From positions 124,001 through 188,000 of the forward strand of contig QEUP01000010.1 in the NCBI GenBank assembly GCA_003577145.1: a stretch of DNA of 64,000 nucleotides. The letters run 5' to 3'. This stretch comes from Acidobacteriota bacterium. GTDB lineage: Bacteria > Actinomycetota > Acidimicrobiia > Acidimicrobiales > Microtrichaceae. Below the pieces are notes generated by a model. That model had not been told where the DNA came from. It made no database searches and saw only the letters and a program-made list of their open reading frames with translations. Below, in pieces: positions 1-64,000 of this stretch; position 1 is the stretch's first letter, and every line of letters begins with the position of its first letter. Made by a program: the position numbers and the translations under genes.

Positions 1-447
1 GCTGCTGTCGCCGTCGTAGGTCGCCGGCACCACGCGATCGAGCGCCAGCTGTCCGATGGCTCGGAGTTGGTCGTGGGCGAGAGCCTTGGTGGGGAAGACG
101 AGCAGCGAAGTCCCCGGGACCTGCCCGGTGACGGCTTCGGCGATGGGCACCTGGTAGCACAGCGACTTCCCCGAAGCAGTCCCAGTGGCGACCACGACCG
201 ATCGGCCGCGACGGGCGAGATCGATCGCCTCGGCCTGATGTGACCACAGCTCGCTCACCGGCAGCTGAGCTTCGATCTGTGGTGGCAGCGGACGTGCGAG
301 GGTGCCCGTCGAGGCCGGCCGGGCCGGGAGCGTCTCGAGGTGCAGGAGCTTCTCGCTGCCGCACAGGTCGGCCACGATCGCGTCGATGCCGTCGACGGGG
401 AGGCATCGACGGGCGAGGACGTCTGGCGTGGGCGTGACGATTGCCAT
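1..447 (-). CDS. DEAD/DEAH-box helicase, N-terminal part (cut by window edge)
   Basis: The first 149 codons of an ATP-dependent helicase are visible; the gene runs off the left edge. Residues near 60-100 carry the Q-motif-like SELWSHQAEAI, the Walker A ATGTASGKSLCYQVP and motif Ia PTKALAHDQLR, followed by ATYDGDS. That combination is typical of the large DUF1998/YprA (Hrq1-like) superfamily 2 helicases, which act on DNA in repair. The start is the only ATG before the Walker motif with a plausible N-terminus. The downstream helicase domain and zinc-binding C-terminus are outside the window, so the subfamily is an inference. Confidence 0.8.
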   Translation of the reverse strand, partial: MAIVTPTPDVLARRCLPVDGIDAIVADLCGSEKLLHLETLPARPASTGTLARPLPPQIEAQLPVSELWSHQAEAIDLARRGRSVVVATGTASGKSLCYQVPIAEAVTGQVPGTSLLVFPTKALAHDQLRAIGQLALDRVVPATYDGDSS

Positions 448-503
448 GACGCCTCAAGCCTAGGAGTTGCGTCGCCGTAATTACAGTGCTGTTGTGCCGC
501 TGT

Positions 504-1424
504 TCAGGCGTCGCCTGCGGGCTCGGCGAAGCGCGCCGGGTCGACAGGGCGGATGTGGGCTCGCTGGGTCGCCAGCGCCACGAGCCGTCGTTCGACGTCC
601 CACAGCTCGACCACACCGAAGGCATAGCCGTTGCGGGCCACCGGCACTTGCGTGTGCTGGAGTATCCACGCCGAGGTCGTCGGCGCCACGAACTGCAGGG
701 AGATCTCCAGCGACAGGCTGAGGAAAGGCGGGTTGTCGGGGCCCGGAGGGCCGAGACGGGCGAACACCGCCGGACCCAGCACGTCAGCCGGTGCGCACAG
801 CGCGATCGGGTCGAGTGTGCCGTCCGGGAGGCGCGGCTCCTTGATCAACCGGTGCCAGGAGAGGGTGCGCGCCGGGCCGGGCTCCCAGCGGTCGGCATCA
901 CCGAGGGCGAAACCCGGGGAGCCCATCAGCCACTCGGTCTGCTCGTGGTAGTTGATCCGCTGGAACGGTGAGCCCTCCGGAGGTGGCGGGGGTGGCTCGG
1001 CCTCCTCGACCGGGAGAGCGTCGTCGGGGTAGGTCACGTCCACGAAGTCGACGTGTGTGGCGTGGGTGGCACCGAATATGGCGCTGAGGTGGACATCGGT
1101 GCCCTCGCTGCTGGCGTGGCGAAGCCGTGCCGTCACCTGCGCGGCCGAGCGCCCGCTGCGCAACACGTCGGTGTCGACGACCATCGCGCCGCAAGGCACC
1201 GGCGAGGCGAACACCGCGCTGGCGCAGACCGGCTGTAGCTCGGGCCGCCCCAATGCCCGTTGCGCGCCCCGCAGGGCCACTGCCATGGTGCACCCACCGA
1301 AGACGTAGAAGACCTTCCATGCTTCGGAGAGGTTGGCGTGGTAGCGACCCGCTACCTCGCTGTCGGGCCATACGTCGGTATCCCGCGCGAAGTCGCCGGC
1401 GGGTATTGGTTCAGCGTCGGTCAT
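504..1424 (-). CDS. acyl-CoA thioesterase-like (double hotdog) family protein
   Basis: A 306-residue soluble protein with the layout of TesB-like double hotdog thioesterases: an N-terminal hotdog (GRYHANLSEAWKVFYVFGG, then strands with VCASAVFASPVP), a proline-rich linker near residues 145-152, and a C-terminal hotdog ending SAWILQHTQVPVARNGYAFG. Actinobacterial proteins of this kind hydrolyse acyl-CoA or serve in lipid and steroid catabolism. The facing P450 two genes away fits that setting. The substrate cannot be read from sequence. Confidence 0.75.
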   Translation of the reverse strand: MTDAEPIPAGDFARDTDVWPDSEVAGRYHANLSEAWKVFYVFGGCTMAVALRGAQRALGRPELQPVCASAVFASPVPCGAMVVDTDVLRSGRSAAQVTARLRHASSEGTDVHLSAIFGATHATHVDFVDVTYPDDALPVEEAEPPPPPPEGSPFQRINYHEQTEWLMGSPGFALGDADRWEPGPARTLSWHRLIKEPRLPDGTLDPIALCAPADVLGPAVFARLGPPGPDNPPFLSLSLEISLQFVAPTTSAWILQHTQVPVARNGYAFGVVELWDVERRLVALATQRAHIRPVDPARFAEPAGDA

Positions 1425-1489
1425 GGCCCTGACATTGAGTCAGAACAGTCGTACCTGCGGCCAATCGACAAGGGGGGCCTGAACGGACA

Positions 1490-2533
1490 TCACCCGTGCT
1501 CGGCGTCGGGCGCGGCTATCGCCCACAGCGAGGCGGGACCTGCCGGCTCGCCGTCGCCGTCATGCTCGACGGGATACGACTCGAAGACTATCCAGCTCCC
1601 GTCGGGTGACCACGAGGCCGCGCCGTCACCGTGCTCGGCATCGGAGGTGAGCTGCACCACCGAGCCCGACTCGATGTACAGCACCCAGAGGTGGGCGATG
1701 CCGTCGTGTCCGGGGGCCGAGAACAGTAGCGCCTCGCCATCGGGTGACCACGAGGCATCGGTGGCGTCGCCGACGTCAGTGAGCTGCTCGGCCGGCCCGG
1801 GGCTGCCCTGGGCTTCGCCATCGGGCTCGATGATCCAGAGGTCCCAGTCGTCCTCACCCGCGCGGCGCCGCTGGAAGACGACCGCTGCACCGTCAGGAGA
1901 CCAGTTCGGCTGCCGGTCGTCGTACTCATCGTCGACCACGAGCGCGTCGGTGTTCACCCGTTCGAGATCGGCCACATAGAGGTCGCCGGGGTCCGAGCCG
2001 TCTTCCTCGCGGTGCGCCTCGAACACGACCCGGCCGGCGTCAGGAGCAAGCGACGGCTCCCAGGCGCTTCCCGGGCCGTCGGGTTCGGACAGCTCCTCGA
2101 GCGAATCGGCGTCCTCGGGATCGAGGACCCACACCCCGGTGCGACCTCCGCGGTCAGATGACACCACCAGCCGCCCTTCCACCCAGCACGATCCTGGCAG
2201 GTTCACCGCATCTTGACCGTCATCGAACAGGAGCACCTCGCGTGATGAAGACGCTGTTGCGTCTTCATCGAAGGAGGTGCGATACACGCCTGCAGGCCCG
2301 TCGTTGTAGCCCTGTTGGAACACCGTGAACGCCAGCGCATCGCCCTCAGGGGAGAAGCAGGGGTTCTGGAGGCTCTCCCTGTGGTCCCCCTCCGCAAGCT
2401 GAACCGCGCCGTCGGTTCGCTCGACGCCGTGCCCTGCACCGTCACCAGAGGAACAAGCGGCCGACGAGGCGATGATCAGCATTCCGAGTCCCGACAACAG
2501 CGCTCGCGCGTACGTGCCGCGGCATGCGCTCAT
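1490..2533 (-). CDS. secreted lipoprotein with TolB-like beta-propeller
   Basis: A 347-residue protein. The N-terminus has a positively charged start, a hydrophobic stretch (LGMLIIASSAA) and a cysteine at a lipobox-like SAAC, so it is predicted to be exported and lipid-anchored. The rest is a run of PD40/WD40-type blades with repeated SWSPDGxxxxF motifs (for example NWSPDGAAVVF and ASWSPDGSWIVF), as in TolB and Tricorn N-terminal propellers. Such propellers bind partners or peptides. It has no catalytic domain. It is divergent from the P450 gene, with about 70 bp between starts. Confidence 0.75.
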   Translation of the reverse strand: MSACRGTYARALLSGLGMLIIASSAACSSGDGAGHGVERTDGAVQLAEGDHRESLQNPCFSPEGDALAFTVFQQGYNDGPAGVYRTSFDEDATASSSREVLLFDDGQDAVNLPGSCWVEGRLVVSSDRGGRTGVWVLDPEDADSLEELSEPDGPGSAWEPSLAPDAGRVVFEAHREEDGSDPGDLYVADLERVNTDALVVDDEYDDRQPNWSPDGAAVVFQRRRAGEDDWDLWIIEPDGEAQGSPGPAEQLTDVGDATDASWSPDGEALLFSAPGHDGIAHLWVLYIESGSVVQLTSDAEHGDGAASWSPDGSWIVFESYPVEHDGDGEPAGPASLWAIAAPDAEHG

Positions 2534-2605
2534 CCTGGCAGAACGCCCGCCGTCCCGCCGCGCTCGCCATTACGCTGCCGGGTGACTCGCATCGAATGCA
2601 CGAAG

Positions 2606-3853
2606 ATGACCATAGACCTCGACAGCATCGACCTGACCGATCTGAGCCTCTTCACTGCGGGACCGCCCCATGAGGTGTTCCGGCGCCTGCGTGACGATGC
2701 GCCGGTCTTCTGGCACGCGCCCACCGCGCACACACCCGACGGCGAGGGGTTCTGGTGCTTGACCCGCCACGACGACGTGGTGTGGGGCGCCAGAGAAGCC
2801 GCTCTCCTCTCGTCGTGCACGGGTGGCGATCGCGCCGCTGGCGGGACCCTCATCGAGGACCTACCACTTCACTTCGCGGCGGGCGTCCTGCTCAACATGC
2901 AAGACGACCCGCGCCACCATCACATCCGCAAGCTTGTCACACCGTCGGTCAGCCCCCGCAGCCTCCGCCGGCTCGAAGCGGAGCTGGCCGTGCGTTGCGG
3001 CGACATCCTGGACGCCGCGATCGCCCAGGGCGAGTGCGACTTCCTCGTGGAAGTCGCCGCCGAGTTGCCCCTCCAGGCGATCGCGTCCCTTGTAGGCGTC
3101 CCTCAGGCCGACAGGCACCGCTTCATGGAATGGGCCGACGCGGCCCTCGACTACCGCGACCGCGAGCTAGGGGAGCAATCGGAACGAAGTCTGCGAGCAG
3201 GCACCGAGATGTTCCAATACGGGTCGCGGCTGCTCGCCCAGAAGCGAGCCTGCCCAGCCGACGACCTCCTATCGGTGATCGCGACGGCTCAACTGCCGGA
3301 GGAAGCAGGGCCCGGTGGGCCCCTCACCGACATCGAGCAGCAGATGTTCTTCAACCTCCTGGTAGCCGCAGGGAGCGAGACCACCCGCAACGCCATCACC
3401 GCCGGCCTGCTCGGGCTGGTGGAGCACCCAGAGCAGTGGGGGGCGCTCAAACAGGACCGAAGCCTGCTCGATTCAGCTGTGGAGGAGATGCTGCGATGGG
3501 CCTCCTCCACCACCTACAACCGCCGGACGGCCACGGCCGACATCGAGCGCCACGGCCAGACCATCAGCGCCGGCGAGAAGGTGGTCCTCTGGTGGCAGGC
3601 AGCCAACTTCGACGAGCGCGCCTTCGACCACCCCATGGAGTTCGACATCCGACGGGACCCAAACCCGCACCTGACCTTCGGGATCGGCACCCACTTCTGC
3701 CTCGGCGCCAAATTGGCCCGCCTGGAGATGCGACTCGTCTTCGACGGCCTACTCGACCGCGTAGATGCTCTCGAGACGGCCGGCCCGATCGAACGGACAC
3801 GGTCGAACAAGCATGCAGGGTTTCGCCACGCGCCTGTCAGGTTCCGCGTCTAG
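2606..3853 (+). CDS. cytochrome P450
   Basis: A complete bacterial class I P450 of 415 residues. Visible motifs are the I-helix AAGSETT (residues 254-260, oxygen-activating Thr), the K-helix ExxR (EEMLR, 293-297) and the heme loop FGIGTHFCLGA with the proximal Cys at 365. The N-terminus (DLTDLSLFTAGPPHEVFRRL) and the RSN...PVRF C-terminus resemble steroid-active families such as CYP125/CYP142. This is an inference, since the substrate is not shown. It needs a ferredoxin and reductase, which are not adjacent. ATG 2606 is chosen because further upstream the frame enters the divergent lipoprotein gene; GTG 2582 is an alternative. Its stop lies inside the first unit of a tandem repeat. Confidence 0.93.
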   Translation: MTIDLDSIDLTDLSLFTAGPPHEVFRRLRDDAPVFWHAPTAHTPDGEGFWCLTRHDDVVWGAREAALLSSCTGGDRAAGGTLIEDLPLHFAAGVLLNMQDDPRHHHIRKLVTPSVSPRSLRRLEAELAVRCGDILDAAIAQGECDFLVEVAAELPLQAIASLVGVPQADRHRFMEWADAALDYRDRELGEQSERSLRAGTEMFQYGSRLLAQKRACPADDLLSVIATAQLPEEAGPGGPLTDIEQQMFFNLLVAAGSETTRNAITAGLLGLVEHPEQWGALKQDRSLLDSAVEEMLRWASSTTYNRRTATADIERHGQTISAGEKVVLWWQAANFDERAFDHPMEFDIRRDPNPHLTFGIGTHFCLGAKLARLEMRLVFDGLLDRVDALETAGPIERTRSNKHAGFRHAPVRFRV

Positions 3854-4071
3854 ACGCCGAGCCCGAGCCGACTTCCCCGCGATCGAAGGGTTTCGCCACG
3901 CGCCTGTCAGGTTCTGCGTCCAGACGCCGAGGCCCGAGCCGACTTCCCCGCGATCGAAGGGTTTCGCCACGCGCCTGTCAGGTTCTGCGTCCAGACGCCG
4001 GGGTCCGAGCCGACTTCCCCGCGATCGAAGGGTTTCGCCACGCGCCTGTCAGGTTCTGCGTCCAGACGCCG
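3818..4071. repeat. tandem 70-71 bp repeat, about 3.6 copies, derived from the P450 gene end
   Basis: Units start at 3818, 3888, 3959 and 4030 (last one partial), beginning GGGTTTCGCCACGCGCC. Unit 1 contains the final codons and the TAG stop of the P450 gene. Units 2-4 are nearly identical but read CAG where unit 1 has TAG. Every unit carries the short palindrome GCGTCYAGACGC, with the stop at its centre in unit 1. The array fills the gap between two convergent genes. The copies have no spacers, so it is not CRISPR. Confidence 0.95.
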
Positions 4072-4093
4072 CCCTGACCTCGCCCCTGGGGCC

Positions 4094-5728
4094 TCAGGCC
4101 TGGGTGCTGAGAGCGCCGACCGACTTGGCGTAGGCCTCTGCTGCTGCGACCCGGGCGTTGGTGCCGCTGACCGTGGAAGCGCAGGACACGCCGCCGGCCA
4201 TCGCCCCGGCGATGCCGTGACCCATCATGGCGCTGGCGCCCACGACGTAGAAGCCCTCGATCGGTGTGTCGAAGGACGGACGCCGCATCAGCATCTGTTC
4301 CGGTGTGCACTTGATGCCGTAAGAAGTGCCACCTGTCGAGCGGATGTAGCGCTCGTGCGTGATGGGGGTGGCAGTCTCCTCGTAGACGATGGATTCCTCG
4401 AGGCCGGGAATGATCTCAGCAGCAGCCGCCACGGCTGCATCGCGCATCGTCTTCTTGCGGGCCAGGTAGACGGCGTTCCGGCGGTATCGCTCGCCGGCGA
4501 CGGGGCCGCCCTCGACACCCCAGAAGTCGTGATCGCGTGGCGCCAGGGTCATCACCTGCAGGTTGGTCTGGCCCGGGCGGCACAGGCGGTCGTTGGAAGG
4601 GTCCTTCAAGCTGGACAGCGTGATGTAGACCATGGCCTGCTCGTCGAGGCGACCTGCCTCTAGTGAGGAGTATGCACCCTCGATGTCGTCGGTTCCGCAG
4701 TAGAAGAGGTTGCCGTTGGAGAAGCCCTCGGCGCCGAGGTCTCGATCGAGGATCAGGTAGACGACGAAGATGGGAAGCGCCATCTCGAAGCCTTCGACGC
4801 GCTCGACGTAGTCGGCGGGACAGTGCTCGACTCCGACGAGGTCGAGCACGGTGCGTTTGAGGTCGGCGTTGGAGATCACGATCGGGGCGTGGATCTCATC
4901 GGGCACGCCTTTGGCACGCTCGGGCGAGGGCGCCTGCAACTCGACACCGACCGCTTTGCCGTCCTCGACGACGATGCGACGGACCCTGGTGCGCAGGACC
5001 ACGTCACCGCCGTTGCGCCGAATCACCTCGCAGAGCCGGTCGGCGAACACTTGCCCGCCGCCCTTCGGGTAGTAGGCGCCTTTGAAGTAGTGCATCACGA
5101 CGAGTGCGTGCATGATCAGCGATGCCTCGCTGGGAGGCAGGGCGTACACGCCGTGCTGCGCGGCCAGCATCGTCGCGAGCCGCGGGGTCGGCTGGTACGG
5201 CTCGAGAAAGCTCTGGAGCGTGGTGTCCATGTGCTGCAGGAAGACCTCGGGCGGCTTGTCCCCGGTGAGCTCGGCATCGATGTCGCGCACGGTGTCGACG
5301 TATGCGTCGATGCAGCGCTTCTCGTCAGGGAACCTCTCGTGCAGCCGCGAGCGGAAGCGCTCTACGCCTTTGGGCATGCGGAAGGTCGTACCGTCGGCGA
5401 AGTAGTAGTTGTCGTATCCGTCGGGGTCGAGCTCGTTCCACTCGAGCTCGATGCCGAGTGGTTCGAGCATCGACGGGAACGCACCGCCGGGCTCGCAGTC
5501 GCCGATGTAGTGGACGCCCACGTCGAACTCGTAGCCCTCGTGGGTGAAGATGCTGGCGTTGCCGCCGGCGATCGAGTGCTGGTCGACGACTATCACCCGC
5601 TTTCCCAACTGGGACAGGTAGGCGGCGCAAGTGAGGCCACCGATGCCCGCGCCTACGACGATGACGTCGGCGTGGCTGAGGTCGCCATAGCTGTTCTGGG
5701 GCGCGCTGGGCCCTTCGATCGCACTCAT
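4094..5728 (-). CDS. CrtI-family FAD-dependent oxidoreductase (phytoene desaturase / carotenoid isomerase-like)
   Basis: A protein of 544 residues from ATG 5728. It opens with a dinucleotide-binding fold, ADVIVVGAGIGGLTCAAYLS, then KRVIVVDQHSIAGGNASIF, the FAD GG...doublet motif used by phytoene desaturases, carotenoid isomerases and retinol saturases. The C-terminus has FYVVGASAMMGHGIAGAMAGG, the second FAD-binding segment of the family. The expected reaction is desaturation or isomerisation of a polyene lipid. No other carotenoid gene is nearby, so the substrate is open. An upstream ATG (5785) is in frame, but it adds a low-complexity leader. Confidence 0.85.
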   Translation of the reverse strand: MSAIEGPSAPQNSYGDLSHADVIVVGAGIGGLTCAAYLSQLGKRVIVVDQHSIAGGNASIFTHEGYEFDVGVHYIGDCEPGGAFPSMLEPLGIELEWNELDPDGYDNYYFADGTTFRMPKGVERFRSRLHERFPDEKRCIDAYVDTVRDIDAELTGDKPPEVFLQHMDTTLQSFLEPYQPTPRLATMLAAQHGVYALPPSEASLIMHALVVMHYFKGAYYPKGGGQVFADRLCEVIRRNGGDVVLRTRVRRIVVEDGKAVGVELQAPSPERAKGVPDEIHAPIVISNADLKRTVLDLVGVEHCPADYVERVEGFEMALPIFVVYLILDRDLGAEGFSNGNLFYCGTDDIEGAYSSLEAGRLDEQAMVYITLSSLKDPSNDRLCRPGQTNLQVMTLAPRDHDFWGVEGGPVAGERYRRNAVYLARKKTMRDAAVAAAAEIIPGLEESIVYEETATPITHERYIRSTGGTSYGIKCTPEQMLMRRPSFDTPIEGFYVVGASAMMGHGIAGAMAGGVSCASTVSGTNARVAAAEAYAKSVGALSTQA

Positions 5729-5871
5729 CTCGCTACGCGACCATGACCCGGCGCCCACCGACAGGGCCGAAGGTCCCACCGCCATGTCTCATGGCCGGAT
5801 GGATGTTCGGCCACTAGGATCTCCCGTACGGGTCCTGAGCCTGGCCCGATGCAAAGAACCGAGGGGGAATC

Positions 5872-6246
5872 ATGGCCGGAACACCTTCGGCACAGAAGCG
5901 CTCGATCGACGAGCCCGATGAGGTGCGTTTGCCTCCCAAGGGCAGGATCGAGATGGTCTCGGTGGGCGACGTCTTGTTCGCCCGCACTACCTTCCAACCA
6001 GGTTGGAAGTGGTCGGAATCGGTGAAGCCCATCGCGCAGACGGACAGCTGCCAGTTCCACCACGCAGGCTACGTGGAGTCGGGAACTCTCCACCTCGAGA
6101 TGGACGACGGAACCGAGCTCGACGTGACTGCCGGTGACATCGTCGTCATCGAGCCGGGCCACGACGCCTGGGTGGTGGGCGACACACCGTGTGTCATGTA
6201 CGACTTCGGCACCCAGGACGCCGACTTCGCCAAGCCCTCGGCCTGA
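5872..6246 (+). CDS. small cupin-domain protein
   Basis: A 124-residue single-domain cupin. The two cupin motifs are recognisable: HHAGYVESGTLHLEMDDG, and later DVTAGDIVVIEPGHDAWVVG. The first His pair and the Glu/Gly spacing are compatible with a metal-binding beta-barrel. The function could be a small dioxygenase, an isomerase or a ligand sensor. The gene starts 143 bp from the divergent CrtI-like gene, so the two may share a control region. ATG 5872 follows GAGGGGGAATC, a good ribosome site. Confidence 0.8.
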   Translation: MAGTPSAQKRSIDEPDEVRLPPKGRIEMVSVGDVLFARTTFQPGWKWSESVKPIAQTDSCQFHHAGYVESGTLHLEMDDGTELDVTAGDIVVIEPGHDAWVVGDTPCVMYDFGTQDADFAKPSA

Positions 6247-6327
6247 GAGGGCTCCGCGCGCGGTCATCGAGCCGCGAACCGCCGAGATGCGCTCATCTCC
6301 CGCTGAAGGCGGCAATAATCGTTGCTC

Positions 6328-6684
6328 GTGGCGCGCAACGAGATCGACACCTACCTGGCGGGGCTGGAGCAGCCCAAGCGGAGCACCCTGGAGGCGCTGC
6401 GCCGCACGATCAGGGAGATCCTTCCCGACGCAGAGGAATGCATCTCCTACGGGATGCCCGCCTTCAAGGTGCAGGGCAAGACCGTCGCGGGCTTCGCCGC
6501 CTACAAGAACCACCTGAGCTACCTGCCCCACAGCGGCTCGGTGCTCGCCACACTCGGCGAGGACGTGTCGGCCTACGAGACCTCGAAGGGATCGCTGCGG
6601 TTCCCGGTCGACGAGCCGCTCCCCAAACGCCTGGTGAAGAAGCTCGTCGCTACCCGCATGGGAGAGCTCGGCCTCACCCGCTGA
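6328..6684 (+). CDS. DUF1801 (YdhG/CyaY-like) family protein
   Basis: About 118 residues covering the whole DUF1801 domain: an N-terminal helix pair with ILPDAEECISYGMPAFK, a central KTVAGFAAYKNHLSYLPHSG, and a C-terminal KGSLRFPVDEPLPKRLVKKLV. Family members have a frataxin-like fold; Bacillus FraYdhG-type relatives were proposed as iron chaperones. GTG 6328 is preferred over TTG 6322 because it gives the usual short N-terminus, though either is possible. No operon partner is evident. Confidence 0.85.
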   Translation: MARNEIDTYLAGLEQPKRSTLEALRRTIREILPDAEECISYGMPAFKVQGKTVAGFAAYKNHLSYLPHSGSVLATLGEDVSAYETSKGSLRFPVDEPLPKRLVKKLVATRMGELGLTR

Positions 6685-6811
6685 CCCCACGTCGCCGGCA
6701 ACGAGAACCTGGCGCTGAAGGCCCTCACGGGCACAAGGGATCGAGCCACACGACTTGCCGGGTTGGTTGGCCCTTTGCGCTGCCTGAACGAGTTTCCATA
6801 CCCTCGGGCTG

Positions 6812-7456
6812 GTGAGCCAACCCACGAGCGAACCAGCCGACCGGCTCTTCACGGCAGCCGCCGAGTTGCGCCACCTGGTCGACCTCTTCACCGACAGGGC
6901 GCTCGATGATGAGCTCCTCGAGGATGTCTCCGAGGTCGCACGGGGGCTCTCGGCGAGGTTGGCACGAGCACCGCGCTGGGACCGCGGGGCGCTGCTCGCC
7001 GAGGGGTTGAAATCGGTCGAGAGTGAGGAGACCCGCCGCAAGGGGTTCCCCTACCGGGCTGTCGCCGGGCCGGCGAACCCCAGCGGCATCCCGATGGCGC
7101 TGCACTTCGGGGAGGGCATGGTGACAACGGAGGTCACCTTGCAGTCCATGCACAGCGGTGCTCCCGGGCGGGGGCATGGCGGGGTGCTCGCGGGGATCCT
7201 CGACGAGTTCGCCGGGGCGGCACCTCAGTTGGTGGGCACGATGGCAGCGACGGCACGCCTCACCGTGGACTACCGGGCCCCGATCCCGCTGGGTGAGCCG
7301 CTGCAACTCCGCGTCTGGGTACACGAACACGAGGGGGAGAAGATCTTCGTGCGAGGTGACGCGCGACGCGACGGCGATCTCATAGCGGAGGTCGAGGCGT
7401 TGTTCATCGAGATCGACTACGGCGCCATCGACACGAGCGGGGCCGCTCGCCACTGA
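6812..7456 (+). CDS. PaaI-type hotdog thioesterase
   Basis: A 214-residue protein whose second half is a single hotdog domain. The helix motif HGGVLAGILDEFAG (near residues 124-137) contains the Gly-Gly and the acidic residue used as catalyst in PaaI/4HBT acyl-CoA thioesterases, and the last strands (RLTVDYRAPIPLGEPL, KIFVRGDARRDGDLIAEVEA) complete the fold. The N-terminal 100 residues, with an alpha-helical start, are longer than in minimal PaaI but common in actinobacterial members. GTG start. The likely role is release of acyl groups from CoA. Confidence 0.82.
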   Translation: MSQPTSEPADRLFTAAAELRHLVDLFTDRALDDELLEDVSEVARGLSARLARAPRWDRGALLAEGLKSVESEETRRKGFPYRAVAGPANPSGIPMALHFGEGMVTTEVTLQSMHSGAPGRGHGGVLAGILDEFAGAAPQLVGTMAATARLTVDYRAPIPLGEPLQLRVWVHEHEGEKIFVRGDARRDGDLIAEVEALFIEIDYGAIDTSGAARH

Positions 7457-7533
7457 GCGGCGGCCTCCTCGAGCTACTGCCGGGCCTTCTCGGCCGGCTT
7501 GTCGATCTGCCCGGGAGCCGCTAGGCCTGAGGC

Positions 7534-8232
7534 ATGGATCCGATACCGGAGGAGTGGGAGCGGGCGCTTGCCGTCGTGGCGCACCCAGATGACCTAGAGT
7601 ACGGCGTGGCGAGCGCGGTCGGGCGCTGGACCGCGACGGGCAAAGAGGTCGTGTACGTCCTCGCCACTCGGGGTGAGGCGGGGATCGATGGCATGGACCC
7701 TCGTGAGTGTGCCCGCGTCCGCTCCGACGAGGAGGTGGCGAGTGCCGCCATCGTGGGTGTCCACGACGTGCGCTTCCTCGACCACGCCGACGGTGGCGTC
7801 GAGTACGGCTTGGCGTTACGGCGTGCCATCGCCGCTGAGATCCGGCGGGTGCGTCCCCAGGTCGTCCTCACCATGAACTTCGACCTGACGTGGGGTGGGG
7901 TGGCGGTGAACCACGCCGACCACCGGGCCGTCGGCCTGGCCACGCTCGACGCCTGCCGCGACGCGGCCAACCGGTGGCTGCATCCCGACCTGGGGGAGCC
8001 GTGGCAAGGGGTCGAGGCCGCCTATGTGGCGGCCGCCCCCGACCCCACCCACTTCGTCGATGTCAGCGACTGGCTGCACAAAGGCGTCGAGTCCCTCGAA
8101 GCACACCGGGCCTACATCGACGGGCTCGGAGGCGACTTCGACCCCGACCTGTTCCTGCGCAGCAGCGCCGCCGCTGCGGGCGAGCGGGCCGGCTGCGAGC
8201 TGGCAGTCACCTTCCGTCACTACGCGGTCTAG
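7534..8232 (+). CDS. PIG-L (LmbE) family deacetylase
   Basis: A 232-residue zinc-dependent N-deacetylase. Motif 1, AHPDDLEYG (residues 16-24), supplies zinc ligands and the catalytic Asp; the second zinc site, VNHADHRAVG, lies near residue 127. Actinobacterial homologues include MshB and Mca of mycothiol metabolism and sugar deacetylases of antibiotic pathways. This one is shorter than MshB, so the general name is safer. ATG 7534 is 77 bp after the thioesterase stop. Confidence 0.88.
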   Translation: MDPIPEEWERALAVVAHPDDLEYGVASAVGRWTATGKEVVYVLATRGEAGIDGMDPRECARVRSDEEVASAAIVGVHDVRFLDHADGGVEYGLALRRAIAAEIRRVRPQVVLTMNFDLTWGGVAVNHADHRAVGLATLDACRDAANRWLHPDLGEPWQGVEAAYVAAAPDPTHFVDVSDWLHKGVESLEAHRAYIDGLGGDFDPDLFLRSSAAAAGERAGCELAVTFRHYAV

Positions 8233-8438
8233 CGCGCGTCATCTCGTGCCGCACCCGGGGCGGCCGCGGTCTCCTCGGCGTTCCACGGGCCTACTTGTCG
8301 GGGCCCCCGCCGGCGTCGGCTGTAGGTCATGCTCGTCCGGCACTTGTGGGTGGCGACCGAGCCGCTGGTAACCGTGCTCACCTTGCCCCCCGGCGACACA
8401 GCCGGTAGCTCTGAATACGTGCACCGAGGAGAACGCCG

Positions 8439-9056
8439 GTGAGCCGGGCCGTCGCTGCGATCGTCCTGGAGGTGGCGTTCCTCGCCTTGGCGATCGGGTG
8501 GCGTTCGTGGATCCAGTGGCGTCGCACCGGATCGACCGGTTTCATCCGCCCCCGGCGAGGGGCGGCCCCTCTGGAGCTAGCTGGTGCGGTCGGGTTCGTC
8601 ACGGCGCTCGTGCTGCTGGTTGCCGTACCCGCGGCCGACCTCGCTGGGCTCACCCGTATCGAGGTGCTCGACGGATGGTGGTCGGCCGGGGCAGGTGTCG
8701 TGTTGGGCCTGACTGGTATCGTCTTGACGCTCGTGGCGCAGTTGACGCTGGGTGATTCATGGCGGATCGGTGTTGACCCCGACGCCCGGACCGAGCTGGT
8801 CACAACCGGGGCTTTCGCCTGGGTCCGCAACCCGATCTTCACTGCGATGCTCGCGGCCGCGACCGGGTTGGTGCTGCTCGTACCCAACGCGGTGAGCGTC
8901 GCCGCGCTCGTCGTTCTCGCGGGTTCGCTCGAGGTGCAGGTCCGCTTCGTCGAAGAGCCGTACCTGCGCGCCACCCACGGCCAGACCTACATCGCCTACA
9001 TGGCGAGCACGGGCCGGTTCGTGCCCCGCATCGGTGTCACCGCCCCGGGCCGGTGA
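8439..9056 (+). CDS. isoprenylcysteine carboxyl methyltransferase-like membrane protein
   Basis: A 205-residue protein with about four or five membrane segments. The C-terminal signature GAFAWVRNPIFTAMLAAATG, followed by FVEEPYLRATHGQTYIAYM, matches the ICMT/PEMT superfamily of membrane methyltransferases, which use S-adenosylmethionine at the membrane face. Bacterial members modify lipids or isoprenoid-like molecules, and the substrate is usually unknown. GTG 8439 sits after GAGGAGAACGCC. About 200 bp of non-coding DNA separates it from the PIG-L gene. Confidence 0.8.
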   Translation: MSRAVAAIVLEVAFLALAIGWRSWIQWRRTGSTGFIRPRRGAAPLELAGAVGFVTALVLLVAVPAADLAGLTRIEVLDGWWSAGAGVVLGLTGIVLTLVAQLTLGDSWRIGVDPDARTELVTTGAFAWVRNPIFTAMLAAATGLVLLVPNAVSVAALVVLAGSLEVQVRFVEEPYLRATHGQTYIAYMASTGRFVPRIGVTAPGR

Positions 9057-9207
9057 CCTGGGGACATCGCTGACTCACGGGTCAGGACCAGTGTTCCGAG
9101 TCGTCGCGCCGCCCGCGATCTGCTCACCGCGGGCCCCGTTCGGTGGCAGTCGTCGTGACCACCACTCCCAAGGCGCCCGTTCAGGGGCGAACCAAGGCGC
9201 GTCCATG

Positions 9208-9648
9208 TCAGCGTTCGAGCTCGTCGAGCAAGGTGTTCATCTCGCGGCGGAACCTCCGGAGCTCCTCACGGTGCAGTGCCGTGAGCGAGTCGAGGCGCAC
9301 CGAGCCCGTTCGGGTCAGCCCGACGATCTGTCGTCGCCGATCGTCGGGGTCAGCCTCGACCGTGATCAAGTCGTTCTGTTCAACCCGCCGTACGAGCTCT
9401 AGGGCGGCATTCGGGCTGATCTGCAACCTCTCGGCGAGGTCTCCGATCGAAGGACCCGTTTCGTCGTCCCAGCCCCGCACGGCCAGCAAGAGCTGATGGT
9501 GCGCCGGTGTGAGGCCGGCAACTCGGGCCGCCTCCTCCGAGAACCGCAGGAAGACCCGCAGCGCGTAGCGGAACTGTGCCAGCCGCGCGTACTGCCGGTC
9601 CGATAGGCCCTGGTCCCGAGCCGCGTTCGTACTCATTTCGGACATCAT
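9208..9648 (-). CDS. MarR family transcriptional regulator
   Basis: A 146-residue winged-helix repressor. It has the MarR order of helices: FRYALRVFLRFSEEAARVAGL, TPAHHQLLLAVRGW, the recognition helix region LQISPNAALELVRRVEQNDLI, and the wing EADPDDRRRQIVGLT. It is transcribed away from the ClC channel gene. A strong inverted repeat lies between them and overlaps its first codon. Autoregulation together with control of the channel gene is the natural reading. ATG 9636 is an alternative start. Confidence 0.9.
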   Translation of the reverse strand: MMSEMSTNAARDQGLSDRQYARLAQFRYALRVFLRFSEEAARVAGLTPAHHQLLLAVRGWDDETGPSIGDLAERLQISPNAALELVRRVEQNDLITVEADPDDRRRQIVGLTRTGSVRLDSLTALHREELRRFRREMNTLLDELER

Positions 9649-9687
9649 ATCGGGTTACGATGTATCCAATACCTCGTATTACGATAT
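9647..9687. promoter_or_regulatory. inverted-repeat operator between marR and clc genes
   Basis: Two 14-bp arms, ATATCGGGTTACGA (9647-9660) and TCGTATTACGATAT (9674-9687), are inverted repeats matching at 11 of 14 positions and separated by 13 bp. The site lies in an AT-rich pocket of otherwise GC-rich DNA, immediately upstream of both divergent genes. It is the probable binding site of the MarR protein. Confidence 0.75.
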
Positions 9688-9696
9688 AACGGACTT

Positions 9697-11406
9697 GTGA
9701 TCAACTCACGCCTCGATGCACCTACGGCCTCGTTGTTCAAGCTCACGGCGCTCGCCGCGGGCCTCGGTGCCCTCGCGGCCGGCGCGGCCTGGGTGCTACT
9801 CCGCCTCATCGCGATCATCACCAACCTTGCGCTGCTCCACACCCTGAGCTCGGAGCTGCCGCCCTCCAGCGCCTTCACCCGCAGCCCCACCATCGTGATC
9901 GCCGCAGTGTCCGGTGCCTTCGTCGTCTCCCTCCTGGCGTTGTGGTGCCCTGTCATCCGAGGCCATGGCATCCCCGAAGCGATGGAGGCGGTGTTGACCC
10001 GACAGAGCTGCATCTCTCCTCGCGCGGCGGTCGCCAAGCCGCTGTCCTCAGCCATCGCCATCGGTGTCGGCGGACCCTTCGGCGCCGAGGGACCGATCAT
10101 CGTGACCGGTGGCGCGATCGGTTCACTGCTCGGGCAGATCCTCCCTGTCACACCTTCGGAACGCAAGATCCTCCTGTGCTCCGGTGCGGCCGCTGGTATG
10201 GCCGCCACCTTCGGCGCCCCCATCGCTGCTGTCGTGCTAGCGGTCGAACTGCTCCTGTTCGAGTTCTCGCTGCGCTCGCTGCTCCCGCTTCTGGTCGCGA
10301 CGAGCATCGCCGGTGGCCTTCACGCCGCGCTGTTCGGGTCCGGACCGCTCTTCGAGATGCCCGCTCACGAGTTCTACGGACTCGAGACCCTCCCCCTCTT
10401 CGCGCTCCTGGGACTCGCCTGTGGGCTGCTCGCCTCTGTCATCTCACGAGGTCTGTTCCTCGTGGAGGCCGGCTTCCGTCGTCTGCCCGTACCCGAGTTC
10501 TGGCACCCCGTCATCGGTGCGGTCGGGTTCGCCACCGTGGGCTTGGTCGTCCCCGGCGCCTTGGGGGTCGGCTACGACGAGATCAGCGACGTGCTCAACG
10601 GCCGCCTCGCCACCGCCACCGTCATAGCGCTGCTCGTCGCGAAGCTGCTCGCCTGGTGGATCGCCCTCGGCTCGGGCACGTCGGGCGGGACGCTCGCCCC
10701 GTTGCTGCTCATCTCGGGATGCTTCGGCACGCTCTTCGGTGTGGTCGTCACCGACCTCCTCCCCTCCACCCAGACATCGGTCTCTGCCTTCGCCCTCGTC
10801 GCCATGGCCGCCACGTTCGGCGCAGCCACCCGGACCCCGCTCACCTCGATCGTGTTCGTCTTCGAGCTCACCCAGGACTATCAGGCTGTCCTGCCTCTCA
10901 TGGGCGCCACCGTCATAGCCGTGCTCGTCACCCAGATGCTCATGCGCGACTCGCTCATGACCGAGAAGCTCACGCGGCGCGGCATCCTCGTCCACAACAC
11001 CTACGATGTCGACCCGGCGAGCATCACCCGTGTCAGCGACGTGATGAGCAGTCCGGTTCAGACCCTGCCCGCGACCGCAACCATCCGCGACGCCGTAGCT
11101 GCCATCACCACCGGCGGCCATGCCGCCTACCCGCTCGTCGATGACTCACGATGCTGCGTCGGGATCGTCAGCCGATCCGACCTGGCCGGCCTCGACGACG
11201 ACCACGATGAAGACCTGCCTGTCCTCGAGATCGCCAGCAGGGACATCGTCACGATCCAACCAACCGCGACCATCAAAGACGCCCAGGGCCGCATCATCCT
11301 CGAATCGGTCGACCATCTGCCCGTCGTCGATGACGATGGCAAGCTCGTAGGTATGTGCACGCGCACCGACATCCTCCGCACCAACTCTCGCCGCCTGTCC
11401 CCGTAG
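9697..11406 (+). CDS. ClC-family chloride channel/antiporter with CBS domains
   Basis: A 569-residue membrane protein. ClC signatures are GHGIPEAMEAV (near 90), GPFGAEGPIIVTGG with the gating Glu at 131, and GSGTSGGTLAPLLL (near 328). The last 130 residues hold two CBS domains (SRVSDVMSSPVQTLPATAT and LEIASRDIVTIQPTAT), which bind adenine nucleotides and gate the pore. It moves chloride, possibly in exchange for protons; the proton-glutamate position was not resolved by eye. GTG start, ten bases after the MarR operator. Confidence 0.93.
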   Translation: MINSRLDAPTASLFKLTALAAGLGALAAGAAWVLLRLIAIITNLALLHTLSSELPPSSAFTRSPTIVIAAVSGAFVVSLLALWCPVIRGHGIPEAMEAVLTRQSCISPRAAVAKPLSSAIAIGVGGPFGAEGPIIVTGGAIGSLLGQILPVTPSERKILLCSGAAAGMAATFGAPIAAVVLAVELLLFEFSLRSLLPLLVATSIAGGLHAALFGSGPLFEMPAHEFYGLETLPLFALLGLACGLLASVISRGLFLVEAGFRRLPVPEFWHPVIGAVGFATVGLVVPGALGVGYDEISDVLNGRLATATVIALLVAKLLAWWIALGSGTSGGTLAPLLLISGCFGTLFGVVVTDLLPSTQTSVSAFALVAMAATFGAATRTPLTSIVFVFELTQDYQAVLPLMGATVIAVLVTQMLMRDSLMTEKLTRRGILVHNTYDVDPASITRVSDVMSSPVQTLPATATIRDAVAAITTGGHAAYPLVDDSRCCVGIVSRSDLAGLDDDHDEDLPVLEIASRDIVTIQPTATIKDAQGRIILESVDHLPVVDDDGKLVGMCTRTDILRTNSRRLSP

Positions 11407-11496
11407 CAACAAGCGGGTTCAGGTGGGAGCAATCTGGCTGTAGCCCGAGGTATCCTCCGACCGGCGGGACCTCACGCCGAATTGCCGACGCTTCTT

Positions 11497-11853
11497 CTAC
11501 CGGGCTTCGAGTACGTCGGCCAGCACTGTCGCGGCGCTGATGGAGATGTCACGCGTGGCAGTGAGCAGCGTGATCCCATCGGCTGCTGCCAGGTCCCGCA
11601 AGTGGTCGAGCGCGGCCACACGTTCATCGTCATCCAACTCCGCGCGGTAGCGGCGGGCGAACTCGTCGAAGCGGTCGGGGTCGTGGCCGTACCATTTGCG
11701 CAGCTCAGTCGACGGTGCCACCGCCTTGCACCACTCGTCGAGGGCCGCTCGTTGCTTCGTGAGGCCACGTGGCCAGATGCGGTCGACGAGCACGCGGGCG
11801 CCGTCGTCGGGCTCGGGATCCTCGTAGGCACGGCGCACCCGTACGGCGGTCAC
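11497..11853 (-). CDS. DUF488 family protein
   Basis: A 118-residue protein covering the complete DUF488 domain, with the diagnostic DGARVLVDRIWPRGLTK near the N-terminus, KWYGHDPDRFDEFARRYRAEL in the middle, and ITLLTATRDISISAATVL at the end. The biochemical role of this widespread small family is not established. It stands alone between the ClC gene and the NuoF-like gene. Confidence 0.88.
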   Translation of the reverse strand: MTAVRVRRAYEDPEPDDGARVLVDRIWPRGLTKQRAALDEWCKAVAPSTELRKWYGHDPDRFDEFARRYRAELDDDERVAALDHLRDLAAADGITLLTATRDISISAATVLADVLEAR

Positions 11854-12069
11854 GCCACCGGTCCCTGGTGGTCGGGATCAGGACCCTGCCGGATGTGGTC
11901 GAAGAAGCACATGCGTCTCGCCTCCTTGTGGCCCACACACCCCAGTCTTCCACTGGTGAAGCGCCGATCCGAACCGGCTCCCACATCTGTCGGGTCAGGC
12001 CGGGACCAGCTTCGACGGGCATGCGGTCGCGTTGACGCGCGTCCCGCCAACGCGTAGTAAGGGGTGCAC

Positions 12070-13449
12070 ATGACGCAGTTCCTCCTCCCGCAGAGCGCGG
12101 TCACGTCGTTCGAGGATTACCTGGTGGCGACAGGCGGTGGCCAGGGGGTGCAACGCGCTCAAGAGATCGGTCCCAAAGCCACGATCGACATCGTGCGCGC
12201 TGCCGGCTTGCGGGGGCGTGGCGGCGGCGGTTTCCCAACCGGCCAGAAGTGGGCGGGTATCGCGTCCCAAGCCGGCACCCGACGCTACGTCGTCTGCAAC
12301 GGTGCCGAGGGCGAACCCGGAACGTTCAAAGACCGTGCGCTGATGCGCGCCAACCCCTATCAACTCGTCGAGGGCGTCATCATCGCCGCGTTCGCCGTCG
12401 GCGCAGCGGAGGCGTTCATCTGCGTGAAGGCGAGCTTCGACATCGAGCGCCAAGCGATCACGCGCGCGGTGCAGGAGCTGCAAGAGGCCGGTATCTGCAC
12501 CGACTGCAAGGTGACGATCGTCGCTGGACCGGACGAGTACCTGTTCGGTGAGGAGAAGGCGATGCTCGAGGTGATCGAGGGAAAGCCACCGCTCCCACGC
12601 TGGTTCCCGCCATACGAGCACGGCTTGTTCGCGGCCGCCCCGCAAATCGGTTGGGAGTCGACGCCGCGGCCAAGCGACGCCGGTGGGCCGAACCCGACCC
12701 TGGTGAACAACGTCGAGACACTCTCCAACGTGCCGCACATCCTGGCGAAGGGCGCCGAGTGGTTCAGGTCGATGGGTACTGCCGAATCCCCAGGGACCAT
12801 CGTGGCGACCGTCGTCGGCGATGTAGTCGCACCCGACGTCGGCGAGGTCGAGCTCGGCGCACCGCTGGGAGAGCTGATCGACGCTGTCGGCAGCGGTGTG
12901 CGGCCCGGCCGGGCCGTCAAGGCGGTGTTCTCAGGGGTGGCCAACCCGGTAGTGACAGCTGACCATCTCGACGTGCCCGTGAGCTACGAGGGCCTGGCAT
13001 CGGTCGGCAGTGCCATGGGGGCCGCGGGGTTCATCGTGTACGACGACACCGCCTGCATGGTTGACGCGGCCTGCCGCTTGTCCCGGTTCCTCCACGTCGA
13101 GTCCTGCGGACAGTGCCCACCCTGCAAGCTCGGTTCTGGCGAGATCACCACCCGCCTCGAACGCATCGAGGCGGGCGCTGGGACCGATGGCGACATCGCA
13201 GCTATCGGCGGCTGGCTCGAACGGGTCACCGACGGGAACCGCTGCTACCTTGCCGTGGAGGAACAGGTGCTGGTCAGCAGCGTCCTGCGCGCCTTTCCCG
13301 ATGAGTTCGCCGAGCACATCGAGCGCCACGCATGCCCTCGACCGGGCAGCCGGCCGATCCCCAAGCTGCTCGACCTGGCTGGCGGCACCGCCACCTACGA
13401 CGAGACATACCGGCGGAAGCGTCCCGACTGGACCTACGCCCCAGAGTGA
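12070..13449 (+). CDS. NuoF-like NADH dehydrogenase flavoprotein (stand-alone)
   Basis: 459 residues of the complex I 51-kDa subunit family. The NADH/FMN site is GRGGGGFPTGQKW (residues 49-61), followed by CNGAEGEPGTFKDRALM; the [4Fe-4S] motif ESCGQCPPCKLG lies near residue 345. There is no NuoE or NuoG partner in the window, so it is not part of a complex I operon; family relatives work as diaphorases in formate dehydrogenases or as solitary oxidoreductases. ATG 12070 follows AAGGGG at good spacing. Its last 16 bases overlap the convergent alcohol dehydrogenase gene. Confidence 0.87.
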   Translation: MTQFLLPQSAVTSFEDYLVATGGGQGVQRAQEIGPKATIDIVRAAGLRGRGGGGFPTGQKWAGIASQAGTRRYVVCNGAEGEPGTFKDRALMRANPYQLVEGVIIAAFAVGAAEAFICVKASFDIERQAITRAVQELQEAGICTDCKVTIVAGPDEYLFGEEKAMLEVIEGKPPLPRWFPPYEHGLFAAAPQIGWESTPRPSDAGGPNPTLVNNVETLSNVPHILAKGAEWFRSMGTAESPGTIVATVVGDVVAPDVGEVELGAPLGELIDAVGSGVRPGRAVKAVFSGVANPVVTADHLDVPVSYEGLASVGSAMGAAGFIVYDDTACMVDAACRLSRFLHVESCGQCPPCKLGSGEITTRLERIEAGAGTDGDIAAIGGWLERVTDGNRCYLAVEEQVLVSSVLRAFPDEFAEHIERHACPRPGSRPIPKLLDLAGGTATYDETYRRKRPDWTYAPE

Positions 13450-14558
13450 CCGGCCGGCTCTGACTTCTCGAAGGTCACGATCGGTCTCGGCGCACGATGG
13501 TCCCGCAGGTCCGCCATGGCCTCGTTGACGTCTTCGAGCGGGTAGCGGCTCCCGGTCAGTTCGGCGAGGTGGAGACGTCCCTGTGAATACAGGTCGGCGA
13601 GCACGGGGAAGTCCCGTTGCGGGTCAGCAGACCCGTAGATCGATCCGGTGAGGCGCTTCTCCAGCAGCAGGTGGAAGGGCCACACCTCGAGGGTGGTGGC
13701 AAGCGGCGGCAAGCCGACCACAACAGCAGTTCCGCCGGGGTGAACTGCCTCGAGGATCCGGCGCATGACCTCGGGCTCACCCGTTGCTTCGATGACGCCA
13801 TCGACGCCACCACCCGAGATGGCCAGGATCTCCGCGAAGGGGTCGACCGCTGCGGGATCGATCGTGTGCTGAGCACCGAGTTGTCCGGCCAGGACACGCC
13901 GGGATCCAACCGGGTCGACTGCGATCACCAGACGGGCACCGGCGATCCGTGCTGCCTGGATCGCCGCAAGGCCGACCGCGCCACATCCAACAACGGCGAC
14001 GCTCGATCCGACGGTTGCTCCCGCGGCGTTGACAGCAGCACCGAAGCCGGTCATAACACCGCAGCCGAGCATGCAGAGGTGCTCCGGGTCGAGTCCCTCG
14101 GGCACGGGAACCGCGCACGCGTCCGGAACCACGATCGCCTCGGCGAGGCATCCGAGACCCATGTAGGTCCCCATGATGACATCACCACGACTGAGACATC
14201 CGCCCGACGGACAAGTTGAGAGCTCCTGACAGAGCTGCGGCCGACCTTCGCGACATCGCGGGCAGCGGCCACATCGCGGTGTCCATGACAACACGACCGC
14301 TGTGCCCGGCTGGTGCCGGCTACCTCTTCCGACTCGTTCGATGATGCCGGCACCTTCGTGACCGAGCACTGCTGGAAAGCGAATGCCTTCGCCGGTGAGC
14401 GCTACGTGCGCGTCGCTGCGACAAAGCGCTGTGGCCGAGAGGCGTACGACGACCTCCCCGGCCTCAGGTTCTCGTAGCTCGAGCTCTTGGACTTCGAATT
14501 CGCCTGCGACTTCCTCGATGACTGCCGCACGCACGCGTCCCGGACCCGGTGCCGTCAT
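13434..14558 (-). CDS. zinc-dependent alcohol dehydrogenase (MDR family)
   Basis: 374 residues with a complete class III-like MDR layout. Catalytic zinc ligands are Cys46 (LCRSDAH) and His67-Glu68 (GHEGAGIIE). The structural zinc lobe is CGRCPRCREGRPQLC (Cys 96, 99, 102, 110). The NAD-binding Rossmann motif is VAVVGCGAVGLAAIQAARIAG. Members resemble the NDMA-dependent and Rxyl_3153-type enzymes that oxidise alcohols or thiol adducts. The overlap with the NuoF-like gene is tail to tail, so the two are not co-transcribed. Confidence 0.9.
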   Translation of the reverse strand: MTAPGPGRVRAAVIEEVAGEFEVQELELREPEAGEVVVRLSATALCRSDAHVALTGEGIRFPAVLGHEGAGIIERVGRGSRHQPGTAVVLSWTPRCGRCPRCREGRPQLCQELSTCPSGGCLSRGDVIMGTYMGLGCLAEAIVVPDACAVPVPEGLDPEHLCMLGCGVMTGFGAAVNAAGATVGSSVAVVGCGAVGLAAIQAARIAGARLVIAVDPVGSRRVLAGQLGAQHTIDPAAVDPFAEILAISGGGVDGVIEATGEPEVMRRILEAVHPGGTAVVVGLPPLATTLEVWPFHLLLEKRLTGSIYGSADPQRDFPVLADLYSQGRLHLAELTGSRYPLEDVNEAMADLRDHRAPRPIVTFEKSEPAGHSGA

Positions 14559-14771
14559 GTGATCAGGTGACCCCCGTGAGCGGAGAGCACATCGTCGGGC
14601 TGCCGACTCGTCGCAGAGAGGATGCCCGCAGGGCAGCCGTCGGGCCTTCGCGTCGCTGCACTCCCTGACCGTAGCGTCCCGTGCCGGGCTGTGATTGCCA
14701 AGCCGCGCTGATTGTCACATGACTGAGGCTTCGATAGCTTGAGCGCGCCCGAGAAGAAGGGGAGATCCGCG

Positions 14772-15167
14772 ATGGTCTTCGAGGAAACAGTGGTTCTGCG
14801 ACTGCCCTTCGACGAAGCGCTGGACGAGGTCAAGGCGGCACTGGCCGCCGAAGGCTTCGGTACCCTCACCGAGATAGACGTGCAGGCAACACTCAAGGCG
14901 AAGCTCGGCGAGGACATGGACAGCTACGTGATCGTCGGTGCATGCAATCCAGCTCTGGCCCATCGCGCCCTCGAGGTGGAGCCACAGATCGGTGTTCTTC
15001 TCCCCTGCAACGTCGTCGTCCGTGAGGTCGACGGTGACGTTGTCGTGGATGCGATGGATCCTGGGCTGATGGCCAACCTGACCGGGCGAGACGCGGTGCA
15101 GCCGATAGCCGACGAGGCCCGTCGCCTCATCAGCAATGCCCTGGACCGGCTCTTGAGCCGTTCATGA
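14772..15167 (+). CDS. DUF302 domain protein
   Basis: 131 residues spanning the DUF302 domain: FDEALDEVKAALAAEGFGTL, TEIDVQATLKAKLGEDMDSY, VIVGACNPALAHRALEVEP, then LLPCNVVVREVDGDVVVDAMDP. The small alpha-beta fold is known from structures, but its function is not. ATG 14772 follows GAAGAAGGGGAGATCCGCG. About 210 bp of non-coding sequence precedes it. It converges, with a 2-bp gap, on the antiporter pair. Confidence 0.9.
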   Translation: MVFEETVVLRLPFDEALDEVKAALAAEGFGTLTEIDVQATLKAKLGEDMDSYVIVGACNPALAHRALEVEPQIGVLLPCNVVVREVDGDVVVDAMDPGLMANLTGRDAVQPIADEARRLISNALDRLLSRS

Positions 15168-15169
15168 TG

Positions 15170-16333
15170 TCACGGGGCGCGCTGCGGGATCCGTTTCGCA
15201 ATGGCGGTGCTGCGTGACGAGAGCAGAGGACCGACAACGGCGAGGATCAAGACGTAGGCACCGATGAGTGGCGCGATGCGTTCGTCCAAGCCGGCAGCGA
15301 TGGCGAGAGAGGCGAGGATGAGCGACAACTCACCGCGACCAAGGGTCGTGAAGGAGATGTTGAGTGCAGCGACGCGACTGAATTTGTACCAGCGGGCCGT
15401 TATGAGCCCCGCCACGACGTTCAGGATCAACGTCAGCACAACCGCACCGGCAACCACAGCGGTAACCGATCCGAGGTCGGCGGGGTCGATCGACAGACCA
15501 AACGCAAAGAAGAACACCGCCGCGAACGTGTCTCGGAGGGGGAGCACGAGACGGCTGATCCGTTCGGCCGCGGCTGTCTCGGCGACGATGAGACCGATCA
15601 TGAACGCGCCGATCGCGTCGGACACACCGAGCTCAGAGGCGATGCCGGCAACCAGGACAGCGAGGCCGACAAAGCTCACGGTGAGCAGTTCGTCGTCGTC
15701 AGTGGGGACCAACCGGCCGACGGCAGTCGCTCCCCAGCGTGCGATCACGGCCAGGACCACGAGAAAGCCGAGAGCGACGGCGAACTCGCCGATGGCGCTG
15801 ACCAGGGAGTCCGCATCGCCCAGCAGCGGTTGGAGGGCAGCAAGGTAGACAGCGAGGAAGAGATCCTCGACCACGATGATCCCGAGGATCACACGTGTCT
15901 CGGGGTTTGCGAGGCGGCGCAGCTCGGTGACCAACTTGGTCACGATCGCCGATGACGAGATCCCTACCGCTCCGGCGATCACGAACGCTTCAGCGACCCC
16001 CCAACCGAGTGCCAGCGCGAAGAGCAGCCCCCCCGTCATGTTCAACGCGAGGTACAAGGCACCGGTACCGAGCAGCTTTCGTCCACCACTCGTCAAGCCG
16101 GAGATGTTGAACTCCAGCCCGAGGTGGAACAGCAACAGGATCAATCCGAGGGTGGCCAGCAGGCCCAGGTCCCCGGGGTCCTCGACGAGATCGAGGCCCG
16201 GCGTGTGAGGACCGAACACCACGCCCGCGAGCATGAAGAGCGGGATCGTGGGGAAACCGATACGCCGCCCGAGCCGGGCCAAGAGGGCGGCAGTGATCAG
16301 CGCTCCGCCCACTGCGATGAGCTCGTTGCTCAC
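15170..16333 (-). CDS. cation:proton antiporter, CPA2 family (KhtU-like membrane subunit)
   Basis: 387 residues with about 12 transmembrane helices and no C-terminal TrkA-N domain. It has the CPA2 features FHLGLEFNISGL and GAVGISSSAIVTKLV. It most likely exchanges K+ (or Na+) for H+ at the cytoplasmic membrane. It is translated directly after the regulatory subunit gene, with a 4-bp ATGA overlap, which is the gene order of Bacillus KhtTU. Confidence 0.88.
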   Translation of the reverse strand: MSNELIAVGGALITAALLARLGRRIGFPTIPLFMLAGVVFGPHTPGLDLVEDPGDLGLLATLGLILLLFHLGLEFNISGLTSGGRKLLGTGALYLALNMTGGLLFALALGWGVAEAFVIAGAVGISSSAIVTKLVTELRRLANPETRVILGIIVVEDLFLAVYLAALQPLLGDADSLVSAIGEFAVALGFLVVLAVIARWGATAVGRLVPTDDDELLTVSFVGLAVLVAGIASELGVSDAIGAFMIGLIVAETAAAERISRLVLPLRDTFAAVFFFAFGLSIDPADLGSVTAVVAGAVVLTLILNVVAGLITARWYKFSRVAALNISFTTLGRGELSLILASLAIAAGLDERIAPLIGAYVLILAVVGPLLSSRSTAIAKRIPQRAP

Positions 16334-16848
16334 GGGTCAATCACGTGTCGACGGAACCGGATCAAGTCGTCCGGTCGACCCAGCACCACGAGGCGGTCTT
16401 CCGCGCGAAGCACTTCGGTGGGCTCGGGGGCGAGGATCGCGTCATCGTCTCGGACGATCGCCGCAACCGTCATCCCGGTGTGCCGGCGGATCTCCAGATC
16501 CGCGATCGACTGTCCGGCCCCGCGTGAGTCCTCGCTGACGGTGACCCAATCGATCAGTAGACCGCCGACGACGGACTCGATCTCTTCGACGACCGATGGC
16601 TTGAAGTACGCGCCGCCCAAGATCGCCGACAGGGTCCTGGCCTGAGCGTCCGACAGAGACGCTGTCGCGGCTGGCTCCTCATGGCCGGCAGCCAGCACAT
16701 AGAGATCACGGCGACCGGAATGGTGGATCACCGTGACGATCGATTGGTCATCGCCGAGGGGAAGGTCGAATCGGCGGCCGATGCCGGGCATCGACTGCTC
16801 GGTGACCTCAGCCGGCGACAGACGCGCACGACGGGCGGTTTCTCCCAT
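16330..16848 (-). CDS. antiporter regulatory subunit with TrkA-C (RCK-C) domain (KhtT-like)
   Basis: 172 residues. The N-terminal third (MPGIGRRFDLPLGDDQSIVTV and following) matches the KhtT domain; the last 80 residues are an RCK-C/TrkA-C ligand-binding domain (AIVRDDDAILAPEPTEVLRAEDRLVVLG). KhtT subunits sit on the cytoplasmic side of their antiporter and gate it by nucleotide or second-messenger binding. ATG 16848 is supported by AGGAGG seven bases upstream. It is the first gene of a two-gene operon. Confidence 0.87.
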   Translation of the reverse strand: MGETARRARLSPAEVTEQSMPGIGRRFDLPLGDDQSIVTVIHHSGRRDLYVLAAGHEEPAATASLSDAQARTLSAILGGAYFKPSVVEEIESVVGGLLIDWVTVSEDSRGAGQSIADLEIRRHTGMTVAAIVRDDDAILAPEPTEVLRAEDRLVVLGRPDDLIRFRRHVIDP

Positions 16849-16958
16849 GGGAGACCTCCTGTGGACAAGACAGGTCGAGGTTGGGTGACGACCATGTGTA
16901 GCTCATACGAGCGACAGATGAGGCCACCACTCGCGTACCGCCGATGACGTCGATCTGC

Positions 16959-17789
16959 TTACACGTGGCCGGCGGCGAGGATCGCTCGCCCCGGCAAGGC
17001 GACTCCTCGATCGCTGGTGTGCTCTGCTGCGAGCTGAGCGGCGGTCTGGTGAACAGCGGCGAGCTGTCCCGGTGTCGCTGCGGCGAACAGGGCCGCTAGC
17101 GGCCCTGCCAACGAGCTGACCCGTTCGACGTGCGTTTCGATGCTCTCGGCATGAAAGATGGTCGGGATCTCGCCGATGACCACATCGAGGAACGCCGCAT
17201 CCTCCGCCAGCGCCGCGAGGTGGACCGGGTCGCCCAGGGAGAAGATGCCTCCGGGACCGACCGGCGAGCCACCCGCGACAAGCCCGTTCATCATCGCCGC
17301 CATTCCGACACACGTCATCCAGGGGTTGTCCTCGATGCCGGCCCAGGTCAGCGAGGCAAATCTACCGCCGGCACGAAGGACACGGTGGATCTCACCGAAT
17401 GCGCTCGCCGGGTCGAGGGTGAACATCAGGCCCATGCGACAGACGACGACGTCGAAGGAATCATCAGGTCGGCCGATTGACGATGCGTCGAGCACCGCGA
17501 CCTCTACGTTGCCGTGCCCGGCATTGCGGTACTGCGCGATCTCGACCATGCTCGGCGCGACGTCGCTGACCACGACGTGGCCGGTAGGTCCGACAAGCTC
17601 CGACCAGCGCCCGCCCAACGTGCCCGGACCCGCCGCTAGCTCGAGCACCCGATCTCCCGGCCTGACATCGGCTGCCGCCACCAGCGCCTCGGTCGCGGCC
17701 AGGGTCTGGCTCTCGACGTAGTCGCTGCTGCTGTCCCACGCGCGGGCAACCGCATTCCAGTGCTCAGCGGGCGTCGCCGTCGATGCCAT
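16959..17789 (-). CDS. class I SAM-dependent methyltransferase
   Basis: 276 residues. Motif I VLELAAGPGTLGGRW and the downstream VVVSDVAPSMVEIAQ, EVAVLDASSI and FDVVVCRMGLMFT follow the UbiE/COQ5-like Rossmann fold, so it transfers a methyl group from S-adenosylmethionine to a small molecule. GGAGG lies five bases before ATG 17789, which fixes the start. It is divergent from a TetR gene, with two direct repeats between them, so the TetR protein probably represses it. Confidence 0.87.
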   Translation of the reverse strand: MASTATPAEHWNAVARAWDSSSDYVESQTLAATEALVAAADVRPGDRVLELAAGPGTLGGRWSELVGPTGHVVVSDVAPSMVEIAQYRNAGHGNVEVAVLDASSIGRPDDSFDVVVCRMGLMFTLDPASAFGEIHRVLRAGGRFASLTWAGIEDNPWMTCVGMAAMMNGLVAGGSPVGPGGIFSLGDPVHLAALAEDAAFLDVVIGEIPTIFHAESIETHVERVSSLAGPLAALFAAATPGQLAAVHQTAAQLAAEHTSDRGVALPGRAILAAGHV

Positions 17790-17797
17790 GGTCGCCT

Positions 17798-17837
17798 CCA
17801 ATATCGGATACACTCGCCATTACTCCAATACAGGATA
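17798..17837. promoter_or_regulatory. twin direct-repeat operator between methyltransferase and tetR genes
   Basis: CCAATATCGGATA (17798-17810) and CCAATACAGGATA (17825-17837) are direct repeats matching at 11 of 13 positions, with starts 27 bp apart in an AT-rich divergent promoter. They are likely sites for the adjacent TetR regulator. Confidence 0.6.
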
Positions 17838-17843
17838 TATGTA

Positions 17844-18497
17844 ATGAATTCTCGGAAGCCTGTCAAGCGCCGGTCCTACAACTCGGCCCGGCGACGTGCC
17901 CAAGCCGAGGAGACGCGTGCGGCGATCATCCGCTCCGCCCGAGACCTGTTCGTCGAGCGCGGCTATGGCCACACGACCATGTCTGACATCGCCCGCAGCG
18001 CCGGCGTGTCGGTGGAGACGATCCACAAGTCCGTCGGAACCAAAGCCGTACTGCTCCACCGGGCCTGGGACATCACGGTGGGCGGCGACGATCAAGACAT
18101 CGTCTTCCACGAGCGCCCCGAGGTTCTCGCGATCCGCAGCGAACCCGATCTGGCCCAACGGCTGATGCTGCACGCGCAGTTCTCGACCCAGACCGCCCAG
18201 CGCATCGCACCGTTCCAGTTCATGGTCCAGTCGGCGGCCGGCACCGACCCCGCTGCTGCCGCGATGCTCGAGGAGATGGGCCGGCAACGCCTCACCGGCA
18301 TGAGCGTCATGGCGGCGGAGGCAGCCGAAACCGGTCAGCTCGCCGTCTCCGAGGAGGAGTGCCGCGACATCATCTGGTCGATGACCGACGGGATGCTGTG
18401 GCACCGACTCGTGCAAGAACGCGGCTGGAGCAATGACCGCTTCGCCGATTGGCTCGGCCGCGTCTGGGTGGACCGACTCGTCAAGAAGCGGCGCTGA
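17844..18497 (+). CDS. TetR/AcrR family transcriptional regulator
   Basis: 217 residues. The N-terminal HTH is clear: AEETRAAIIRSARDLFVERGYGHTTMSDIARSAGVSVETIHKSVGTKAVLLHRAW. The variable C-terminal ligand domain fills the rest. ATG 17844 is used because the upstream extension would run through the operator region. Divergent orientation to the methyltransferase gene makes that gene the likely target. Confidence 0.9.
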   Translation: MNSRKPVKRRSYNSARRRAQAEETRAAIIRSARDLFVERGYGHTTMSDIARSAGVSVETIHKSVGTKAVLLHRAWDITVGGDDQDIVFHERPEVLAIRSEPDLAQRLMLHAQFSTQTAQRIAPFQFMVQSAAGTDPAAAAMLEEMGRQRLTGMSVMAAEAAETGQLAVSEEECRDIIWSMTDGMLWHRLVQERGWSNDRFADWLGRVWVDRLVKKRR

Positions 18498-18575
18498 TCG
18501 ACCCGCTCAGCGCCCTGGCCCTCCGGCGATGATGCCGCAGCGCCGGCGGCGCACCGCCCTCGATAAGGTGGTTCC

Positions 18576-19151
18576 GTGCTTCGCGTCGTCGTCTACGGGG
18601 ATTTCAACTGCCCTTACAGCTGCCTGGCCAGCAGTCGAGTCGACGTCCTGTTGAACGCCGGCAGTGCGCAGGTCGAATGGCGCGCTGTCGAGCACGATCT
18701 CACCATCCCTGCGACTGGCCAGGCCGTCAGCGGTGACCTGGAGGTCACCCTCGACCGGGAGATCACCGAGATCCGTTCGCTCCTCCGACCCGGTGAACGG
18801 TTCCCCATCCGCCGTCCACCGCTGCGCCCCAACACCAGATCCGCCATCCTCGCGTTCGCTGCGGCAGCTCCCGAGCACTCCGATGAGTTGCGACGGGCAC
18901 TGTTCGCCGCGCTGTGGTTCGACGGACGCGACACCGGAGCCCGGACCGTCCTGGACGAGCTCGGCGCCCCGGTCACCGACCACGACCCCGCCGGCGTCGC
19001 CGGGGCGTGGCGCGACGCCTGGCTCGGACTCGAACGGGTGCTCGTGCCGATGCTGGTCCTGCCCGACGGATACGTCTCCCGCGGCCTGGGTGCGCTCGCG
19101 CGCCTCGCCGACCTCGCCGACCTCGCGCCACCGTCGAGAGACCCGGCCTGA
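18576..19151 (+). CDS. DsbA-like thioredoxin-fold oxidoreductase
   Basis: 191 residues, GTG start. The N-terminus VVVYGDFNCPYSCLASSRV places a cysteine pair in the active-site loop, but with CxxxC spacing (Cys12 and Cys16) rather than CxxC. The remainder has the helical insertion and the cis-proline-like VPMLVLPDG of the DsbA/2-hydroxychromene isomerase group. No signal peptide, so it is cytoplasmic. Disulfide chemistry or glutathione/mycothiol-type isomerisation are both possible. Confidence 0.75.
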   Translation: MLRVVVYGDFNCPYSCLASSRVDVLLNAGSAQVEWRAVEHDLTIPATGQAVSGDLEVTLDREITEIRSLLRPGERFPIRRPPLRPNTRSAILAFAAAAPEHSDELRRALFAALWFDGRDTGARTVLDELGAPVTDHDPAGVAGAWRDAWLGLERVLVPMLVLPDGYVSRGLGALARLADLADLAPPSRDPA

Positions 19152-19368
19152 CCGGCGACCCCAGCCGTCCTCTCCCCCGGCGGTGGCCGTGGGGGTATCG
19201 GTGAGAGCTCGTCGACGCCGGGTTGATGAACGACAGGGGAGGATGCGTCGGCGGGCGCCACGACCGCTCCTCAGCCGATGTTCTCCTGACCGGCCGGAAC
19301 CTGCTCGTTCTCGACGCGCCGATCCCCCACCCTGTGATGCCTCCTGAAATCCCGGATCAGGGGTTGAA

Positions 19369-19382
19369 ACCGACCGGTCGGT
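19369..19382. promoter_or_regulatory. perfect palindrome upstream of tetR (ARE-like operator)
   Basis: ACCGACCGGTCGGT is a perfect 14-bp palindrome, 17 bp before the ATG of the downstream TetR gene. It resembles the autoregulatory elements bound by gamma-butyrolactone-receptor-like TetR proteins. Autoregulation is the expected effect. Confidence 0.75.
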
Positions 19383-19399
19383 ATGTTTAACTGGTCGAC

Positions 19400-20011
19400 A
19401 TGACGCAAAGGCAGGGCCGGGCAGAGGCGACCAGACTCAAGATCCTCGAGGCCGCAGCGGCAGCCTTCGCCAGGGGTGGTCTGAAGGCGACCTCGCTGAA
19501 CGACCTCATCCGTGAAAGCGGGCTGACCAAGGGCGCGTTCTACTTCCACTTCGCATCCAAGCAGGCGCTGGCACGAGCGGCGTTCCGGCTGAAGCAAGAA
19601 CAACTCGTCGCCGGCATGCAAGCGGCCGTCACTGCCGATGCCCCGGCCCTCGAGAGGCTGGTGGAGATGTTGAGGGCGAGAGTCAGGTTGCTCGACCAGG
19701 ATCCGTCGCTGCGATGCGTCTTGACGCTGGGACAGGACCTTCGCGGCGAGGCAGAGCCCGGCGATCAGTACGCCGGCTTCCAGGAGCTCGCGCTAGGCGT
19801 CTTTGCGGACCTGTTGGCCGAGGGTCGTGCCGACGGGTCGGTGCGGCCCGACGTCGAGCCGACCCGGGACGCATGGATGGCCTTCGCTGCACTGATCGGT
19901 ATGGATGCCCTGTCTGGCCTGATGACGGACGGGAAGGACCTGGAGGAACGCAACGAGGATCTGATCGATTTCTTGCGCCGCGCGGTCGACCCGAGTCGCT
20001 ACGGCGAATAG
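19400..20011 (+). CDS. TetR family regulator, gamma-butyrolactone-receptor-like
   Basis: 203 residues. The HTH region reads RAEATRLKILEAAAAAFARG, GLKATSLNDLIRESGLTKGAFYFHFASKQALA; the TKGAxYFHFxSK string is characteristic of the ScbR/ArpA receptor group of actinobacteria, although many general TetR proteins share it. A perfect palindrome lies just upstream, and another follows the stop codon. The next gene is a hemerythrin-domain protein 47 bp downstream on the same strand, probably in one transcript. Confidence 0.87.
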   Translation: MTQRQGRAEATRLKILEAAAAAFARGGLKATSLNDLIRESGLTKGAFYFHFASKQALARAAFRLKQEQLVAGMQAAVTADAPALERLVEMLRARVRLLDQDPSLRCVLTLGQDLRGEAEPGDQYAGFQELALGVFADLLAEGRADGSVRPDVEPTRDAWMAFAALIGMDALSGLMTDGKDLEERNEDLIDFLRRAVDPSRYGE

Positions 20012-20015
20012 ATCG

Positions 20016-20039
20016 GGTGCCGGTCTCGAGACCGGCACC
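20016..20039. promoter_or_regulatory. 24-bp perfect palindrome between tetR and hemerythrin genes
   Basis: Arms GGTGCCGGTCTC and GAGACCGGCACC abut to form a perfect palindrome 4 bp after the TetR stop and 19 bp before the next ATG. As RNA it would fold into a 10-bp stem with a UCGA loop but has no U-tract, so it could be an intercistronic attenuator, an RNA-stabilising stem or a second operator. Confidence 0.7.
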
Positions 20040-20058
20040 GAAACGAGAGGAGACGAAC

Positions 20059-20772
20059 ATGTCAACCACCGACGAGATGCAAGCACCTGCCTCGGCGCCG
20101 AGAGACGAGGTGCACGAGACCCCGCGTGACGACCTGCTGGTGCTCATCCACAAGGCCCTGCGGTATGGGCTGCTCCAGCTCACGATCGACGCAGGCTCCG
20201 CCGACTGGACAGACCCCGGCTGCGTCGATGGTCTGCGCCAGCAGTGGGACACCTTGGAGCACCTGATCCGCTCGCACGCGTCCCATGAGGACCGCTACAT
20301 CTTCGCTCTCCTCGAGAGCAAGCAGCCCGGTGCAGTGGCAGAGCTCGGGATCGGGCATGCCGCCGTCGAAGCCGAGCTCGACGAGGTGTCCGCGAGGATG
20401 CGCACCGCCTGCGAGAAGAGGGAACCAGGCTCAGGGCTGGCTGCCTACAGGGCGCTCACCCACCTTGTGGTGACCGCTCTGGCTCACTTCTCGGACGAGG
20501 AGCCGGTTGTCATGGAGAGGATCTGGGCGGAGTCCACCGACGAGGAGATCGCAGCATGCAGAAGTGCCTTCATGGCCGAGATAACGCCCGACGATGCAGT
20601 AGCGACCTACGAGCTGATGTTCCCTGCGGTCTCACCGGCGGAGTTGGCGATGGTCCTCGGCGCGGTTCGCGCCGGCGCCCCCGAGCCGGTCTTCGGTTCA
20701 TTGGTCGGCGTCGCCGAACGAACCCTCACGCCCGCCGCGATGGCACGCCTGCGGGAGCACCTCGAAGGGTGA
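20059..20772 (+). CDS. hemerythrin HHE-domain protein
   Basis: 237 residues. The N-terminal 150 residues form a four-helix bundle with HHE-type ligands: LLVLIHKALRYGL, LEHLIRSHASHEDRYIF and LVVTALAHFSDEEPVVM. These can bind a di-iron centre that senses or stores O2 or NO. The C-terminal 80 residues (YELMFPAVSPAELAMVLGAV) are a helical extension seen in actinobacterial relatives. ATG 20059 follows GAGAGGAGACGAAC. It is probably co-expressed with the TetR gene upstream. Confidence 0.8.
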   Translation: MSTTDEMQAPASAPRDEVHETPRDDLLVLIHKALRYGLLQLTIDAGSADWTDPGCVDGLRQQWDTLEHLIRSHASHEDRYIFALLESKQPGAVAELGIGHAAVEAELDEVSARMRTACEKREPGSGLAAYRALTHLVVTALAHFSDEEPVVMERIWAESTDEEIAACRSAFMAEITPDDAVATYELMFPAVSPAELAMVLGAVRAGAPEPVFGSLVGVAERTLTPAAMARLREHLEG

Positions 20773-20858
20773 CCCCGCCCCGGCCCTTCCACATGCAAGG
20801 CCGGCACCGCCAAGCCGTCCTCAGAGCCCGCCCTGGCGTTCCTCCCGGGATCTCATGA

Positions 20859-20972
20859 CGGCTTCCTACGCTCCTACCACGCGCCACCCTTCACAAACGG
20901 CTACAACAGGACCTTGACAGCCTCCTCGACCAGCTCGACGACTACGCCCACATGCTGGAGAACGAAGGGTAG
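20859..20972 (+). pseudogene. possible C-terminal remnant of a lost upstream gene
   Basis: The frame after a TGA at 20856 encodes a helical, charged tail ending LDSLLDQLDDYAHMLENEG and stops with TAG at 20970-20972, sharing one base with the GTG of the next gene. Coupled stops of this kind usually mark an operon junction. ArsR-type regulators commonly precede SRPBCC genes, so this may be the end of a decayed regulator. No DNA-binding domain is left, and the assignment is weak. Confidence 0.3.
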
Positions 20973-21457
20973 TGACCATGACATACGACGTGATCGACCC
21001 CGCCCTCGATCTCGTGCTCGAGCGCGACATCGACGTCCCGCCCGAGCTCGTGTGGAGGTGCTGGACCGAACCCCAACACCTGATGCAGTGGTTCACCCCC
21101 AAGCCCTACGAGACGGTCGATGCCGAGATGGACGTGCGTCCCGGGGGGATCTTCCGCGTCGTCATGCGCTCACCCGAGGGCGAGGACATGGACCAGGGCG
21201 CCGGCTGCTACCTCGAGGTTGTCACGAACCGCCGCCTCGTGTGGACCGGCGCGCTGGGTCCTGGGTTCCGCCCGACCGACGGCGACTTCCCCTTCACTGC
21301 CATCATCACCATGGAGCCATCGGCCAGCGGTACCAGGTACCGCGCGGTGGCCGTGCACGGTTCGCCCGAGCTCAAGGCCAGGCACGAGGAGATGGGCTTT
21401 CACGATGGCTGGGGCGCCGCCCTCGACCAGCTCATCGAGCTGGCCAAGACCCTGTGA
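20972..21457 (+). CDS. SRPBCC / AHSA1-like ligand-binding protein
   Basis: 161 residues (159 if ATG 20978 is used). It is a START-like helix-grip fold: ERDIDVPPELVWRCWTEPQHLMQWFTPKPYETVDAEMDVRPGG is the classical AHSA1 entry, and the C-terminal helix HDGWGAALDQLIELAKTL closes the pocket. Such proteins bind hydrophobic ligands or act with a partner regulator. The gene converges on the Mo-oxidoreductase gene with a 13-bp gap. Confidence 0.87.
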   Translation: MTMTYDVIDPALDLVLERDIDVPPELVWRCWTEPQHLMQWFTPKPYETVDAEMDVRPGGIFRVVMRSPEGEDMDQGAGCYLEVVTNRRLVWTGALGPGFRPTDGDFPFTAIITMEPSASGTRYRAVAVHGSPELKARHEEMGFHDGWGAALDQLIELAKTL

Positions 21458-21470
21458 GCCCCCTGATGCA

Positions 21471-23156
21471 TCAGATCGATTGGCGGTAGCCGAAGAACTC
21501 GTGGTCCTCGTTGTAACCGCCGTAGCCGCCACCGACGTCGGCGAAGTCGGCCAGGAACTCGATCCCCTCTATCCATTTGACCTGCTTGAACCCCAGTTGC
21601 GTCTCGTTGCGGAGGCGCAGTGGAGCACCGTGGCCGAACGGCAGCGGCTCGCCGTTCATGTCGTAGGCGAGCATCGTGAGCCGGTAGCTCATCTGCTCGA
21701 TCGGGTGCGCGTCGTAGTACGCACCCGTTTCGTCGCCGTCACCGAGTGAGTAGAAGACGACCCATTTGGCCTCCGGACGCGGTCGCACGAGCTCGAGGAT
21801 CGTCTGCATGGAGACACCACCCCATTTGGCGACCCCGGACCAGCCCTGGATGCAGAAGTGCTGTGTGATCTGCTCTTGGTACGGCAGCGCGCGCAGGTCG
21901 TCGAGTGAGAGGTCTGCCGGATCATCGACGAGTCCCCCGATATGGAGGCGGTAATCCCTGAAGTCGCTGTCGAGGAGTCGCTGGTACTTCTCGGAATCGG
22001 GGTACCTGCCGTTGTGCCAGAAGTAGGGGGAGATGTCGTCTTCGGTGTACTCGCCCGGTGACGAGTCGATGTGTTCGAAGAGCCGTTGTACCGGTCCGAT
22101 GAGCGCGAACCCGACGCGCTGCACGACGCGCGGGTAACGCAACGTGAACGGTGTCGCGGCGACCCACGCTGCGATGCAGATGACCATCGACGCCGAGAAC
22201 ACCGCGAGCCCGATCCAGCTGTCGCCGTCACGGAGCGCGTACATGTGGTTGAGGTTCTCCAAGAGCCCCGTCGCGGCCACGAGTGTCACGTGGATCACGA
22301 TGAACACCAGGAACCAGACCAGGACCAAGAAGTGCAGCGAACGCGCCGCTTGGATGCTCAACGCCTTGCTGAGCCGCTTGAAGCGCGTCGACAGCGCCGG
22401 CGACATGCCCAGCCCCGTGAGCAGGGCCAGGGGTGCTGCCACGAAGACCGTGATGAAGTAGGCAAGTTGCTGCAAGCTGTTGTAGGCGACCCAGCCATCT
22501 TCCACCGGCCAGTCCAGCGAGAGGTACTGGATCAGCACCGAGACGGCGTTGGGGAACACCGACCAGCTCGTCGGCACGATCCGTTGCCACTCCCCGCTGC
22601 TGAACAACAGGACGTAGAACACCAGCCCGTTCGCCAGGAAGAGCACGTCCGCGCCGAGGTGCCACCAGCGCGCCAGGCCGATCGAGTGACGCAGACCAGG
22701 CAGGCCCAACTGGCCGGGAAGGCTGATCGAGTCCTGCTTGGCGGTCCACAAAGGCTCGTCGGGGACGGGTTTCTGCATCCGGAACCACTCCCGACCCGGG
22801 GTGCTGTGGCGCGTCCAGTAGAGCCGCGGATGATCGCTGAGGATCTGGATGCCCGCCCGGATGACGAAGATCATCAGGAACAGGTTGAAGAAGTGCTGCA
22901 CCGACACCCACGCTGGGAAACCAGGGTCTGCGCGAGCCTGCGGCGTCACGATCGTGCCGGGATTCGTGGCGATGAAATGCTCGATCCCCTGCGTGCTGCG
23001 CAGCACCTTTGCGATCACGACCGCTGTCACCAGCCCGACAAGCCCGATGGGCACGAGCCACAACAGGTTGAGCCAGCGCTTGCGCCCGACACGCACGCGT
23101 GGGGCCACCCCACGCGTCTGCGGGATGGAACCGGCGAAGGTCGCGGGATCGATCAC
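21471..23156 (-). CDS. fusion of cytochrome b561-type membrane domain and sulfite oxidase-type molybdopterin domain
   Basis: 561 residues. Residues 28-370 form several membrane helices with heme-ligand-type histidines (VQHFFNLFLMIFVIRAG, LHFLVLVWFLVFIVIHVTL), as in cytochrome b561/DUF4405 domains. Residues from about 375 are a sulfite oxidase/MsrP-like Mo-binding domain with the Mo-ligating Cys in QHFCIQGWSGVAKWGGV and the cofactor-binding GHGAPLRLRNETQLGFKQVKWI. One polypeptide thus pairs a periplasm-facing Mo enzyme with its own quinol link. The direction and substrate are unknown. It lacks an obvious Tat signal. Confidence 0.82.
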   Translation of the reverse strand: MIDPATFAGSIPQTRGVAPRVRVGRKRWLNLLWLVPIGLVGLVTAVVIAKVLRSTQGIEHFIATNPGTIVTPQARADPGFPAWVSVQHFFNLFLMIFVIRAGIQILSDHPRLYWTRHSTPGREWFRMQKPVPDEPLWTAKQDSISLPGQLGLPGLRHSIGLARWWHLGADVLFLANGLVFYVLLFSSGEWQRIVPTSWSVFPNAVSVLIQYLSLDWPVEDGWVAYNSLQQLAYFITVFVAAPLALLTGLGMSPALSTRFKRLSKALSIQAARSLHFLVLVWFLVFIVIHVTLVAATGLLENLNHMYALRDGDSWIGLAVFSASMVICIAAWVAATPFTLRYPRVVQRVGFALIGPVQRLFEHIDSSPGEYTEDDISPYFWHNGRYPDSEKYQRLLDSDFRDYRLHIGGLVDDPADLSLDDLRALPYQEQITQHFCIQGWSGVAKWGGVSMQTILELVRPRPEAKWVVFYSLGDGDETGAYYDAHPIEQMSYRLTMLAYDMNGEPLPFGHGAPLRLRNETQLGFKQVKWIEGIEFLADFADVGGGYGGYNEDHEFFGYRQSI

Positions 23157-23582
23157 GTCCTCACCGGGCGTCAGTTGAGGGCGGAGCTTGTCAGATCCCG
23201 TGGCGATGATGGACTCCCCGAGCCGAGTTCGGCCTCGTGCCTGACCCTATCTCCCGATCACCCGCCTTCCCACGACAGGCTCCCGAGGCCATCGAGAATC
23301 GTCGGGGCCGCACGCATCAGCCCCACAACTTGTCGAGCACGCCAGGGGGTGAGCTGGCACATAGGTGTACGCAGGGCTCGTCGCAGGTCCAGTCGGGACG
23401 TTGTGCCGGAACGCCTCGTCATCGGTGGTCCGGCCGGCAGCGAGGTCGACGACCTTTGGGGTGGGCTCACCTTTGCTCGGTCACGATCACGGCAGGTGTT
23501 GGACACCACGACCTCGGCGCTGCCGGCGATGGGGCCCGCAGGTGGCCACGCTGGTCACCGCGCCAGCGCCTCCGCGACTGGT
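23157..23582. other. 426-bp gap with no supported gene
   Basis: Between two minus-strand genes. Open frames here are short, lack ribosome sites and show no family motif. It probably holds the promoter of the Mo-oxidoreductase gene and the end of the ATPase transcript. Confidence 0.5.
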
Positions 23583-25700
23583 TCAAGTTCCCCTTTGGTC
23601 GAGGGCCGGGCCGCGAAGCTCGACGCGCCGCAGCAACTGGGCGTTGAGGGCCACGACGATGGTCGACACGCTCATCAGCACCGCCGCGAGCGCCGGGGGC
23701 ATGGTGATGCCGGCCCAGCGCAGGGCACCCGCAGCGAGGGGGATGGCGACGACGTTGTAGCCGGCTGCCCACCACAGGTTCTGAAGGCTCTTGCGGTAGG
23801 CGGCTTTGGAGAGGCGGATGATTCCGGTTACGGCACGGGGGTCGGAGCCGGCCAGGATCAGCCCGGCCGACTCGATGGCGACGTCGGTGCCGGCACCGAT
23901 GGCGATGCCGACATCGGCTCGGGCCAGTGCGGGAGCGTCGTTCACCCCGTCGCCGACCATGGCGACCTCGAGGCCACGGGCCTGGAGCTCGGCGACCTTG
24001 GCGGACTTGTCCTCGGGGAGCACCTCGGCGAACACCTCGTCGACGCCGAGGTCGTCGGCGACGGCGTCGGCGACCTGACGGGCGTCTCCGGTGATCATCA
24101 CCACCCGCCGGCCCATGGCGTGAAGATCGTCGATGGCGGCACGGGCCTCGGGACGGATCTCGTCCTCCAGAGCCAGGCCCCCGATGATGCGCCGGTCACG
24201 GACCAGGTAGAGCACCGCGGCCCCCCGGTCGCGCCAACCCTGGGCCCAGTCCGCCAGCTGGGCCGGCTGGTCCAGTGAGCGTTCACGCAACAGCGCCGGT
24301 CCGCCTACCGCGTAGGCGGCGCCCTCGATGGTGGCCTCGACACCTCGGCCGGTGATCGACCGGAAACCGACCGCGGCGGCGGCTCCGCTCCGTTCTGCGG
24401 CGGCGGCCACTATGGCCCGGGCCAGCGGGTGCTCGCTGTCGGACTCGACCCCACCGGCGAGGCGCAACACCTCGGACTCGTCGACCCCCGCAGCGGCGAC
24501 ACCCACGACGCTGTGGGCCCCTTTGGTGAGGGTGCCCGTCTTGTCGAAGAGGAACGCGTCTACGGTGCGACTCCGCTCGAGGGCCAGTCGGTCCTTCACC
24601 AGGATCCCGTTGCGGGCAGCCAGGGCCGAGGAGATCGACGTGGTCAGCGGGATCGCCAGGCCGAGCGCATGGGGGCAGGAGATGACCAGCACCGTGACAG
24701 CCCCGGTGACGGCTTCGTCGCCGTCACCGAGGAGAACCCACACGACCGCGGTGATCGCCGCCGCACCGGTGGCCACGTAGAACAGCAGGGCGGCGGCACG
24801 GTCGGCGAGCACCTGGGCGCGGGACTGTGAGGACTGCGCTTGCGCCACGAGGCGCTGGATGCCGGCCAGAGCGGTCTCGTCCCCCACCGCGTCGACCAGG
24901 ACCCGGATCGCAGAGTCGGTCGAGACGGTCCCGGCAACGACACGCTCACCCACGTCTCTGGCGACGGGCTTGGACTCGCCGGTGATCATCGACTCGTCCA
25001 GTTCCGCCGAGCCGTCCACGATCTCGCCGTCAGCGGGCACCCGGGCGCCGGCGCGAACCAGCACGACATCGCCTTGGCGCAGGTCATCGATCGCCACCGG
25101 CTCGGCGCTCCCGCCGGTTCCGATCCGCTCGGCTTCGTCGGGGAGCAGCGCAGCCAGCGCGGTGAGGGCGTCTTGGGCTTGGCCGAGGGCCTTCATCTCC
25201 TGCCAGTGGCCCAGGAGCATGATCGTCACCAGCGCGGCCAGCTCCCACCAGAAGTCCAGGTCGAAGGCGTCGAGCGAGGTCGCGATGGACGCGCTGTAGG
25301 CGACGGTGATGGCCATGGCGATCAGCAGCATCATCCCGGGCCGGCGCGCCTTGACCTCCCGCCAGCCGCCCTCGAGGAAGGGCCAGCCGCCCCAGAAGAA
25401 GATGACCGAGCCGAACACGGGCCCGATCCAGTCCATCCCGGCGAAGTCCAGCTCGTAGCCGAACCACTCCATGACCATGTGGCTGGTCGCCACGACCGGG
25501 GTGCTCAGCAGCAGGCACCACCAGAACCGGCGACGGAACGCTTCGGTGTGGTGCCCGGCGTGCTTGCCCACCGTATGCGCCCCACGGTGCGCGCCGCCGT
25601 CGTCTCGGACGTTGCTGCGCCCGTCATGTGCGACGCCGAGGCGGCGGTCGCCGCCGGCGATGTCGCCGGTCGCAGGTGTGTGGTGCGGCTCGGTTGCCAT
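23583..25700 (-). CDS. copper-translocating P-type ATPase, CopB type
   Basis: 705 residues. It is a P1B-type ATPase with a His-rich cytoplasmic N-terminus (residues 1-50, many HH/H pairs) instead of a CxxC metal domain. The membrane metal site is CPH (VISCPHALGLAIPL), which defines the CopB group exporting Cu2+/Ag+. Also visible are TGES, the phosphorylation site DKTGTLT, GDGVNDAPALA, and C-terminal NLWWAAGYN and MSVSTIVVALNAQ. ATG 25700 is chosen over an in-frame start 87 bp upstream because GAGGG lies just before it. It is followed upstream by a cupredoxin gene, consistent with copper handling. Confidence 0.92.
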   Translation of the reverse strand: MATEPHHTPATGDIAGGDRRLGVAHDGRSNVRDDGGAHRGAHTVGKHAGHHTEAFRRRFWWCLLLSTPVVATSHMVMEWFGYELDFAGMDWIGPVFGSVIFFWGGWPFLEGGWREVKARRPGMMLLIAMAITVAYSASIATSLDAFDLDFWWELAALVTIMLLGHWQEMKALGQAQDALTALAALLPDEAERIGTGGSAEPVAIDDLRQGDVVLVRAGARVPADGEIVDGSAELDESMITGESKPVARDVGERVVAGTVSTDSAIRVLVDAVGDETALAGIQRLVAQAQSSQSRAQVLADRAAALLFYVATGAAAITAVVWVLLGDGDEAVTGAVTVLVISCPHALGLAIPLTTSISSALAARNGILVKDRLALERSRTVDAFLFDKTGTLTKGAHSVVGVAAAGVDESEVLRLAGGVESDSEHPLARAIVAAAAERSGAAAAVGFRSITGRGVEATIEGAAYAVGGPALLRERSLDQPAQLADWAQGWRDRGAAVLYLVRDRRIIGGLALEDEIRPEARAAIDDLHAMGRRVVMITGDARQVADAVADDLGVDEVFAEVLPEDKSAKVAELQARGLEVAMVGDGVNDAPALARADVGIAIGAGTDVAIESAGLILAGSDPRAVTGIIRLSKAAYRKSLQNLWWAAGYNVVAIPLAAGALRWAGITMPPALAAVLMSVSTIVVALNAQLLRRVELRGPALDQRGT

Positions 25701-25799
25701 CTCTAGTCGCCCTCGGTCCGGGTGATCATGATGCCGCGACGAGCGTCTCGCTGCCGCCGGCGTTGCCCGGCGGCCTGGCAAAACCAAGGCGAGCGGTGC

Positions 25800-26249
25800 T
25801 CACGGCTCCTCGACCACCAAGGTGCCCTCCATTCCCCCCTCGCGATGGCCGGCCACCGTGCAGTAGTACGTGTACTCGCCCGACCGGTCGGCCCGGAGGC
25901 CACCTTCGGCCGTCTCACCCCGATCGGCGGCGACGTGCACGTCGACCTCATCGATCGTGAAGTCGTGGAGCACGTCGTCGGAGCTCAACACGATGGCGAC
26001 GTCCTCACCGGCGCTGACGGTGATCTCGTCGGGGTCGAACTCGAATGAGGTCGCAGCCACCTCGACACGCCGAGCACCCTCGGCGACCGGGGTGGATTCG
26101 TGGCTGTCGTGCATCATCCCGTCGTCCGTGCCGTCACCGGGCATGGACTCCATCGGATGATCAGACCCCGAATCGTCGCCGCCGCAGCCGGCGACGACGA
26201 GACCCAGCACAAGGACGGCCAACAGGACAGCAAGCAGGGATCGGCTCAT
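25800..26249 (-). CDS. cupredoxin (plastocyanin/azurin-like) lipoprotein
   Basis: 149 residues. The signal region SLLAVLLAVLVLGLVVAGC ends in a lipobox cysteine, so the protein is exported and lipid-anchored. A Met/His/Asp-rich linker (HPMESMPGDGTDDGMMHDSHES) could itself bind copper. The cupredoxin domain has the four expected copper ligands: His in VLHDFTI and Cys, His, Met in YYCTVAGHREGGMEG. Ribosome site AAAGGAG precedes ATG 26249. It lies 99 bp upstream of the copper ATPase in the same direction, so the two probably form an operon. Confidence 0.88.
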   Translation of the reverse strand: MSRSLLAVLLAVLVLGLVVAGCGGDDSGSDHPMESMPGDGTDDGMMHDSHESTPVAEGARRVEVAATSFEFDPDEITVSAGEDVAIVLSSDDVLHDFTIDEVDVHVAADRGETAEGGLRADRSGEYTYYCTVAGHREGGMEGTLVVEEP

Positions 26250-26324
26250 GTGAGCACTCCTTTCAACAGAATCGGTTTGACGCGACACGCGGACGCGCGC
26301 CGCCGGCTCAGCTGAAAGGCCGCT

Positions 26325-26693
26325 TCAACAGCGCATGACCGACAGCCGGACCCACGCCGGGTCGGGCGGACGGGCCGGCTCGACCAGAGCCAGGACCCGC
26401 TCGGCCACAGCGGTAGCGGGCGCAGCAATGCCGTCGGCCAAGAGCCGTCTGAACAGGCCGATACCGCCGATGGCGGTGATTATCGCCACGCAGGCCGCGA
26501 TCACTTGTCCCGCCAGGCAATCGGCACAATGCCCGTGCTCCGCCGGCACCGAGAGGTCGTGGGGGTGCTCGACTACGACCGCCGATGCTGAAGCTCCCGA
26601 TGAGTGCGCATCGAGGCCGTGCATCAACAGGAGCGCCCCGGCCAGCAGCGGTAGGACCAGCAACCAGGCCCAACGGGGCAAGCGGATGGGCAT
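26325..26693 (-). CDS. small membrane protein (DUF6153-like)
   Basis: 122 residues with an N-terminal membrane helix (AWLLVLPLLAGALLLMHGLDAH), a His/Cys-containing loop (HPHDLSVPAEHGHCADCLAGQVIAAC) and a second helix. Layout and the MHGLDAH string resemble actinobacterial DUF6153 proteins of unknown role. The HGHCADC cluster and the position before the cupredoxin and copper ATPase genes suggest metal binding, which is an inference. Confidence 0.6.
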   Translation of the reverse strand: MPIRLPRWAWLLVLPLLAGALLLMHGLDAHSSGASASAVVVEHPHDLSVPAEHGHCADCLAGQVIAACVAIITAIGGIGLFRRLLADGIAAPATAVAERVLALVEPARPPDPAWVRLSVMRC

Positions 26694-27037
26694 CAGTGCC
26701 GACCCTACTGTGCCCTCCAGGTTCGGTCAGATCGCGGTGTCGGTTCGTGATCGGGTTGTTTGCGCAGCGGGCGTGCCAGACCAGTGGGCCCGGCGGTCAG
26801 TCCTTGCCGGGCTGGGTGCTTCGACCGCCGACCTACCAGCCGACACAGCAGGCGGGTCACCCCGGCGGGACGGAACGACGCTACCGGCTGCTCACGTCGG
26901 GATCGGCCGAGAGAACGAGGACACGCCTACACCTCCAGGCGGATACCGACGGTCGAGAAACGGCCTCCAGGGGGACGACACCGACGGCGGCCGATCTTAC
27001 GATGACCTCGCTATTCACCGCGCCAAGGAGGCCGATC
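26694..27037. other. divergent intergenic region, 344 bp
   Basis: It separates the copper-associated genes (minus) from the membrane protein gene (plus). No gene or clear repeat seen. It should contain both promoters. Confidence 0.5.
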
Positions 27038-27742
27038 ATGGTGAGCACCGCCCACGTCCCCACCGATGCGTTCCGACCCCGCGACGTCCGCCCGGTCGTG
27101 GCCGTCACGATGTCGCCCTTGCGGCGGTTCTTCGGCGTGATCGTCCGGCCCGACACCTTCCGCAACATCACCTACCTGCTCCTGGGCCTGCCGCTCGGAA
27201 CGGCCTGGTTCACCGCGATGGTCACCGGTGTGTCGGTGGCCGCGTCGATGCTGGTCGTGGCTCTCGTCGGCATCCCGATGCTGCTGGCGATGTGGTACCT
27301 GTCGCGTATGTCCGCCAACGTCGAGCGCGCCGTGGCCAACCGGCTGCTGCACCAGCAGATCCCTTACGCTCCGGTCGCGTCCCACCACCGCGGCAACGTC
27401 TGGGTGCGGCTGCGCGCCATGAGCCGCGAGCAGGACCGCTGGCGGGAGGCCGGCTTCCTCATGTTGCGCTTCCCCGTTGGCATCGCCACCTTCACCGCCG
27501 TCGCTGTCGCTCTCGCCACGCCGTTCTGGGTCGCCTGGGCACCGTTCCAGGCCCGGCTCGCAGACCATCCCTTCGGCAACTGGGCTCTGAGCTCGGAGAT
27601 GGAGGAGATCGCCATGTCCGGTTGGTCGTGGTTCTGCGTGCCGGCCGGTCTGTTGCTGCTCTTCGTCGCCTTCCACGCTCTCAACGGGCTGGCCCGCGCG
27701 TGCAGTCGGTGGAACACGTCCTGGCTCGGCAACGATGCCTAG
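27038..27742 (+). CDS. integral membrane protein with putative sensor domain
   Basis: 234 residues with four hydrophobic segments in two pairs: YLLLGLPLGTAWFTAMVTG and ASMLVVALVGIPMLLAMWYL, then GIATFTAVAVALATPFWVAW and WFCVPAGLLLLFVAFHALNG. This two-by-two layout matches the putative sensor domain found alone or in front of actinobacterial histidine kinases; here no kinase follows. AAGGAGG six bases before ATG 27038 fixes the start. Confidence 0.65.
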   Translation: MVSTAHVPTDAFRPRDVRPVVAVTMSPLRRFFGVIVRPDTFRNITYLLLGLPLGTAWFTAMVTGVSVAASMLVVALVGIPMLLAMWYLSRMSANVERAVANRLLHQQIPYAPVASHHRGNVWVRLRAMSREQDRWREAGFLMLRFPVGIATFTAVAVALATPFWVAWAPFQARLADHPFGNWALSSEMEEIAMSGWSWFCVPAGLLLLFVAFHALNGLARACSRWNTSWLGNDA

Positions 27743-28009
27743 TCCGATGACCACAGACGTTCGCTGGGCTCGGCCTGATTCGGCGCCGGTCGAGTGCGAG
27801 AGGGGCGAGAGGGGGAGCGCGAGCCCGAGCCGGCGGCCGCCGCCAGTGCGGCCATCGGGTGGACTCCCCGGCCCGACGGTGATCCCGGCGAAGCCCCCGT
27901 GGCCAACGAGGACGACGGCGACGGCTGATCTTCGTCCCGACGGATCGCACCATCCCACGCCCCGCAGGCCCGACGGCTCGCCGCTCGGCTCACATCTATC
28001 TACAATGCT

Positions 28010-28110
28010 GGGCGGCGAAGGGGAGTAGCCCCGGACCGGGAGATCGACACGCCGGGTGATGAGCCCCGGTCCCCGGGCCCGTGCGAACGGGTGGGCAAGA
28101 CCTTCGGCCG
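28010..28110 (+). ncRNA. yybP-ykoY (manganese) riboswitch aptamer
   Basis: The two conserved loops are present: AAGGGGAGTAGCC at 28018-28030 and GCAAGACCTTCGGCC at 28095-28109. Closing helix P1 forms between CGGCGAAGG (28012-28020) and CCTTCG plus CCG after a one-base bulge. A hairpin CCCGT-GCGA-ACGGG lies just before the second loop. The gene downstream is a GDT1/TMEM165-type Mn2+ transporter, the usual partner of this aptamer. Covariance scoring was not possible here. Confidence 0.85.
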
Positions 28111-28156
28111 GTGTCCCATGAGCGGACGCCCGGTCGAGGTCGCGGCACACCAGCCC

Positions 28157-28180
28157 CCTCCTCACCCGGGCGTGAGGAGG
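28157..28180 (+). promoter_or_regulatory. hairpin sequestering the Shine-Dalgarno sequence of the Mn transporter
   Basis: CCTCCTCAC (28157-28165) and GTGAGGAGG (28172-28180) form a perfect 9-bp stem with a six-base loop. The right arm contains the AGGAGG ribosome site, five bases before ATG 28186. It lies 47 bp after the riboswitch aptamer and is the probable expression platform, acting on translation. Confidence 0.8.
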
Positions 28181-28185
28181 TCCAC

Positions 28186-28758
28186 ATGCCAGAAGCATTG
28201 CTGATCAGCTTCGGCGTGATCTTCGTCGCCGAGCTGGGCGACAAGAGCCAGCTCATGGCTCTGGCGTTCGCCACCCGCTACCGGCCGATCCCGATCCTCA
28301 TCGGCATCACGATCGCCACCGCCGTCGTGCACGCCTTCTCCGTGCTCGTCGGCGCGGCCATCGGCTCTGCCCTGCCGACCGACGCGATCACCTTCGGCGC
28401 GGGCATCGCCTTCCTCGGCTTCGCCATTTGGACCCTTCGCGGCGACAGCCTCGACGAGAAGGAGCGGGCCCGAGTCGCCAGAGACGACCGGACTGCGGTG
28501 GTCGCTGCGTCCGCGGCGTTCTTCCTGGCCGAGCTCGGCGACAAGACGATGCTCGCAACCATCACCCTCGCGACGACCGAGGGCGTCTTCGGCACTTGGC
28601 TCGGATCGACACTTGGCATGGTCGCCGCCGACGCCCTCGCCATCGCCGTGGGGGCGGTCCTCGGAGCGCGGCTCCCCGAGCCGGCCATCCGGATCGGCGC
28701 AACCGTCGCCTTCATCGTCTTCGGGTTGGTGCTCATCGCCGAAGCACTCACGGGCTGA
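28186..28758 (+). CDS. GDT1/TMEM165 family Mn2+ transporter (MneA-like)
   Basis: 190 residues with six predicted membrane helices in two homologous halves. Each half has the family ExGDK motif: VAELGDKSQLMA (residues about 13-24) and LAELGDKTMLATI (about 115). Bacterial members export Mn2+ (and possibly Ca2+), protecting against manganese excess. The riboswitch upstream supports the Mn role and predicts induction by Mn2+. ATG 28186 is set by the AGGAGG inside the hairpin. Confidence 0.92.
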   Translation: MPEALLISFGVIFVAELGDKSQLMALAFATRYRPIPILIGITIATAVVHAFSVLVGAAIGSALPTDAITFGAGIAFLGFAIWTLRGDSLDEKERARVARDDRTAVVAASAAFFLAELGDKTMLATITLATTEGVFGTWLGSTLGMVAADALAIAVGAVLGARLPEPAIRIGATVAFIVFGLVLIAEALTG

Positions 28759-28929
28759 CGTCTCGTTGTGCGCATCGGCGCCTCTGCCAAGTGTCGTCCG
28801 CTACGCGCGCCGCGCCACCGGGACGGGCACGGGTGCAGAGACACGTGAGGCGTGGGCGGCCGCCAACCTGGGCGAGGGATGACAGCGGTCACCCGACGCA
28901 GTTCGCCTGTCATGCGGGGGCGGTGCCCG

Positions 28930-29232
28930 TCAGCTGTTGAGGATCTTCGCCTTCTGCGCTGCGAACTCCTCGTCGGTGAGGATGCCCTGTTGGTGCAGCT
29001 CGCCGAGCTCCTTGAGCTGGGTGATGGGGTCCGCCGCCACAGGCGCTGCCGCTGGGGCGGCTGCCGCCTGGGGGGCCATCTGCTGCTGGTAGGCCTGTTC
29101 GCGGTTGGCATAGATCTGCGCGTCGCGGCCGGCGAACTTCTCGGCCTGGCGGCGCTGGACCCGACCGTTCACCGCTGATGCGGTCCCGGCGATCACCGCG
29201 GTGCGGGCCACGCCTCGGAGCAGTCCTGGCAT
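28930..29232 (-). CDS. SHOCT-domain small protein
   Basis: 100 residues. The C-terminus LKELGELHQQGILTDEEFAAQKAKILNS is a complete SHOCT motif, an oligomerisation or membrane-proximal helical pair common in actinobacteria. The N-terminus is weakly hydrophobic (LLRGVARTAVIAGTASAV), and the middle is Ala/Pro/Gln-rich. It starts 9 bp after the DUF6325 gene and is probably the last gene of a three-gene unit. Confidence 0.85.
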   Translation of the reverse strand: MPGLLRGVARTAVIAGTASAVNGRVQRRQAEKFAGRDAQIYANREQAYQQQMAPQAAAAPAAAPVAADPITQLKELGELHQQGILTDEEFAAQKAKILNS

Positions 29233-29241
29233 GTCGTCCTC

Positions 29242-29667
29242 CTACTGGTCGAGCGCGTCGAGGGCGCTGTTCAACACGTCGGCGGGAATTCGTGCACTGG
29301 CGATCACGTCGGCCCCGGCGGTACGAGCAGCTGCCACGAAGGGCCGCGCCCAGGCGTTCTCGTACACCAGCACGGCAGCGGTGGTACCGGGTTCGAGCGC
29401 GGCACCCGCCTCTGCCTGGTCGCTCTGGTCCAGCAGGCCGGACCTTGCGCCGGCGAAGGCCGTGAGCTCGCCGTCGATGGTGTCGAGCTCGATCCCGCTG
29501 ACGACCCCCTCTTCGTCTTTCTGCACGAGCATGACATCGAGGATCGTCACAGTGCCCGATTCGACCAAATCGAGCAGCGCTGCGGCGATCGATCCGTCCC
29601 GCCGGTCCGTCGGCATCTGCAACACCAGATAGTCGACCGGTCCGATCACGTCGTTGACGCCGGCCAT
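29242..29667 (-). CDS. DUF6325 family protein
   Basis: 141 residues: IGPVDYLVLQMPTDR, then ALLDLVESGTVTILDVMLVQKDEEG, then an acidic middle (GIELDTIDGELTAFAG) and YENAWARPFVAAARTAGADVIASARIP. This is the typical DUF6325 pattern, often found next to SHOCT proteins in actinobacteria. Function unknown, perhaps stress-associated. It is coupled to a 46-codon frame immediately upstream. Confidence 0.8.
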   Translation of the reverse strand: MAGVNDVIGPVDYLVLQMPTDRRDGSIAAALLDLVESGTVTILDVMLVQKDEEGVVSGIELDTIDGELTAFAGARSGLLDQSDQAEAGAALEPGTTAAVLVYENAWARPFVAAARTAGADVIASARIPADVLNSALDALDQ

Positions 29668-29668
29668 C

Positions 29669-29809
29669 TCAGCTCTCCCCGTGCAGCTCAGCCTGCAACT
29701 CGGCCTCAGCGGCCTCGTTCAGCGACATCTCGAGCACCCTGCGCTCGAGGCGCGGCAGCGAGTCGGGCGCCTTGTCGGTGGTCGTCTGCTCCACGATGAG
29801 ATCGGGCAT
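29669..29809 (-). CDS. 46-residue small protein upstream of DUF6325
   Basis: An unlisted short frame: ATG at 29809, stop TGA at 29669-29671, one base before the ATG of the DUF6325 gene. The product starts MPDLIVEQTTTDKAPD and is acidic and helical. The coupled junction and the identical strand support real translation. The ribosome site of the next gene (GGGGAG) lies inside its 3' end. No family recognised. Confidence 0.6.
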   Translation of the reverse strand: MPDLIVEQTTTDKAPDSLPRLERRVLEMSLNEAAEAELQAELHGES

Positions 29810-30171
29810 CTCCGGTCTACTCCTAGGTCAGCGCGCCTCCCCTTCGGGCGCACCCGGCAATCTAGTTCGTGAGAGGGTTGTAGACACTCGACCACACCAC
29901 ACGGCTGCGATTCGAGCGATGCGAGCCCTTGTGGTCGCACGACGTTCCTGGTCATGCGGTCGGCGAGAACACCGAGGAGGCCTACCCTCACCCGTCGACG
30001 AGCTGGCCCTCATGCTCCTCGTCAAGGACATCCCCATGTACATCCGCTCGTACAGCGCCCTACTGCACGGCGGATCCAGCCCCACACCGGGCGGTCGTCG
30101 GCTCCGGCGAGTCGCCGCAGACCCTCGGGCGGGGACCACACCGACCAGGAGCCCGTTGGGTACAGGGCTGC
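29810..30171. other. 362-bp region with no supported gene
   Basis: It separates the DUF6325 unit from the end of the AarF-like gene; both are on the minus strand. Frames present lack motifs and ribosome sites. It should carry the promoter for the DUF6325 unit. Confidence 0.5.
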
Positions 30172-31671
30172 TCAGCTCAGCAGGACCGAGACATCCATGG
30201 CGTCGCCATACTTGGACTGGAAGTAGCCGAAGACAGGCCCCACCTGAGCCAGGAGAGCCGCGTCTGGGGCGACCGCCGAGGCAAAGCCGTTCAGGTAGAG
30301 CAGGTTCTTGAAGAACAAGACCAGCTCCTTGGGCATGCGGATTCCGTGACGGGAGAGCACCCGCACCAGGCGACCGATCGCTGCGGCCAGCTCGGCAACT
30401 TGGGCATCCTCGGCCAGCTCGTGGGGGTTGACCTCCGATTCGATCTCGTCCACGAGGCTGTCGAGGTCGATGCCCGGGGGGATCGCACCGAAGCGGACCA
30501 TCGCCTCGAGCTGCAGGCGCACATCCATCCTGGCAAATGCGATCAAGAACGCGCCGAGTGCAGTTCGTTGGTGCTCGTCGAGGCGCCCGACGATGCCGAA
30601 GTCCACCAGCGAGAAGGTGCCGTCGCCGTCGAGCAAGACGTTGCCGGCGTGCAGGTCCCCGTGGAAGACACCATAGATGAGCGTGTGCTCGAGGATGCCC
30701 TCGATGGCGAGCCTGAGGAGGGTCTCGCCTTCAACATCTCCCAGCGCTGCGGAGGTGTAGGCGACGCCAGGCAGACGTTCCATCACGAGCACTCGCTCGG
30801 TGACCAACTGCGGGATCGGCCGGGGGAACCGCACGTAGTCTGCGCCGGCGTGCTCGGCGGCTGCTCCGAGCTCGATCATGTTGTAGGCCTCGATCCGGAA
30901 ATCGAGCTCTTCGAGCACCAACCGGGCGAAGAGCTCGACGAATCCTGACACGTTGCCCGTCCTGGCGACAGGACTCATGAGCTCGGCGGCGCGTGCTGCT
31001 CCCGCCATGGCCCTGATGTCGGAACGGAACTTCCGGCGAAGTCCCGGCCTGCGGATCTTCACAACGACTTCGCGGCCGTCGTGCAACACTGCCCGGTGAA
31101 CCTGGGCGATCGACGCGGCACCGAGCGGAGCGTCATCGAACTCAGCGAAGATGTCCCTGACACGACATTGGAAGGCGCGGCGAACGATCTGGCGAGGTTG
31201 GCCGTACGGCAGCGGATCCACCTCGTCCCTGCACCATGCGAAAGCCTCCACCCAGGTGTCGGGCAGCAGCCCACCCGATGTGGCGATGAACTGACCTAGC
31301 TTGACCCACGCCGGCCCACCGGCTCGCACGAGGTTCTCCAGCCTCCGCAGAGATCGATCGTCGCTCAGCTCATTGCGGTCGCGAGCAGGCGTGGTGTAAG
31401 CGCCCAACAGGTCGAGGAGGGTGAGCAACGCGAAGGTCCCGGCTGTGCGTCCCATCGCGCTGAGCATCGCCTTGTCGACCTCGCCCCTGGCGAGGCGCCG
31501 GGCACGAGCGCCCAGAGTCGCTGCGGCCTCGGGGATCTCCTGGGCCCAAACCCCGGCAGCTTCGGGAAGGCCCGGGACCTCGGCCAGCCAGGCCGACTCG
31601 GCCATCAGCTCCGCCGGCGGCGGTATGGACAGCACTCCGGAGTCGAACAACTCGCGGGTTCTTGTGCTCAT
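30172..31671 (-). CDS. ABC1/AarF/UbiB atypical kinase family protein
   Basis: 499 residues. ABC1 signatures include the KxGQ motif VKLGQFIATSGGLLPD, the Ala-rich loop LGAASIAQVHRAVL followed by VVVKIRRPG (catalytic Lys), HGDLHAGNVLL (catalytic loop), and LVDFGIVGRLDE (metal-binding DFG). UbiB/ADCK proteins are ATPases that extract or move isoprenoid quinone-like lipids. GGGAGG before ATG 31671 fixes the start. It is divergent from a TetR gene across two palindromes, so it is probably repressed by that regulator. Confidence 0.9.
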   Translation of the reverse strand: MSTRTRELFDSGVLSIPPPAELMAESAWLAEVPGLPEAAGVWAQEIPEAAATLGARARRLARGEVDKAMLSAMGRTAGTFALLTLLDLLGAYTTPARDRNELSDDRSLRRLENLVRAGGPAWVKLGQFIATSGGLLPDTWVEAFAWCRDEVDPLPYGQPRQIVRRAFQCRVRDIFAEFDDAPLGAASIAQVHRAVLHDGREVVVKIRRPGLRRKFRSDIRAMAGAARAAELMSPVARTGNVSGFVELFARLVLEELDFRIEAYNMIELGAAAEHAGADYVRFPRPIPQLVTERVLVMERLPGVAYTSAALGDVEGETLLRLAIEGILEHTLIYGVFHGDLHAGNVLLDGDGTFSLVDFGIVGRLDEHQRTALGAFLIAFARMDVRLQLEAMVRFGAIPPGIDLDSLVDEIESEVNPHELAEDAQVAELAAAIGRLVRVLSRHGIRMPKELVLFFKNLLYLNGFASAVAPDAALLAQVGPVFGYFQSKYGDAMDVSVLLS

Positions 31672-31715
31672 CTGTCCTCCCACGGTCGGGACAGTCCTTT
31701 GACCTCAGGGTCAGT

Positions 31716-31742
31716 GAGTAAGTTACTACGAGTAAATTACTC
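31716..31742. promoter_or_regulatory. tandem palindromic operators between aarF-like and tetR genes
   Basis: GAGTAAGTTACT (31716-31727) and GAGTAAATTACTC (31730-31742) are two copies of GAGTAA-N-TTACTC, the second perfect, with starts 14 bp apart. They lie 45 bp from the aarF-like start in the divergent promoter and are probable sites for the TetR protein. Confidence 0.75.
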
Positions 31743-31827
31743 GTGCCTGCGAGGCTGGGCGTAGATGCGGTGCGGCAAGCTGCTGGACGAGGCGCCTCGC
31801 GGTGGATCCGCGCTTAGCATCCGGGGG

Positions 31828-32469
31828 GTGAAGCCACGACGACTGGGCCGACCACCCAACGCGCCGAGCCGAGCCGCGCGTCGCGAGGAGCTGCTGTCGG
31901 CCGCAGTTGCGGTGATCCGCCGAGACGGCTCCACCACCTCGATGGAGTCGATCGCCGCGGAGGCGGGGGTCACCAAGCCTGTCGTCTATGCGCACTTCGG
32001 CGACAAAGCGGGCCTGTCGGCCGCGCTGGCGCGCCACGTGGCCGACGAGCTGGTCGGACGGGTGATCAAGGCACTCGAGGGTGTGCAGGGGCTGCAATCG
32101 ACAGTCACCGCTACCGTCGAGGCCTTCGTCTCGTTCGTCGAGGCTGACCCCGACCTCTTCGGGTTCTTGCTGTATCCGTCCGCGGGGCGCAGCCCCAACG
32201 AAGATGTCCGCTCGCTGATCGAAACCCTTGCTCTGCGGATGGAGCCGTTGCTCGCCGCGGAGATGGCGCTGTCGGCGCGACCTGGCGAGGCTGGCGTCAC
32301 CGAACCGCAAACCGACCCGGATACTGCGCTACGAATACGAGCGGTGCTGGGGTTGGCCTACACGGCGGTGGATTGGTGGATCGGCGACGGCAATCGTCGC
32401 ATGAACCGGACCGAGTTGGTCGAAACCGTCAGCAACCTCGTGATCGGGGTACTCACCGAGCCTGGGTGA
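31828..32469 (+). CDS. TetR family transcriptional regulator
   Basis: 213 residues from GTG 31828. The HTH is RREELLSAAVAVIRRDGSTTSMESIAAEAGVTKPVVYAHFGDKAGLSAALARHV, preceded by the basic arm KPRRLGRPPNAPSRAA. The C-terminal part carries the TetR ligand domain. It faces the AarF-like gene across paired palindromes. A further upstream in-frame ATG would extend into that operator region. Confidence 0.88.
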   Translation: MKPRRLGRPPNAPSRAARREELLSAAVAVIRRDGSTTSMESIAAEAGVTKPVVYAHFGDKAGLSAALARHVADELVGRVIKALEGVQGLQSTVTATVEAFVSFVEADPDLFGFLLYPSAGRSPNEDVRSLIETLALRMEPLLAAEMALSARPGEAGVTEPQTDPDTALRIRAVLGLAYTAVDWWIGDGNRRMNRTELVETVSNLVIGVLTEPG

Positions 32470-32683
32470 TCTGCCGACGACGGGCACCGGGGACCGCCGG
32501 CATCAGTCAGTCACCCAACTCTGTCGGTTCGCCTTCAGGCGATGTGCGATGTCCGAGAAGGGCGTGAAGATGTGACAACCGGCGGCAACGACACACTGAA
32601 CGGCAACGTCGGCAACAACGGCCTCGACGGCGTGTGTGCAGCGGCGGCATGGGGTGAGGGACAAGGCCTCCAACTGCGAGAGG

Positions 32684-32815
32684 ACCCACGCGGGAGAACA
32701 CCGTCTCGTCGAGCCCAACGGTATCGACGCTTCCCACGCGGTCGGTGTCGGCTTCCAACAACGCCTCCCCGTAGGCGAGGACCGCGTCGTTGACGATGTG
32801 CCAGTCGCGCGGACG
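32684..32815 (-). pseudogene. ISL3-family transposase fragment
   Basis: A minus-strand stretch encodes DWHIVNDAVLAYGEALLEAD, then TDRVGSVDTVGLDETVFSRVG. This is the internal segment of ISL3 transposases, ending at the first Asp of the DDE triad (GLDET). Both flanks lose similarity, so only about 44 codons survive. It marks a past insertion in the gap between the TetR and hemerythrin genes. Confidence 0.6.
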
Positions 32816-32828
32816 AGGGGTGGGACAG

Positions 32829-33509
32829 CTAGTGCTGCACCGATCGCACCGCGGCGACGTACCCGGCGTAGGCCTCGGCACCCGTTGTACGCAGGAACGT
32901 ACCAAGCTGCTCGGGAAGTGATCCGAGGAAGGCCTCACGGGCCGGTGCGGGCATGTCCTCCATCAGCATGCCCATGACCGTCGGGCGGCTCTCCTCGGGC
33001 ATGGCGGTGCTCGCGTAGGCGACGAACTCGCCCCACTCAGCCGGAGTCAGGTGCTCGACGATGATCGGTAATGGCTCACCTTCCTCCTGGACCGCATGGG
33101 CGACCAACGCGTCGGTGAACGCGTCGACTGCCTCGGCGAGCGCCTCACCGGAGGTGGCATCCGAGGACGACTCCCATCGGGCGAGTTGGTCCCGGATCGT
33201 CGCCTCGAGCGCGTGGACCTGCGCATGTTGCGCCAACATGGTGTCCACCAGCGCACGCGCATCGGGCGCACGTTCCGGCAGGCGCGACCAGATGAACTGC
33301 TCCTCGGCATCGTGGTGCACCTGCACCACATCGAGCACCAGCCGCAAGTGCCCGGCCAGCAAGGCGGCCCGTTCGGCGTCGCCATCGGCAACCGCACGGA
33401 TCAGGTCGGACATGAGTGGAAACTCGCGCCGGAAGACATCGTGGATCCCGGTCATGCCCGGGGTCACCACCATCAGCGACAGCGCCGATCCGTCAGTCGA
33501 TCCGGTCAT
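32829..33509 (-). CDS. hemerythrin HHE-domain protein
   Basis: 226 residues. HHE ligands are seen in GIHDVFRREFPLMSDLI, LDVVQVHHDAEEQFIWSRL and MLAQHAQVHALEATI, then LVAHAVQEEGEPLPII, giving a four-helix di-iron bundle that may bind O2 or NO. The C-terminal 60 residues (PEESRPTVMGMLMEDMPAPAREAF) match the extension of actinobacterial family members. GGAGG seven bases before this ATG supports the start; earlier in-frame ATGs exist. It differs from the hemerythrin at 20 kb in domain length. Confidence 0.82.
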   Translation of the reverse strand: MTGSTDGSALSLMVVTPGMTGIHDVFRREFPLMSDLIRAVADGDAERAALLAGHLRLVLDVVQVHHDAEEQFIWSRLPERAPDARALVDTMLAQHAQVHALEATIRDQLARWESSSDATSGEALAEAVDAFTDALVAHAVQEEGEPLPIIVEHLTPAEWGEFVAYASTAMPEESRPTVMGMLMEDMPAPAREAFLGSLPEQLGTFLRTTGAEAYAGYVAAVRSVQH

Positions 33510-33703
33510 GGGCATACCTCCGATCCCGCCATGTGGCACACCCATTCAAGTCAGGCGACGAGCAACCGGGCAAAGAACGTCACCTCCCGATGTGATGGCA
33601 GGCGTAAGAAGCGGCGAAGGGCTTGCGTCTGCCGAGCTTCGAAGAACCTTCGCCCCGCCGACGGGCGCAACAGGTTCCGCACCGGAGAGGACACCGCCGG
33701 GTC

Positions 33704-34012
33704 TCAGCCGGCCCGACGGACAACTGCGTGGCCCTCGCGTTCGAGCTTGGCGATCGTGCGGTGCTCGGAGAGAATCTCCCCTACCCCGACGACGAGGTCC
33801 GCTCCGACGGCAGTTGCAAGCTTCTCCAATGTTTCGAGAGCCGGGCGCGTACCGCCGCCTTCCCTGCGGGCGATGGCCGACTGGGTGGTGCCCATGCGGT
33901 CGGCCGACTCGGCCTGGGTGAGGCCCGCGTCGTGACGAAGCCGGTAGACGAGCTCCCGGAACGCAGTGATCCGAGCCTCGTCCGCGGCAGCCCGCCCCGC
34001 CGGCCGCGCCAC
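33704..34012 (-). CDS. XRE-type helix-turn-helix protein (antitoxin-like)
   Basis: 102 residues with a Cro/C1 HTH: FRELVYRLRHDAGLTQAESADRMGTTQSAIARREGGGTRPALETLEKLATAVGADL. Size and the C-terminal SEHRTIAKLEREGHAVVR resemble HigA-type antitoxins. No toxin frame is found directly upstream, so it may be an orphan. It is the first gene of the accessory region. Confidence 0.75.
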   Translation of the reverse strand: MARPAGRAAADEARITAFRELVYRLRHDAGLTQAESADRMGTTQSAIARREGGGTRPALETLEKLATAVGADLVVGVGEILSEHRTIAKLEREGHAVVRRAG

Positions 34013-34143
34013 AGCGCGGCAGTTCCCGATCGAGCATTGGGCGGCAGCACACCGCCGCGACGGCGGGACCTGGGCCGCAGCGGGAACCAGCGGAGGGGCC
34101 TCCGGGTCGGCCCGTCCCTACCGACGGGCCGACCGGCGTGGAG

Positions 34144-34758
34144 TCACACGCGTGGGGTCCGGAGGTGCTGATGGAGCCGGCTCGCGCCAGTGGCGAGTCC
34201 GACCAGCGCGAGAACGACAGCAGCGTTGAACGAGACGAAGGCGATGGTCCATCCCGCGGTCGTCAGCTCGTCGCCGTCGATGGCGAGGACGATGAGTGCG
34301 ATCGCAAGGGCAGCGGCGCCGGCGGCGAACCAGGTCCACCAGTGCCAGCCGGACGCCCCGATCGGACGTTCGTCGCGGCGAAGGACGAGTACGACCGCGA
34401 GGAGCGCTGCGGGGATCAGCCCGATCGGGCCACCGGCCAGGGCGAGCGTGACGGTGGCGGTCAGCAGGACGATGATCACGGTCCGAGACATGGATCCCTC
34501 CAGGTGGAGTCGGGGCGCGGTGCGCAGGCAGTCGCCGGCCTCGCGGAGCACGAGGGCGGTGCCGTTGGCGCCATGGCGCCTTCGGTCGAGGAATAGTTGG
34601 GTCATATCGGGCCCGAACTGGTCACGAAACGACCGCGGGTAGGCGCGGAGGATGATCCGATAGGCGAGACTGCGCCTTGCGTTGGTGGCCAGCCACACCC
34701 GCTCCCGCACCACCACAACGTCGTCATCAACACCGCCCGGATGCCCGACGGAACCCAC
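34144..34758 (-). CDS. integral membrane protein with PadR-partner-type N-terminus
   Basis: 204 residues. Residues about 30-60 read LAYRIILRAYPRSFRDQFGPDMTQLFLDRRR, the cytoplasmic entry motif of permease-like proteins that usually sit next to PadR regulators. Then come four hydrophobic segments (VIIVLLTATVTLALAGGPIGLIPAALLAVVLVL, WFAAGAAALAIALIVLAI, and a C-terminal one). No PadR gene is adjacent. The start is uncertain; downstream GTG codons are possible. Confidence 0.65.
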   Translation of the reverse strand: MGSVGHPGGVDDDVVVVRERVWLATNARRSLAYRIILRAYPRSFRDQFGPDMTQLFLDRRRHGANGTALVLREAGDCLRTAPRLHLEGSMSRTVIIVLLTATVTLALAGGPIGLIPAALLAVVLVLRRDERPIGASGWHWWTWFAAGAAALAIALIVLAIDGDELTTAGWTIAFVSFNAAVVLALVGLATGASRLHQHLRTPRV

Positions 34759-34770
34759 CGGGGTCTGTGG

Positions 34771-35413
34771 TCACGCCCCCTCGACGCCGACGCCCTCACC
34801 GCGGTCACCGGCCGTGCGCAGGCGGGGCAGGTGGTCGACACCGATGCGCTGTTCAGGTCGCTCGCAGCCGAGGCACACGAGGTCGTGAATGTCGGAGCCG
34901 ACCTTCTGGGGACTGTTGCCTCCCGAGCGGCGCGGGATGGCCTCGGCCTTGAGCGCGATCAGGGCGGGAACCGTCGCAATTGGCGCAGTCGCTTCGCCGA
35001 CGAGGTCTCCATCCTCGACCACCTGGAGGCCCGTCCACTCGCTGGTGGCCAGGGGCCATGCTGCGCGCGAGTGCGAAGGCCCGCTCACTGGCCTCGGTCG
35101 GCAAGGGGCCGTCGGCGGTGTCATCCATCACGTCGATCACAACGGTCGTTCCGCCCTGGTCGAGTTGGAGCTTGGCCGCGTCGAGTCGGTCGGCACCTGG
35201 TTCGGCGACGAGGATCTCGACAAGGGAGGTCTGGTCTCTGCTCACCGCGTCGAGGTCATTGGTGAGCCGGTGGACGTGGGTGATCCGGACGTTGACAGCG
35301 AAGGCGCCGACCACCGCCTACTTGGGTTCAGCGGGGAAGCGGCCCAGCGCAGCGGCGAACGATCGGATCCGGCCACCGCGGTCGCCGACGAGGATGATCG
35401 GGTCACCAGGCAC
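34771..35413 (-). pseudogene. AbiEii-like nucleotidyltransferase, inactivated
   Basis: Reading from GTG 35413 gives SFAAALGRFPAEPK, an in-frame TAG (35318-35320), then AVVGAFAVNVRITHVHRLTNDLDAV, a nucleotidyltransferase start where the family has a Tyr at the TAG. Near 35060 the frame shifts. The other frame continues TGLQVVEDGDLVGEA and IALKAEAIPRRSGGNSPQKVGSDIHDL, the C-terminal KxxSDxxDL signature of the family. AbiEii-type enzymes are toxins of type IV toxin-antitoxin systems. One nonsense and one frameshift change show that this copy is dead. Confidence 0.7.
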
Positions 35414-35865
35414 GCACGATCCCTTGGGGCTGCCACTGCTCGAGGGCTTCGAGGCCGCGAGTGCGATCTTGGGCGATGTCGAGGGCGACGACGATGTGGT
35501 TGGCCAACGGCCACCGCTCCCCCGCCGTCTTCGAGTGGTCGAGACGCCGGAGGCAGACGAGTCGGACTGGCGCAACGGCAACGGTGCAGGCGCGGACGTT
35601 CGGGTCGCTCGCATCGCCGAGAACTGACCGGGCCGCCCGGAGCTCCGTCTCGGAGGGCAGGTAGAAGTCGGGTGGATGGTCACCCCGTGCGACGATCGGC
35701 ATGCCCCACGACGCAGCCGCGAGGGTGTCGGTGAGCGCCCAGCCCATCGTGTCCTGCGGGTACGTCCGCAGACGTCACCTCTGCGTCCACACCGAGGCTC
35801 TCGAGAGCGCCAATCAGAGCGTCGACAGCACGGCGCTCGACCGCAGCAGCAGTCCTTCTGGCCAT
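35403..35865 (-). pseudogene. unknown upstream partner of the nucleotidyltransferase, frameshifted
   Basis: ATG 35865 begins MARRTAAAVERRAVDALIGA and reads to about 35767, where a one-base shift moves the frame to YPQDTMGWALTDTLAAASWG, ending QWQPQGIVRAW at 35403. The repaired product would be about 152 residues. Its stop overlaps the GTG of the nucleotidyltransferase gene by 11 bp, so it was the first gene of that pair and could have been the antitoxin. Family not recognised. A long palindrome lies 17 bp upstream of its start. Confidence 0.55.
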
Positions 35866-35881
35866 GAGTCGACTCTAGTGA

Positions 35882-35915
35882 TGTTCTGTGTTCTTGTATA
35901 CGAGAACACAGAACA
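35882..35915. promoter_or_regulatory. 34-bp palindromic operator
   Basis: Arms TGTTCTGTGTTCT (35882-35894) and AGAACACAGAACA (35903-35915) are perfect 13-bp inverted repeats around an 8-bp centre, TGTATACG. The site lies between the divergent nucleotidyltransferase pair and the XRE-ImmA gene. Its size suits a dimer-of-dimers repressor such as a toxin-antitoxin regulator. Confidence 0.8.
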
Positions 35916-36107
35916 CAAGTACCTCGGCCCCACACGAAGCGATGCTGAAGGTGATTGGCGGCGGACCGCCGGGGGATGCAGGCATCGGAACCCCTCCTGT
36001 TGCGTGATTCCGGGGATATCTGCGTAGAGTGTAACAGGCGGTAGTTGCGCAGCAACGCGATCTGCCCCAGAATCCGTAACACGCAGACCGAAGGACACGG
36101 AGGCACG

Positions 36108-37319
36108 ATGGCTGAGATGCACCCCCTACTGGCGCGCGCTCGGGAACGAGCCCGCTACTCCCAGGACGACGTGGGAGCAGCCCTGGGGGTCAGCCGAGCC
36201 ATGGTCAGCTACTGGGAGGCGGGATCGCGTTCTCCCAACGACCGCCAGCTCGCCTCCTTGGCGCGTCTCTATGGCGTCGAGCTCTCTGACCTCTTGGAGG
36301 GACGCGACGCGGAACCTGTCGGCATCGACCTCACCGGGATGCTTCTTCGCGCTGACAACGCGGTGGGCCCTGAGTCCGCCCCGGGTCTGCAGGAGTTCGT
36401 CCAGTTCCTCGAGCGGTACGCCGAGCTGTCTGGCCTCACCAAGATGCCGATCAGGGGAATGACCCAGAGTCCCTACGTCTACCGGTCAAAGTTCAGCCAG
36501 AAGGACGACGCCCGCCGGAAGGCCGAAGAGGTGCGTGCCCACCTCGGGCTCGGCGCCGGGCCGATCTCAGACACGGACACGGTCTGCGAGATGCTCGGGA
36601 TAACGATCTACCGGGCGCCACTCGGCGGAGACCTTCGCAAGGCCCCGTCGGGTGCCTTCCTGAACCACCCCAGCGTCGGCTTCTCAATACTCGTCAATCT
36701 CGACATGACCCCAGGGAGGCGGCGCTTCACAGTCGCGCACGAGATCGCCCACGCTCTGTTCCACAGCTCCGAGGAGCGCTGGGTCATCTCCCACGGGCGA
36801 GGCCCACGCGAGGACTTCGCGGACGAGTTCGCTGGTGAGTTCCTGATGCCGAGCGAGGGGGTTCGTCGGTTCATGGAGGAGGTGGGCATGCCTCCGCGGA
36901 TCACCGAGGACGTGGACGTCATCCACATCCAGCGGTACTTCCGAGTGTCCTTCCCCACTGCCCTGGTCCGCCTGAAGCAGATGAATGCGATCACCGCGGC
37001 CACCTATCACGAGCTGCGTCGAGAAGTTCGTCCGGTCGCGCTCGCCAGGTCGCTCGGCTATCGCATCGATCCTGAGGAATACCAGCAGGACGCCGAGCGG
37101 TGGCGCATTCGTCGGTTCCCTCGCGCCTTCCTACGAATGCTCCGACAGGCCGTCGTGGGCGAGGTGATGTCTCCACCGTCAGCCGCCGCGTTCTCGGGCC
37201 TGTCGATCGCGGACGTCGTGCAGATCCTCGGTCAGCCGCTCGCGGGTACGGACGAACCGGAGGGCACTGAGGTCGAGTTCGCCGAGTACGAGGACAGTGG
37301 TGTCGTCCCCCGAGCATGA
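36108..37319 (+). CDS. XRE HTH-ImmA/IrrE metallopeptidase fusion
   Basis: 403 residues. The N-terminal XRE domain (ARERARYSQDDVGAALGVSRAMVSYWEAGSRSP, residues 10-43) is followed by a zinc peptidase domain with the HExxH motif HEIAHALFH (201-209) and the downstream acidic helix DEFAGEFLMPSEGV. ImmA-type enzymes cleave a partner repressor to release a response. The C-terminal 150 residues have extra helices. GGAGG precedes ATG 36108. The PIN gene starts inside its 3' end, so the two are translationally coupled. Confidence 0.9.
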   Translation: MAEMHPLLARARERARYSQDDVGAALGVSRAMVSYWEAGSRSPNDRQLASLARLYGVELSDLLEGRDAEPVGIDLTGMLLRADNAVGPESAPGLQEFVQFLERYAELSGLTKMPIRGMTQSPYVYRSKFSQKDDARRKAEEVRAHLGLGAGPISDTDTVCEMLGITIYRAPLGGDLRKAPSGAFLNHPSVGFSILVNLDMTPGRRRFTVAHEIAHALFHSSEERWVISHGRGPREDFADEFAGEFLMPSEGVRRFMEEVGMPPRITEDVDVIHIQRYFRVSFPTALVRLKQMNAITAATYHELRREVRPVALARSLGYRIDPEEYQQDAERWRIRRFPRAFLRMLRQAVVGEVMSPPSAAAFSGLSIADVVQILGQPLAGTDEPEGTEVEFAEYEDSGVVPRA

Positions 37320-37941
37320 CAGCGTCACCGACACCGTCGTCCTTCTGTACTTCCTTCTGGTAGGAGAAGCCGAACTTCTCGTCGAGCTCCTGGACGGCGT
37401 CATCCAGGTGCCACGAGCCGTGTACGACCCCGAGGACCGTGCCCTCCCGAAGGAGGCACTCCGCCACTCGGACCTGCTCTCGGAGATGCGCCAATCAGCG
37501 CGCCACTACGAAGTCACGGCTCGAACTGGCGATGCACCCGACCTACATCTGGATCGTGTACTAGCCGTCGACACGCTCTACGACACGGGTCTCGTACGAG
37601 TCGTGGACATGACGCCCGAAGAGCTCGCCGAGGCCGCCGGTCTCCAAAGCCGCTCCGTCACCAAATATCACCCGATACGGGCGCCACTAGGCGCGGGCGA
37701 AGCGGCCTGTGTCGCCATCGCCTCGAGACGCGGTTGGTCAATCGTCACCGACGACGACGCTGCGTTGGCAGTGATGCGGAGCATCTACGGCACGGACGAG
37801 TTCGAGTACGAGCGCATCAGGAAGCTGCTGATGCGCGCCGGTCAGGAGAGGCTGATCACCAAGAGGCGGGCCAACGACATCCACGCTGAGATGCGCGGGC
37901 TGGGCTTCTGGGACAAGGGAACGCCGTTTCCGGATACCTGA
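37297..37941 (+). CDS. PIN-like nuclease domain protein coupled to XRE-ImmA
   Basis: 214 residues. The PIN pattern is TDTVVLLYFL (Asp12), LGAGEAACVAIA (Glu135) and GWSIVTDDDAALAVM (Asp152-154), giving the acidic cluster of metal-dependent RNases. The C-terminal helical tail is longer than in VapC toxins. GTG 37297 overlaps the preceding gene by 23 bp. The pair looks like a toxin (PIN) controlled by an ImmA-bearing regulator. RNase activity is inferred from the residues only. Confidence 0.75.
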   Translation: MVSSPEHDSVTDTVVLLYFLLVGEAELLVELLDGVIQVPRAVYDPEDRALPKEALRHSDLLSEMRQSARHYEVTARTGDAPDLHLDRVLAVDTLYDTGLVRVVDMTPEELAEAAGLQSRSVTKYHPIRAPLGAGEAACVAIASRRGWSIVTDDDAALAVMRSIYGTDEFEYERIRKLLMRAGQERLITKRRANDIHAEMRGLGFWDKGTPFPDT

Positions 37942-37959
37942 CGCGTCCCAACGTGGGAC

Positions 37960-38190
37960 CGTTAGAAGATCCGTTAGCTCCCATGACCGCGGGCGCGGCC
38001 GCTCTCGGCGGATGAGAATCGAGTCGTGTCGGCCCAGCAGAGCTCGTTTCCTCTATGGCGCTCGGAGCCCGTCGTTAGCTTGACACGGGGGGTCTCGGGC
38101 GCTCCGTCCTGTGCTGCGAGCACGTACCTCGGTCTCCGTTGGCGAGACCCCCATCCGGTCGGCTGTTCGGTTGCCGATGAGAGGGGGTTG
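37960..38190 (+). other. IS110 left flank, possible bridge-RNA region
   Basis: About 230 bp of non-coding DNA between the PIN gene and the IS110 transposase start. In IS110-group elements the non-coding end before the transposase encodes the bridge RNA that pairs donor and target. Short inverted segments are visible, such as TCTCGG/CCGAGA-like blocks and GGGGGTCTCG versus CGAGACCCCC (38084-38093 and 38143-38152), but exact element ends and a loop model were not resolved. Confidence 0.45.
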
Positions 38191-38192
38191 TC

Positions 38193-39425
38193 ATGCAGGT
38201 GATGGTCCAGCGGTGCGCGTTCTTGGACGTGCACCGTGACACGGTGGTGGCGTGCGCTCGCATGCCTGATGACGGCGGCGGTCGCCGCGAGGAGGTCGCC
38301 GAGTTCGGCACGACCGTCTCGCAGCTTCTGGCGCTCTCGGACTGGCTGTGCGAGCGCGGCGTGACCTTGGTGGGGATGGAAGCGACCGGTGTGCACTGGA
38401 AGCCGGTGCACTGGGTGCTGGAGGACGCCGTGCCCGAGTTGTGGGTGATCAGCGCACGCCACATGCGCAACGTGCCGGGCCGAAAGACCGACGTCGCCGA
38501 TGCCCATTGGGGAGCCCAGCTGCTAGAGCACGGGCTGGTGCGCCCGAGCTTCATCCCGCCACGGGCAACCCGTGAGCAGCGGGACCTGACCCGCTAGCGC
38601 AAGTCGGTGATCGAAGAGCGCGGCCGGGAGGTGCAACGGCTCCACAAGGTCCTCGAGGATGCCGGAGTGAAGCTGTCGTCGGTGGCGTCGCACGTTCTCA
38701 CCAAGTCCGGTCGGGCGATCCTCGACGCGCTCATCGCGGGTCAACGCGATCCCGAGGTGCTCGCCGATCTGGCCAAGGGCCGGCTGCGCAAGAAGATCCC
38801 CGAGCTCGAGGACGCCCTGGCGGGGCGGTTCAACGAGCACCACGCGCTGATGTGTGGGGCGATGTTGGCCCGCATCGACCACGCGGACGCCACGATCGCT
38901 CAGCTCACCGAACGGATCGAGGCGCTCCAGGACCCTCATCGAGCGGCGGTGACGTTGTTGGTGACGATCCCTGGCGTTTCTGAACGGACCGCCCAGGTGA
39001 TCCTCGCTGAGATCGGCACCGACATGTCCCGCTTCCCCACCGCCGGGCACCTCGCGTCGTGGGCTGGCATGTGCCCCGGCAACAACGAGCCCGCCGGCAA
39101 GCACGGCTCGGGCGCGACCCGTCACGGCTCGAAGTGGCTACGCATCGCGCTCGTCGAAGCCGCCCAGGCCGCCGGGCGCACCAAGAACACCTACTTGTCC
39201 GCGCACTACGCGCGGATCCGCACCAGGCGCGGACCGCGCCGGGCAGCCGTCGCGGTCGGCGACACCATCCTCGTCATCTGCTGGCACCTGCTGACCACCG
39301 GCGAGATCTACACCGATCTCGGCGCTGACTACTTCCCTCGTCGCACAGCTCGAGGCCATGGGCAACGAAGTCACCCTCGAACCCGCTGCGTGACACTCAC
39401 GGGTCATTCACACCTCAGAAGCTGA
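38193..39425 (+). mobile_element. IS110-family transposase, interrupted by a TAG codon
   Basis: The N-terminal DEDD part has FLDVHRDTVVACARM, LVGMEATGVHW and RKTDVADAHWGAQLL. The C-terminal part has LVTIPGVSERTAQVILAEIG and the serine region HGSGATRHGSKWLRIAL. An in-frame TAG at 38595-38597 splits LTR and RKSVIEERGREVQRL, where relatives have Tyr, so the enzyme is truncated to 134 residues with the remainder untranslated unless read through. No other damage was noticed. It lies between two toxin-antitoxin-like modules. Confidence 0.88.
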
Positions 39426-39504
39426 GGCGCGACACCAGCCGGGACTCCCAGCAAATACGGAAGAATCGTTCCATTTCTGCTGGCTATTGGCGTAGACTGC
39501 GCCT

Positions 39505-40128
39505 GTGGACTTCGTGCGGCCGATCGAGGCCATCGTGCCCGGTGCCCAAGGGCGGGTTCTTGCCGTCCTGGCCGAGACCACTGCCGAGCTGAACCTGCGG
39601 ACCATCGCCCAGCTCGCCGGCATCAGCCAGGCCCAGGCGTCCCGCTTGCTGCCCGACCTGGTCGGTCTCGGCGTCGTCGAGCGGCGGGAGGTGCCGCCGG
39701 CGTCGTTGTTCCGGCTCGTGCCCGAGCACGTCGCCTCCCGGGCGCTTCTCACCCTCGCCCGCTCGACCGACACCGTGCTCGACGAGTTGGGTCGACTTGC
39801 CGGCGCGCTCCCCCACCCACCCGTGAGCGTGATCGTCTTCGGATCGTTCGCCCGACGCGAAGCCGTGGCCGACAGCGACATCGACGTCGTCGTCGTCCGA
39901 CCCGCTCAGGTCGACGAGGACGACAACGCATGGTCCGCCTCGCTCGAAGCCTGGCGCCGCGACGTTCGCCGACTCACCGGCAACCCGGTCGAGGTCCTCG
40001 AGGTGAGCGCGGACGAGGCGGCCACGGGGCTCGCCGGCCGCACCCAGGTGTGGACCGACATCCGACGGGACGGCCGTGTCGTGAATGGGCTCGGCCTCGA
40101 TGAACTCCGGGCGGTGCGCAGTGCCTAA
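39505..40128 (+). CDS. HTH-fused minimal nucleotidyltransferase (MNT), antitoxin-like
   Basis: 207 residues, GTG start. Residues about 25-70 form a winged HTH (LNLRTIAQLAGISQAQASRLLPDLVGLGVVERREV). The nucleotidyltransferase core has VIVFGSFARREAVADSDIDVVVV, the GS-x10-DxD catalytic motif. In MNT-HEPN systems this enzyme modifies and neutralises the HEPN toxin. The added HTH could make it its own repressor. The HEPN gene overlaps its stop by 8 bp. Confidence 0.88.
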   Translation: MDFVRPIEAIVPGAQGRVLAVLAETTAELNLRTIAQLAGISQAQASRLLPDLVGLGVVERREVPPASLFRLVPEHVASRALLTLARSTDTVLDELGRLAGALPHPPVSVIVFGSFARREAVADSDIDVVVVRPAQVDEDDNAWSASLEAWRRDVRRLTGNPVEVLEVSADEAATGLAGRTQVWTDIRRDGRVVNGLGLDELRAVRSA

Positions 40129-40528
40129 GCCCGGTCGCATCAGGACGGTGTCGGCCGCACAGGTCCGCGCCTATGCGGCCAAGGCGGAGGAGTTCGCCGA
40201 TGCCGCGGCCAGCGACCTCGAGGCCGGCCGCAACATCGCCGCCACGAGCCTCGCCATCCACGCCGGCATCAACTCAGCCGACACCGTCTGCGGGGCACGG
40301 CTCGGCAAGCGAGCCGCCGGCGAGGATCACGACGAGGTGCTGGCCCTTCTCCGCCAAGCGGGCCCCGACGGTGCCGAGGTCGAGGGCGACCTGCGGCGGC
40401 TCCTACCGCTCAAGACGAAGGCCGAGTACGAGCCCGACGACATCGCCCCCTCCGTCGCAGCCAAGGCGGTCGAGCGGGCGCTACGGTGCGCCACCGTGGC
40501 CCGGCGAGTGGCAGACACGGCGAGGTGA
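40121..40528 (+). CDS. HEPN-domain protein, toxin of MNT-HEPN pair
   Basis: 135 residues, all-helical, with the HEPN pattern AEEFADAAASDLEAGRNIAATSLAIHAGINSADTVC. An Rx5H motif (RAAGEDH) lies near residue 68, compatible with the RNase site of HEPN toxins. GTG 40121 overlaps the MNT gene. It ends 20 bp before the convergent end of the restriction operon. Confidence 0.82.
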   Translation: MPKPGRIRTVSAAQVRAYAAKAEEFADAAASDLEAGRNIAATSLAIHAGINSADTVCGARLGKRAAGEDHDEVLALLRQAGPDGAEVEGDLRRLLPLKTKAEYEPDDIAPSVAAKAVERALRCATVARRVADTAR

Positions 40529-40548
40529 GGTCTGCCGACGCTACGGTG

Positions 40549-41484
40549 CTAGGTGTCCTCGGCCTCCTCGAACAGAACGACACCCTCGACGCCTTCAAGC
40601 TCCTCGGCCACGCTCTCCCACGCGCCTCCCTCGAGGAGGGCAGCGAGGTACCAAGGCGGCTGGCTGAGTAGTCCCCGCAGCACGTGCTCGAAGTAGGGCT
40701 CGGCGAAGTGACCACGATCGGTTGGGACCTGCCTGAACACCTGGCGAGGAGCGTCGATCTCGACCACAGTCGATGGCGCCGCTCTGAGCTGACCCATGCG
40801 CATCTGGGACAGCTGGGCGAGGAGGCCCAGAGCTACGACCCGAGGCAAGGCCGTTGAGCCTCCGCTCAGAAAGCTGCGGAGGTCGGGATCGTCAATGCTG
40901 GACGCCACGGGTCGAAGGAGGCGCGGCCTCCGTCCCACGCAGGCGAGGCATTCAAGCGGGCGCGCATGCTGAGCAGCGACGTCCTCAGTACCGCCAACCA
41001 GTGGCTGCGCGAGCAGGCCTGGAACCACCGCGACGCCGAGCCTGGTCCTCCAGCTCTCGTACGGGGCGATACAGCATGGGTTGCCCAGCGTGACCCCCGG
41101 TTCGATACGCGGATGGTTGTACAGGACGTAGGCGGCTGGAACTCCCAAGCGCCTGGCGTGCGCGAGCAGGAGGTCGATCTGCCGGTCGCCGGCGCCCGTT
41201 CGATAGCCGAAGTCGTACCACGGCAATCCGTGCCCTGGCTTGTTCCGCTTCGCTTGGACGAGGACTCCGAACCACTCGTTCCCGCTGCTCCACCACCACA
41301 GCCAGTCAGCGCCGGTTCGAGCCTCCTCCCGCTGGCTGAACGTCCAGACGCGCGCCGCAGGAGCAGCCCGCGTGAGAACGATCTCTGTAAGCGCCTGCTC
41401 ATGAGCGTCGAAGCCAGCACGGCTCGCTGCGGCAGCGTGTCGCACGGCCGCTCGACGTGCCGTTCGCAGTTGGTCGGCGATCAT
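40549..41484 (-). CDS. DUF6615-like protein, PD-(D/E)XK nuclease candidate; last gene of hsd operon
   Basis: 311 residues from ATG 41484 (GTG 41511 also possible). Residues 34-79 hold an E...D...QxK arrangement: Glu34 in ALTEIVLTR, Asp60 in RTGADWLWWW, and QAK at 77-79 in WFGVLVQAKRNKPG. That is the order of a PD-(D/E)XK nuclease core, and the GADWLWWW string matches DUF6615 proteins as remembered. The rest resembles no known domain. It follows DUF3024 by 97 bp on the same strand. Nuclease activity is an inference. Confidence 0.65.
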   Translation of the reverse strand: MIADQLRTARRAAVRHAAAASRAGFDAHEQALTEIVLTRAAPAARVWTFSQREEARTGADWLWWWSSGNEWFGVLVQAKRNKPGHGLPWYDFGYRTGAGDRQIDLLLAHARRLGVPAAYVLYNHPRIEPGVTLGNPCCIAPYESWRTRLGVAVVPGLLAQPLVGGTEDVAAQHARPLECLACVGRRPRLLRPVASSIDDPDLRSFLSGGSTALPRVVALGLLAQLSQMRMGQLRAAPSTVVEIDAPRQVFRQVPTDRGHFAEPYFEHVLRGLLSQPPWYLAALLEGGAWESVAEELEGVEGVVLFEEAEDT

Positions 41485-41581
41485 GGGAACCAAGCTCGAT
41501 TCGTCTGGCACCACTGCGGCGAATGTCGCCACAGGCGGTCCGTGGCCCGGGAAGGAAGTTCGCTGCGGAGGTGGCCGTCCA

Positions 41582-41926
41582 TCAGCCCCAGAAGATGCAG
41601 ATCGGGTCGGCGTCGATCTCAGCGAGCAGCCGTTCGATCGTCGGCGTGGGTTCAAGGTCCTCGTAGCGGTGGAACTTGCTGTGGCGGTCCGGCCAGTAGA
41701 GCGTCCAGGCGCCGGTCGACTTCGTGTGCTGCATCCTTGCGATCTCCTGGCGCGTCCACTCCGGCCCGAAGTCCTCACGCCACGGGGGCCGGCACTCGAG
41801 GATCGTGATCGCCCGAGGACCGACGTCCATTTCGAAGCGCATCTCGTCGATGTGCGCACCGATCCGCTCGTTCTGCTCCGCCACCCAGCGGCGAACACGA
41901 AGCACATCGGTCTCAGGAAGCGCCAT
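41582..41926 (-). CDS. DUF3024 family protein
   Basis: 114 residues from ATG 41926: LRVRRWVAEQNERIGAHIDEMRFEMDVGPRAITILECRPPW, IARMQHTKSTGAWTLYWPDRHSKFHRYEDL. This is the compact DUF3024 fold with unknown function. It overlaps the end of the winged-helix gene by 14 bp, which places it in the restriction operon. DUF3024 proteins are small single-domain proteins; association with defence genes is seen here but not explained. Confidence 0.82.
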   Translation of the reverse strand: MALPETDVLRVRRWVAEQNERIGAHIDEMRFEMDVGPRAITILECRPPWREDFGPEWTRQEIARMQHTKSTGAWTLYWPDRHSKFHRYEDLEPTPTIERLLAEIDADPICIFWG

Positions 41927-42908
41927 TGCCGCCGTCCTGAAGCTGCATGAACCCCATGATCGCGTTGTCGATGACCTTCGCTGGCCCGGTCGCCATGAAG
42001 CCACGCCGGCCCACGGCGGCCGCGATCTCGGCGGAGCAACGTCGGCCGACCTCGCAGAGAAGCGGGAACCACTCCATGAAGGCTCGCTCCTCGCCCCCGT
42101 AGACAGCCTTCTGGCCGGTGAAGAATCGGAACGTGTACTGGCGGTCGATCGGGGGGACGAGGTCGGGCAGCACGTGATGGAGTGCCTTCGATCCGGCGAC
42201 GATCCGGGTCCCCGAGGTGCTCACCTGCAGCCGAGCGATCACCTTCCATACAACCTCCGCCACCTCGGCAGCGTCCGACTCGCCAACCTCGGTGATCCGC
42301 CTCGACCACAGGTCCTCGAGTTCGGGCGCAAGTGTCCGGAACGAGCGGATGAAGGCGCTGAACTCGCCCACCTTGGCCGCCTGCGGCCCCATCCGGTGCA
42401 TGCCCCACGCCGGCAGCACCGCGTACACGTACTCGAAGAACAGCTCGTCAGCCAGCAGCGACTCCACGTCGTGGTGCTGTCTCCGCCGCTCCAGGGCTCG
42501 CTCATGGAAGTAGAGGCTGGGACCAGGGAAGGCGTTGCTCCGCCCGAACGCATCGACGCATTGCCCGAAGCGGTCCACAAGCTGATTCACGTTCTGTCGG
42601 GCTCGCTGGGACCTGCCGATCCGTGGCGGGCGCGCTGATGAGGCGTCAGACGGAGCGGGAGGCGCACTCCGTTCACCAATGACGTCACGGTCACCCAATG
42701 CTGAGTTGACGTACTTCCGCTCTGATCCCTTGCGCCGGTCGACGAGGCCAGCCGCGGCGAGGTCTCTGCAGAGCCGATTGACGTAGTGACGATTGATGCC
42801 CAGCCTGTCGCCGATGTCATCGTCATCGAGCGCGAGCCCAGTCGCTCGCAAGAGGTCAAGAACCTGGGCCTGACGGTCGAGTCCCTCCTTGCTGGGAAGA
42901 TCGCTCAT
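41913..42908 (-). CDS. winged-helix protein of unknown family in hsd operon
   Basis: 331 residues. The N-terminal 65 residues form a winged HTH (AQVLDLLRATGLALDDDDIGDRLGINRHYVNRLCRDLAAAGLVDRRKG). After a Pro/Ser/Arg-rich linker (75-100), the C-terminal 230 residues are helical, with GTRIVAGSKALHHVLPDLVPPIDRQYTFRFFTG as their most distinctive part. Not assigned to a known domain. Its ATG shares one base with the stop of the nuclease-like gene before it (TGATG), so translation is coupled. Regulator or DNA-recognition subunit are both possible. Confidence 0.6.
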   Translation of the reverse strand: MSDLPSKEGLDRQAQVLDLLRATGLALDDDDIGDRLGINRHYVNRLCRDLAAAGLVDRRKGSERKYVNSALGDRDVIGERSAPPAPSDASSARPPRIGRSQRARQNVNQLVDRFGQCVDAFGRSNAFPGPSLYFHERALERRRQHHDVESLLADELFFEYVYAVLPAWGMHRMGPQAAKVGEFSAFIRSFRTLAPELEDLWSRRITEVGESDAAEVAEVVWKVIARLQVSTSGTRIVAGSKALHHVLPDLVPPIDRQYTFRFFTGQKAVYGGEERAFMEWFPLLCEVGRRCSAEIAAAVGRRGFMATGPAKVIDNAIMGFMQLQDGGNGAS

Positions 42909-43378
42909 CAGCGCAGCCGATCGACTCGGGGGTCGTCGACGAGGGGAGGCTTCACGTGGATGCGATGGCCGTTCAGCGTCGGAACCCATCGGCCGAAGTC
43001 TGCGACGACCTGGTAGGGGATCTTCCACATCTCGAGCAGCACCAGGTCCTCGCTGAAGATGGCGGCGATCAGGTAGTCGAACTCGGCCTGATCGAGCTTC
43101 CGAACGACTCCGAGCTGTCGGCTCTTGTTCTGCGGCGTGAGGCGACGCGCCTTGATCTGGTATCGACATCCCGCGGCGTCCGTGGCGTCATATCCCTGTG
43201 CCACCGGCGGTGCGAGTTCAAGCTGAAGCTCCTCGGCAACGAGGCGCTCCGCGTAATCGGCGACCGGGTTGTTCCACGATCGGATGAGGTCTCGACCGCG
43301 CAGCTCTCGCATCGACCGAGCCCAGACCTGCCCCACCTGCTCATCAGTCAGATCAGCAAAGAACTCGTCCCACGCCAT
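42908..43378 (-). CDS. DUF6998-like, Mrr-type PD-(D/E)XK nuclease candidate in hsd operon
   Basis: 156 residues. A possible catalytic core is Glu44/Glu50 in DYAERLVAEELQ, Asp67 in QGYDATDAAGCRY, and QIK at 74-76, followed by FDYLIAAIFSEDLVLLEMWKIPY, the strand-helix end of restriction-type folds. It starts 7 bp after the hsdM stop. Proteins like this (DUF6998 as remembered) are found near restriction genes. Nuclease activity is an inference from the motif. Confidence 0.65.
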   Translation of the reverse strand: MAWDEFFADLTDEQVGQVWARSMRELRGRDLIRSWNNPVADYAERLVAEELQLELAPPVAQGYDATDAAGCRYQIKARRLTPQNKSRQLGVVRKLDQAEFDYLIAAIFSEDLVLLEMWKIPYQVVADFGRWVPTLNGHRIHVKPPLVDDPRVDRLR

Positions 43379-43385
43379 GTCGCCG

Positions 43386-44864
43386 TTAGTCCTCGAGGTC
43401 GACGCCGATGCCCTGGAGCGACTCGGATAGTTCGGTGAACTCGGCGAGGGCGGCTTCGAGATCCTCGACGATCTCAGCGGCGATCACACCGGGCGGCGGG
43501 AGGTTGTCGGTGTCCTCGAGGCTCTCGTCGCGCAGCCAGAAGATGTCGAGGCTGGCCTTGTCCCTCGCCACTAGCTCGTCGTAGGTGAAGCGGTGGAACC
43601 GCTCGCTCTCCTCGCGCTTGGCACGCTGGCCGGGCTTGTAGCACCCGACGAAGTCGTCGAGGTCGGCTCGGCGCAGCGGGTTGGTCTTGAGGGTGAAGTG
43701 CTGGTTGGTCCGCAGGTCGTAGATCCACAGCTCCCTGGTCCACGGGGTGTCCGAGCCGGGCTTGCGGTCGAAGAACAACACGTTGGCCTTCACGCCCTGC
43801 GCGTAGAAGATCCCGGTCGGCAGGCGCAGCAGCGTGTGGACGTCGCACTCATGAAGCAGCCGGCGCCTGATCGTCTCCCCGGCCCCGCCCTCGAAGAGCA
43901 CGTTGTCGGGCACGACCACGGCCGCTGTGCCGCCGATCGTGAGCAGGGTCTTGACGTGCTGCACGAAGTTGAGCTGCTTGTTCGACGTCGACGCCCAGAA
44001 GTCATCACGCACGACCGTCAAGCTCTGGCGCTCGGCCTTTCCCTCGCCGTTGAGGATCGTGACCGACGACTTCTTCCCGAATGGGGGGTTGGTGAGCACC
44101 ATGTCGAACCGCTCGCCCGGGTCTGCCCGCAGCGCGTCGTCGACATGAACCGGGCTGTCGGACTCGGGTGACTCGATGCCGTGCAGGAGCAGGTTCATGG
44201 CGCACAGGCGGGCCGTGTTGTCGACGATCTCCCAGCCGGTGAACAGTCCCGACCGCAAGTGGCGCTTCTGGTCGGGGTCCAGGTTCGGGTGCTCGTGGAC
44301 GATGTGATCGAATGCTGCGAGGAAGAATCCGCCCGTGCCGCAGGCCGGATCGCAGATCCGCATGTCTGGCCCGGGCTGCATCACATCGACCATCGCTGAG
44401 ATCAACGCTCGTGGCGTGAAGTACTGACCCGCACCTGACTTCGTGTCGGCGGCGTTCTTCTCCAGCAGGCCCTCGTAGGCGTCGCCCTTGACGTCAGCAT
44501 CGAGGGTCATCCACTGCTCGTCGCCGATCAGGTCCTTGATGAGTCGCTCGAGCTTGGCCGGGTCCTGGATCCGGTTCTGCGCCTTGCGAAACACGACCCC
44601 CAACATGTCCTCGCCCTTGCCCAGCTCGTTGAGGATCGCGATGTAGTGGGCTTCGAGGGCCTCGCCCTTCTTGTCGAGCAGCGACGGCCAGTCGGAGCCC
44701 TCGGGCACGATCCGATCGAGGCCGAGCTGGTGCTGCTCGTCGGCCATCTTCAGGAACAGCAGGTAGGTGAGCTGCTCCAGGTAGTCGCCGTACGACAAAC
44801 CGTCATCCCGAAGGATGTTGCAGTAGTTCCACAGCTTGTCGACGATGACCTTGGTGTCGCTCAC
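43386..44864 (-). CDS. hsdM: type I restriction-modification DNA methyltransferase subunit M
   Basis: 492 residues. An N-terminal helical HsdM domain (IVDKLWNYCNILRDDGLSYGDYLEQLTYLLFLKM) is followed by the N6-adenine methyltransferase domain with motif I DPACGTGGFFLAA (172-184) and motif IV NPPF (259-262). It methylates adenine in the recognition sequence using S-adenosylmethionine, bound to HsdS. Start overlaps the hsdS stop by 4 bp. Length and motifs look intact. Confidence 0.95.
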   Translation of the reverse strand: MSDTKVIVDKLWNYCNILRDDGLSYGDYLEQLTYLLFLKMADEQHQLGLDRIVPEGSDWPSLLDKKGEALEAHYIAILNELGKGEDMLGVVFRKAQNRIQDPAKLERLIKDLIGDEQWMTLDADVKGDAYEGLLEKNAADTKSGAGQYFTPRALISAMVDVMQPGPDMRICDPACGTGGFFLAAFDHIVHEHPNLDPDQKRHLRSGLFTGWEIVDNTARLCAMNLLLHGIESPESDSPVHVDDALRADPGERFDMVLTNPPFGKKSSVTILNGEGKAERQSLTVVRDDFWASTSNKQLNFVQHVKTLLTIGGTAAVVVPDNVLFEGGAGETIRRRLLHECDVHTLLRLPTGIFYAQGVKANVLFFDRKPGSDTPWTRELWIYDLRTNQHFTLKTNPLRRADLDDFVGCYKPGQRAKREESERFHRFTYDELVARDKASLDIFWLRDESLEDTDNLPPPGVIAAEIVEDLEAALAEFTELSESLQGIGVDLED

Positions 44865-46174
44865 GATGCCCTCGCCTTTCTGGTGCGCTTGGTCTGGGCG
44901 GTCGCCCGAGCGTCGTTCTCACGCCGGATGCGATCGAGCAGCACCGACGCAAGCTCGTCATTCGGGTCTTGAGGAACGAGCTGTCCGCAAAAGGCAGCAG
45001 CAAGAACGGAACGATGAAGTGCACGTGTACGCCGGAGCACGAACTCGAGCGAGTCGGTCAACCTCTCACAGGCTTCTTCGATTCGCTCGATGTCGCCGAG
45101 GAGCTCATCTTGATCTTGCTCTGGCACCTGCGGCACTCGGTATCGCTTGATGTCCCGAAGATTGATGTGAGGGTGTGCAGAACCGGTCGCCGCTCGATGG
45201 GCTTGCGACCGGCCTTCAGCAGAGTTGAGAAAGGCGGCCAGAAGTTCAGCCCTCACCGTCGCCGGGCGCATCAGGACCATTCCTTGCGACAGGCAGAGGC
45301 TCAAGCCGTCCGGGACAACCGCAGCCCAGCCATAGCTCAGCTCCCGGCTATAGACGACATCCCCAGCCCGGGGTTTGTCGCGTGCGATTTGCTGCGAGTA
45401 TTCGGCTTCATTCACTCGGGCAGTATGAGCCGTTTCCAGCCGCCCCCCCACCACGTCGCGGGGTCGCAAAGCGAGATGCGCACCATCGGGCGAATAGCCC
45501 GGTGTTCGATGTGGACAGTCGCTTAACCGCTCCAGAGTGTCCACGAGATCGATGCGCTGCCAGCCTTCACGAAAACGACTACCGACTGCGCGTTCTCGGA
45601 GAGGCTCAACGCGGACACGAGCTGCTTCGGCGCTTGCCTCAGCGGCGTAGAGGATGGACACGTGCTCCTCGATGGCGGCGGCGATCCGCTCCTGCTCCCC
45701 CAGTGGGGGCAGTGGACACCGGAATGAGGCGAGGCCCTGCTTGCCCAGGTGCCGAATGTTGACGCCACGCCCGGCCTCACCAAACTGTCCGCCTAGCGCA
45801 CTCGCACGGCAGTACCAGTACAGGTAGGCGGTCGACACTCCCTGTGGTCTCACGCGAAGGAGCGTGTTCTGAAAGCAGCAGCCTTCAATCTCCCCACCCC
45901 AGATTGCTGGCTTCCCTACCTCGTTGGGGCTACCCGATGCTTCGTTGAGCAGTAGGTCGCCTGGCTTTAGCTCGAACCGCTCTGCCTCGTCAGGTTCGAA
46001 GTTCATCTCCTTCACGTCAGCCAGATCGATTCCATCCCAGGTCACGTTGGCGGAACGGAGATACGGACGCATATGGCTGCCGCTGTGGTTCTTCGGGGAG
46101 CGCTGTCGACCAAGCTGCACCGATGCAACCTCGCCGATCGTTGTCCACTCCCAGCCGGGCGGCAGGTCCCTCAT
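44861..46174 (-). CDS. hsdS: type I restriction-modification specificity subunit S
   Basis: 437 residues with two target-recognition domains, each followed by a conserved helix: first TRD from MRDLPPGWEWTTIGEVASVQLG to CPLPPLGEQERIAAAIEEHV, second from about 215 to VPEQDQDELLGDIERIEEACERL. It determines the bipartite target and bridges the HsdM and HsdR subunits. ATG 46174 overlaps the hsdR stop (ATGA). The second TRD is less typical but the gene is full length. The recognition sequence cannot be predicted by eye. Confidence 0.9.
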   Translation of the reverse strand: MRDLPPGWEWTTIGEVASVQLGRQRSPKNHSGSHMRPYLRSANVTWDGIDLADVKEMNFEPDEAERFELKPGDLLLNEASGSPNEVGKPAIWGGEIEGCCFQNTLLRVRPQGVSTAYLYWYCRASALGGQFGEAGRGVNIRHLGKQGLASFRCPLPPLGEQERIAAAIEEHVSILYAAEASAEAARVRVEPLRERAVGSRFREGWQRIDLVDTLERLSDCPHRTPGYSPDGAHLALRPRDVVGGRLETAHTARVNEAEYSQQIARDKPRAGDVVYSRELSYGWAAVVPDGLSLCLSQGMVLMRPATVRAELLAAFLNSAEGRSQAHRAATGSAHPHINLRDIKRYRVPQVPEQDQDELLGDIERIEEACERLTDSLEFVLRRTRALHRSVLAAAFCGQLVPQDPNDELASVLLDRIRRENDARATAQTKRTRKARAS

Positions 46175-49014
46175 GCGGCGACAGCCTCGGTGAGCTCGGT
46201 GAGCAGCGCGTCGAGCTCCCGGCCGAAGAGCTCGCGGGCGCGGCCGAGGCCGCCGCGCTGACTGAACGGCGGGTCGAGCAGCTCTTGCGGTTCGATCGAC
46301 AGCGAGGCCGCGAGGTGGTCGCGGATGAGGCGGAGCCAGTCGAATTGTTCGTCGGTGAAGGTGCGGCCAGCGTTCTTCTGCTGGAGGAGCCAGGTGTCGA
46401 ACCGTTCGGTGACCTGTTCGGGGTAGGGCGCCAGCTCGTCGTCCTCGCCGAGGGTGAACCGCACGAGGGAGACGATGTTGGTGAGCACAGTGCCGGCCGA
46501 GCCGCGGACCTTGGAGACGTCGAGGGTCTCGTAGGCCTCCCATAGGCGTTCGGGGGTCCAGCGGTGCGGTGGCTTCCCGATGGCTTCGGCGAGCTCCTTC
46601 ACGTCGCGGTATGTGAGGCGCTTGGCGTAGGGGCGGCTGTAGAGCACTTGGAGGGCGGTGATCTCGTCCTTGTGCTCGTCGAGGAACGCCTTGAACGACT
46701 CGACGGTCTCAGCGGCGCGGGCTCGGGCGTCGACGGCGAACTCCGCGCGGGTGACCCGGTCGATGCTGACCTCGTCGATCACCTGGTCAAAGCTGCGCTG
46801 CACGTTGACGAGTGCGTCACGCAGCTCGGCGTTGGCCGCCAGGGGCTTCACCGCCTCGTCGAACGTTGCCTTCCGGGTCTGCTCGATCTCGGCGTCGCTT
46901 GGCTCGCTCTTACCCGACGCGATCTGGGCGGCGGTGAGCTGACGGTCGGGGTCGATCGCTTCGATGAGCGCGTGCTCGATCGACTTGAGCGACTGCCCGG
47001 CGAGGGCCTCGAGCTTCTCCCGATCAGCGGGGGTGATGCGGCTGTCGATGCGAGCCAGGCGAGATGCGAGAGTGGAGACGAGGTCGTCGCTGACCTGACC
47101 GAGGGCCGCCTGGTGCAGGAGCTTCTCCAGTGACACGCCCCGCTTGCGTTCGAGCGGGGTGGTCTCGATGAGCTTGGTCTCGGTGACCCCGACGGCGTCG
47201 ACGAGCACGAAGCGGTCCTTGTGGGTGGCGTCGGGGGTGACGACCTTCAGGTCGCTGTCGGGGATGGTGCGCACGCCGCGGCCCTTCATCTGCTCGAAGA
47301 AGTTCCGGGACCGTACCATCCGCATGAACACCACCATCTCGATGGGCTTCACGTCGGTGCCCGTGGCGATCATGTCGACGGTCACCGCGATGCGGGGGTA
47401 GTAGCTGGTGCGGAAGTCCTGCAGGAGCTGCTCGGGCTTGGTGCCGTCGGAAGCCTTGTAGGTGATCTTTGCGATCACGTCGTTGCCCTTGCCGAACTCC
47501 TCGCGGGCGATACGCACGATGTCTTCGGCGTGGCTGTCGTCCTTGGCGAAGATCAGCGTCTTGGGGATGTGGCGGAGCTGGCCGTGCTCGTCGACCTCGC
47601 GGTCGGGGAACATCGCCGGGAGGTTGTCGCGGATGGCCCGGATGACGGTGCGGATCTGGTCCTTGGCGACGACCTTCTTATCGAGGGCCTTCTCGTCGTA
47701 GGTGAGGTCCTCGTCGACCTGTTCGAGGCGCTCGTCGCGCGTCTCGCGGTCGCGGAACGTCGTCCAATAGCCGGCCTCGATGGTGGATCCGCCCTCGCTG
47801 ATCGCGGTGGAGAGGCGGAACACGTCGAAGTCGACGTTCACCCCATCGGCGACGGCGTCGGGGAATCCGTACTCCATGACCAGGTTCTTGTTGAAGAACC
47901 CGAACGTCTGCTTTCCCGGTGTTGCGGTGAGCCCGATGAGGAAGGCGTCGAAGTATTCGAGCACCTGGCGCCACACCCCGTAGATCGAGCGATGGCACTC
48001 GTCGACGATGATCACGTCGAACGCCTCGATCGGCAGCGCCGGCTGGTAGTCGACCTCCACCGGCCGGTCGGGGGCCACGGTCTCGCCCGTCTGCTCGTCC
48101 AGCTCCTCGGGGAGATCGGCATCGCCGCGCAGCATCGAATAGACGCGCTGGATGGTGCCAATGCAGACGCTCGCCACCGAGTCAATCTTGTTGTGCGTCA
48201 GGTGCTGGACGTTGTAGAGCTCGGTGAACTTGCGGCCTGAACCCGGCACCTCGAATCCCTGAAACTCTTTGAGGGTCTGCTTGCCCAGGTTGCCCCGGTC
48301 GACCAGGAACAGGATGCGCTTGGCCTGGGCGTGGCGGATCAGCCGCTCGCAGATGTTCGCCGCCGCGAACGTCTTGCCGGCGCCGGTGGCCATCTGGATG
48401 AGCGCACGGGAGTGGTTGTCCTTCAGCGACCTCTCAAGGTTGGTGATCGCCTCGAACTGCGCATCCCGCAGCCGGGCAGGGTCGTGCCCAAGGACCGGCA
48501 CGGCCGGGATGCGGGCCCGAAGCGTGCCGCCGCCGTGGTTGACGTGGTCCTCGACCTGCCACTCGAGGGTCTCGGGCCGGTGGAACCAGAACACCCGCCG
48601 GGCTGTCGGCTCGGGGTCCATGTGGCAGGTGAACCAGGTCTCGTCGCCCGTCGACTCATACGCGTAGGGCACGCAGCACACGATGGACCCGTCGTCGCGC
48701 TGGCGGTCGACGAGGTAGGCGGGCAGCTCGTCGGGCACGTTCGTCTGGTACTTGACCGTCTGCCACTCGACGCCCGAGAGGGTGGTGCCCTTCTTCTTGG
48801 CCTCGATCACCCCCACCGCCTGACGGTTCACGAACAGCACGTAATCGGCCGGGCCAGCACTGGTGACCAGCTCCCGGACGGCGACACCGGTGCCGGCGTA
48901 GAGGTTCACCGCCTTGTAGTCCTGCACCACCCACCCGGCCGCCTCCAACATCGCGTCGATGCGGAGGCGGGCACGCTGCTCAGGCAGCAGGCGGCCGGAG
49001 TCGTCAGAGGTCAT
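46171..49014 (-). CDS. hsdR: type I restriction endonuclease subunit R
   Basis: 947 residues. The N-terminal nuclease domain has Asp57 (ADYVLFVNRQ) and the ExK of GVIEAKKKG (71-73). The motor has Walker A QMATGAGKTFAA (near 210), DEAD-type VIIVDECHRSIYG, FIATPG-like GLTATPGKQTFGFF and motif VI MKGRGVRTI. The C-terminal helical region (EEAD-type) binds the methylase. It cuts unmodified DNA after translocation. First of seven consecutive minus-strand genes. Confidence 0.95.
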   Translation of the reverse strand: MTSDDSGRLLPEQRARLRIDAMLEAAGWVVQDYKAVNLYAGTGVAVRELVTSAGPADYVLFVNRQAVGVIEAKKKGTTLSGVEWQTVKYQTNVPDELPAYLVDRQRDDGSIVCCVPYAYESTGDETWFTCHMDPEPTARRVFWFHRPETLEWQVEDHVNHGGGTLRARIPAVPVLGHDPARLRDAQFEAITNLERSLKDNHSRALIQMATGAGKTFAAANICERLIRHAQAKRILFLVDRGNLGKQTLKEFQGFEVPGSGRKFTELYNVQHLTHNKIDSVASVCIGTIQRVYSMLRGDADLPEELDEQTGETVAPDRPVEVDYQPALPIEAFDVIIVDECHRSIYGVWRQVLEYFDAFLIGLTATPGKQTFGFFNKNLVMEYGFPDAVADGVNVDFDVFRLSTAISEGGSTIEAGYWTTFRDRETRDERLEQVDEDLTYDEKALDKKVVAKDQIRTVIRAIRDNLPAMFPDREVDEHGQLRHIPKTLIFAKDDSHAEDIVRIAREEFGKGNDVIAKITYKASDGTKPEQLLQDFRTSYYPRIAVTVDMIATGTDVKPIEMVVFMRMVRSRNFFEQMKGRGVRTIPDSDLKVVTPDATHKDRFVLVDAVGVTETKLIETTPLERKRGVSLEKLLHQAALGQVSDDLVSTLASRLARIDSRITPADREKLEALAGQSLKSIEHALIEAIDPDRQLTAAQIASGKSEPSDAEIEQTRKATFDEAVKPLAANAELRDALVNVQRSFDQVIDEVSIDRVTRAEFAVDARARAAETVESFKAFLDEHKDEITALQVLYSRPYAKRLTYRDVKELAEAIGKPPHRWTPERLWEAYETLDVSKVRGSAGTVLTNIVSLVRFTLGEDDELAPYPEQVTERFDTWLLQQKNAGRTFTDEQFDWLRLIRDHLAASLSIEPQELLDPPFSQRGGLGRARELFGRELDALLTELTEAVAA

Positions 49015-49078
49015 GCCAGCAAAGAGGGTACGGCACTCAGGTAGAGGCGTCCCGTGACGAGGGGAAACCGAGGCGTGG

Positions 49079-49795
49079 TCAGGCCCGCTCCACGATCTCG
49101 ATCATCTCGGCTGCCTTCACGCAGGCCGGATGCGGTTCGGCCCGCTGGGTACGGCCTCCAGCAGGCCCATCCATGCACGGTTGGCCGGAGCGGTACTCCC
49201 GGCACATTCGGTTGCGCCACACGGTGGTGTCGGGGGCCTTCCAGCCGCCCTTGTGGTCCAGCATCTCGACCGCGTTTACGATCAGCACGTGGTCGTGCGG
49301 GCACGGGTCCCCCGCCCGCGAGGTGGCGTGGCGGGTGTGGGCGAAGATCAGTCCCGAGGTCGCCGACGGTACGGCGGCCTTGCCGCGTCGGCCGCCCATC
49401 TCCCGGGTGACCGCGTCGAGGTAGGCGAGGGTGCCGTCGCGCTCGGCGTCCATGATCCGGTGCATGTCCCCGGCCCGGCCGATCACCCCCAGCTCGGCGA
49501 CCGACTTGTGGGCCGACACGACCAGCTCCATGCCCGGGCGTCGTGTCTTGACCAGCCGTGTCCCGGTGATCGGGTCACGGGCTCCACCGACGCCGAACAG
49601 GTCGTCGTAGTGGTCGGCGCCAAGCACGCCGTCGAGGCCGAGCCGGGCAGCGCCGGCACCGCCCCACCGAAGCGGTGACTCGCCCCGCTGCGCGTAGTAC
49701 GCCAGCGCCTGGCCCGAGTGGTCATCGCCTCGATCGACGACCGTCTCGCGGTGGTAATCGACCGAGTTCGCTCCCATCATCCGCATCCACGCCAT
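49079..49795 (-). pseudogene. MobF (TrwC-like) relaxase, C-terminally truncated
   Basis: 238 residues against the usual 800 or more. The TrwC relaxase N-terminus is clear: ALAYYAQRGESPLRWGGAGA, LGLDGVLGADHYDDLFG, LVVSAHKSVAELGVIG, and the histidine triad FAHTRHATSRAGDPCPHDHVLIVN. Similarity ends near residue 195 (APDTTVWR), after which the tail is unlike the family. The helicase half is missing. It indicates a former conjugative or mobilizable element next to the restriction operon. Confidence 0.8.
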
Positions 49796-49869
49796 CAGCG
49801 ACCGCCTGCGTTCGTGGGCTGCGCGGCCGGGACCGGGACCAACCCGGGAGGGGTTGCAATCGTGTTCAT
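49795..49869 (-). CDS. 24-residue leader peptide before the relaxase remnant
   Basis: ATG 49869 with AAGGAA upstream encodes MNTIATPPGLVPVPAAQPTN and four more residues; its TGA overlaps the relaxase ATG as TGATG. The coupled junction suggests translation control of the downstream gene. No conserved motif is recognised. Confidence 0.45.
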   Translation of the reverse strand: MNTIATPPGLVPVPAAQPTNAGGR

Positions 49870-49946
49870 TCGTTGTTCCTTGCTGCTGGTCTGCGACGGG
49901 TAAGTACCTAGGAGTTGGTCATGGCCTTGCCATGGAGACGTCGGGG

Positions 49947-50429
49947 TCATGGCATGTCGGGTTCCGTGTCGAGGAGTGAGAGCTGCGCGGTGGTTTTGGG
50001 GCGTCGCGTTCGGCGAGCGGGTGGATCGGTCTTGGGTCGTGCGGTGACAGAGGGCGCGGGCTGATCGGTCGGTGGCGAGGCAGCCGTGTCCGAAGGCGTC
50101 GGTCGTGGATCTGCTGGTTGGCCCGTAGCCATCCCGATGGCGGCGAAGTCGACGAGGTATGTCGAGCCACCGAACTGACCGGAAGTGTCCTCGCGCTCGT
50201 CGATCCGCTGCACCAGTCCATCGGCGATGAGTCGACGGAGGGCAGCAGCGACAGTGTCCTTCGAGAGGCGGAGGTCGCTGCCGAGCTGGCGCACGGTGGT
50301 CGTCGACCGGACGGTGGAGCCGGAGCGCTCGCCGATCGCTGCGAGCTCCTCGAGGACGACCCAAGCCACAGGACCGACCGCGGCACGCACCGGTCGGCAC
50401 ACCTCGGTGAGCGCGATCTCAGGCGGCAT
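49947..50429 (-). CDS. winged-helix DNA-binding protein of a mobile element
   Basis: 160 residues. The first 100 form a winged HTH with LEELAAIGERSGSTVRSTTTVRQLGSDLRLSKDTVAAALRRLIADGLVQRIDE, the rest a Pro/Thr/Arg-rich disordered tail ending AQLSLLDTEPDMP. It overlaps the excisionase gene by 11 bp and precedes the relaxase remnant, as expected for an actinobacterial integrative element. It could be a transfer regulator. Confidence 0.65.
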   Translation of the reverse strand: MPPEIALTEVCRPVRAAVGPVAWVVLEELAAIGERSGSTVRSTTTVRQLGSDLRLSKDTVAAALRRLIADGLVQRIDEREDTSGQFGGSTYLVDFAAIGMATGQPADPRPTPSDTAASPPTDQPAPSVTARPKTDPPARRTRRPKTTAQLSLLDTEPDMP

Positions 50430-50655
50430 CGTGCGCGTTCCCGTCGACAGGCCGTCGCCGGGTCGGATCGAGGAGCCGCAGGATTACGGCCTTGGGCACC
50501 CGGACCGACCGGCCGAAGCGCACCGATGGGATGCCGGCAGCACCGCCGGTCCTCTCCCAGCGGCGGATCTCGGCGTAGGCGCTGGTCCGGCCGATGCGCA
50601 ACACAGCGGCGGTCTCCTCAACCGTCAGAAAGTCGGGCAGGTCCGCGATCCTCAT
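50419..50655 (-). CDS. excisionase-like helix-turn-helix protein
   Basis: 78 residues from ATG 50655: LPDFLTVEETAAVLRIGRTSAYAEIRRWERTG, then GIPSVRFGRSVRVPKAVILRLL. This is the MerR-like HTH_17 fold of excisionases and recombination directionality factors. Its position opposite the XRE and integrase genes suits an xis function; a transcription role is also possible. Confidence 0.78.
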   Translation of the reverse strand: MRIADLPDFLTVEETAAVLRIGRTSAYAEIRRWERTGGAAGIPSVRFGRSVRVPKAVILRLLDPTRRRPVDGNAHDAA

Positions 50656-50717
50656 CGCACCCTCCGTCTGGCTCGGTCGCCAGGTCCGGGGCCTCATGCT
50701 GAGGCCAGATAACTCAA

Positions 50718-50745
50718 CGGCTAGACAGACTACACGGTTAGACTG
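50718..50745. promoter_or_regulatory. paired direct repeats in the xis/XRE divergent promoter
   Basis: CGGCTAGACAG (50718-50728) and CGGTTAGACTG (50735-50745) match at 9 of 11 positions, with starts 17 bp apart, upstream of both divergent genes. They are candidate sites for the XRE regulator. Confidence 0.55.
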
Positions 50746-50792
50746 CCTGAAGCCTGAATCATCTGTCCAGAGGTTGACCTATGCTGCTGTCC

Positions 50793-51461
50793 ATGGCCAG
50801 GCGCAAGCAGACCCGACCCTCCTACACCGTGAACCAGGTGATCGCGTCGAACGTGGCCAAGGCCCGCCTGCTGCGCGGCTGGACGCAACAGGAAGCCGCC
50901 GAGGCCCTCGCCCCCTACCTCGGCACGAAGATGTCACCGGCGAGCTTCTCGGCCATCGAGCGCTCCGTCGATGGGGGCCGCGTTCGCGAGTTCGATGCCG
51001 ACGAAGTGTTCGCCTTCGCCCGCGGGTTCGGCCTCCCCATCGGCTGGTTCTTCACCCCACCCTCCCCGAACGACAACATCGGCCTCGCCACGCCCGACGC
51101 CCCCGCCGACGGCCTCGACCCCCACGTCCTGCTCGACGCGCTGCTGGGAACCAACGAGACCGTCGACGCGTGGCGCCAGCTCCTCCTCAGCTGGCCGCTG
51201 ATGACCCATCGGATGCGGCTGCACGACGACGGCAGCGCGGATTACCTTGGCCGCGACGAGGACGACGTCCACCCCCGCCTCGACATCCTCCGACAGCTGC
51301 AAGCTGGCATGTCGGTCCGCGACGCCCTCGGCGACATCGCCGAGGCCCGACACGTCCTGCTCCAACTTGCCGACCTCCTCGCCGAGCTCGGCGACCACGC
51401 CACCGACGACTCGACCTCGACGACACCCGCACGCTCGAAGTCGAAGGCACCCAAGAAGTGA
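50793..51461 (+). CDS. XRE family regulator of the integrative element
   Basis: 222 residues. Cro/C1-type HTH: VIASNVAKARLLRGWTQQEAAEALAPYLGTKMSPASFSAIERSVDGGRVREFDADEVFAFARGFGLPIGWFFTP, a form common in actinobacterial mobile elements. The C-terminal part is helical and acidic, ending with a Ser/Lys-rich tail. It precedes the integrase gene by 70 bp in the same direction, so it may be the element's master switch. ATG 50781 is an alternative start. Confidence 0.82.
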   Translation: MARRKQTRPSYTVNQVIASNVAKARLLRGWTQQEAAEALAPYLGTKMSPASFSAIERSVDGGRVREFDADEVFAFARGFGLPIGWFFTPPSPNDNIGLATPDAPADGLDPHVLLDALLGTNETVDAWRQLLLSWPLMTHRMRLHDDGSADYLGRDEDDVHPRLDILRQLQAGMSVRDALGDIAEARHVLLQLADLLAELGDHATDDSTSTTPARSKSKAPKK

Positions 51462-51531
51462 CCCAGGCGGGCTCGGCGACGCGAACAGCAACGCCCTCCA
51501 ACGCACACTGCCATCCCATCGGAGGGACAGC

Positions 51532-52704
51532 ATGAAGGGCCACACCCGCCGCCGAGGTAAGACCTGGGCGTTCGTCATCGACATCGGAACAGATCCCGCC
51601 ACCGGCAGGCGCCGACAGAAGTGGGTCTCGGGCTTCGAGCGCGAGCGCGACGCCGCCAAGGCCATGCGCGACTACATCGCCCGCATCGAACGAGGCGAGG
51701 TCGTCGCCGAAGCGAACGAAACCGTCGCCTCGTACCTCCGTGACCAGTGGCTGCCGTCGCGCCGGTCCAAGGTCAAGGAGTCGACCTGGGCCGGTTACCA
51801 GGACGCCGTCGAAGGACGGATCATCCCCGCCATCGGCGCCCTCCCCCTCCGCAAGGTCACGCCCAAGCACATCGCCAAGCTCTACGACGACCTGCTCATC
51901 GCGGGCAGCCGGGACACACGGCGCGGGCGCGGCCTGGCACCCAAGACCGTCCGCAACACTGGCCTCGTGCTCAAGAAGGCCCTCGGCGACGCCGTACGAC
52001 TCGGCCTGCTCGCCCGGAACCCCACCGAGCACGTGGAGATGCCCCGGGTCGAGCGCAAGGAGATGAAGACCTGGACCACCGCGCAAGCCCGCCAGTTCAT
52101 CGGCTTCATCCGTGGCGACCGACTGGAGGCGCTGTGGATCCTGATGCTCACCAGCGGCATGCGTCGCGGCGAGCTCATCGGCCTCAAGTGGGCCGACGTC
52201 GACCTCGACGCCGGCCGGCTCGCGGTGCGCCGGGCTCGTGTCGCCGTCGGGTACAAGGTCGTCTGGTCCTCACCGAAGACCATGAAGTCCGCCCGAGTCA
52301 TAGCTCTCGACGTTGCGACCTGTGACGTGCTGCAGGCTCACCGGGCAGGACAGGGCGACGAGATGGCGCTCGTCGGCGACGCCTACCACGACGAGGATCT
52401 CGTGTTCGCCAAGCCCGACGGATCGCCGCTGCACCCCGACTACGTGTCCCAGCGGTTCGGCCGGCTCGTGAAGAAGGCAGGGCTGCCCATCATCCGCCTC
52501 CACGACACCCGCCACACCGCCGCCACCCTCTTGCTCGAAGCCGGCATCCCGGTCAAGGTCGTTAGCGAGCGCTTCGGGCACAGCACAACCTCGATCACCG
52601 CCGACCTCTACCAGCACGTCGCCCCGCACATGCAGGAGGAAGCCGCCAACAAGCTCGGCGCCATGCTCCTCGGCGAACCCGAGCCGGAAGCTGAGGACTC
52701 GTGA
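51532..52704 (+). CDS. tyrosine site-specific integrase
   Basis: 390 residues. The N-terminal arm- and core-binding parts (AMRDYIARIERGE, YLRDQWLPSRRSKVKESTWAGYQDAVEGRIIPAIGALPLRKVTPKHI) are followed by the catalytic domain with Arg in SGMRRGELIGLKW, HDTRH (His and Arg), the second His in GHSTTSI, and the nucleophilic Tyr in DLYQHV. All key residues are intact. ATG 51532 follows GGAGGGACAGC. It is 2.7 kb from the tRNA-fMet gene, a possible integration target. Confidence 0.93.
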   Translation: MKGHTRRRGKTWAFVIDIGTDPATGRRRQKWVSGFERERDAAKAMRDYIARIERGEVVAEANETVASYLRDQWLPSRRSKVKESTWAGYQDAVEGRIIPAIGALPLRKVTPKHIAKLYDDLLIAGSRDTRRGRGLAPKTVRNTGLVLKKALGDAVRLGLLARNPTEHVEMPRVERKEMKTWTTAQARQFIGFIRGDRLEALWILMLTSGMRRGELIGLKWADVDLDAGRLAVRRARVAVGYKVVWSSPKTMKSARVIALDVATCDVLQAHRAGQGDEMALVGDAYHDEDLVFAKPDGSPLHPDYVSQRFGRLVKKAGLPIIRLHDTRHTAATLLLEAGIPVKVVSERFGHSTTSITADLYQHVAPHMQEEAANKLGAMLLGEPEPEAEDS

Positions 52705-52741
52705 ATTCGCTCCCGCGGCCGCTCGGCGCCGGCCTCCCATC

Positions 52742-53338
52742 GTGAACGCCAAGGAGCCGGACGAGGAGCCGCCGATCATCGCCGTCCTCGACGAGGCGGC
52801 GCCAGCGGATCGCCGAGGCATCTACTACGTCGTGACGGCGGCGATCATGCTCGACGTCGACGCGGTTCGGCGAGGACTCGCCGAGGTCGTGCCCGCCGAC
52901 CGCACCAGGCCCTTCCACTGGTCGGCGGAGGGCCCGCGGGCGCGCACCCGGATGGTGGAGCTGCTGATCGAGACCGGCGTCGTCGCGCACGTCGTCGTCC
53001 ACTACCCCACCGGTCGCCGCCGCCAAGAGGAGGCCCGCCGCAACGCCATGGTCGAGCTGGTGCCCCTGGTGGTCGCCGACGGGGCCGCAGAGCTGATCAT
53101 CGAGTCGCGTTCCGAGCGGGAAGACCAACGCGACCGTCAGTCCGTGATCGAGGCCATGCGGCTCGCCGAGCACACCATCAGGTACCGGTGGGAGCCGAAG
53201 TCCGAAAGCCTCCTGTGGGTCGCCGACGCCGTGTGCGGCGCCGTCAAGGAGTACGTGCTTCACGAGGACGGCTCGTGGCTCGGTCGCCTGGAGTTGGGAG
53301 CGGTCCTCAGCGAGCTGCGCTACCGGACCCTCGGCTGA
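52742..53338 (+). CDS. DUF3800-like protein (RNase H-like fold candidate)
   Basis: 198 residues, GTG start. The pattern of acidic residues fits DUF3800: IIAVLDEAAPADRRGIYYVV, FHWSAEGPRARTRMVELL, ELIIESRSEREDQRDRQSV, SLLWVADAVCGAVKEYV. DUF3800 proteins are thought to be nucleases with an RNase H-like fold and occur in mobile and defence regions. It starts 37 bp after the integrase stop. The assignment rests on pattern, not search. Confidence 0.6.
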   Translation: MNAKEPDEEPPIIAVLDEAAPADRRGIYYVVTAAIMLDVDAVRRGLAEVVPADRTRPFHWSAEGPRARTRMVELLIETGVVAHVVVHYPTGRRRQEEARRNAMVELVPLVVADGAAELIIESRSEREDQRDRQSVIEAMRLAEHTIRYRWEPKSESLLWVADAVCGAVKEYVLHEDGSWLGRLELGAVLSELRYRTLG

Positions 53339-53535
53339 GCCGAAAAGCACGTGAGCCCCGGCTCCCGACCTAGGCGGCTGCCGATCGGCAACCCTCGGTC
53401 TGGCCCTCCGGGACTCGCTTCCCCGGGGAACAGCACCCCGGAGCAGGGTTCAGTGTACGGCCTCGGTGCCTACCGGTCTACCCATTCCCAGAAGCGGGGC
53501 GGCGCACACCCTTCGTGATCCCCGCAAGGTGCGCC

Positions 53536-54435
53536 TCACACCCCATCGAATGCAGGGCATTTGGCCAGGTCGCTCCTCGCGAGAGCGTGCCCTTGGTGAT
53601 GATCCGGACGAGGACACCGGTCGTAGTGGAATAGGTCGCCACCATCCCAAGTGAGGTCCACCGCCCCGCCCGGGTCCACGTACTGCCGGGGCCACGGCCA
53701 ACTGTGGCCGTACGCGAACCGGGTCTCGACGGTGAGTCCACCCCGCCCAGGCTGGGCAAGCGCTCGGCTGATGTCCGTCGGCGACTCGTGACAGGGAAGC
53801 ACTACGCCAGCGTGCGCACCGACCACGAGGATCACGGGCACCGGTTGAGTCACCTCGTACACGTGGAACGGCTTCACGACCTCGACGCCGTTGAAGCAGA
53901 CGATCTGGAAGTCCGTCGAGGCCCACAGGAGGTCCGCTGCCGAGATAGCGGAGCGCAGCCTGTCGAGCCTCGCCGTCGCAACCCATCGGTATCCGAGCGT
54001 CGCGAACGCGATCAGGTAGGCGGCTCGAACGTCAGTGAGGTCGAACGCAGACCGGTCGATCACTACCGACAGGCCCGACGAGGTCAAGCGCTGCCGCTGA
54101 TGTATCGGGCAGAAGGGTTCGTGGACGGCCGTGAGGGCACCGATGAGTTGATGTGCTTCGCTCTCGAAGGTTCGGCCCGCTCGTTGGTTGTCTCCTCGGC
54201 ATGTCATGACCACGACTTGCGCAGCCCCGAGTGACGACTGCGCCCCCCGCTGCGGCGCATGGTCCTCATCAAGGTCATCGAGGGCGAACCACCTCAAGCA
54301 GAGGGGGCACGGAAGCATCGCCCACTCAGCATCGTGGTTGTGCTTGTGCGGGATTCCACCGCTGCACCTGCCAAGCGCGTCCGAGATCGCGTGTGCCTGG
54401 AGGCGGTACACACTCCGTCGTCTCGTTCTCGGCAT
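53536..54435 (-). CDS. HNH-type zinc protein, possible endonuclease
   Basis: 299 residues from ATG 54435. Residues 43-83 hold LPCPLCLRWFALDDLDEDHAPQRG, then VMTCRGDNQRAGRTFE: two CxxC-like cysteines (43, 46), His59 in DEDHAPQ, Cys79 and Asn83, an HNH/zinc-finger arrangement. The remaining 200 residues resemble no known domain. It is divergent from a small gene across two ATGTACAT palindromes. It is likely a mobile or defence nuclease, unproven. Confidence 0.6.
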   Translation of the reverse strand: MPRTRRRSVYRLQAHAISDALGRCSGGIPHKHNHDAEWAMLPCPLCLRWFALDDLDEDHAPQRGAQSSLGAAQVVVMTCRGDNQRAGRTFESEAHQLIGALTAVHEPFCPIHQRQRLTSSGLSVVIDRSAFDLTDVRAAYLIAFATLGYRWVATARLDRLRSAISAADLLWASTDFQIVCFNGVEVVKPFHVYEVTQPVPVILVVGAHAGVVLPCHESPTDISRALAQPGRGGLTVETRFAYGHSWPWPRQYVDPGGAVDLTWDGGDLFHYDRCPRPDHHQGHALARSDLAKCPAFDGV

Positions 54436-54528
54436 CTCCCCAGTATGGGGCGCACGGGCTGGGCCAAACGCACCGATTCCGAGCGCTCGACACCGCCCAC
54501 GGACCGAGATTCCCTCGGCTCCCACACT

Positions 54529-54559
54529 TATGTACATTCTTGGTTGCGAATATGTACAT
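54529..54559. promoter_or_regulatory. twin ATGTACAT palindromes between HNH gene and small gene
   Basis: TATGTACAT occurs at 54529-54537 and again at 54551-54559, exactly 22 bp (two DNA turns) apart, in an AT-rich divergent promoter. Each contains the perfect 8-bp palindrome ATGTACAT. This spacing suits a repressor bound to one helix face. Confidence 0.7.
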
Positions 54560-54610
54560 CTGATGCCTAGTCTATGGACGTAACTGACTACTTCTGACTT
54601 GGAGGCCGGC

Positions 54611-54892
54611 ATGGCGAAGGGAAAGCACCGGGAAGCACAAAGAGTCGTCCTGCCCAACGGCATGTGGATTCTCATGTACGAAGACGGATCACTGAAGGTG
54701 GCTGGCTACGACCGAAGGGTTCGAGTTACGGAAGTCCTCAACCGGGACGGCGGTGGCCACGTCTTCATCGGAATCGACGAGACAACGGAGTCACCAAGGA
54801 CGATTGCGAAGCGAGAGAGCGACCTCGTCGTCGTCGAGCGGAGCCTTGTGAACGCGCTCGAGCGTCTGACCGGCGGCACTTCCCCGGCATGA
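54611..54892 (+). CDS. small protein of unknown function
   Basis: 93 residues from ATG 54611, supported by GGAGG five bases upstream. Sequence features: basic start (MAKGKHREAQRVVLPNGMWILMYEDGSLKVAG), then VTEVLNRDGGGHVFIGIDETTESPRTIAKRESD. It looks like a beta-rich compact protein. No family recognised. Divergent from the HNH gene, sharing the twin palindromes. Confidence 0.55.
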   Translation: MAKGKHREAQRVVLPNGMWILMYEDGSLKVAGYDRRVRVTEVLNRDGGGHVFIGIDETTESPRTIAKRESDLVVVERSLVNALERLTGGTSPA

Positions 54893-54985
54893 GCGCTCGA
54901 GTCGCCCGGGAGCCGCTTCCCCGGTGGGGTTTGCGCTCCTTGCCCCGGTGACTGCTACGTCGGACTCCGCTGGCCCGACCTGCGC

Positions 54986-55279
54986 CTACATGAACAGGTC
55001 ATTGATCGCCCTGGGGCTGTGCGCACGCTGGATGATCGACGGGGGCGACTCGTCGACGATCCAGACGAACGTCCTGTCGGCCGAGACCGAGGTACTGCAG
55101 CTGACACCCAATCTCCGAGCGCACGCCCGGGCCGCTCGTCGCCACCGCTCGACGTCCTCGATGTCGTCCGTCGAGACCTTCAACATCCCGGGCCCGGCGA
55201 AGGCATCGCGAACCAGAGGCAGGAGCTCGTCGGCGAGTCGGTCGACCCTCACTCGCTCGATGTCGACGACCTTGGCCAC
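54986..55279 (-). CDS. small conserved-looking protein next to tRNA-fMet
   Basis: 97 residues from GTG 55279, with GGAGG just upstream: VVDIERVRVDRLADELLPLVRDAFAGPGMLKVSTDDIEDVERWRRAARACARRLGVSCST, ending RTFVWIVDESPPSIIQRAHSPRAINDLFM. Mixed alpha-beta, no known domain. It lies between the HNH region and the tRNA, on the same strand as the tRNA, and may be the last gene of the island. Confidence 0.6.
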   Translation of the reverse strand: MAKVVDIERVRVDRLADELLPLVRDAFAGPGMLKVSTDDIEDVERWRRAARACARRLGVSCSTSVSADRTFVWIVDESPPSIIQRAHSPRAINDLFM

Positions 55280-55373
55280 GACGCCTCCGGAACTTTCGTT
55301 TGCAATCCGTTTGCACGGACCCTCGCATGCGGGTGGGCCCCGCACTCGGCGGGGCCCTGACCTGCTTGTTCGT

Positions 55374-55450
<77 letters not shown>

Positions 55451-55517
55451 TCGTGGACCGCCCAGCATAGCGACATGAACGGGTGCCTTCCACGTCGGAG
55501 CCGGCAAGGCCGCTCGC

Positions 55518-58289
55518 TCACACGGGCGCGAGGCTGACCCGGACGCCACGGTCGGCGGGGATGGGCTGCCAGCCGATCGGCCCGTAGTCGAGGTGGCCGT
55601 AGCCGCCGACGAGGCCGAGGTGCTTCACCATGCCGGGACTGACGTCGTTCGAGCCGCCCCAGCCTTCGAACATGTGCGGATCCCAGCCGTTGTAGATCGT
55701 CACGACCCCCGGTCGCTGGGCGCCCGACAGCTTCGCCCTGACCACGAAGGACCCGACATCGTTGAACGCCTTCACCTGGTCGTGGTCGCCGATTCCCAGC
55801 GATGCTGCGTCGTCGGGGTTCAACACCAGATGCGGCTCGCCCCGGTGGGTCTGAAGCAGCAGCGGGTTGCCCATGTTCATCGCGTGCACCGACCAGCGGT
55901 TGTGACCCGAGAGCACCACGAACGGGTGCTCTCCGCCCATCGCCGGCATCTCCTTGTGCACCGGCAGGTCCTCGCCGGCCTCCGCGAACCAGGGGTGGTC
56001 GATCAGGAACTGTGCACGGCGCGTCAACGTCGGGTACGGCGCGCCTCGCAGCACGTGATCCTCGAGCGGGTTGGCGACCTCGTCCTCGGGAGTCCACGGA
56101 GCTGCATGGCTCACCGCCATGAACCCGCGCCCCCACTCGGTGAACCGCAACTGGCCGTTCTCGCGCATCGTCGAGAGGTCCGAACCGGCCGGGATGATCC
56201 CTGAATACGCAGTGTCGCGGATGAGCTCGTCATACATCTGCTCGTCGGTGAGGAGCGTGCCGCCGAGCGTGTAGCGGTCGAACAGCTCGGCGTAGCGGAT
56301 CTCGGTGCCGTCGGGGTGTGTGAACGACTCGATGCCTAGCGCATCAGCTCTGCGCGCCAGAGCCTGGCAGAGCCCCACGAAGATCTCCCACTCGGGTTTC
56401 GACTCCCCCGCGGGCGGGACGGCCTCGTCGGTCATCGTGAAGTAGTAGGTCGGCATGTCGAGGCTGACCTTCTCGTAGTGCTGCGCCGCGGGCAGGACGA
56501 TGTCAGAGCACAGCGCGGTGCTCGACATGCGCATGTCGATCGTCACCACGAGGTCGAGCTTCGGCCACAGGTGCGCCAGCACCGAGTTGCGACCGCCTCG
56601 GGTGCGCCGCACGATGTTGCCACCGCACTCGATCAGAACACGCGGTGGCGTGTCGGGGCCCAGCGGCACGACCGTGCTCCACCATCCCTCGGCCATCGCC
56701 TCCTCGAGGTAGTCCCCGAAGCTGCGGGTCATCGACGCATCGCCGTAGCCGGGCTTGTTCCACAGCTCATGGCCACCGAAGTGCCAGTACCAGAGGAACG
56801 CCGGGGGCACCATCGCGGGACGTGGGCCCTTCACCGTCGCGCGCATCACCTCGAACGCCACTATCTCCGGCGTCCTCGTCGGATCCTCCAGACGCAGGAT
56901 CTCGCTGAAACCTTCGAGCGCGGAGAGCATCTCCTCGGCGCCCTCGGGCCCTGGGCGTGGCTTGGAGCTGGTGAGCATCCACCCGTCGATCTGGGCGTTG
57001 GCCCAGTGCTGGAACCCGGTCCCGACTCGACCCCAGTTGCCTGTGATCGCCAGCAACAGGAGCATGGTCCGCTGGTAGAGGTCGGCGTGGTACCCCTTGT
57101 TCGAGCCCATGCCCATCCAGAGCCGGGTCTTGGTGGTGGCAACCCGGCGAGCCACGGTCCGCACGGCCTCGGGGTGCACGCCGGTGATCGCCTCGGACTC
57201 CTCGGGGCGGTAGCCGTCGAGCAGATCCACGAGGCGCACCCACGCCGGCCGCACCTCGACTCGCTCCCCGCCGGCGAGGACCACCTCGCACTCCCCGGCC
57301 AGCGACGGCGTGTAACCGTCGGGCAGGAGGTTCGCGCGACTCGCCTCGACGATCTCCCCCTCCGGGGTCAGGTGGAAGAACTGGTCGTCGCGACCATCGG
57401 GATCGAGGTCCGACGCCCGCAGGAACCGTTGGGTGTCGCTGCGCACGACGAGCGCGAGATCCGTCTGCTCGCGCACGAACTGCTCGTCGACGAGTCCCTC
57501 GGCGACGATCACCTGGCACATCGCCAGCGCGAGTGCCGGGTCGCTGCCCGGGTGCACCGGCATGTGCGCATCGGCGTGCATGTGGCTCGGGCTGACGTCG
57601 GGGCTGATGATCACCACCTGCGCGCCCCGGTAACGCGCCTCGGTGAGGTAGTGGTAGAACGACACGTAGGTGTAGACGGGGTTGGCGTGCCAGATCAGGA
57701 TCGTGTCGGCCAAGAAGAACGACGGCTCGTCCTGGTAGATGTGGGAGTGCCCGATCGTCAAGTGCAACCCGGGCGCGAAGTCGGCGAGCGCGCCGTTGAC
57801 GTCGGTGCTCGTACCACCGAGCATCTCGATCAGGCGCTCGCACGCGATGGTCGCGGCCATCTCCGGCGTACCTTCGCGCAAGATGGTGCGGGGCCCGTAT
57901 TCGGCGATCGCGTCGATGATGCCGTCGGCTACGGCGTCGAGCGCTTCCTCCCAGGTGATCCGCTCCCACTCGCCCGATCCCCGCTCCCCGACCCGGCGCA
58001 TCGGGTAGAGGAGCCGGTCACCCGCGTCGAGCTGCGCGCTCCACGCCGCCCCCCGGTTGCACCCGCGGGGCGAGTCGTCGGGGAACCCCTTCGGTTCGGG
58101 GCGGTCGGGCCGTGGGTTGGGCACCTCCTCCCGCAGCACTTTGCCGTCCTTCACGAAGACGTGGTACCGGCAGTTGCTCGGGAAGCAGTCGACGCAATGC
58201 GACCCCCACGCAACGGAGTCGAAGTCGGTGCGGGCCCTGTAGCGTCCCTCGCCCGAACGCACGTCGATGCGCGTCCCGTCGTCACCCAT
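55518..58289 (-). CDS. molybdopterin oxidoreductase, DMSO reductase family (orphan catalytic subunit)
   Basis: 923 residues. The N-terminal [4Fe-4S] site is HCVDCFPSNC with CNRG further on, giving H-x3-C-x4-C, close to the His-ligated type II (NarG/ethylbenzene dehydrogenase) group. The Mo-bisMGD binding parts are present: LIWHANPVYTYVSFYHYLTEARY, VVIISPDVSPSHMHADAHMPVHPGSDPALALAM, and a C-terminal dinucleotide domain with FVVLSGHNRWSVHAMNMGNP. No iron-sulfur or heme subunit gene is adjacent. The substrate is unknown. No clear Tat signal is visible. Confidence 0.87.
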   Translation of the reverse strand: MGDDGTRIDVRSGEGRYRARTDFDSVAWGSHCVDCFPSNCRYHVFVKDGKVLREEVPNPRPDRPEPKGFPDDSPRGCNRGAAWSAQLDAGDRLLYPMRRVGERGSGEWERITWEEALDAVADGIIDAIAEYGPRTILREGTPEMAATIACERLIEMLGGTSTDVNGALADFAPGLHLTIGHSHIYQDEPSFFLADTILIWHANPVYTYVSFYHYLTEARYRGAQVVIISPDVSPSHMHADAHMPVHPGSDPALALAMCQVIVAEGLVDEQFVREQTDLALVVRSDTQRFLRASDLDPDGRDDQFFHLTPEGEIVEASRANLLPDGYTPSLAGECEVVLAGGERVEVRPAWVRLVDLLDGYRPEESEAITGVHPEAVRTVARRVATTKTRLWMGMGSNKGYHADLYQRTMLLLLAITGNWGRVGTGFQHWANAQIDGWMLTSSKPRPGPEGAEEMLSALEGFSEILRLEDPTRTPEIVAFEVMRATVKGPRPAMVPPAFLWYWHFGGHELWNKPGYGDASMTRSFGDYLEEAMAEGWWSTVVPLGPDTPPRVLIECGGNIVRRTRGGRNSVLAHLWPKLDLVVTIDMRMSSTALCSDIVLPAAQHYEKVSLDMPTYYFTMTDEAVPPAGESKPEWEIFVGLCQALARRADALGIESFTHPDGTEIRYAELFDRYTLGGTLLTDEQMYDELIRDTAYSGIIPAGSDLSTMRENGQLRFTEWGRGFMAVSHAAPWTPEDEVANPLEDHVLRGAPYPTLTRRAQFLIDHPWFAEAGEDLPVHKEMPAMGGEHPFVVLSGHNRWSVHAMNMGNPLLLQTHRGEPHLVLNPDDAASLGIGDHDQVKAFNDVGSFVVRAKLSGAQRPGVVTIYNGWDPHMFEGWGGSNDVSPGMVKHLGLVGGYGHLDYGPIGWQPIPADRGVRVSLAPV

Positions 58290-58411
58290 CTTCGCCTCCG
58301 TGATGTCAGGTCATTTGTCGCCGGAGCGTAGCCCGCTGAGGAGAACACGCTGGCGGGAGGCGGCCGAGCGCGCCCGTTGGCTGCGGCACCTGAGCGAAGA
58401 GGTCGGTTACG

Positions 58412-58720
58412 GTGAGCGCCATGTTCCGACACGTCGCCATGTTCCGCTGGACGGCCGACGCCACCGAACAGGCCAAGGCCGCGGCGGTGGCCGGGCTGGC
58501 CGGGTTGCCCGCCGAGATCGGGGCGATTCGGGAGTACCGCTTCGGGCCTGACGCCGGCCTGGCCGAGACCAACTGGGATTTCGCCATCGTGGCCGACTTC
58601 GATGACGAGGCGGGCTACCTCACCTACCGCGATCACGAGTCCCACCAGCGGCTGCTGGCGAACGTGCTCCGTCCGGTTATTTCCGAGCGGGCCGCCGTGC
58701 AGTACACATTCGATGCCTGA
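58412..58720 (+). CDS. Dabb (stress-responsive alpha/beta barrel) protein
   Basis: 102 residues, GTG start: FRHVAMFRWTADATEQAKAAAVAGLAGLPAEIGAIREYRFGPDAGL, then FAIVADFDDEAGYLTYRDHESHQRLLANVLRPVISERAAVQYTF. This is a complete dimeric ferredoxin-like Dabb domain. Such proteins occur in polyketide, aromatic and stress pathways. It is followed by a cupin gene 55 bp downstream, likely in one transcript. Confidence 0.88.
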   Translation: MSAMFRHVAMFRWTADATEQAKAAAVAGLAGLPAEIGAIREYRFGPDAGLAETNWDFAIVADFDDEAGYLTYRDHESHQRLLANVLRPVISERAAVQYTFDA

Positions 58721-58775
58721 GGGGGACGACCCCGCCCCGACAGGCGAGGTGCGACCGATAGGATCAAACCCAACC

Positions 58776-59117
58776 ATGACCTCGCCATCCTCAACCGACG
58801 ACTCCTCGTTCCACACCGGCCTGTTGGATGCTCTGCCGGTATCGCACGACGCCACCACCTCCCGTGTGCTGGTCAACAACGACGCCATGCGGGTTGTCAT
58901 GTTCGCGATGGACGCCGGCCAGGAGCTCACGGAGCACACGTCAACCAAGGCGGTGGCGGTGCAACAGCTCGAGGGCCGGCTGCGCTTCAGCATCGGGGAC
59001 GAACAGCAGGTGCTAAGCCCCGGTGATGTGATCTACCTCGCCCCCGACGCACGGCACGCGGCGTTCGCCGAGACGGCCTGCCGCTTCACCCTCGTCATGG
59101 TCAGCGCCTCCTCGTAG
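58776..59117 (+). CDS. cupin-domain protein
   Basis: 113 residues from ATG 58776. Cupin motifs: MDAGQELTEHTSTKAVAVQQLEGRLRFSIGDEQ, then VLSPGDVIYLAPDARHAAFA. Probably a metal-binding single cupin. The combination with the upstream Dabb gene suggests a small stress or detoxification unit. The substrate is unknown. Confidence 0.85.
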   Translation: MTSPSSTDDSSFHTGLLDALPVSHDATTSRVLVNNDAMRVVMFAMDAGQELTEHTSTKAVAVQQLEGRLRFSIGDEQQVLSPGDVIYLAPDARHAAFAETACRFTLVMVSASS

Positions 59118-59231
59118 GCAACTCCCTCGCAGGTCCACCCTGAGCGGGCTGGTTCCAATTACCGTCACAGCTGTTCCCGCAACCCGCAGCGGGCACCCAA
59201 TTAGGACCCGGGTCGTCAACCCCTTCCGGTC

Positions 59232-60215
59232 GTGGCCAGCTCCGTTCCCCTCTCCGACACCGAGACGCCACTCGAGACGGCGGCCGCGCACCTCACGACC
59301 GACATCCCCCGTGCCCGCGGTGGCGATTTAGCGGGCCAGGTCCGCCGGCAGATCCTCGGGCACCTCTACACCAGCGTCGCTGACGTGGCCGTGTGCGAGG
59401 GCGAGGAGCTGATCGGGCTGGTGACGATCGAGTCGCTGATCGCCGCTGATGCCGACCAGAGCATGGCCGACATCATGGATGCCACGCCTCCGATCGTGGC
59501 ACCCGGCGACGACCAGGAGGTCGCCGCGTGGCGGATGGTGCGGCAGAACGAGAGCAGCCTGGCTGTGGTCGATGAAGAAGGCCGGTTCGCCGGGCTGATC
59601 CCTCCACAGCGGATGCTCACGGTGCTACTCGAAGAGCACGACGAGGACATCTCGCGCCTCGGCGGTGTCCTCCATCAGACCTCCCAGGCGCGGGAGGTCA
59701 GCGTCGAGCCCGTAGGCCGACGCTTCTGGCACCGTCTGCCGTGGCTGCTGGTCGGGCTGGCCGGAGCGCTCGCCTCGGCGGGAATCGTGGCCTCCTACGA
59801 GGAGGCGCTCGCCGAGACGGTGATGCTCGGCTTCTTCCTGCCCGGCGTGGTCTACATGGCCGACGCAGTGGGAACCCAGACCGAGGCGCTCGTCATCCGG
59901 GGGCTGTCGGTCGGGGTCTCGATCCGCGAGGTGCTGAGCCGCGAGGTGCTCACGGGCGCGCTGATCGGTGCGGCGGTGACGGTGGCGTTCATACCGCTGT
60001 GCCTGCTCATCTGGGGAGAGCCGCAGGTCGCCCTGTCGGTCGGCTTGGCGCTGTTCGCCGCCTGCTCGACCGCTACCGCAGTGGCTATCGCCTTGCCCTA
60101 CGTGTTCTCCCGGCTGGGCCGGGACCCTGCCTTCGGATCGGGCCCGCTGGCGACGGTCATCCAGGACCTGCTCTCGATCGTCATGTACTTCGTGATCGCC
60201 ACCGCCATCATGTGA
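59232..60215 (+). CDS. MgtE-like divalent cation transporter with CBS domain
   Basis: 327 residues, GTG start. Residues 25-145 form CBS repeats (DVAVCEGEELIGLVTIESLIAADADQSMADIMDATPPIVAPGDDQEVAAWRMVRQNE). The C-terminal half has five membrane helices with MgtE motifs (GFFLPGVVYMADAVGTQTEALVIRGLSVG and GSGPLATVIQDLLSI). MgtE transports Mg2+ and is gated by Mg2+ at the cytosolic domains. It is shorter than typical MgtE because the N-domain is reduced, so a related Mg/Co transporter subtype is possible. Confidence 0.85.
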   Translation: MASSVPLSDTETPLETAAAHLTTDIPRARGGDLAGQVRRQILGHLYTSVADVAVCEGEELIGLVTIESLIAADADQSMADIMDATPPIVAPGDDQEVAAWRMVRQNESSLAVVDEEGRFAGLIPPQRMLTVLLEEHDEDISRLGGVLHQTSQAREVSVEPVGRRFWHRLPWLLVGLAGALASAGIVASYEEALAETVMLGFFLPGVVYMADAVGTQTEALVIRGLSVGVSIREVLSREVLTGALIGAAVTVAFIPLCLLIWGEPQVALSVGLALFAACSTATAVAIALPYVFSRLGRDPAFGSGPLATVIQDLLSIVMYFVIATAIM

Positions 60216-60242
60216 GCCCTCCCAGGAGCCCTCCTCGCCTGC

Positions 60243-61973
60243 TCACCTGCGGATCCGGGGGAAGCGGATCCGCATGGTCGTCGGTCCGCGGTTGGCCCAG
60301 GCGTGATAGGGCACCGTGGCCAGGCCGGTGACCGGTTCGACCGGCGGCTCGGCGCCCAGCCGGTGATGCAGCGCCGCGGCGCTCGGCCCCACAACGCGAC
60401 CGAACGCGCCGACCGGGGCCTGCCGGGGATCGACCACCAGGTCACGCAGGTCCACCCCGCCCGCGTCCAGGCCCTCGACGCAGCGCACCACCGGGCCCCG
60501 CCGGAGGAACACCGTGCCGGCGGCACCTTCCACGCGCCTGTCGCTCTCCCACCACTCAGCGGCGACACCCAGATCGATACGACCGTCCGTCGGGAGCTCG
60601 ATGTGCCCCGCGCCGCCCGCCCACCCGGGTACCCGGAGCCGCACCTGCCCACGGTCGGGCGAGCTGAGGACGTCCACCGCCACCACCCCTTCGTCGGGGT
60701 AGCCGCTTTGCAACGCCACATCCCAGCCGCCGCCGCGGATGCGGGCAGAGAGCGGCAGGTGGACGAGCAGGTCGCCGGAGTCGCTCAGCCCGGCGACGTG
60801 TTGGTCGACGGTTGCGAACATCCGGGCGAGGTTGGGTGGGCAGCACGCCACGTCGAACCACCGGTGCCGCCGCGTCGGGAACCACGACAACAGCATGCTC
60901 TGGCCGTACTCGAACGGCAGGGCCCACGGGTTGGACTCGGCGGCGACCTCCGCCACCGCATGGGGCTGGGAGTAGAACCAGGACTCGCCGTCAGCGCCAA
61001 CCCCGCATGGCACCGCGTTGTACAGGAGTGTCTCGATCTGGTCGAGCGCCCGGGGGTCGGAGGTCAGATCCCAGACCCGCCGGCAGAACCGTACCGATGC
61101 GACTGCCGCGCAGCTCTCGGCGTAGGCCATGGCCTCGGGCAGCTCGTAGGGCTTGCCGACCGACTCGTCCAACCAGCGCCCTCCCACCGCGCCCGTCGGG
61201 TAGGAGCGCTGTTCGACGAGCGTGCAGAAGAGCCTCCGGACCGCCTCTTGCCACAGCGGGTCCCCGGTCGCATCGGCGACCTCGGCGATGCCGGTCGCCA
61301 GATACAGCGCCTTCACGGCGTGCCCTGCCAGGTCGACAGTCTGAAGCGACAGCCCCGCCGCGTTGAGCTGGTGCTCGATGATCCAGCGGGCCTGGTCGAG
61401 ATAGCGCTGCTCGCCGGTGCGCCTCGCCAGCCTTGCCAGGGCCAGCTCGGCCTCGGGATGCCCGTCGGTGCGTTCGTCGCGACCGGGCCCGAAGCTCTCG
61501 CACAGGTGATCAGCCCAGCGGCAGGCCAGCTCCAGCAGAACTGCTTCCCCCGTCACCGCCTGATGAGCGAGCGCGGCCTCGGTGAAGTGCCCGGCGCAGT
61601 ACCACTCGTGGCTGGTGCTCAGGTCCCGGTAGCGCTCCTGTGAGCCGGGGCCGACGTCGTAGAAGGAGTTGAGGTAACCGTCCGGGCGGGCGGCGGCCTG
61701 CACCAGCTCGACCACCGGGTCGAGCAGATCCAGCCGGCCGACCCAAGCCGCTGCCTCCATCCACTTGTAGACATCGGAATCGGAGAACCACATACCCCGG
61801 CGCTCTCGGGGCGGGGCCCCCGGCAGCATCCGCCGGAAGGCATCCAGCGAGCCGGCCTCGTCGAACCGGTCCAGGATCACCGGCAGCGTGTGGTCCCTCA
61901 GCTGTTGCCGGCGCGGCGCCCAGAAACCGTCGGCGAGATCGACCGACAGCGGGCGGGTCTCGGTGTCAGGCAT
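60243..61973 (-). CDS. glycoside hydrolase family 127 (beta-L-arabinofuranosidase-like)
   Basis: 576 residues. An (alpha/alpha)6-barrel followed by beta-domains. The family's catalytic and zinc residues are recognisable by spacing: Glu270, Glu286 and Cys288 (AYAESCAA), and Cys377-Cys378 (VACCPPNLARM); in HypBA1 the matching Cys-Cys-Cys-Glu set binds zinc and one Cys is the nucleophile. It cleaves terminal L-arabinofuranose or related sugars. No signal peptide. The gene overlaps nothing and faces a TetR gene, but no sugar transporter is near. Confidence 0.88.
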   Translation of the reverse strand: MPDTETRPLSVDLADGFWAPRRQQLRDHTLPVILDRFDEAGSLDAFRRMLPGAPPRERRGMWFSDSDVYKWMEAAAWVGRLDLLDPVVELVQAAARPDGYLNSFYDVGPGSQERYRDLSTSHEWYCAGHFTEAALAHQAVTGEAVLLELACRWADHLCESFGPGRDERTDGHPEAELALARLARRTGEQRYLDQARWIIEHQLNAAGLSLQTVDLAGHAVKALYLATGIAEVADATGDPLWQEAVRRLFCTLVEQRSYPTGAVGGRWLDESVGKPYELPEAMAYAESCAAVASVRFCRRVWDLTSDPRALDQIETLLYNAVPCGVGADGESWFYSQPHAVAEVAAESNPWALPFEYGQSMLLSWFPTRRHRWFDVACCPPNLARMFATVDQHVAGLSDSGDLLVHLPLSARIRGGGWDVALQSGYPDEGVVAVDVLSSPDRGQVRLRVPGWAGGAGHIELPTDGRIDLGVAAEWWESDRRVEGAAGTVFLRRGPVVRCVEGLDAGGVDLRDLVVDPRQAPVGAFGRVVGPSAAALHHRLGAEPPVEPVTGLATVPYHAWANRGPTTMRIRFPRIRR

Positions 61974-62031
61974 GACTCAAGTGTGTCGCACCGCTTTCAG
62001 TCGCGACGGATCGGCGCCTCCTGGCGGCCCA

Positions 62032-62718
62032 CTATTCCAACGCCTCGAATGGAGGCGAGGCTCCGGTTATGAAGTCGACCACGAGGAGGAGGGTGCGGGC
62101 GATCTCCTCGTCGCTCACCGATTCGGGATCCAGGGCACGCTCGGCTGCGGCGGCGGCAATGACACCGACGCACAGGCGTGCCAGATCTCGTGCCGGCAGC
62201 GGTGGTTCGACTCCGGCGGCTTCGCAGCGGTTCTGCAGCACCCGGGCGACCGCCGTCATCGGCTTCTGGCCCGCTACGACGAGGCGCTCCCGCAGCTCCG
62301 GGTTGCGGAAGGCGAACAGCTCGAACTCCTGGAACAGCGCCCACTCGCTCGGGGTGGGCATCAGCCTGCTCGAGACCTCTCTGAGAGCCTGCAGTCGCTC
62401 GGAGCGGTCGGCGGCGGGATCGAGAGCGCCGAAGAACTCGCTGACCATCGCCTGCTGCCGATGCTCGACAAGAGCCATGAACAGGCCTTCCTTGCCGCCG
62501 AAGTTGGAGTAGATGGCGCCTCGCGTGAACCCCGCGGCCTCGGCGATCTCGTCGAGGGAGGCGGCGTGGTAGCCCTTGGCGGCGAACACCGCCGCCGCCG
62601 ATTCCAGCAGGTAGGCACGCGTCTGCTCGCGCCGCATCTCGGGCGTCAGGCGCCGGATCGCTCCTGCTGCGCCCACCGGATCGGCGATAGCTCGCTGCGT
62701 CACGCTTTCCTCGACCAT
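62032..62718 (-). CDS. TetR family regulator, divergent from ABC exporter
   Basis: 228 residues. HTH: MRREQTRAYLLESAAAVFAAKGYHAASLDEIAEAAGFTRGAIYSNFGGKEGLFMALVEHR. The C-terminal ligand domain resembles multidrug-type TetR proteins. Between it and the ABC transporter genes lies a perfect palindrome 24 bp upstream of its start, which it probably binds to repress both directions. Confidence 0.9.
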   Translation of the reverse strand: MVEESVTQRAIADPVGAAGAIRRLTPEMRREQTRAYLLESAAAVFAAKGYHAASLDEIAEAAGFTRGAIYSNFGGKEGLFMALVEHRQQAMVSEFFGALDPAADRSERLQALREVSSRLMPTPSEWALFQEFELFAFRNPELRERLVVAGQKPMTAVARVLQNRCEAAGVEPPLPARDLARLCVGVIAAAAAERALDPESVSDEEIARTLLLVVDFITGASPPFEALE

Positions 62719-62742
62719 TCACTTGATACTATCGGGGCTTTC

Positions 62743-62760
62743 TGATACATCAATGTATCA
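62743..62760. promoter_or_regulatory. perfect palindromic operator between tetR and ABC exporter
   Basis: TGATACAT (62743-62750), CA, ATGTATCA (62753-62760): a perfect inverted repeat of 8-bp arms. A half-site-like TTGATACTAT lies 20 bp upstream at 62723. It is the probable TetR operator. Confidence 0.8.
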
Positions 62761-62793
62761 AGGATACGCAGGAGTATCCAGGAGGGGGTAGCG

Positions 62794-63471
62794 GTGCCCG
62801 TGGTCGAGGTCCAAGACGTGGTCAAGGAGTACGAGCGGGGAGGGCAGCCGCTGCTGGCCCTCGACGGCGTGTCCTTGTCGATCGAAAGCGGGACGTTCGT
62901 GTCGATAACCGGCCCCAGCGGCGCGGGCAAGAGCAGCCTGTTGCACCTGCTCGGCGGCCTCGACCGCGCCACCCGCGGCTCGGTCCGCGTGGACCACGCC
63001 GAGTTGCAGGAGCTGAGCGACGATGCCCTGACAGCGTTTCGCCGGCAGCGCCTCGGGTTCGTGTTCCAGTTCTTCAACCTGTTGCCCACGCTCTCGGCGT
63101 GGCAGAACGTTGCTCTGCCCCGCCTGCTCGACGGCGTGCCGCTGCGACGCACGCGAGCCCGGGCAGTGGAGCTGCTCGAGCAGATGGGCCTCGCAGACCG
63201 CGTGGCGCACCGCCCCGCCGAGCTGTCCGGCGGCGAGTTGCAGCGGGTGGCCATCGCCCGAGCCATGGTCGCCGACCCGGTGCTGATCCTCGCTGACGAG
63301 CCCACCGGCAACCTCGATTCGGTTACCGGCCACGGGGTGCTGTCCCGGTTGAAGGGTTGCGCCGCCGACGGCCGCACCGTGGTGATGGTCACCCACGACG
63401 CCTCCGCCGCGGCCTTCGGCGACCGGACAGTCGAGTTGCGCGACGGCCGCATCCTCGCCGATCGGACCTAG
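62794..63471 (+). CDS. ABC transporter ATP-binding protein, MacB/LolD type
   Basis: 225 residues, GTG start. Walker A GPSGAGKSSL (residues 40-49), Q-loop FQFFNLLPTLSAWQNVALP, signature LSGGELQRVAIARAMVADP, Walker B LILADEPTGNLD, and switch His in VMVTHDASAA. It energises an FtsX-type permease encoded immediately downstream, with no gap. This group exports peptides, antibiotics or lipoproteins, or works in cell-envelope control. Probably repressed by the divergent TetR protein. Confidence 0.95.
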   Translation: MPVVEVQDVVKEYERGGQPLLALDGVSLSIESGTFVSITGPSGAGKSSLLHLLGGLDRATRGSVRVDHAELQELSDDALTAFRRQRLGFVFQFFNLLPTLSAWQNVALPRLLDGVPLRRTRARAVELLEQMGLADRVAHRPAELSGGELQRVAIARAMVADPVLILADEPTGNLDSVTGHGVLSRLKGCAADGRTVVMVTHDASAAAFGDRTVELRDGRILADRT

Positions 63472-64000
63472 ATGCGGGGGTTCTGGCGTCTCCACGCCCG
63501 CCGCTTCGTGGATCACCCCCTCCGCACGGTCCTCACCGCCAGCGGGATCGTGGCCGCTGCGGCGCTGCTGGTCGCCGTTCTGTGCCTGACCGCTTCGATC
63601 ACCGGCTCGGTCACCAGAGCCGCCACCGTCACCGGGACCGCCGACCTGCAGGTGAGCGGGCTGACCTCAGCAGGTGTCGACGAAGGCCTGCTGGGCGAAG
63701 TCGAACAGGTCACCGGAGTAGAGGCAGCGGTCCCGTTCGTGCAGGCTTCCGTCACAGTCTCTGGATCGCAGGCTGTGCTGTTGGGACTCGACGACCGGGC
63801 CGCCGCTCTGGCCGATCACGATGACCCCACTACCGCTGATCTGCTCGCGGCCGCCAGCTCCGACGGTCCCGTCCCGGGCGGCATCGTCATCAGCTCCGCG
63901 CTGGCCGACCGGGTCGGGGTGAACGTCGGCGCGGAGGTGCAGATCTCCACCGACGGCTCGGAGGCGGACGCACCCGTGCTCGCCGTTGTCGACGAGGGAA
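63472..64000 (+). CDS. FtsX-like permease, N-terminal part (cut by window edge)
   Basis: The first 176 codons of the permease partner. A basic start is followed by one membrane helix (PLRTVLTASGIVAAAALLVAVLCLTASITGSV), then an extracytoplasmic MacB-PCD-like domain (VSGLTSAGVDEGLLGEVEQVTGVEAAVPFVQASV). The ATG abuts the stop of the ATPase gene. The remaining membrane segments lie beyond the window. Confidence 0.88.
   Translation, partial: MRGFWRLHARRFVDHPLRTVLTASGIVAAAALLVAVLCLTASITGSVTRAATVTGTADLQVSGLTSAGVDEGLLGEVEQVTGVEAAVPFVQASVTVSGSQAVLLGLDDRAAALADHDDPTTADLLAAASSDGPVPGGIVISSALADRVGVNVGAEVQISTDGSEADAPVLAVVDEG

Follow-up and report, generated by a model that had tools for sequence, protein, structure and literature searches.

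Several type I restriction-modification loci carry additional effectors. In the immigration control region of E. coli, hsdR, hsdM and hsdS cluster with the modification-dependent mrr and mcrBC, and the content of the region is variable (PMC2481252, PMC12707154). In VPI-2 of Vibrio cholerae, the modification-dependent restriction system TgvAB lies inside a type I operon, and complementary action has been proposed (PMC11411939). EcoprrI likewise has an additional effector gene, prrC, within a type I locus (PMC12707154), and in the RRDM island of EPEC a type I operon hosts other defence genes, with DarTG2 and RptR embedded in it (PMC12255303).

The locus described here belongs to a 64,000-nucleotide stretch, referred to in the following as the window, of contig QEUP01000010.1 (positions 124,001 to 188,000). 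Like TgvAB and its host operon, it is a type I operon carrying modification-dependent restriction, in this case assigned by homology; however, TgvAB is GmrSD-like and is placed between hsd genes (PMC11411939), whereas here a BisI-family homologue and three more genes lie behind hsdM. The immigration control region is a chromosomal hotspot of ≈14 kb made up of separate systems (PMC2481252, PMC12707154), in contrast to the single tight gene run and the other effector families found here. PrrC differs in being a tRNA anticodon nuclease that comes into action when the type I enzyme is inhibited (PMC12707154), and the cargo of the RRDM island is a toxin-antitoxin system (PMC12255303). An earlier note, made from the DNA alone, had called the layout unfamiliar. 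As a claim of novelty this does not hold, since modification-dependent enzymes or other effectors linked to or embedded in type I loci have been published (the immigration control region, TgvAB, RloF, PrrC and DarTG2); the layout has precedents in the immigration control region, TgvAB and PrrC.

Table 1. Genes of the operon, in the order of the minus strand. Coordinates refer to the window; negative spacings are overlaps.
Gene	Coordinates	Strand	Length (aa)	Spacing to preceding gene (bp)	Assignment and features
1, hsdR	46171..49014	-	947		Type I restriction subunit; EAK 71-73, GAGKT 211, DECH 338
2, hsdS	44861..46174	-	437	-4	Specificity subunit
3, hsdM	43386..44864	-	492 (GTG start)	-4	Adenine methylase; DPACGTGGF 172, NPPF 259
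4	42908..43378	-	156	+7	BisI-family modification-dependent endonuclease homologue
5	41913..42908	-	331	-1	Winged helix ≈7-71, conserved helical domain ≈98-325
6	41582..41926	-	114	-14	DUF3024 (PADLOC candidate PDC-S43)
7	40549..41484	-	311 (from ATG, start uncertain)	+97	DUF6615-like

All seven open reading frames lie on the minus strand, within the span 40549-49014 given in the earlier note, and the spacings in Table 1 bear out both the 4-bp overlaps among the hsd genes and the count of five out of six junctions that overlap or are shorter than 10 bp. The 97-bp gap given for the last junction assumes that gene 7 begins with its ATG, position 41484; alternative starts in the same frame are the GTGs at 41511, 41514 and 41532, which would bring the gene closer to gene 6. 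No promoter-like sites were found and terminator-like sites were no commoner than in shuffled sequence, so that a single transcript is an assumption.

Judged by Pfam profiles and motifs, the hsd set looks intact and complete, and both methylation and restriction are predicted. HsdR has the nuclease and helicase motifs, HsdM those of an N6-methylase and HsdS the recognition domains, all in a single gene cluster. The HSDR_N profile on HsdR fell under its cut-off (23.2 vs 25.1 bits).

Gene 4 had been named Mrr-like, but no Mrr profile in Pfam matched at E ≤ 0.1 and the matches among PDB sequences were BisI-family enzymes (Eco15I, E 5.4e-34; NhoI, E 2.6e-14). Gene 4 is a homologue of the BisI-family 5-methylcytosine-dependent endonucleases, and its product is a putative nuclease. 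It agrees with BisI, NhoI and Eco15I in sequence and active site (PMC11347163, PMC4926085, PMC8281217). With the active-site residues of the family taken from PMC11347163, E44, D64, Q74 and K76 are kept in all nine aligned rows, at positions that match NhoI and Eco15I. The activity expected of a family member is cleavage of 5mC/5hmC DNA alone, at GCNGC. The previously proposed motif E44/E50-D67-QIK76 was thus right as to the helix glutamate E44 and Q74/K76, but the conserved aspartate is D64 rather than D67. Gene 4 departs from these enzymes at the methyl-contact motif, (H/R)(V/I/T/M), a specificity feature at the inner methyl group (PMC11347163): it has T134-L135, equated with H139-V140 of NhoI by reading of the chain numbering. 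Some of the aligned homologues lack the motif as well. Because of this deviation, the 5-methylcytosine dependence or the target site of gene 4 may differ. The natural target of the family was itself termed unclear by its authors (PMC11347163). The host genome encodes at least one C5-methylase, and this would bring it into conflict with gene 4 if their sites overlap.

The placement of gene 4 in a type I operon was not found for the BisI family in the accessible parts of PMC4926085 and PMC8281217; in the latter, one genome is described as having both BisI and a type I methylase. Among the literature matches listed, judged by title and the start of the abstract and with most subscription papers outside the search, none coupled BisI to a type I operon. 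A viral scan gave no relatives of gene 4, and the other genes of this set were found beside BisI homologues in none of eight regions examined in Actinomycetota.

The DUF3024 call for gene 6 was borne out by a Pfam score of 89.1 bits, above the gathering cut-off of 24.9. Against the PDB, DUF3024 gave only weak rows at chance level, and a literature search that left out most subscription papers gave one paper for it, which by title and abstract start deals with another subject. The description of gene 7 as DUF6615-like is borderline: the Pfam score of 19.4 bits is under the cut-off of 23.8, but several plasmid homologues carry the DUF6615 annotation. Residues E29, D60 and Q77-A-K79 form a PD-(D/E)XK-type pattern kept in 8/8 aligned rows, so that D60 and QAK77-79 of the motif first proposed (E34-D60-QAK79) stand and the conserved glutamate moves from E34 to E29. 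Gene 7 is therefore a probable candidate for a second PD-(D/E)XK nuclease. A PDB sequence search with gene 7 gave a single, unrelated weak row, and no literature was found on DUF6308, DUF6615 or PDC-S43 in a search that left most subscription papers outside. In a locus that contains BrxL, one gene 7 homologue and a PglZ gene overlap.

Gene 5 has the 331 residues and the winged helix that had been claimed for it. Its predicted structure has a mean pLDDT of 90, and the N-terminus matches winged-helix folds (best Z 11.8, rmsd 2.1, 71 aligned residues, with many rows tied), which also dominated whole-model searches of PDB, VIA and BFVD. The helical domain that follows has no Pfam model of its own. 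Among its conserved positions H, K, R, D and W are frequent, and P130, F134, Y162, K241, P248 and D255 are invariant. When the family profile was searched against PDB sequences, just two rows came up, both at E ≈ 0.45. Against DUF6308, 6/59 members matched the domain weakly (best E 0.0076), and hhalign gave E 2.4e-4 at a probability of 44. The C-terminal domain may resemble HhH-GPD/OGG DNA glycosylases in its motif. By hhalign, no significant match emerged between the domain and 31 HhH-GPD sequences, or 4 and later 8 OGG sequences; the DUF6308-OGG alignment was insignificant (E 0.46), yet it aligned one conserved K and one D.

Relatives of gene 5 were found in 75 further loci of bacteria and archaea. 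Of 74 such loci, at least 8 have hsd or other restriction genes nearby, and in most no restriction gene was recognised. ResIII appeared in 9 of 128 operon-like neighbours of these relatives and was not listed among 128 distant genes. A plasmid search with gene 5 gave no match.

A complete hsd set and a gene for a modification-dependent nuclease, both recognised by homology, occupy one locus, and we consider it probable that the operon is a composite, in which a type I chassis carries exchangeable cargo behind hsdM that here adds restriction of modified DNA. Adenine methylation by the chassis would mark self, and HsdR would cut DNA that lacks it, while the cargo would contribute effectors that respond to other cues. 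Targets of the BisI-family enzyme would be DNAs with 5-methyl or 5-hydroxymethyl cytosines, that is, DNA disguised from the type I enzyme. Adenine methylation of the host should not set off such an enzyme, and both systems could therefore share one operon. Gene 7 would probably supply a second PD-(D/E)XK nuclease, gene 5 may bind DNA through its winged helix, with a helical domain that is probably catalytic or base-reading, and DUF3024 would be a small accessory protein. The arrangement suggests an integral second defence against viruses with disguised DNA. Observed directly are the gene identities, their close packing, the preserved motifs and the varying cargo of closely related loci; a common transcript, activity, specificity and any cooperation are inferred. 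The earlier suggestions of two extra nuclease-type genes beside a complete type I set, and of action against modified DNA, are retained as what we infer from the BisI homology and active site of gene 4 and the residue set of gene 7. Should the operon act in this way, it would add another example in which a type I system is combined with an enzyme cutting modified DNA, here one from the BisI family.

Genes 4-7 may instead be plain defence-island cargo, acquired horizontally, with every gene functioning or degenerating by itself and no role in common, which we regard as possible but rather unlikely. The earlier note had named as a test whether the block turns up next to other hsd loci; as a whole it did so in none of 14 related loci examined, where genes 4, 5 and 7 were absent throughout. 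Nor did the 808 genes of 90 aa or more predicted in the loci of gene 5 relatives include a homologue of gene 4, 6 or 7. The exact four-gene set was not seen elsewhere, so conservation does not speak for joint working of the four. Plasmid-borne homologues of DUF3024 and of gene 7 are mostly apart from hsd genes (eight regions examined), and the surroundings of the operon include a relaxase fragment, an integrase and an IS110 transposase. A repeat search around tRNA-Met found no 15-bp repeat in 104 kb of the contig. GC3 is 0.92 in hsdR and 0.91 in hsdM, as against 0.66 in hsdS and between 0.76 and 0.85 in genes 4-7, which fits separate origins and is in keeping with the composite reading too. 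On the other hand, gene 3 through gene 6 are joined by overlaps or a 7-bp gap, and single members of the block do recur: DUF3024 is near hsdM in 2/14 related loci, though present in just 12 of 149 sampled genomes, and gene 5 relatives adjoin hsd genes in other phyla. An arrangement like that of PrrC and EcoprrI (PMC12707154), with some or all of genes 4-7 silenced by the type I complex until it is inhibited or bypassed and the winged-helix protein as the switch, appears very improbable. That precedent, the tight linkage to hsdM and the DNA-binding domain of gene 5 speak for it, but no sequence feature of the operon points to such control and many gene 5 relatives occupy loci lacking a recognised restriction gene. 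Nothing observed in this analysis indicates that the extra nucleases are active only upon failure of the type I complex, the mode of action suggested in the earlier note. The composite reading draws further on the related loci themselves. In three of the 14, HsdM is 89-90% identical and genes 4, 5 and 7 are still missing, and the cargo at some of the 14 is AbiE, GmrSD, RhuM-Fic, an AAA ATPase or DUF3024. Different cargo on so close a chassis makes the idea of interchangeable genes carried by a type I system testable.

The role of gene 5 within such an operon can be read in two ways. It might be merely the transcription factor of the operon, with the C-terminal domain as a sensor or dimerisation unit, a reading we find somewhat doubtful: many regulators have a similar N-terminal winged helix and type I islands have regulators, such as RptR, but many gene 5 relatives are 219-250 aa long and start at the conserved domain, with no winged helix, and the composition and invariance of the conserved positions also argue against it. 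RptR itself, a helical repressor of 79 residues, resembles gene 5 neither in size nor in the arrangement of its domains (PMC12255303). We tentatively propose that gene 5 represents an unrecognised, widespread DNA-acting enzyme domain with invariant Lys241 and Asp255, distantly DUF6308-like and possibly, by the motif likeness that we presume, glycosylase-like. It might act alongside type I and other restriction systems of both bacteria and archaea, here teamed with the BisI-type nuclease as sensor and effector against base-modified DNA. Gene 5 points to a conserved domain, with no Pfam model of its own, that recurs beside restriction genes in both bacteria and archaea.

The earlier note had described a seven-gene type I restriction operon, and ORF reading bore out a run of seven ORFs on the minus strand, from 49014 down to 40549. 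The junctions, in order from gene 1 to gene 7, measured −4, −4, +7, −1, −14 and +97 bp, and the start of gene 7 was ambiguous between ATG at 41484 and an in-frame GTG at 41511, 41514 or 41532. No sigma-70-like promoter was seen within 40400–49400, and the four terminator-like sites were within the range of shuffled sequences (mean 2.8, sd 1.7), so that it is from the spacing that we infer co-transcription of the seven genes. When the window was scanned at gathering thresholds, the sole Rfam match was a tRNA.

Features of the operon, its surroundings and comparison loci in other genomes, plasmids or host contigs
Feature	Position	Strand	Observation
Gene 1, hsdR	46171..49014	−	EcoEI_R_C and ResIII matches; EAK at 71–73, GAGKT, DECH
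Gene 2, hsdS	44861..46174	−	Methylase_S match; many PADLOC specificity profiles
Gene 3, hsdM	43386..44864	−	N6_Mtase match; DPACGTGGF, NPPF
Gene 4, BisI-like	42908..43378	−	PADLOC methyl-directed type II profile, 5.1e-43
Gene 5, winged-helix protein	41913..42908	−
Gene 6, DUF3024	41582..41926	−	DUF3024 above cut-off; PADLOC candidate PDC-S43, 4.6e-17
Gene 7, DUF6615-like	40549..41484	−
HTH-IrrE peptidase gene	36045–37941	+	Overlaps 214-residue gene without Pfam match
IS110-type transposase	38193–39425	+	Split in two ORFs, N- and C-terminal parts
wHTH-nucleotidyltransferase gene	39505–40128	+	PADLOC PDC-M05A; overlaps next gene
HEPN-like gene	40085–40528	+	Sub-threshold HEPN match, E 0.023
Region directly upstream of hsdR	49079–52704		TrwC relaxase fragment (238 aa), HTH genes, tyrosine integrase
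tRNA-Met	55374–55450
L203, related hsd locus	3679–7136		AbiEi/AbiEii between hsdS and hsdM
L205, related hsd locus	8750–10942		GmrSD with RAMA domain, 35 bp behind hsdM
L208, related hsd locus	11320–12321		RhuM-Fic between S and M
L166, BisI-like gene	1137–2024		N-terminal extension of >100 residues before BisI-like domain
L171, locus with a gene-7 homologue	883–8333		Homologue overlaps PglZ gene; BREX-like locus with BrxL
L100, host contig C10	2734–3243		Host DUF6308 gene with one in-frame TAG

Judged by their domain matches and motifs, genes 1–3, arranged R-S-M, make up a complete type I system that is apparently intact, with the HSDR_N profile score of HsdR slightly below the cut-off. The principle of type I loci carrying other effectors is already known from published embedded or linked systems, namely a type I operon of five genes in which a GmrSD-like system is embedded, for which complementary action was suggested, and further type I loci (RloF) with GmrSD homologues (PMC11411939), the immigration control region and PrrC (PMC2481252, PMC12707154), and DarTG2, which sits in a type I locus alongside the repressor RptR (PMC12255303). 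Where the PMC11411939 operon has an embedded GmrSD-like system, the present one carries a BisI-family homologue and further genes, and it is this homologue with its accompanying genes that makes the variant.

Gene 4 matched the PDB sequences of Eco15I (5.4e-34) and NhoI (2.6e-14). The active site comprises E50, WD and QVK in NhoI, with QIK in Eco15I (PMC11347163), and the equivalent positions E44, D64, Q74 and K76 of gene 4 were conserved in all nine aligned rows. BisI-family enzymes are described as contacting the inner methyl groups through a residue pair (H/R)(V/I/T/M) (PMC11347163); T134-L135 of gene 4 aligns with this pair, and the motif is also absent from a few other aligned homologues. 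By sequence, membership of the BisI family is thus clear, but cleavage specificity is not. Of 396 sampled Actinomycetota genomes, ten had relatives of gene 4, the host being one of them; around eight of the nine non-host relatives, no homologue of the other six genes was detectable in stretches of 3–20 kb. Among plasmids, 104 records matched (74 from Escherichia), and in the one region examined the homologue was a 292-residue protein whose neighbours were copies of IS1 and an HTH gene rather than hsd genes.

The same gene order had been proposed as something to seek in other genomes. HsdM of this kind (E <= 1e-60) was found in 21 of 396 genomes, host included, and 14 of the 20 non-host loci were examined over five predicted genes on each side of hsdM. 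An hsdR homologue lay within those genes at ten loci. Genes 4, 5 and 7 did not recur at any of the 14, and DUF3024 alone recurred at two: L199, 110 bp behind hsdM, and L211, about 1.2 kb away on the opposite strand. The three loci with HsdM 89–90% identical differed: L199 has DUF3024, L198 has an AAA ATPase adjoining hsdM, and in L200 hsdM is followed by an 82-residue ORF and hsdR is preceded by a protein of 205 residues that matched no Pfam model. GC3 was 0.92 in hsdR and 0.91 in hsdM, above hsdS (0.66) and genes 4–7 (0.76–0.85). Together with the differing cargo at related loci, this is read as one type I chassis that accepts varied cargo.

An AlphaFold2 model of gene 5 from 59 sequences (mean pLDDT 90) predicted a winged helix that a loose linker, weakest at 75–81, joins to thirteen helices. 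Many structures matched the winged helix; the top row, tied with many others, was a Z-alpha domain (71 residues aligned, Z 11.8, rmsd 2.1). No Pfam or NCBIfam model matched the C-terminal domain above its cut-off. Profile comparison with hhalign gave a weak relation to DUF6308 (E 2.4e-4, probability 44) spanning the conserved motif; HhH-GPD and OGG glycosylases gave no significant match. Residues P130, F134, Y162, K241, P248 and D255 were invariant in the conservation alignment (59 of 76 sequences), and H135, W168-G174, H245, R256, K311, D314 and N315 were retained in at least 55 of the 59. The family comprised 71 loci from the genome scan and four from the viral scan, with record titles including Actinomycetota, Acidobacteria, Bacteroidetes, Deltaproteobacteria, Nitrospirae and archaea. 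Gene 5 is rare in Actinomycetota, since only seven of 396 sampled genomes matched, three strongly (the host, G178 and G254).

One gene-5 locus was treated as a duplicate, leaving 74 neighbourhoods, in which small or odd genes may be missed because genes were predicted by ORF length. Profile or sequence matches placed restriction genes near the gene-5 relative at eight. In L018, with hsdR, hsdM and hsdS, it overlaps hsdS by 4 bp; in L021, an archaeal contig with hsdM and hsdS, the distance is 9 bp; in L055, with hsdM and hsdS, a 1023-residue gene 79 bp before it has GSGKS and DEAH and is HsdR-like by motif; in L037, HsdR lies three genes away; and L062, L063, L068 and L013 have helicase or methylase genes. 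On motif alone, L039, L072 and L073 were similar. The 128 operon-like neighbours included ResIII (9), HSDR_N (3), Methylase_S (3), N6_N4_Mtase (3) and N6_Mtase (2). The 128 distant genes (at least 5.5 kb off), a smaller set overall (38,593 versus about 49,600 residues), had one N6_Mtase, probably the hsdM of L055, itself a member of that set; ResIII was absent among the matches listed, but as the listing gives only some of the single-member families, one ResIII match is possible. Most of the 74 loci had no recognised restriction gene, two relatives adjoined acyl-CoA dehydrogenase or similar unrelated genes, and no homologues of genes 4, 6 or 7 were found among the 808 predicted genes.

DUF3024 was carried by 12 of 149 sampled genomes, those of L199 and L211 included. 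Of three plasmid copies examined, one had a methyltransferase gene at a distance of 0.3 kb, followed by a helicase gene; no restriction genes were annotated near the other two. In gene 7, E29, D60, Q77, A78 and K79 were conserved in all eight aligned rows. Five plasmid homologues were surrounded by mixed genes, one of them (L089) adjoining a uracil-DNA-glycosylase-family gene, with two methyltransferase genes 2.7 kb away.

Most likely, unmethylated DNA would be the target of the type I enzyme, and cytosine-modified DNA that this enzyme misses would be cut by the BisI-type enzyme; gene 7 would be an additional nuclease, and genes 5 and 6 would bind DNA or act as accessory proteins. The type I system methylates adenine, a mark that should not create substrate for BisI, as argued for Bacillus subtilis T30 (PMC4926085), and BisI-type enzymes are reported to prefer densely modified DNA (PMC5487053). 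The host has one full C5-methylase gene match and one fragment, and the site of this methylase must differ from that of gene 4. Winged helices in other restriction enzymes are described as reading methyladenine (PMC11037411).

Upstream of hsdR, the relaxase fragment, HTH genes and integrase suggest a decayed mobile element; no repeat was found around the tRNA-Met. The overlapping nucleotidyltransferase and HEPN-like genes, which face the operon from immediately beyond gene 7, are a candidate MNT-HEPN-like pair.
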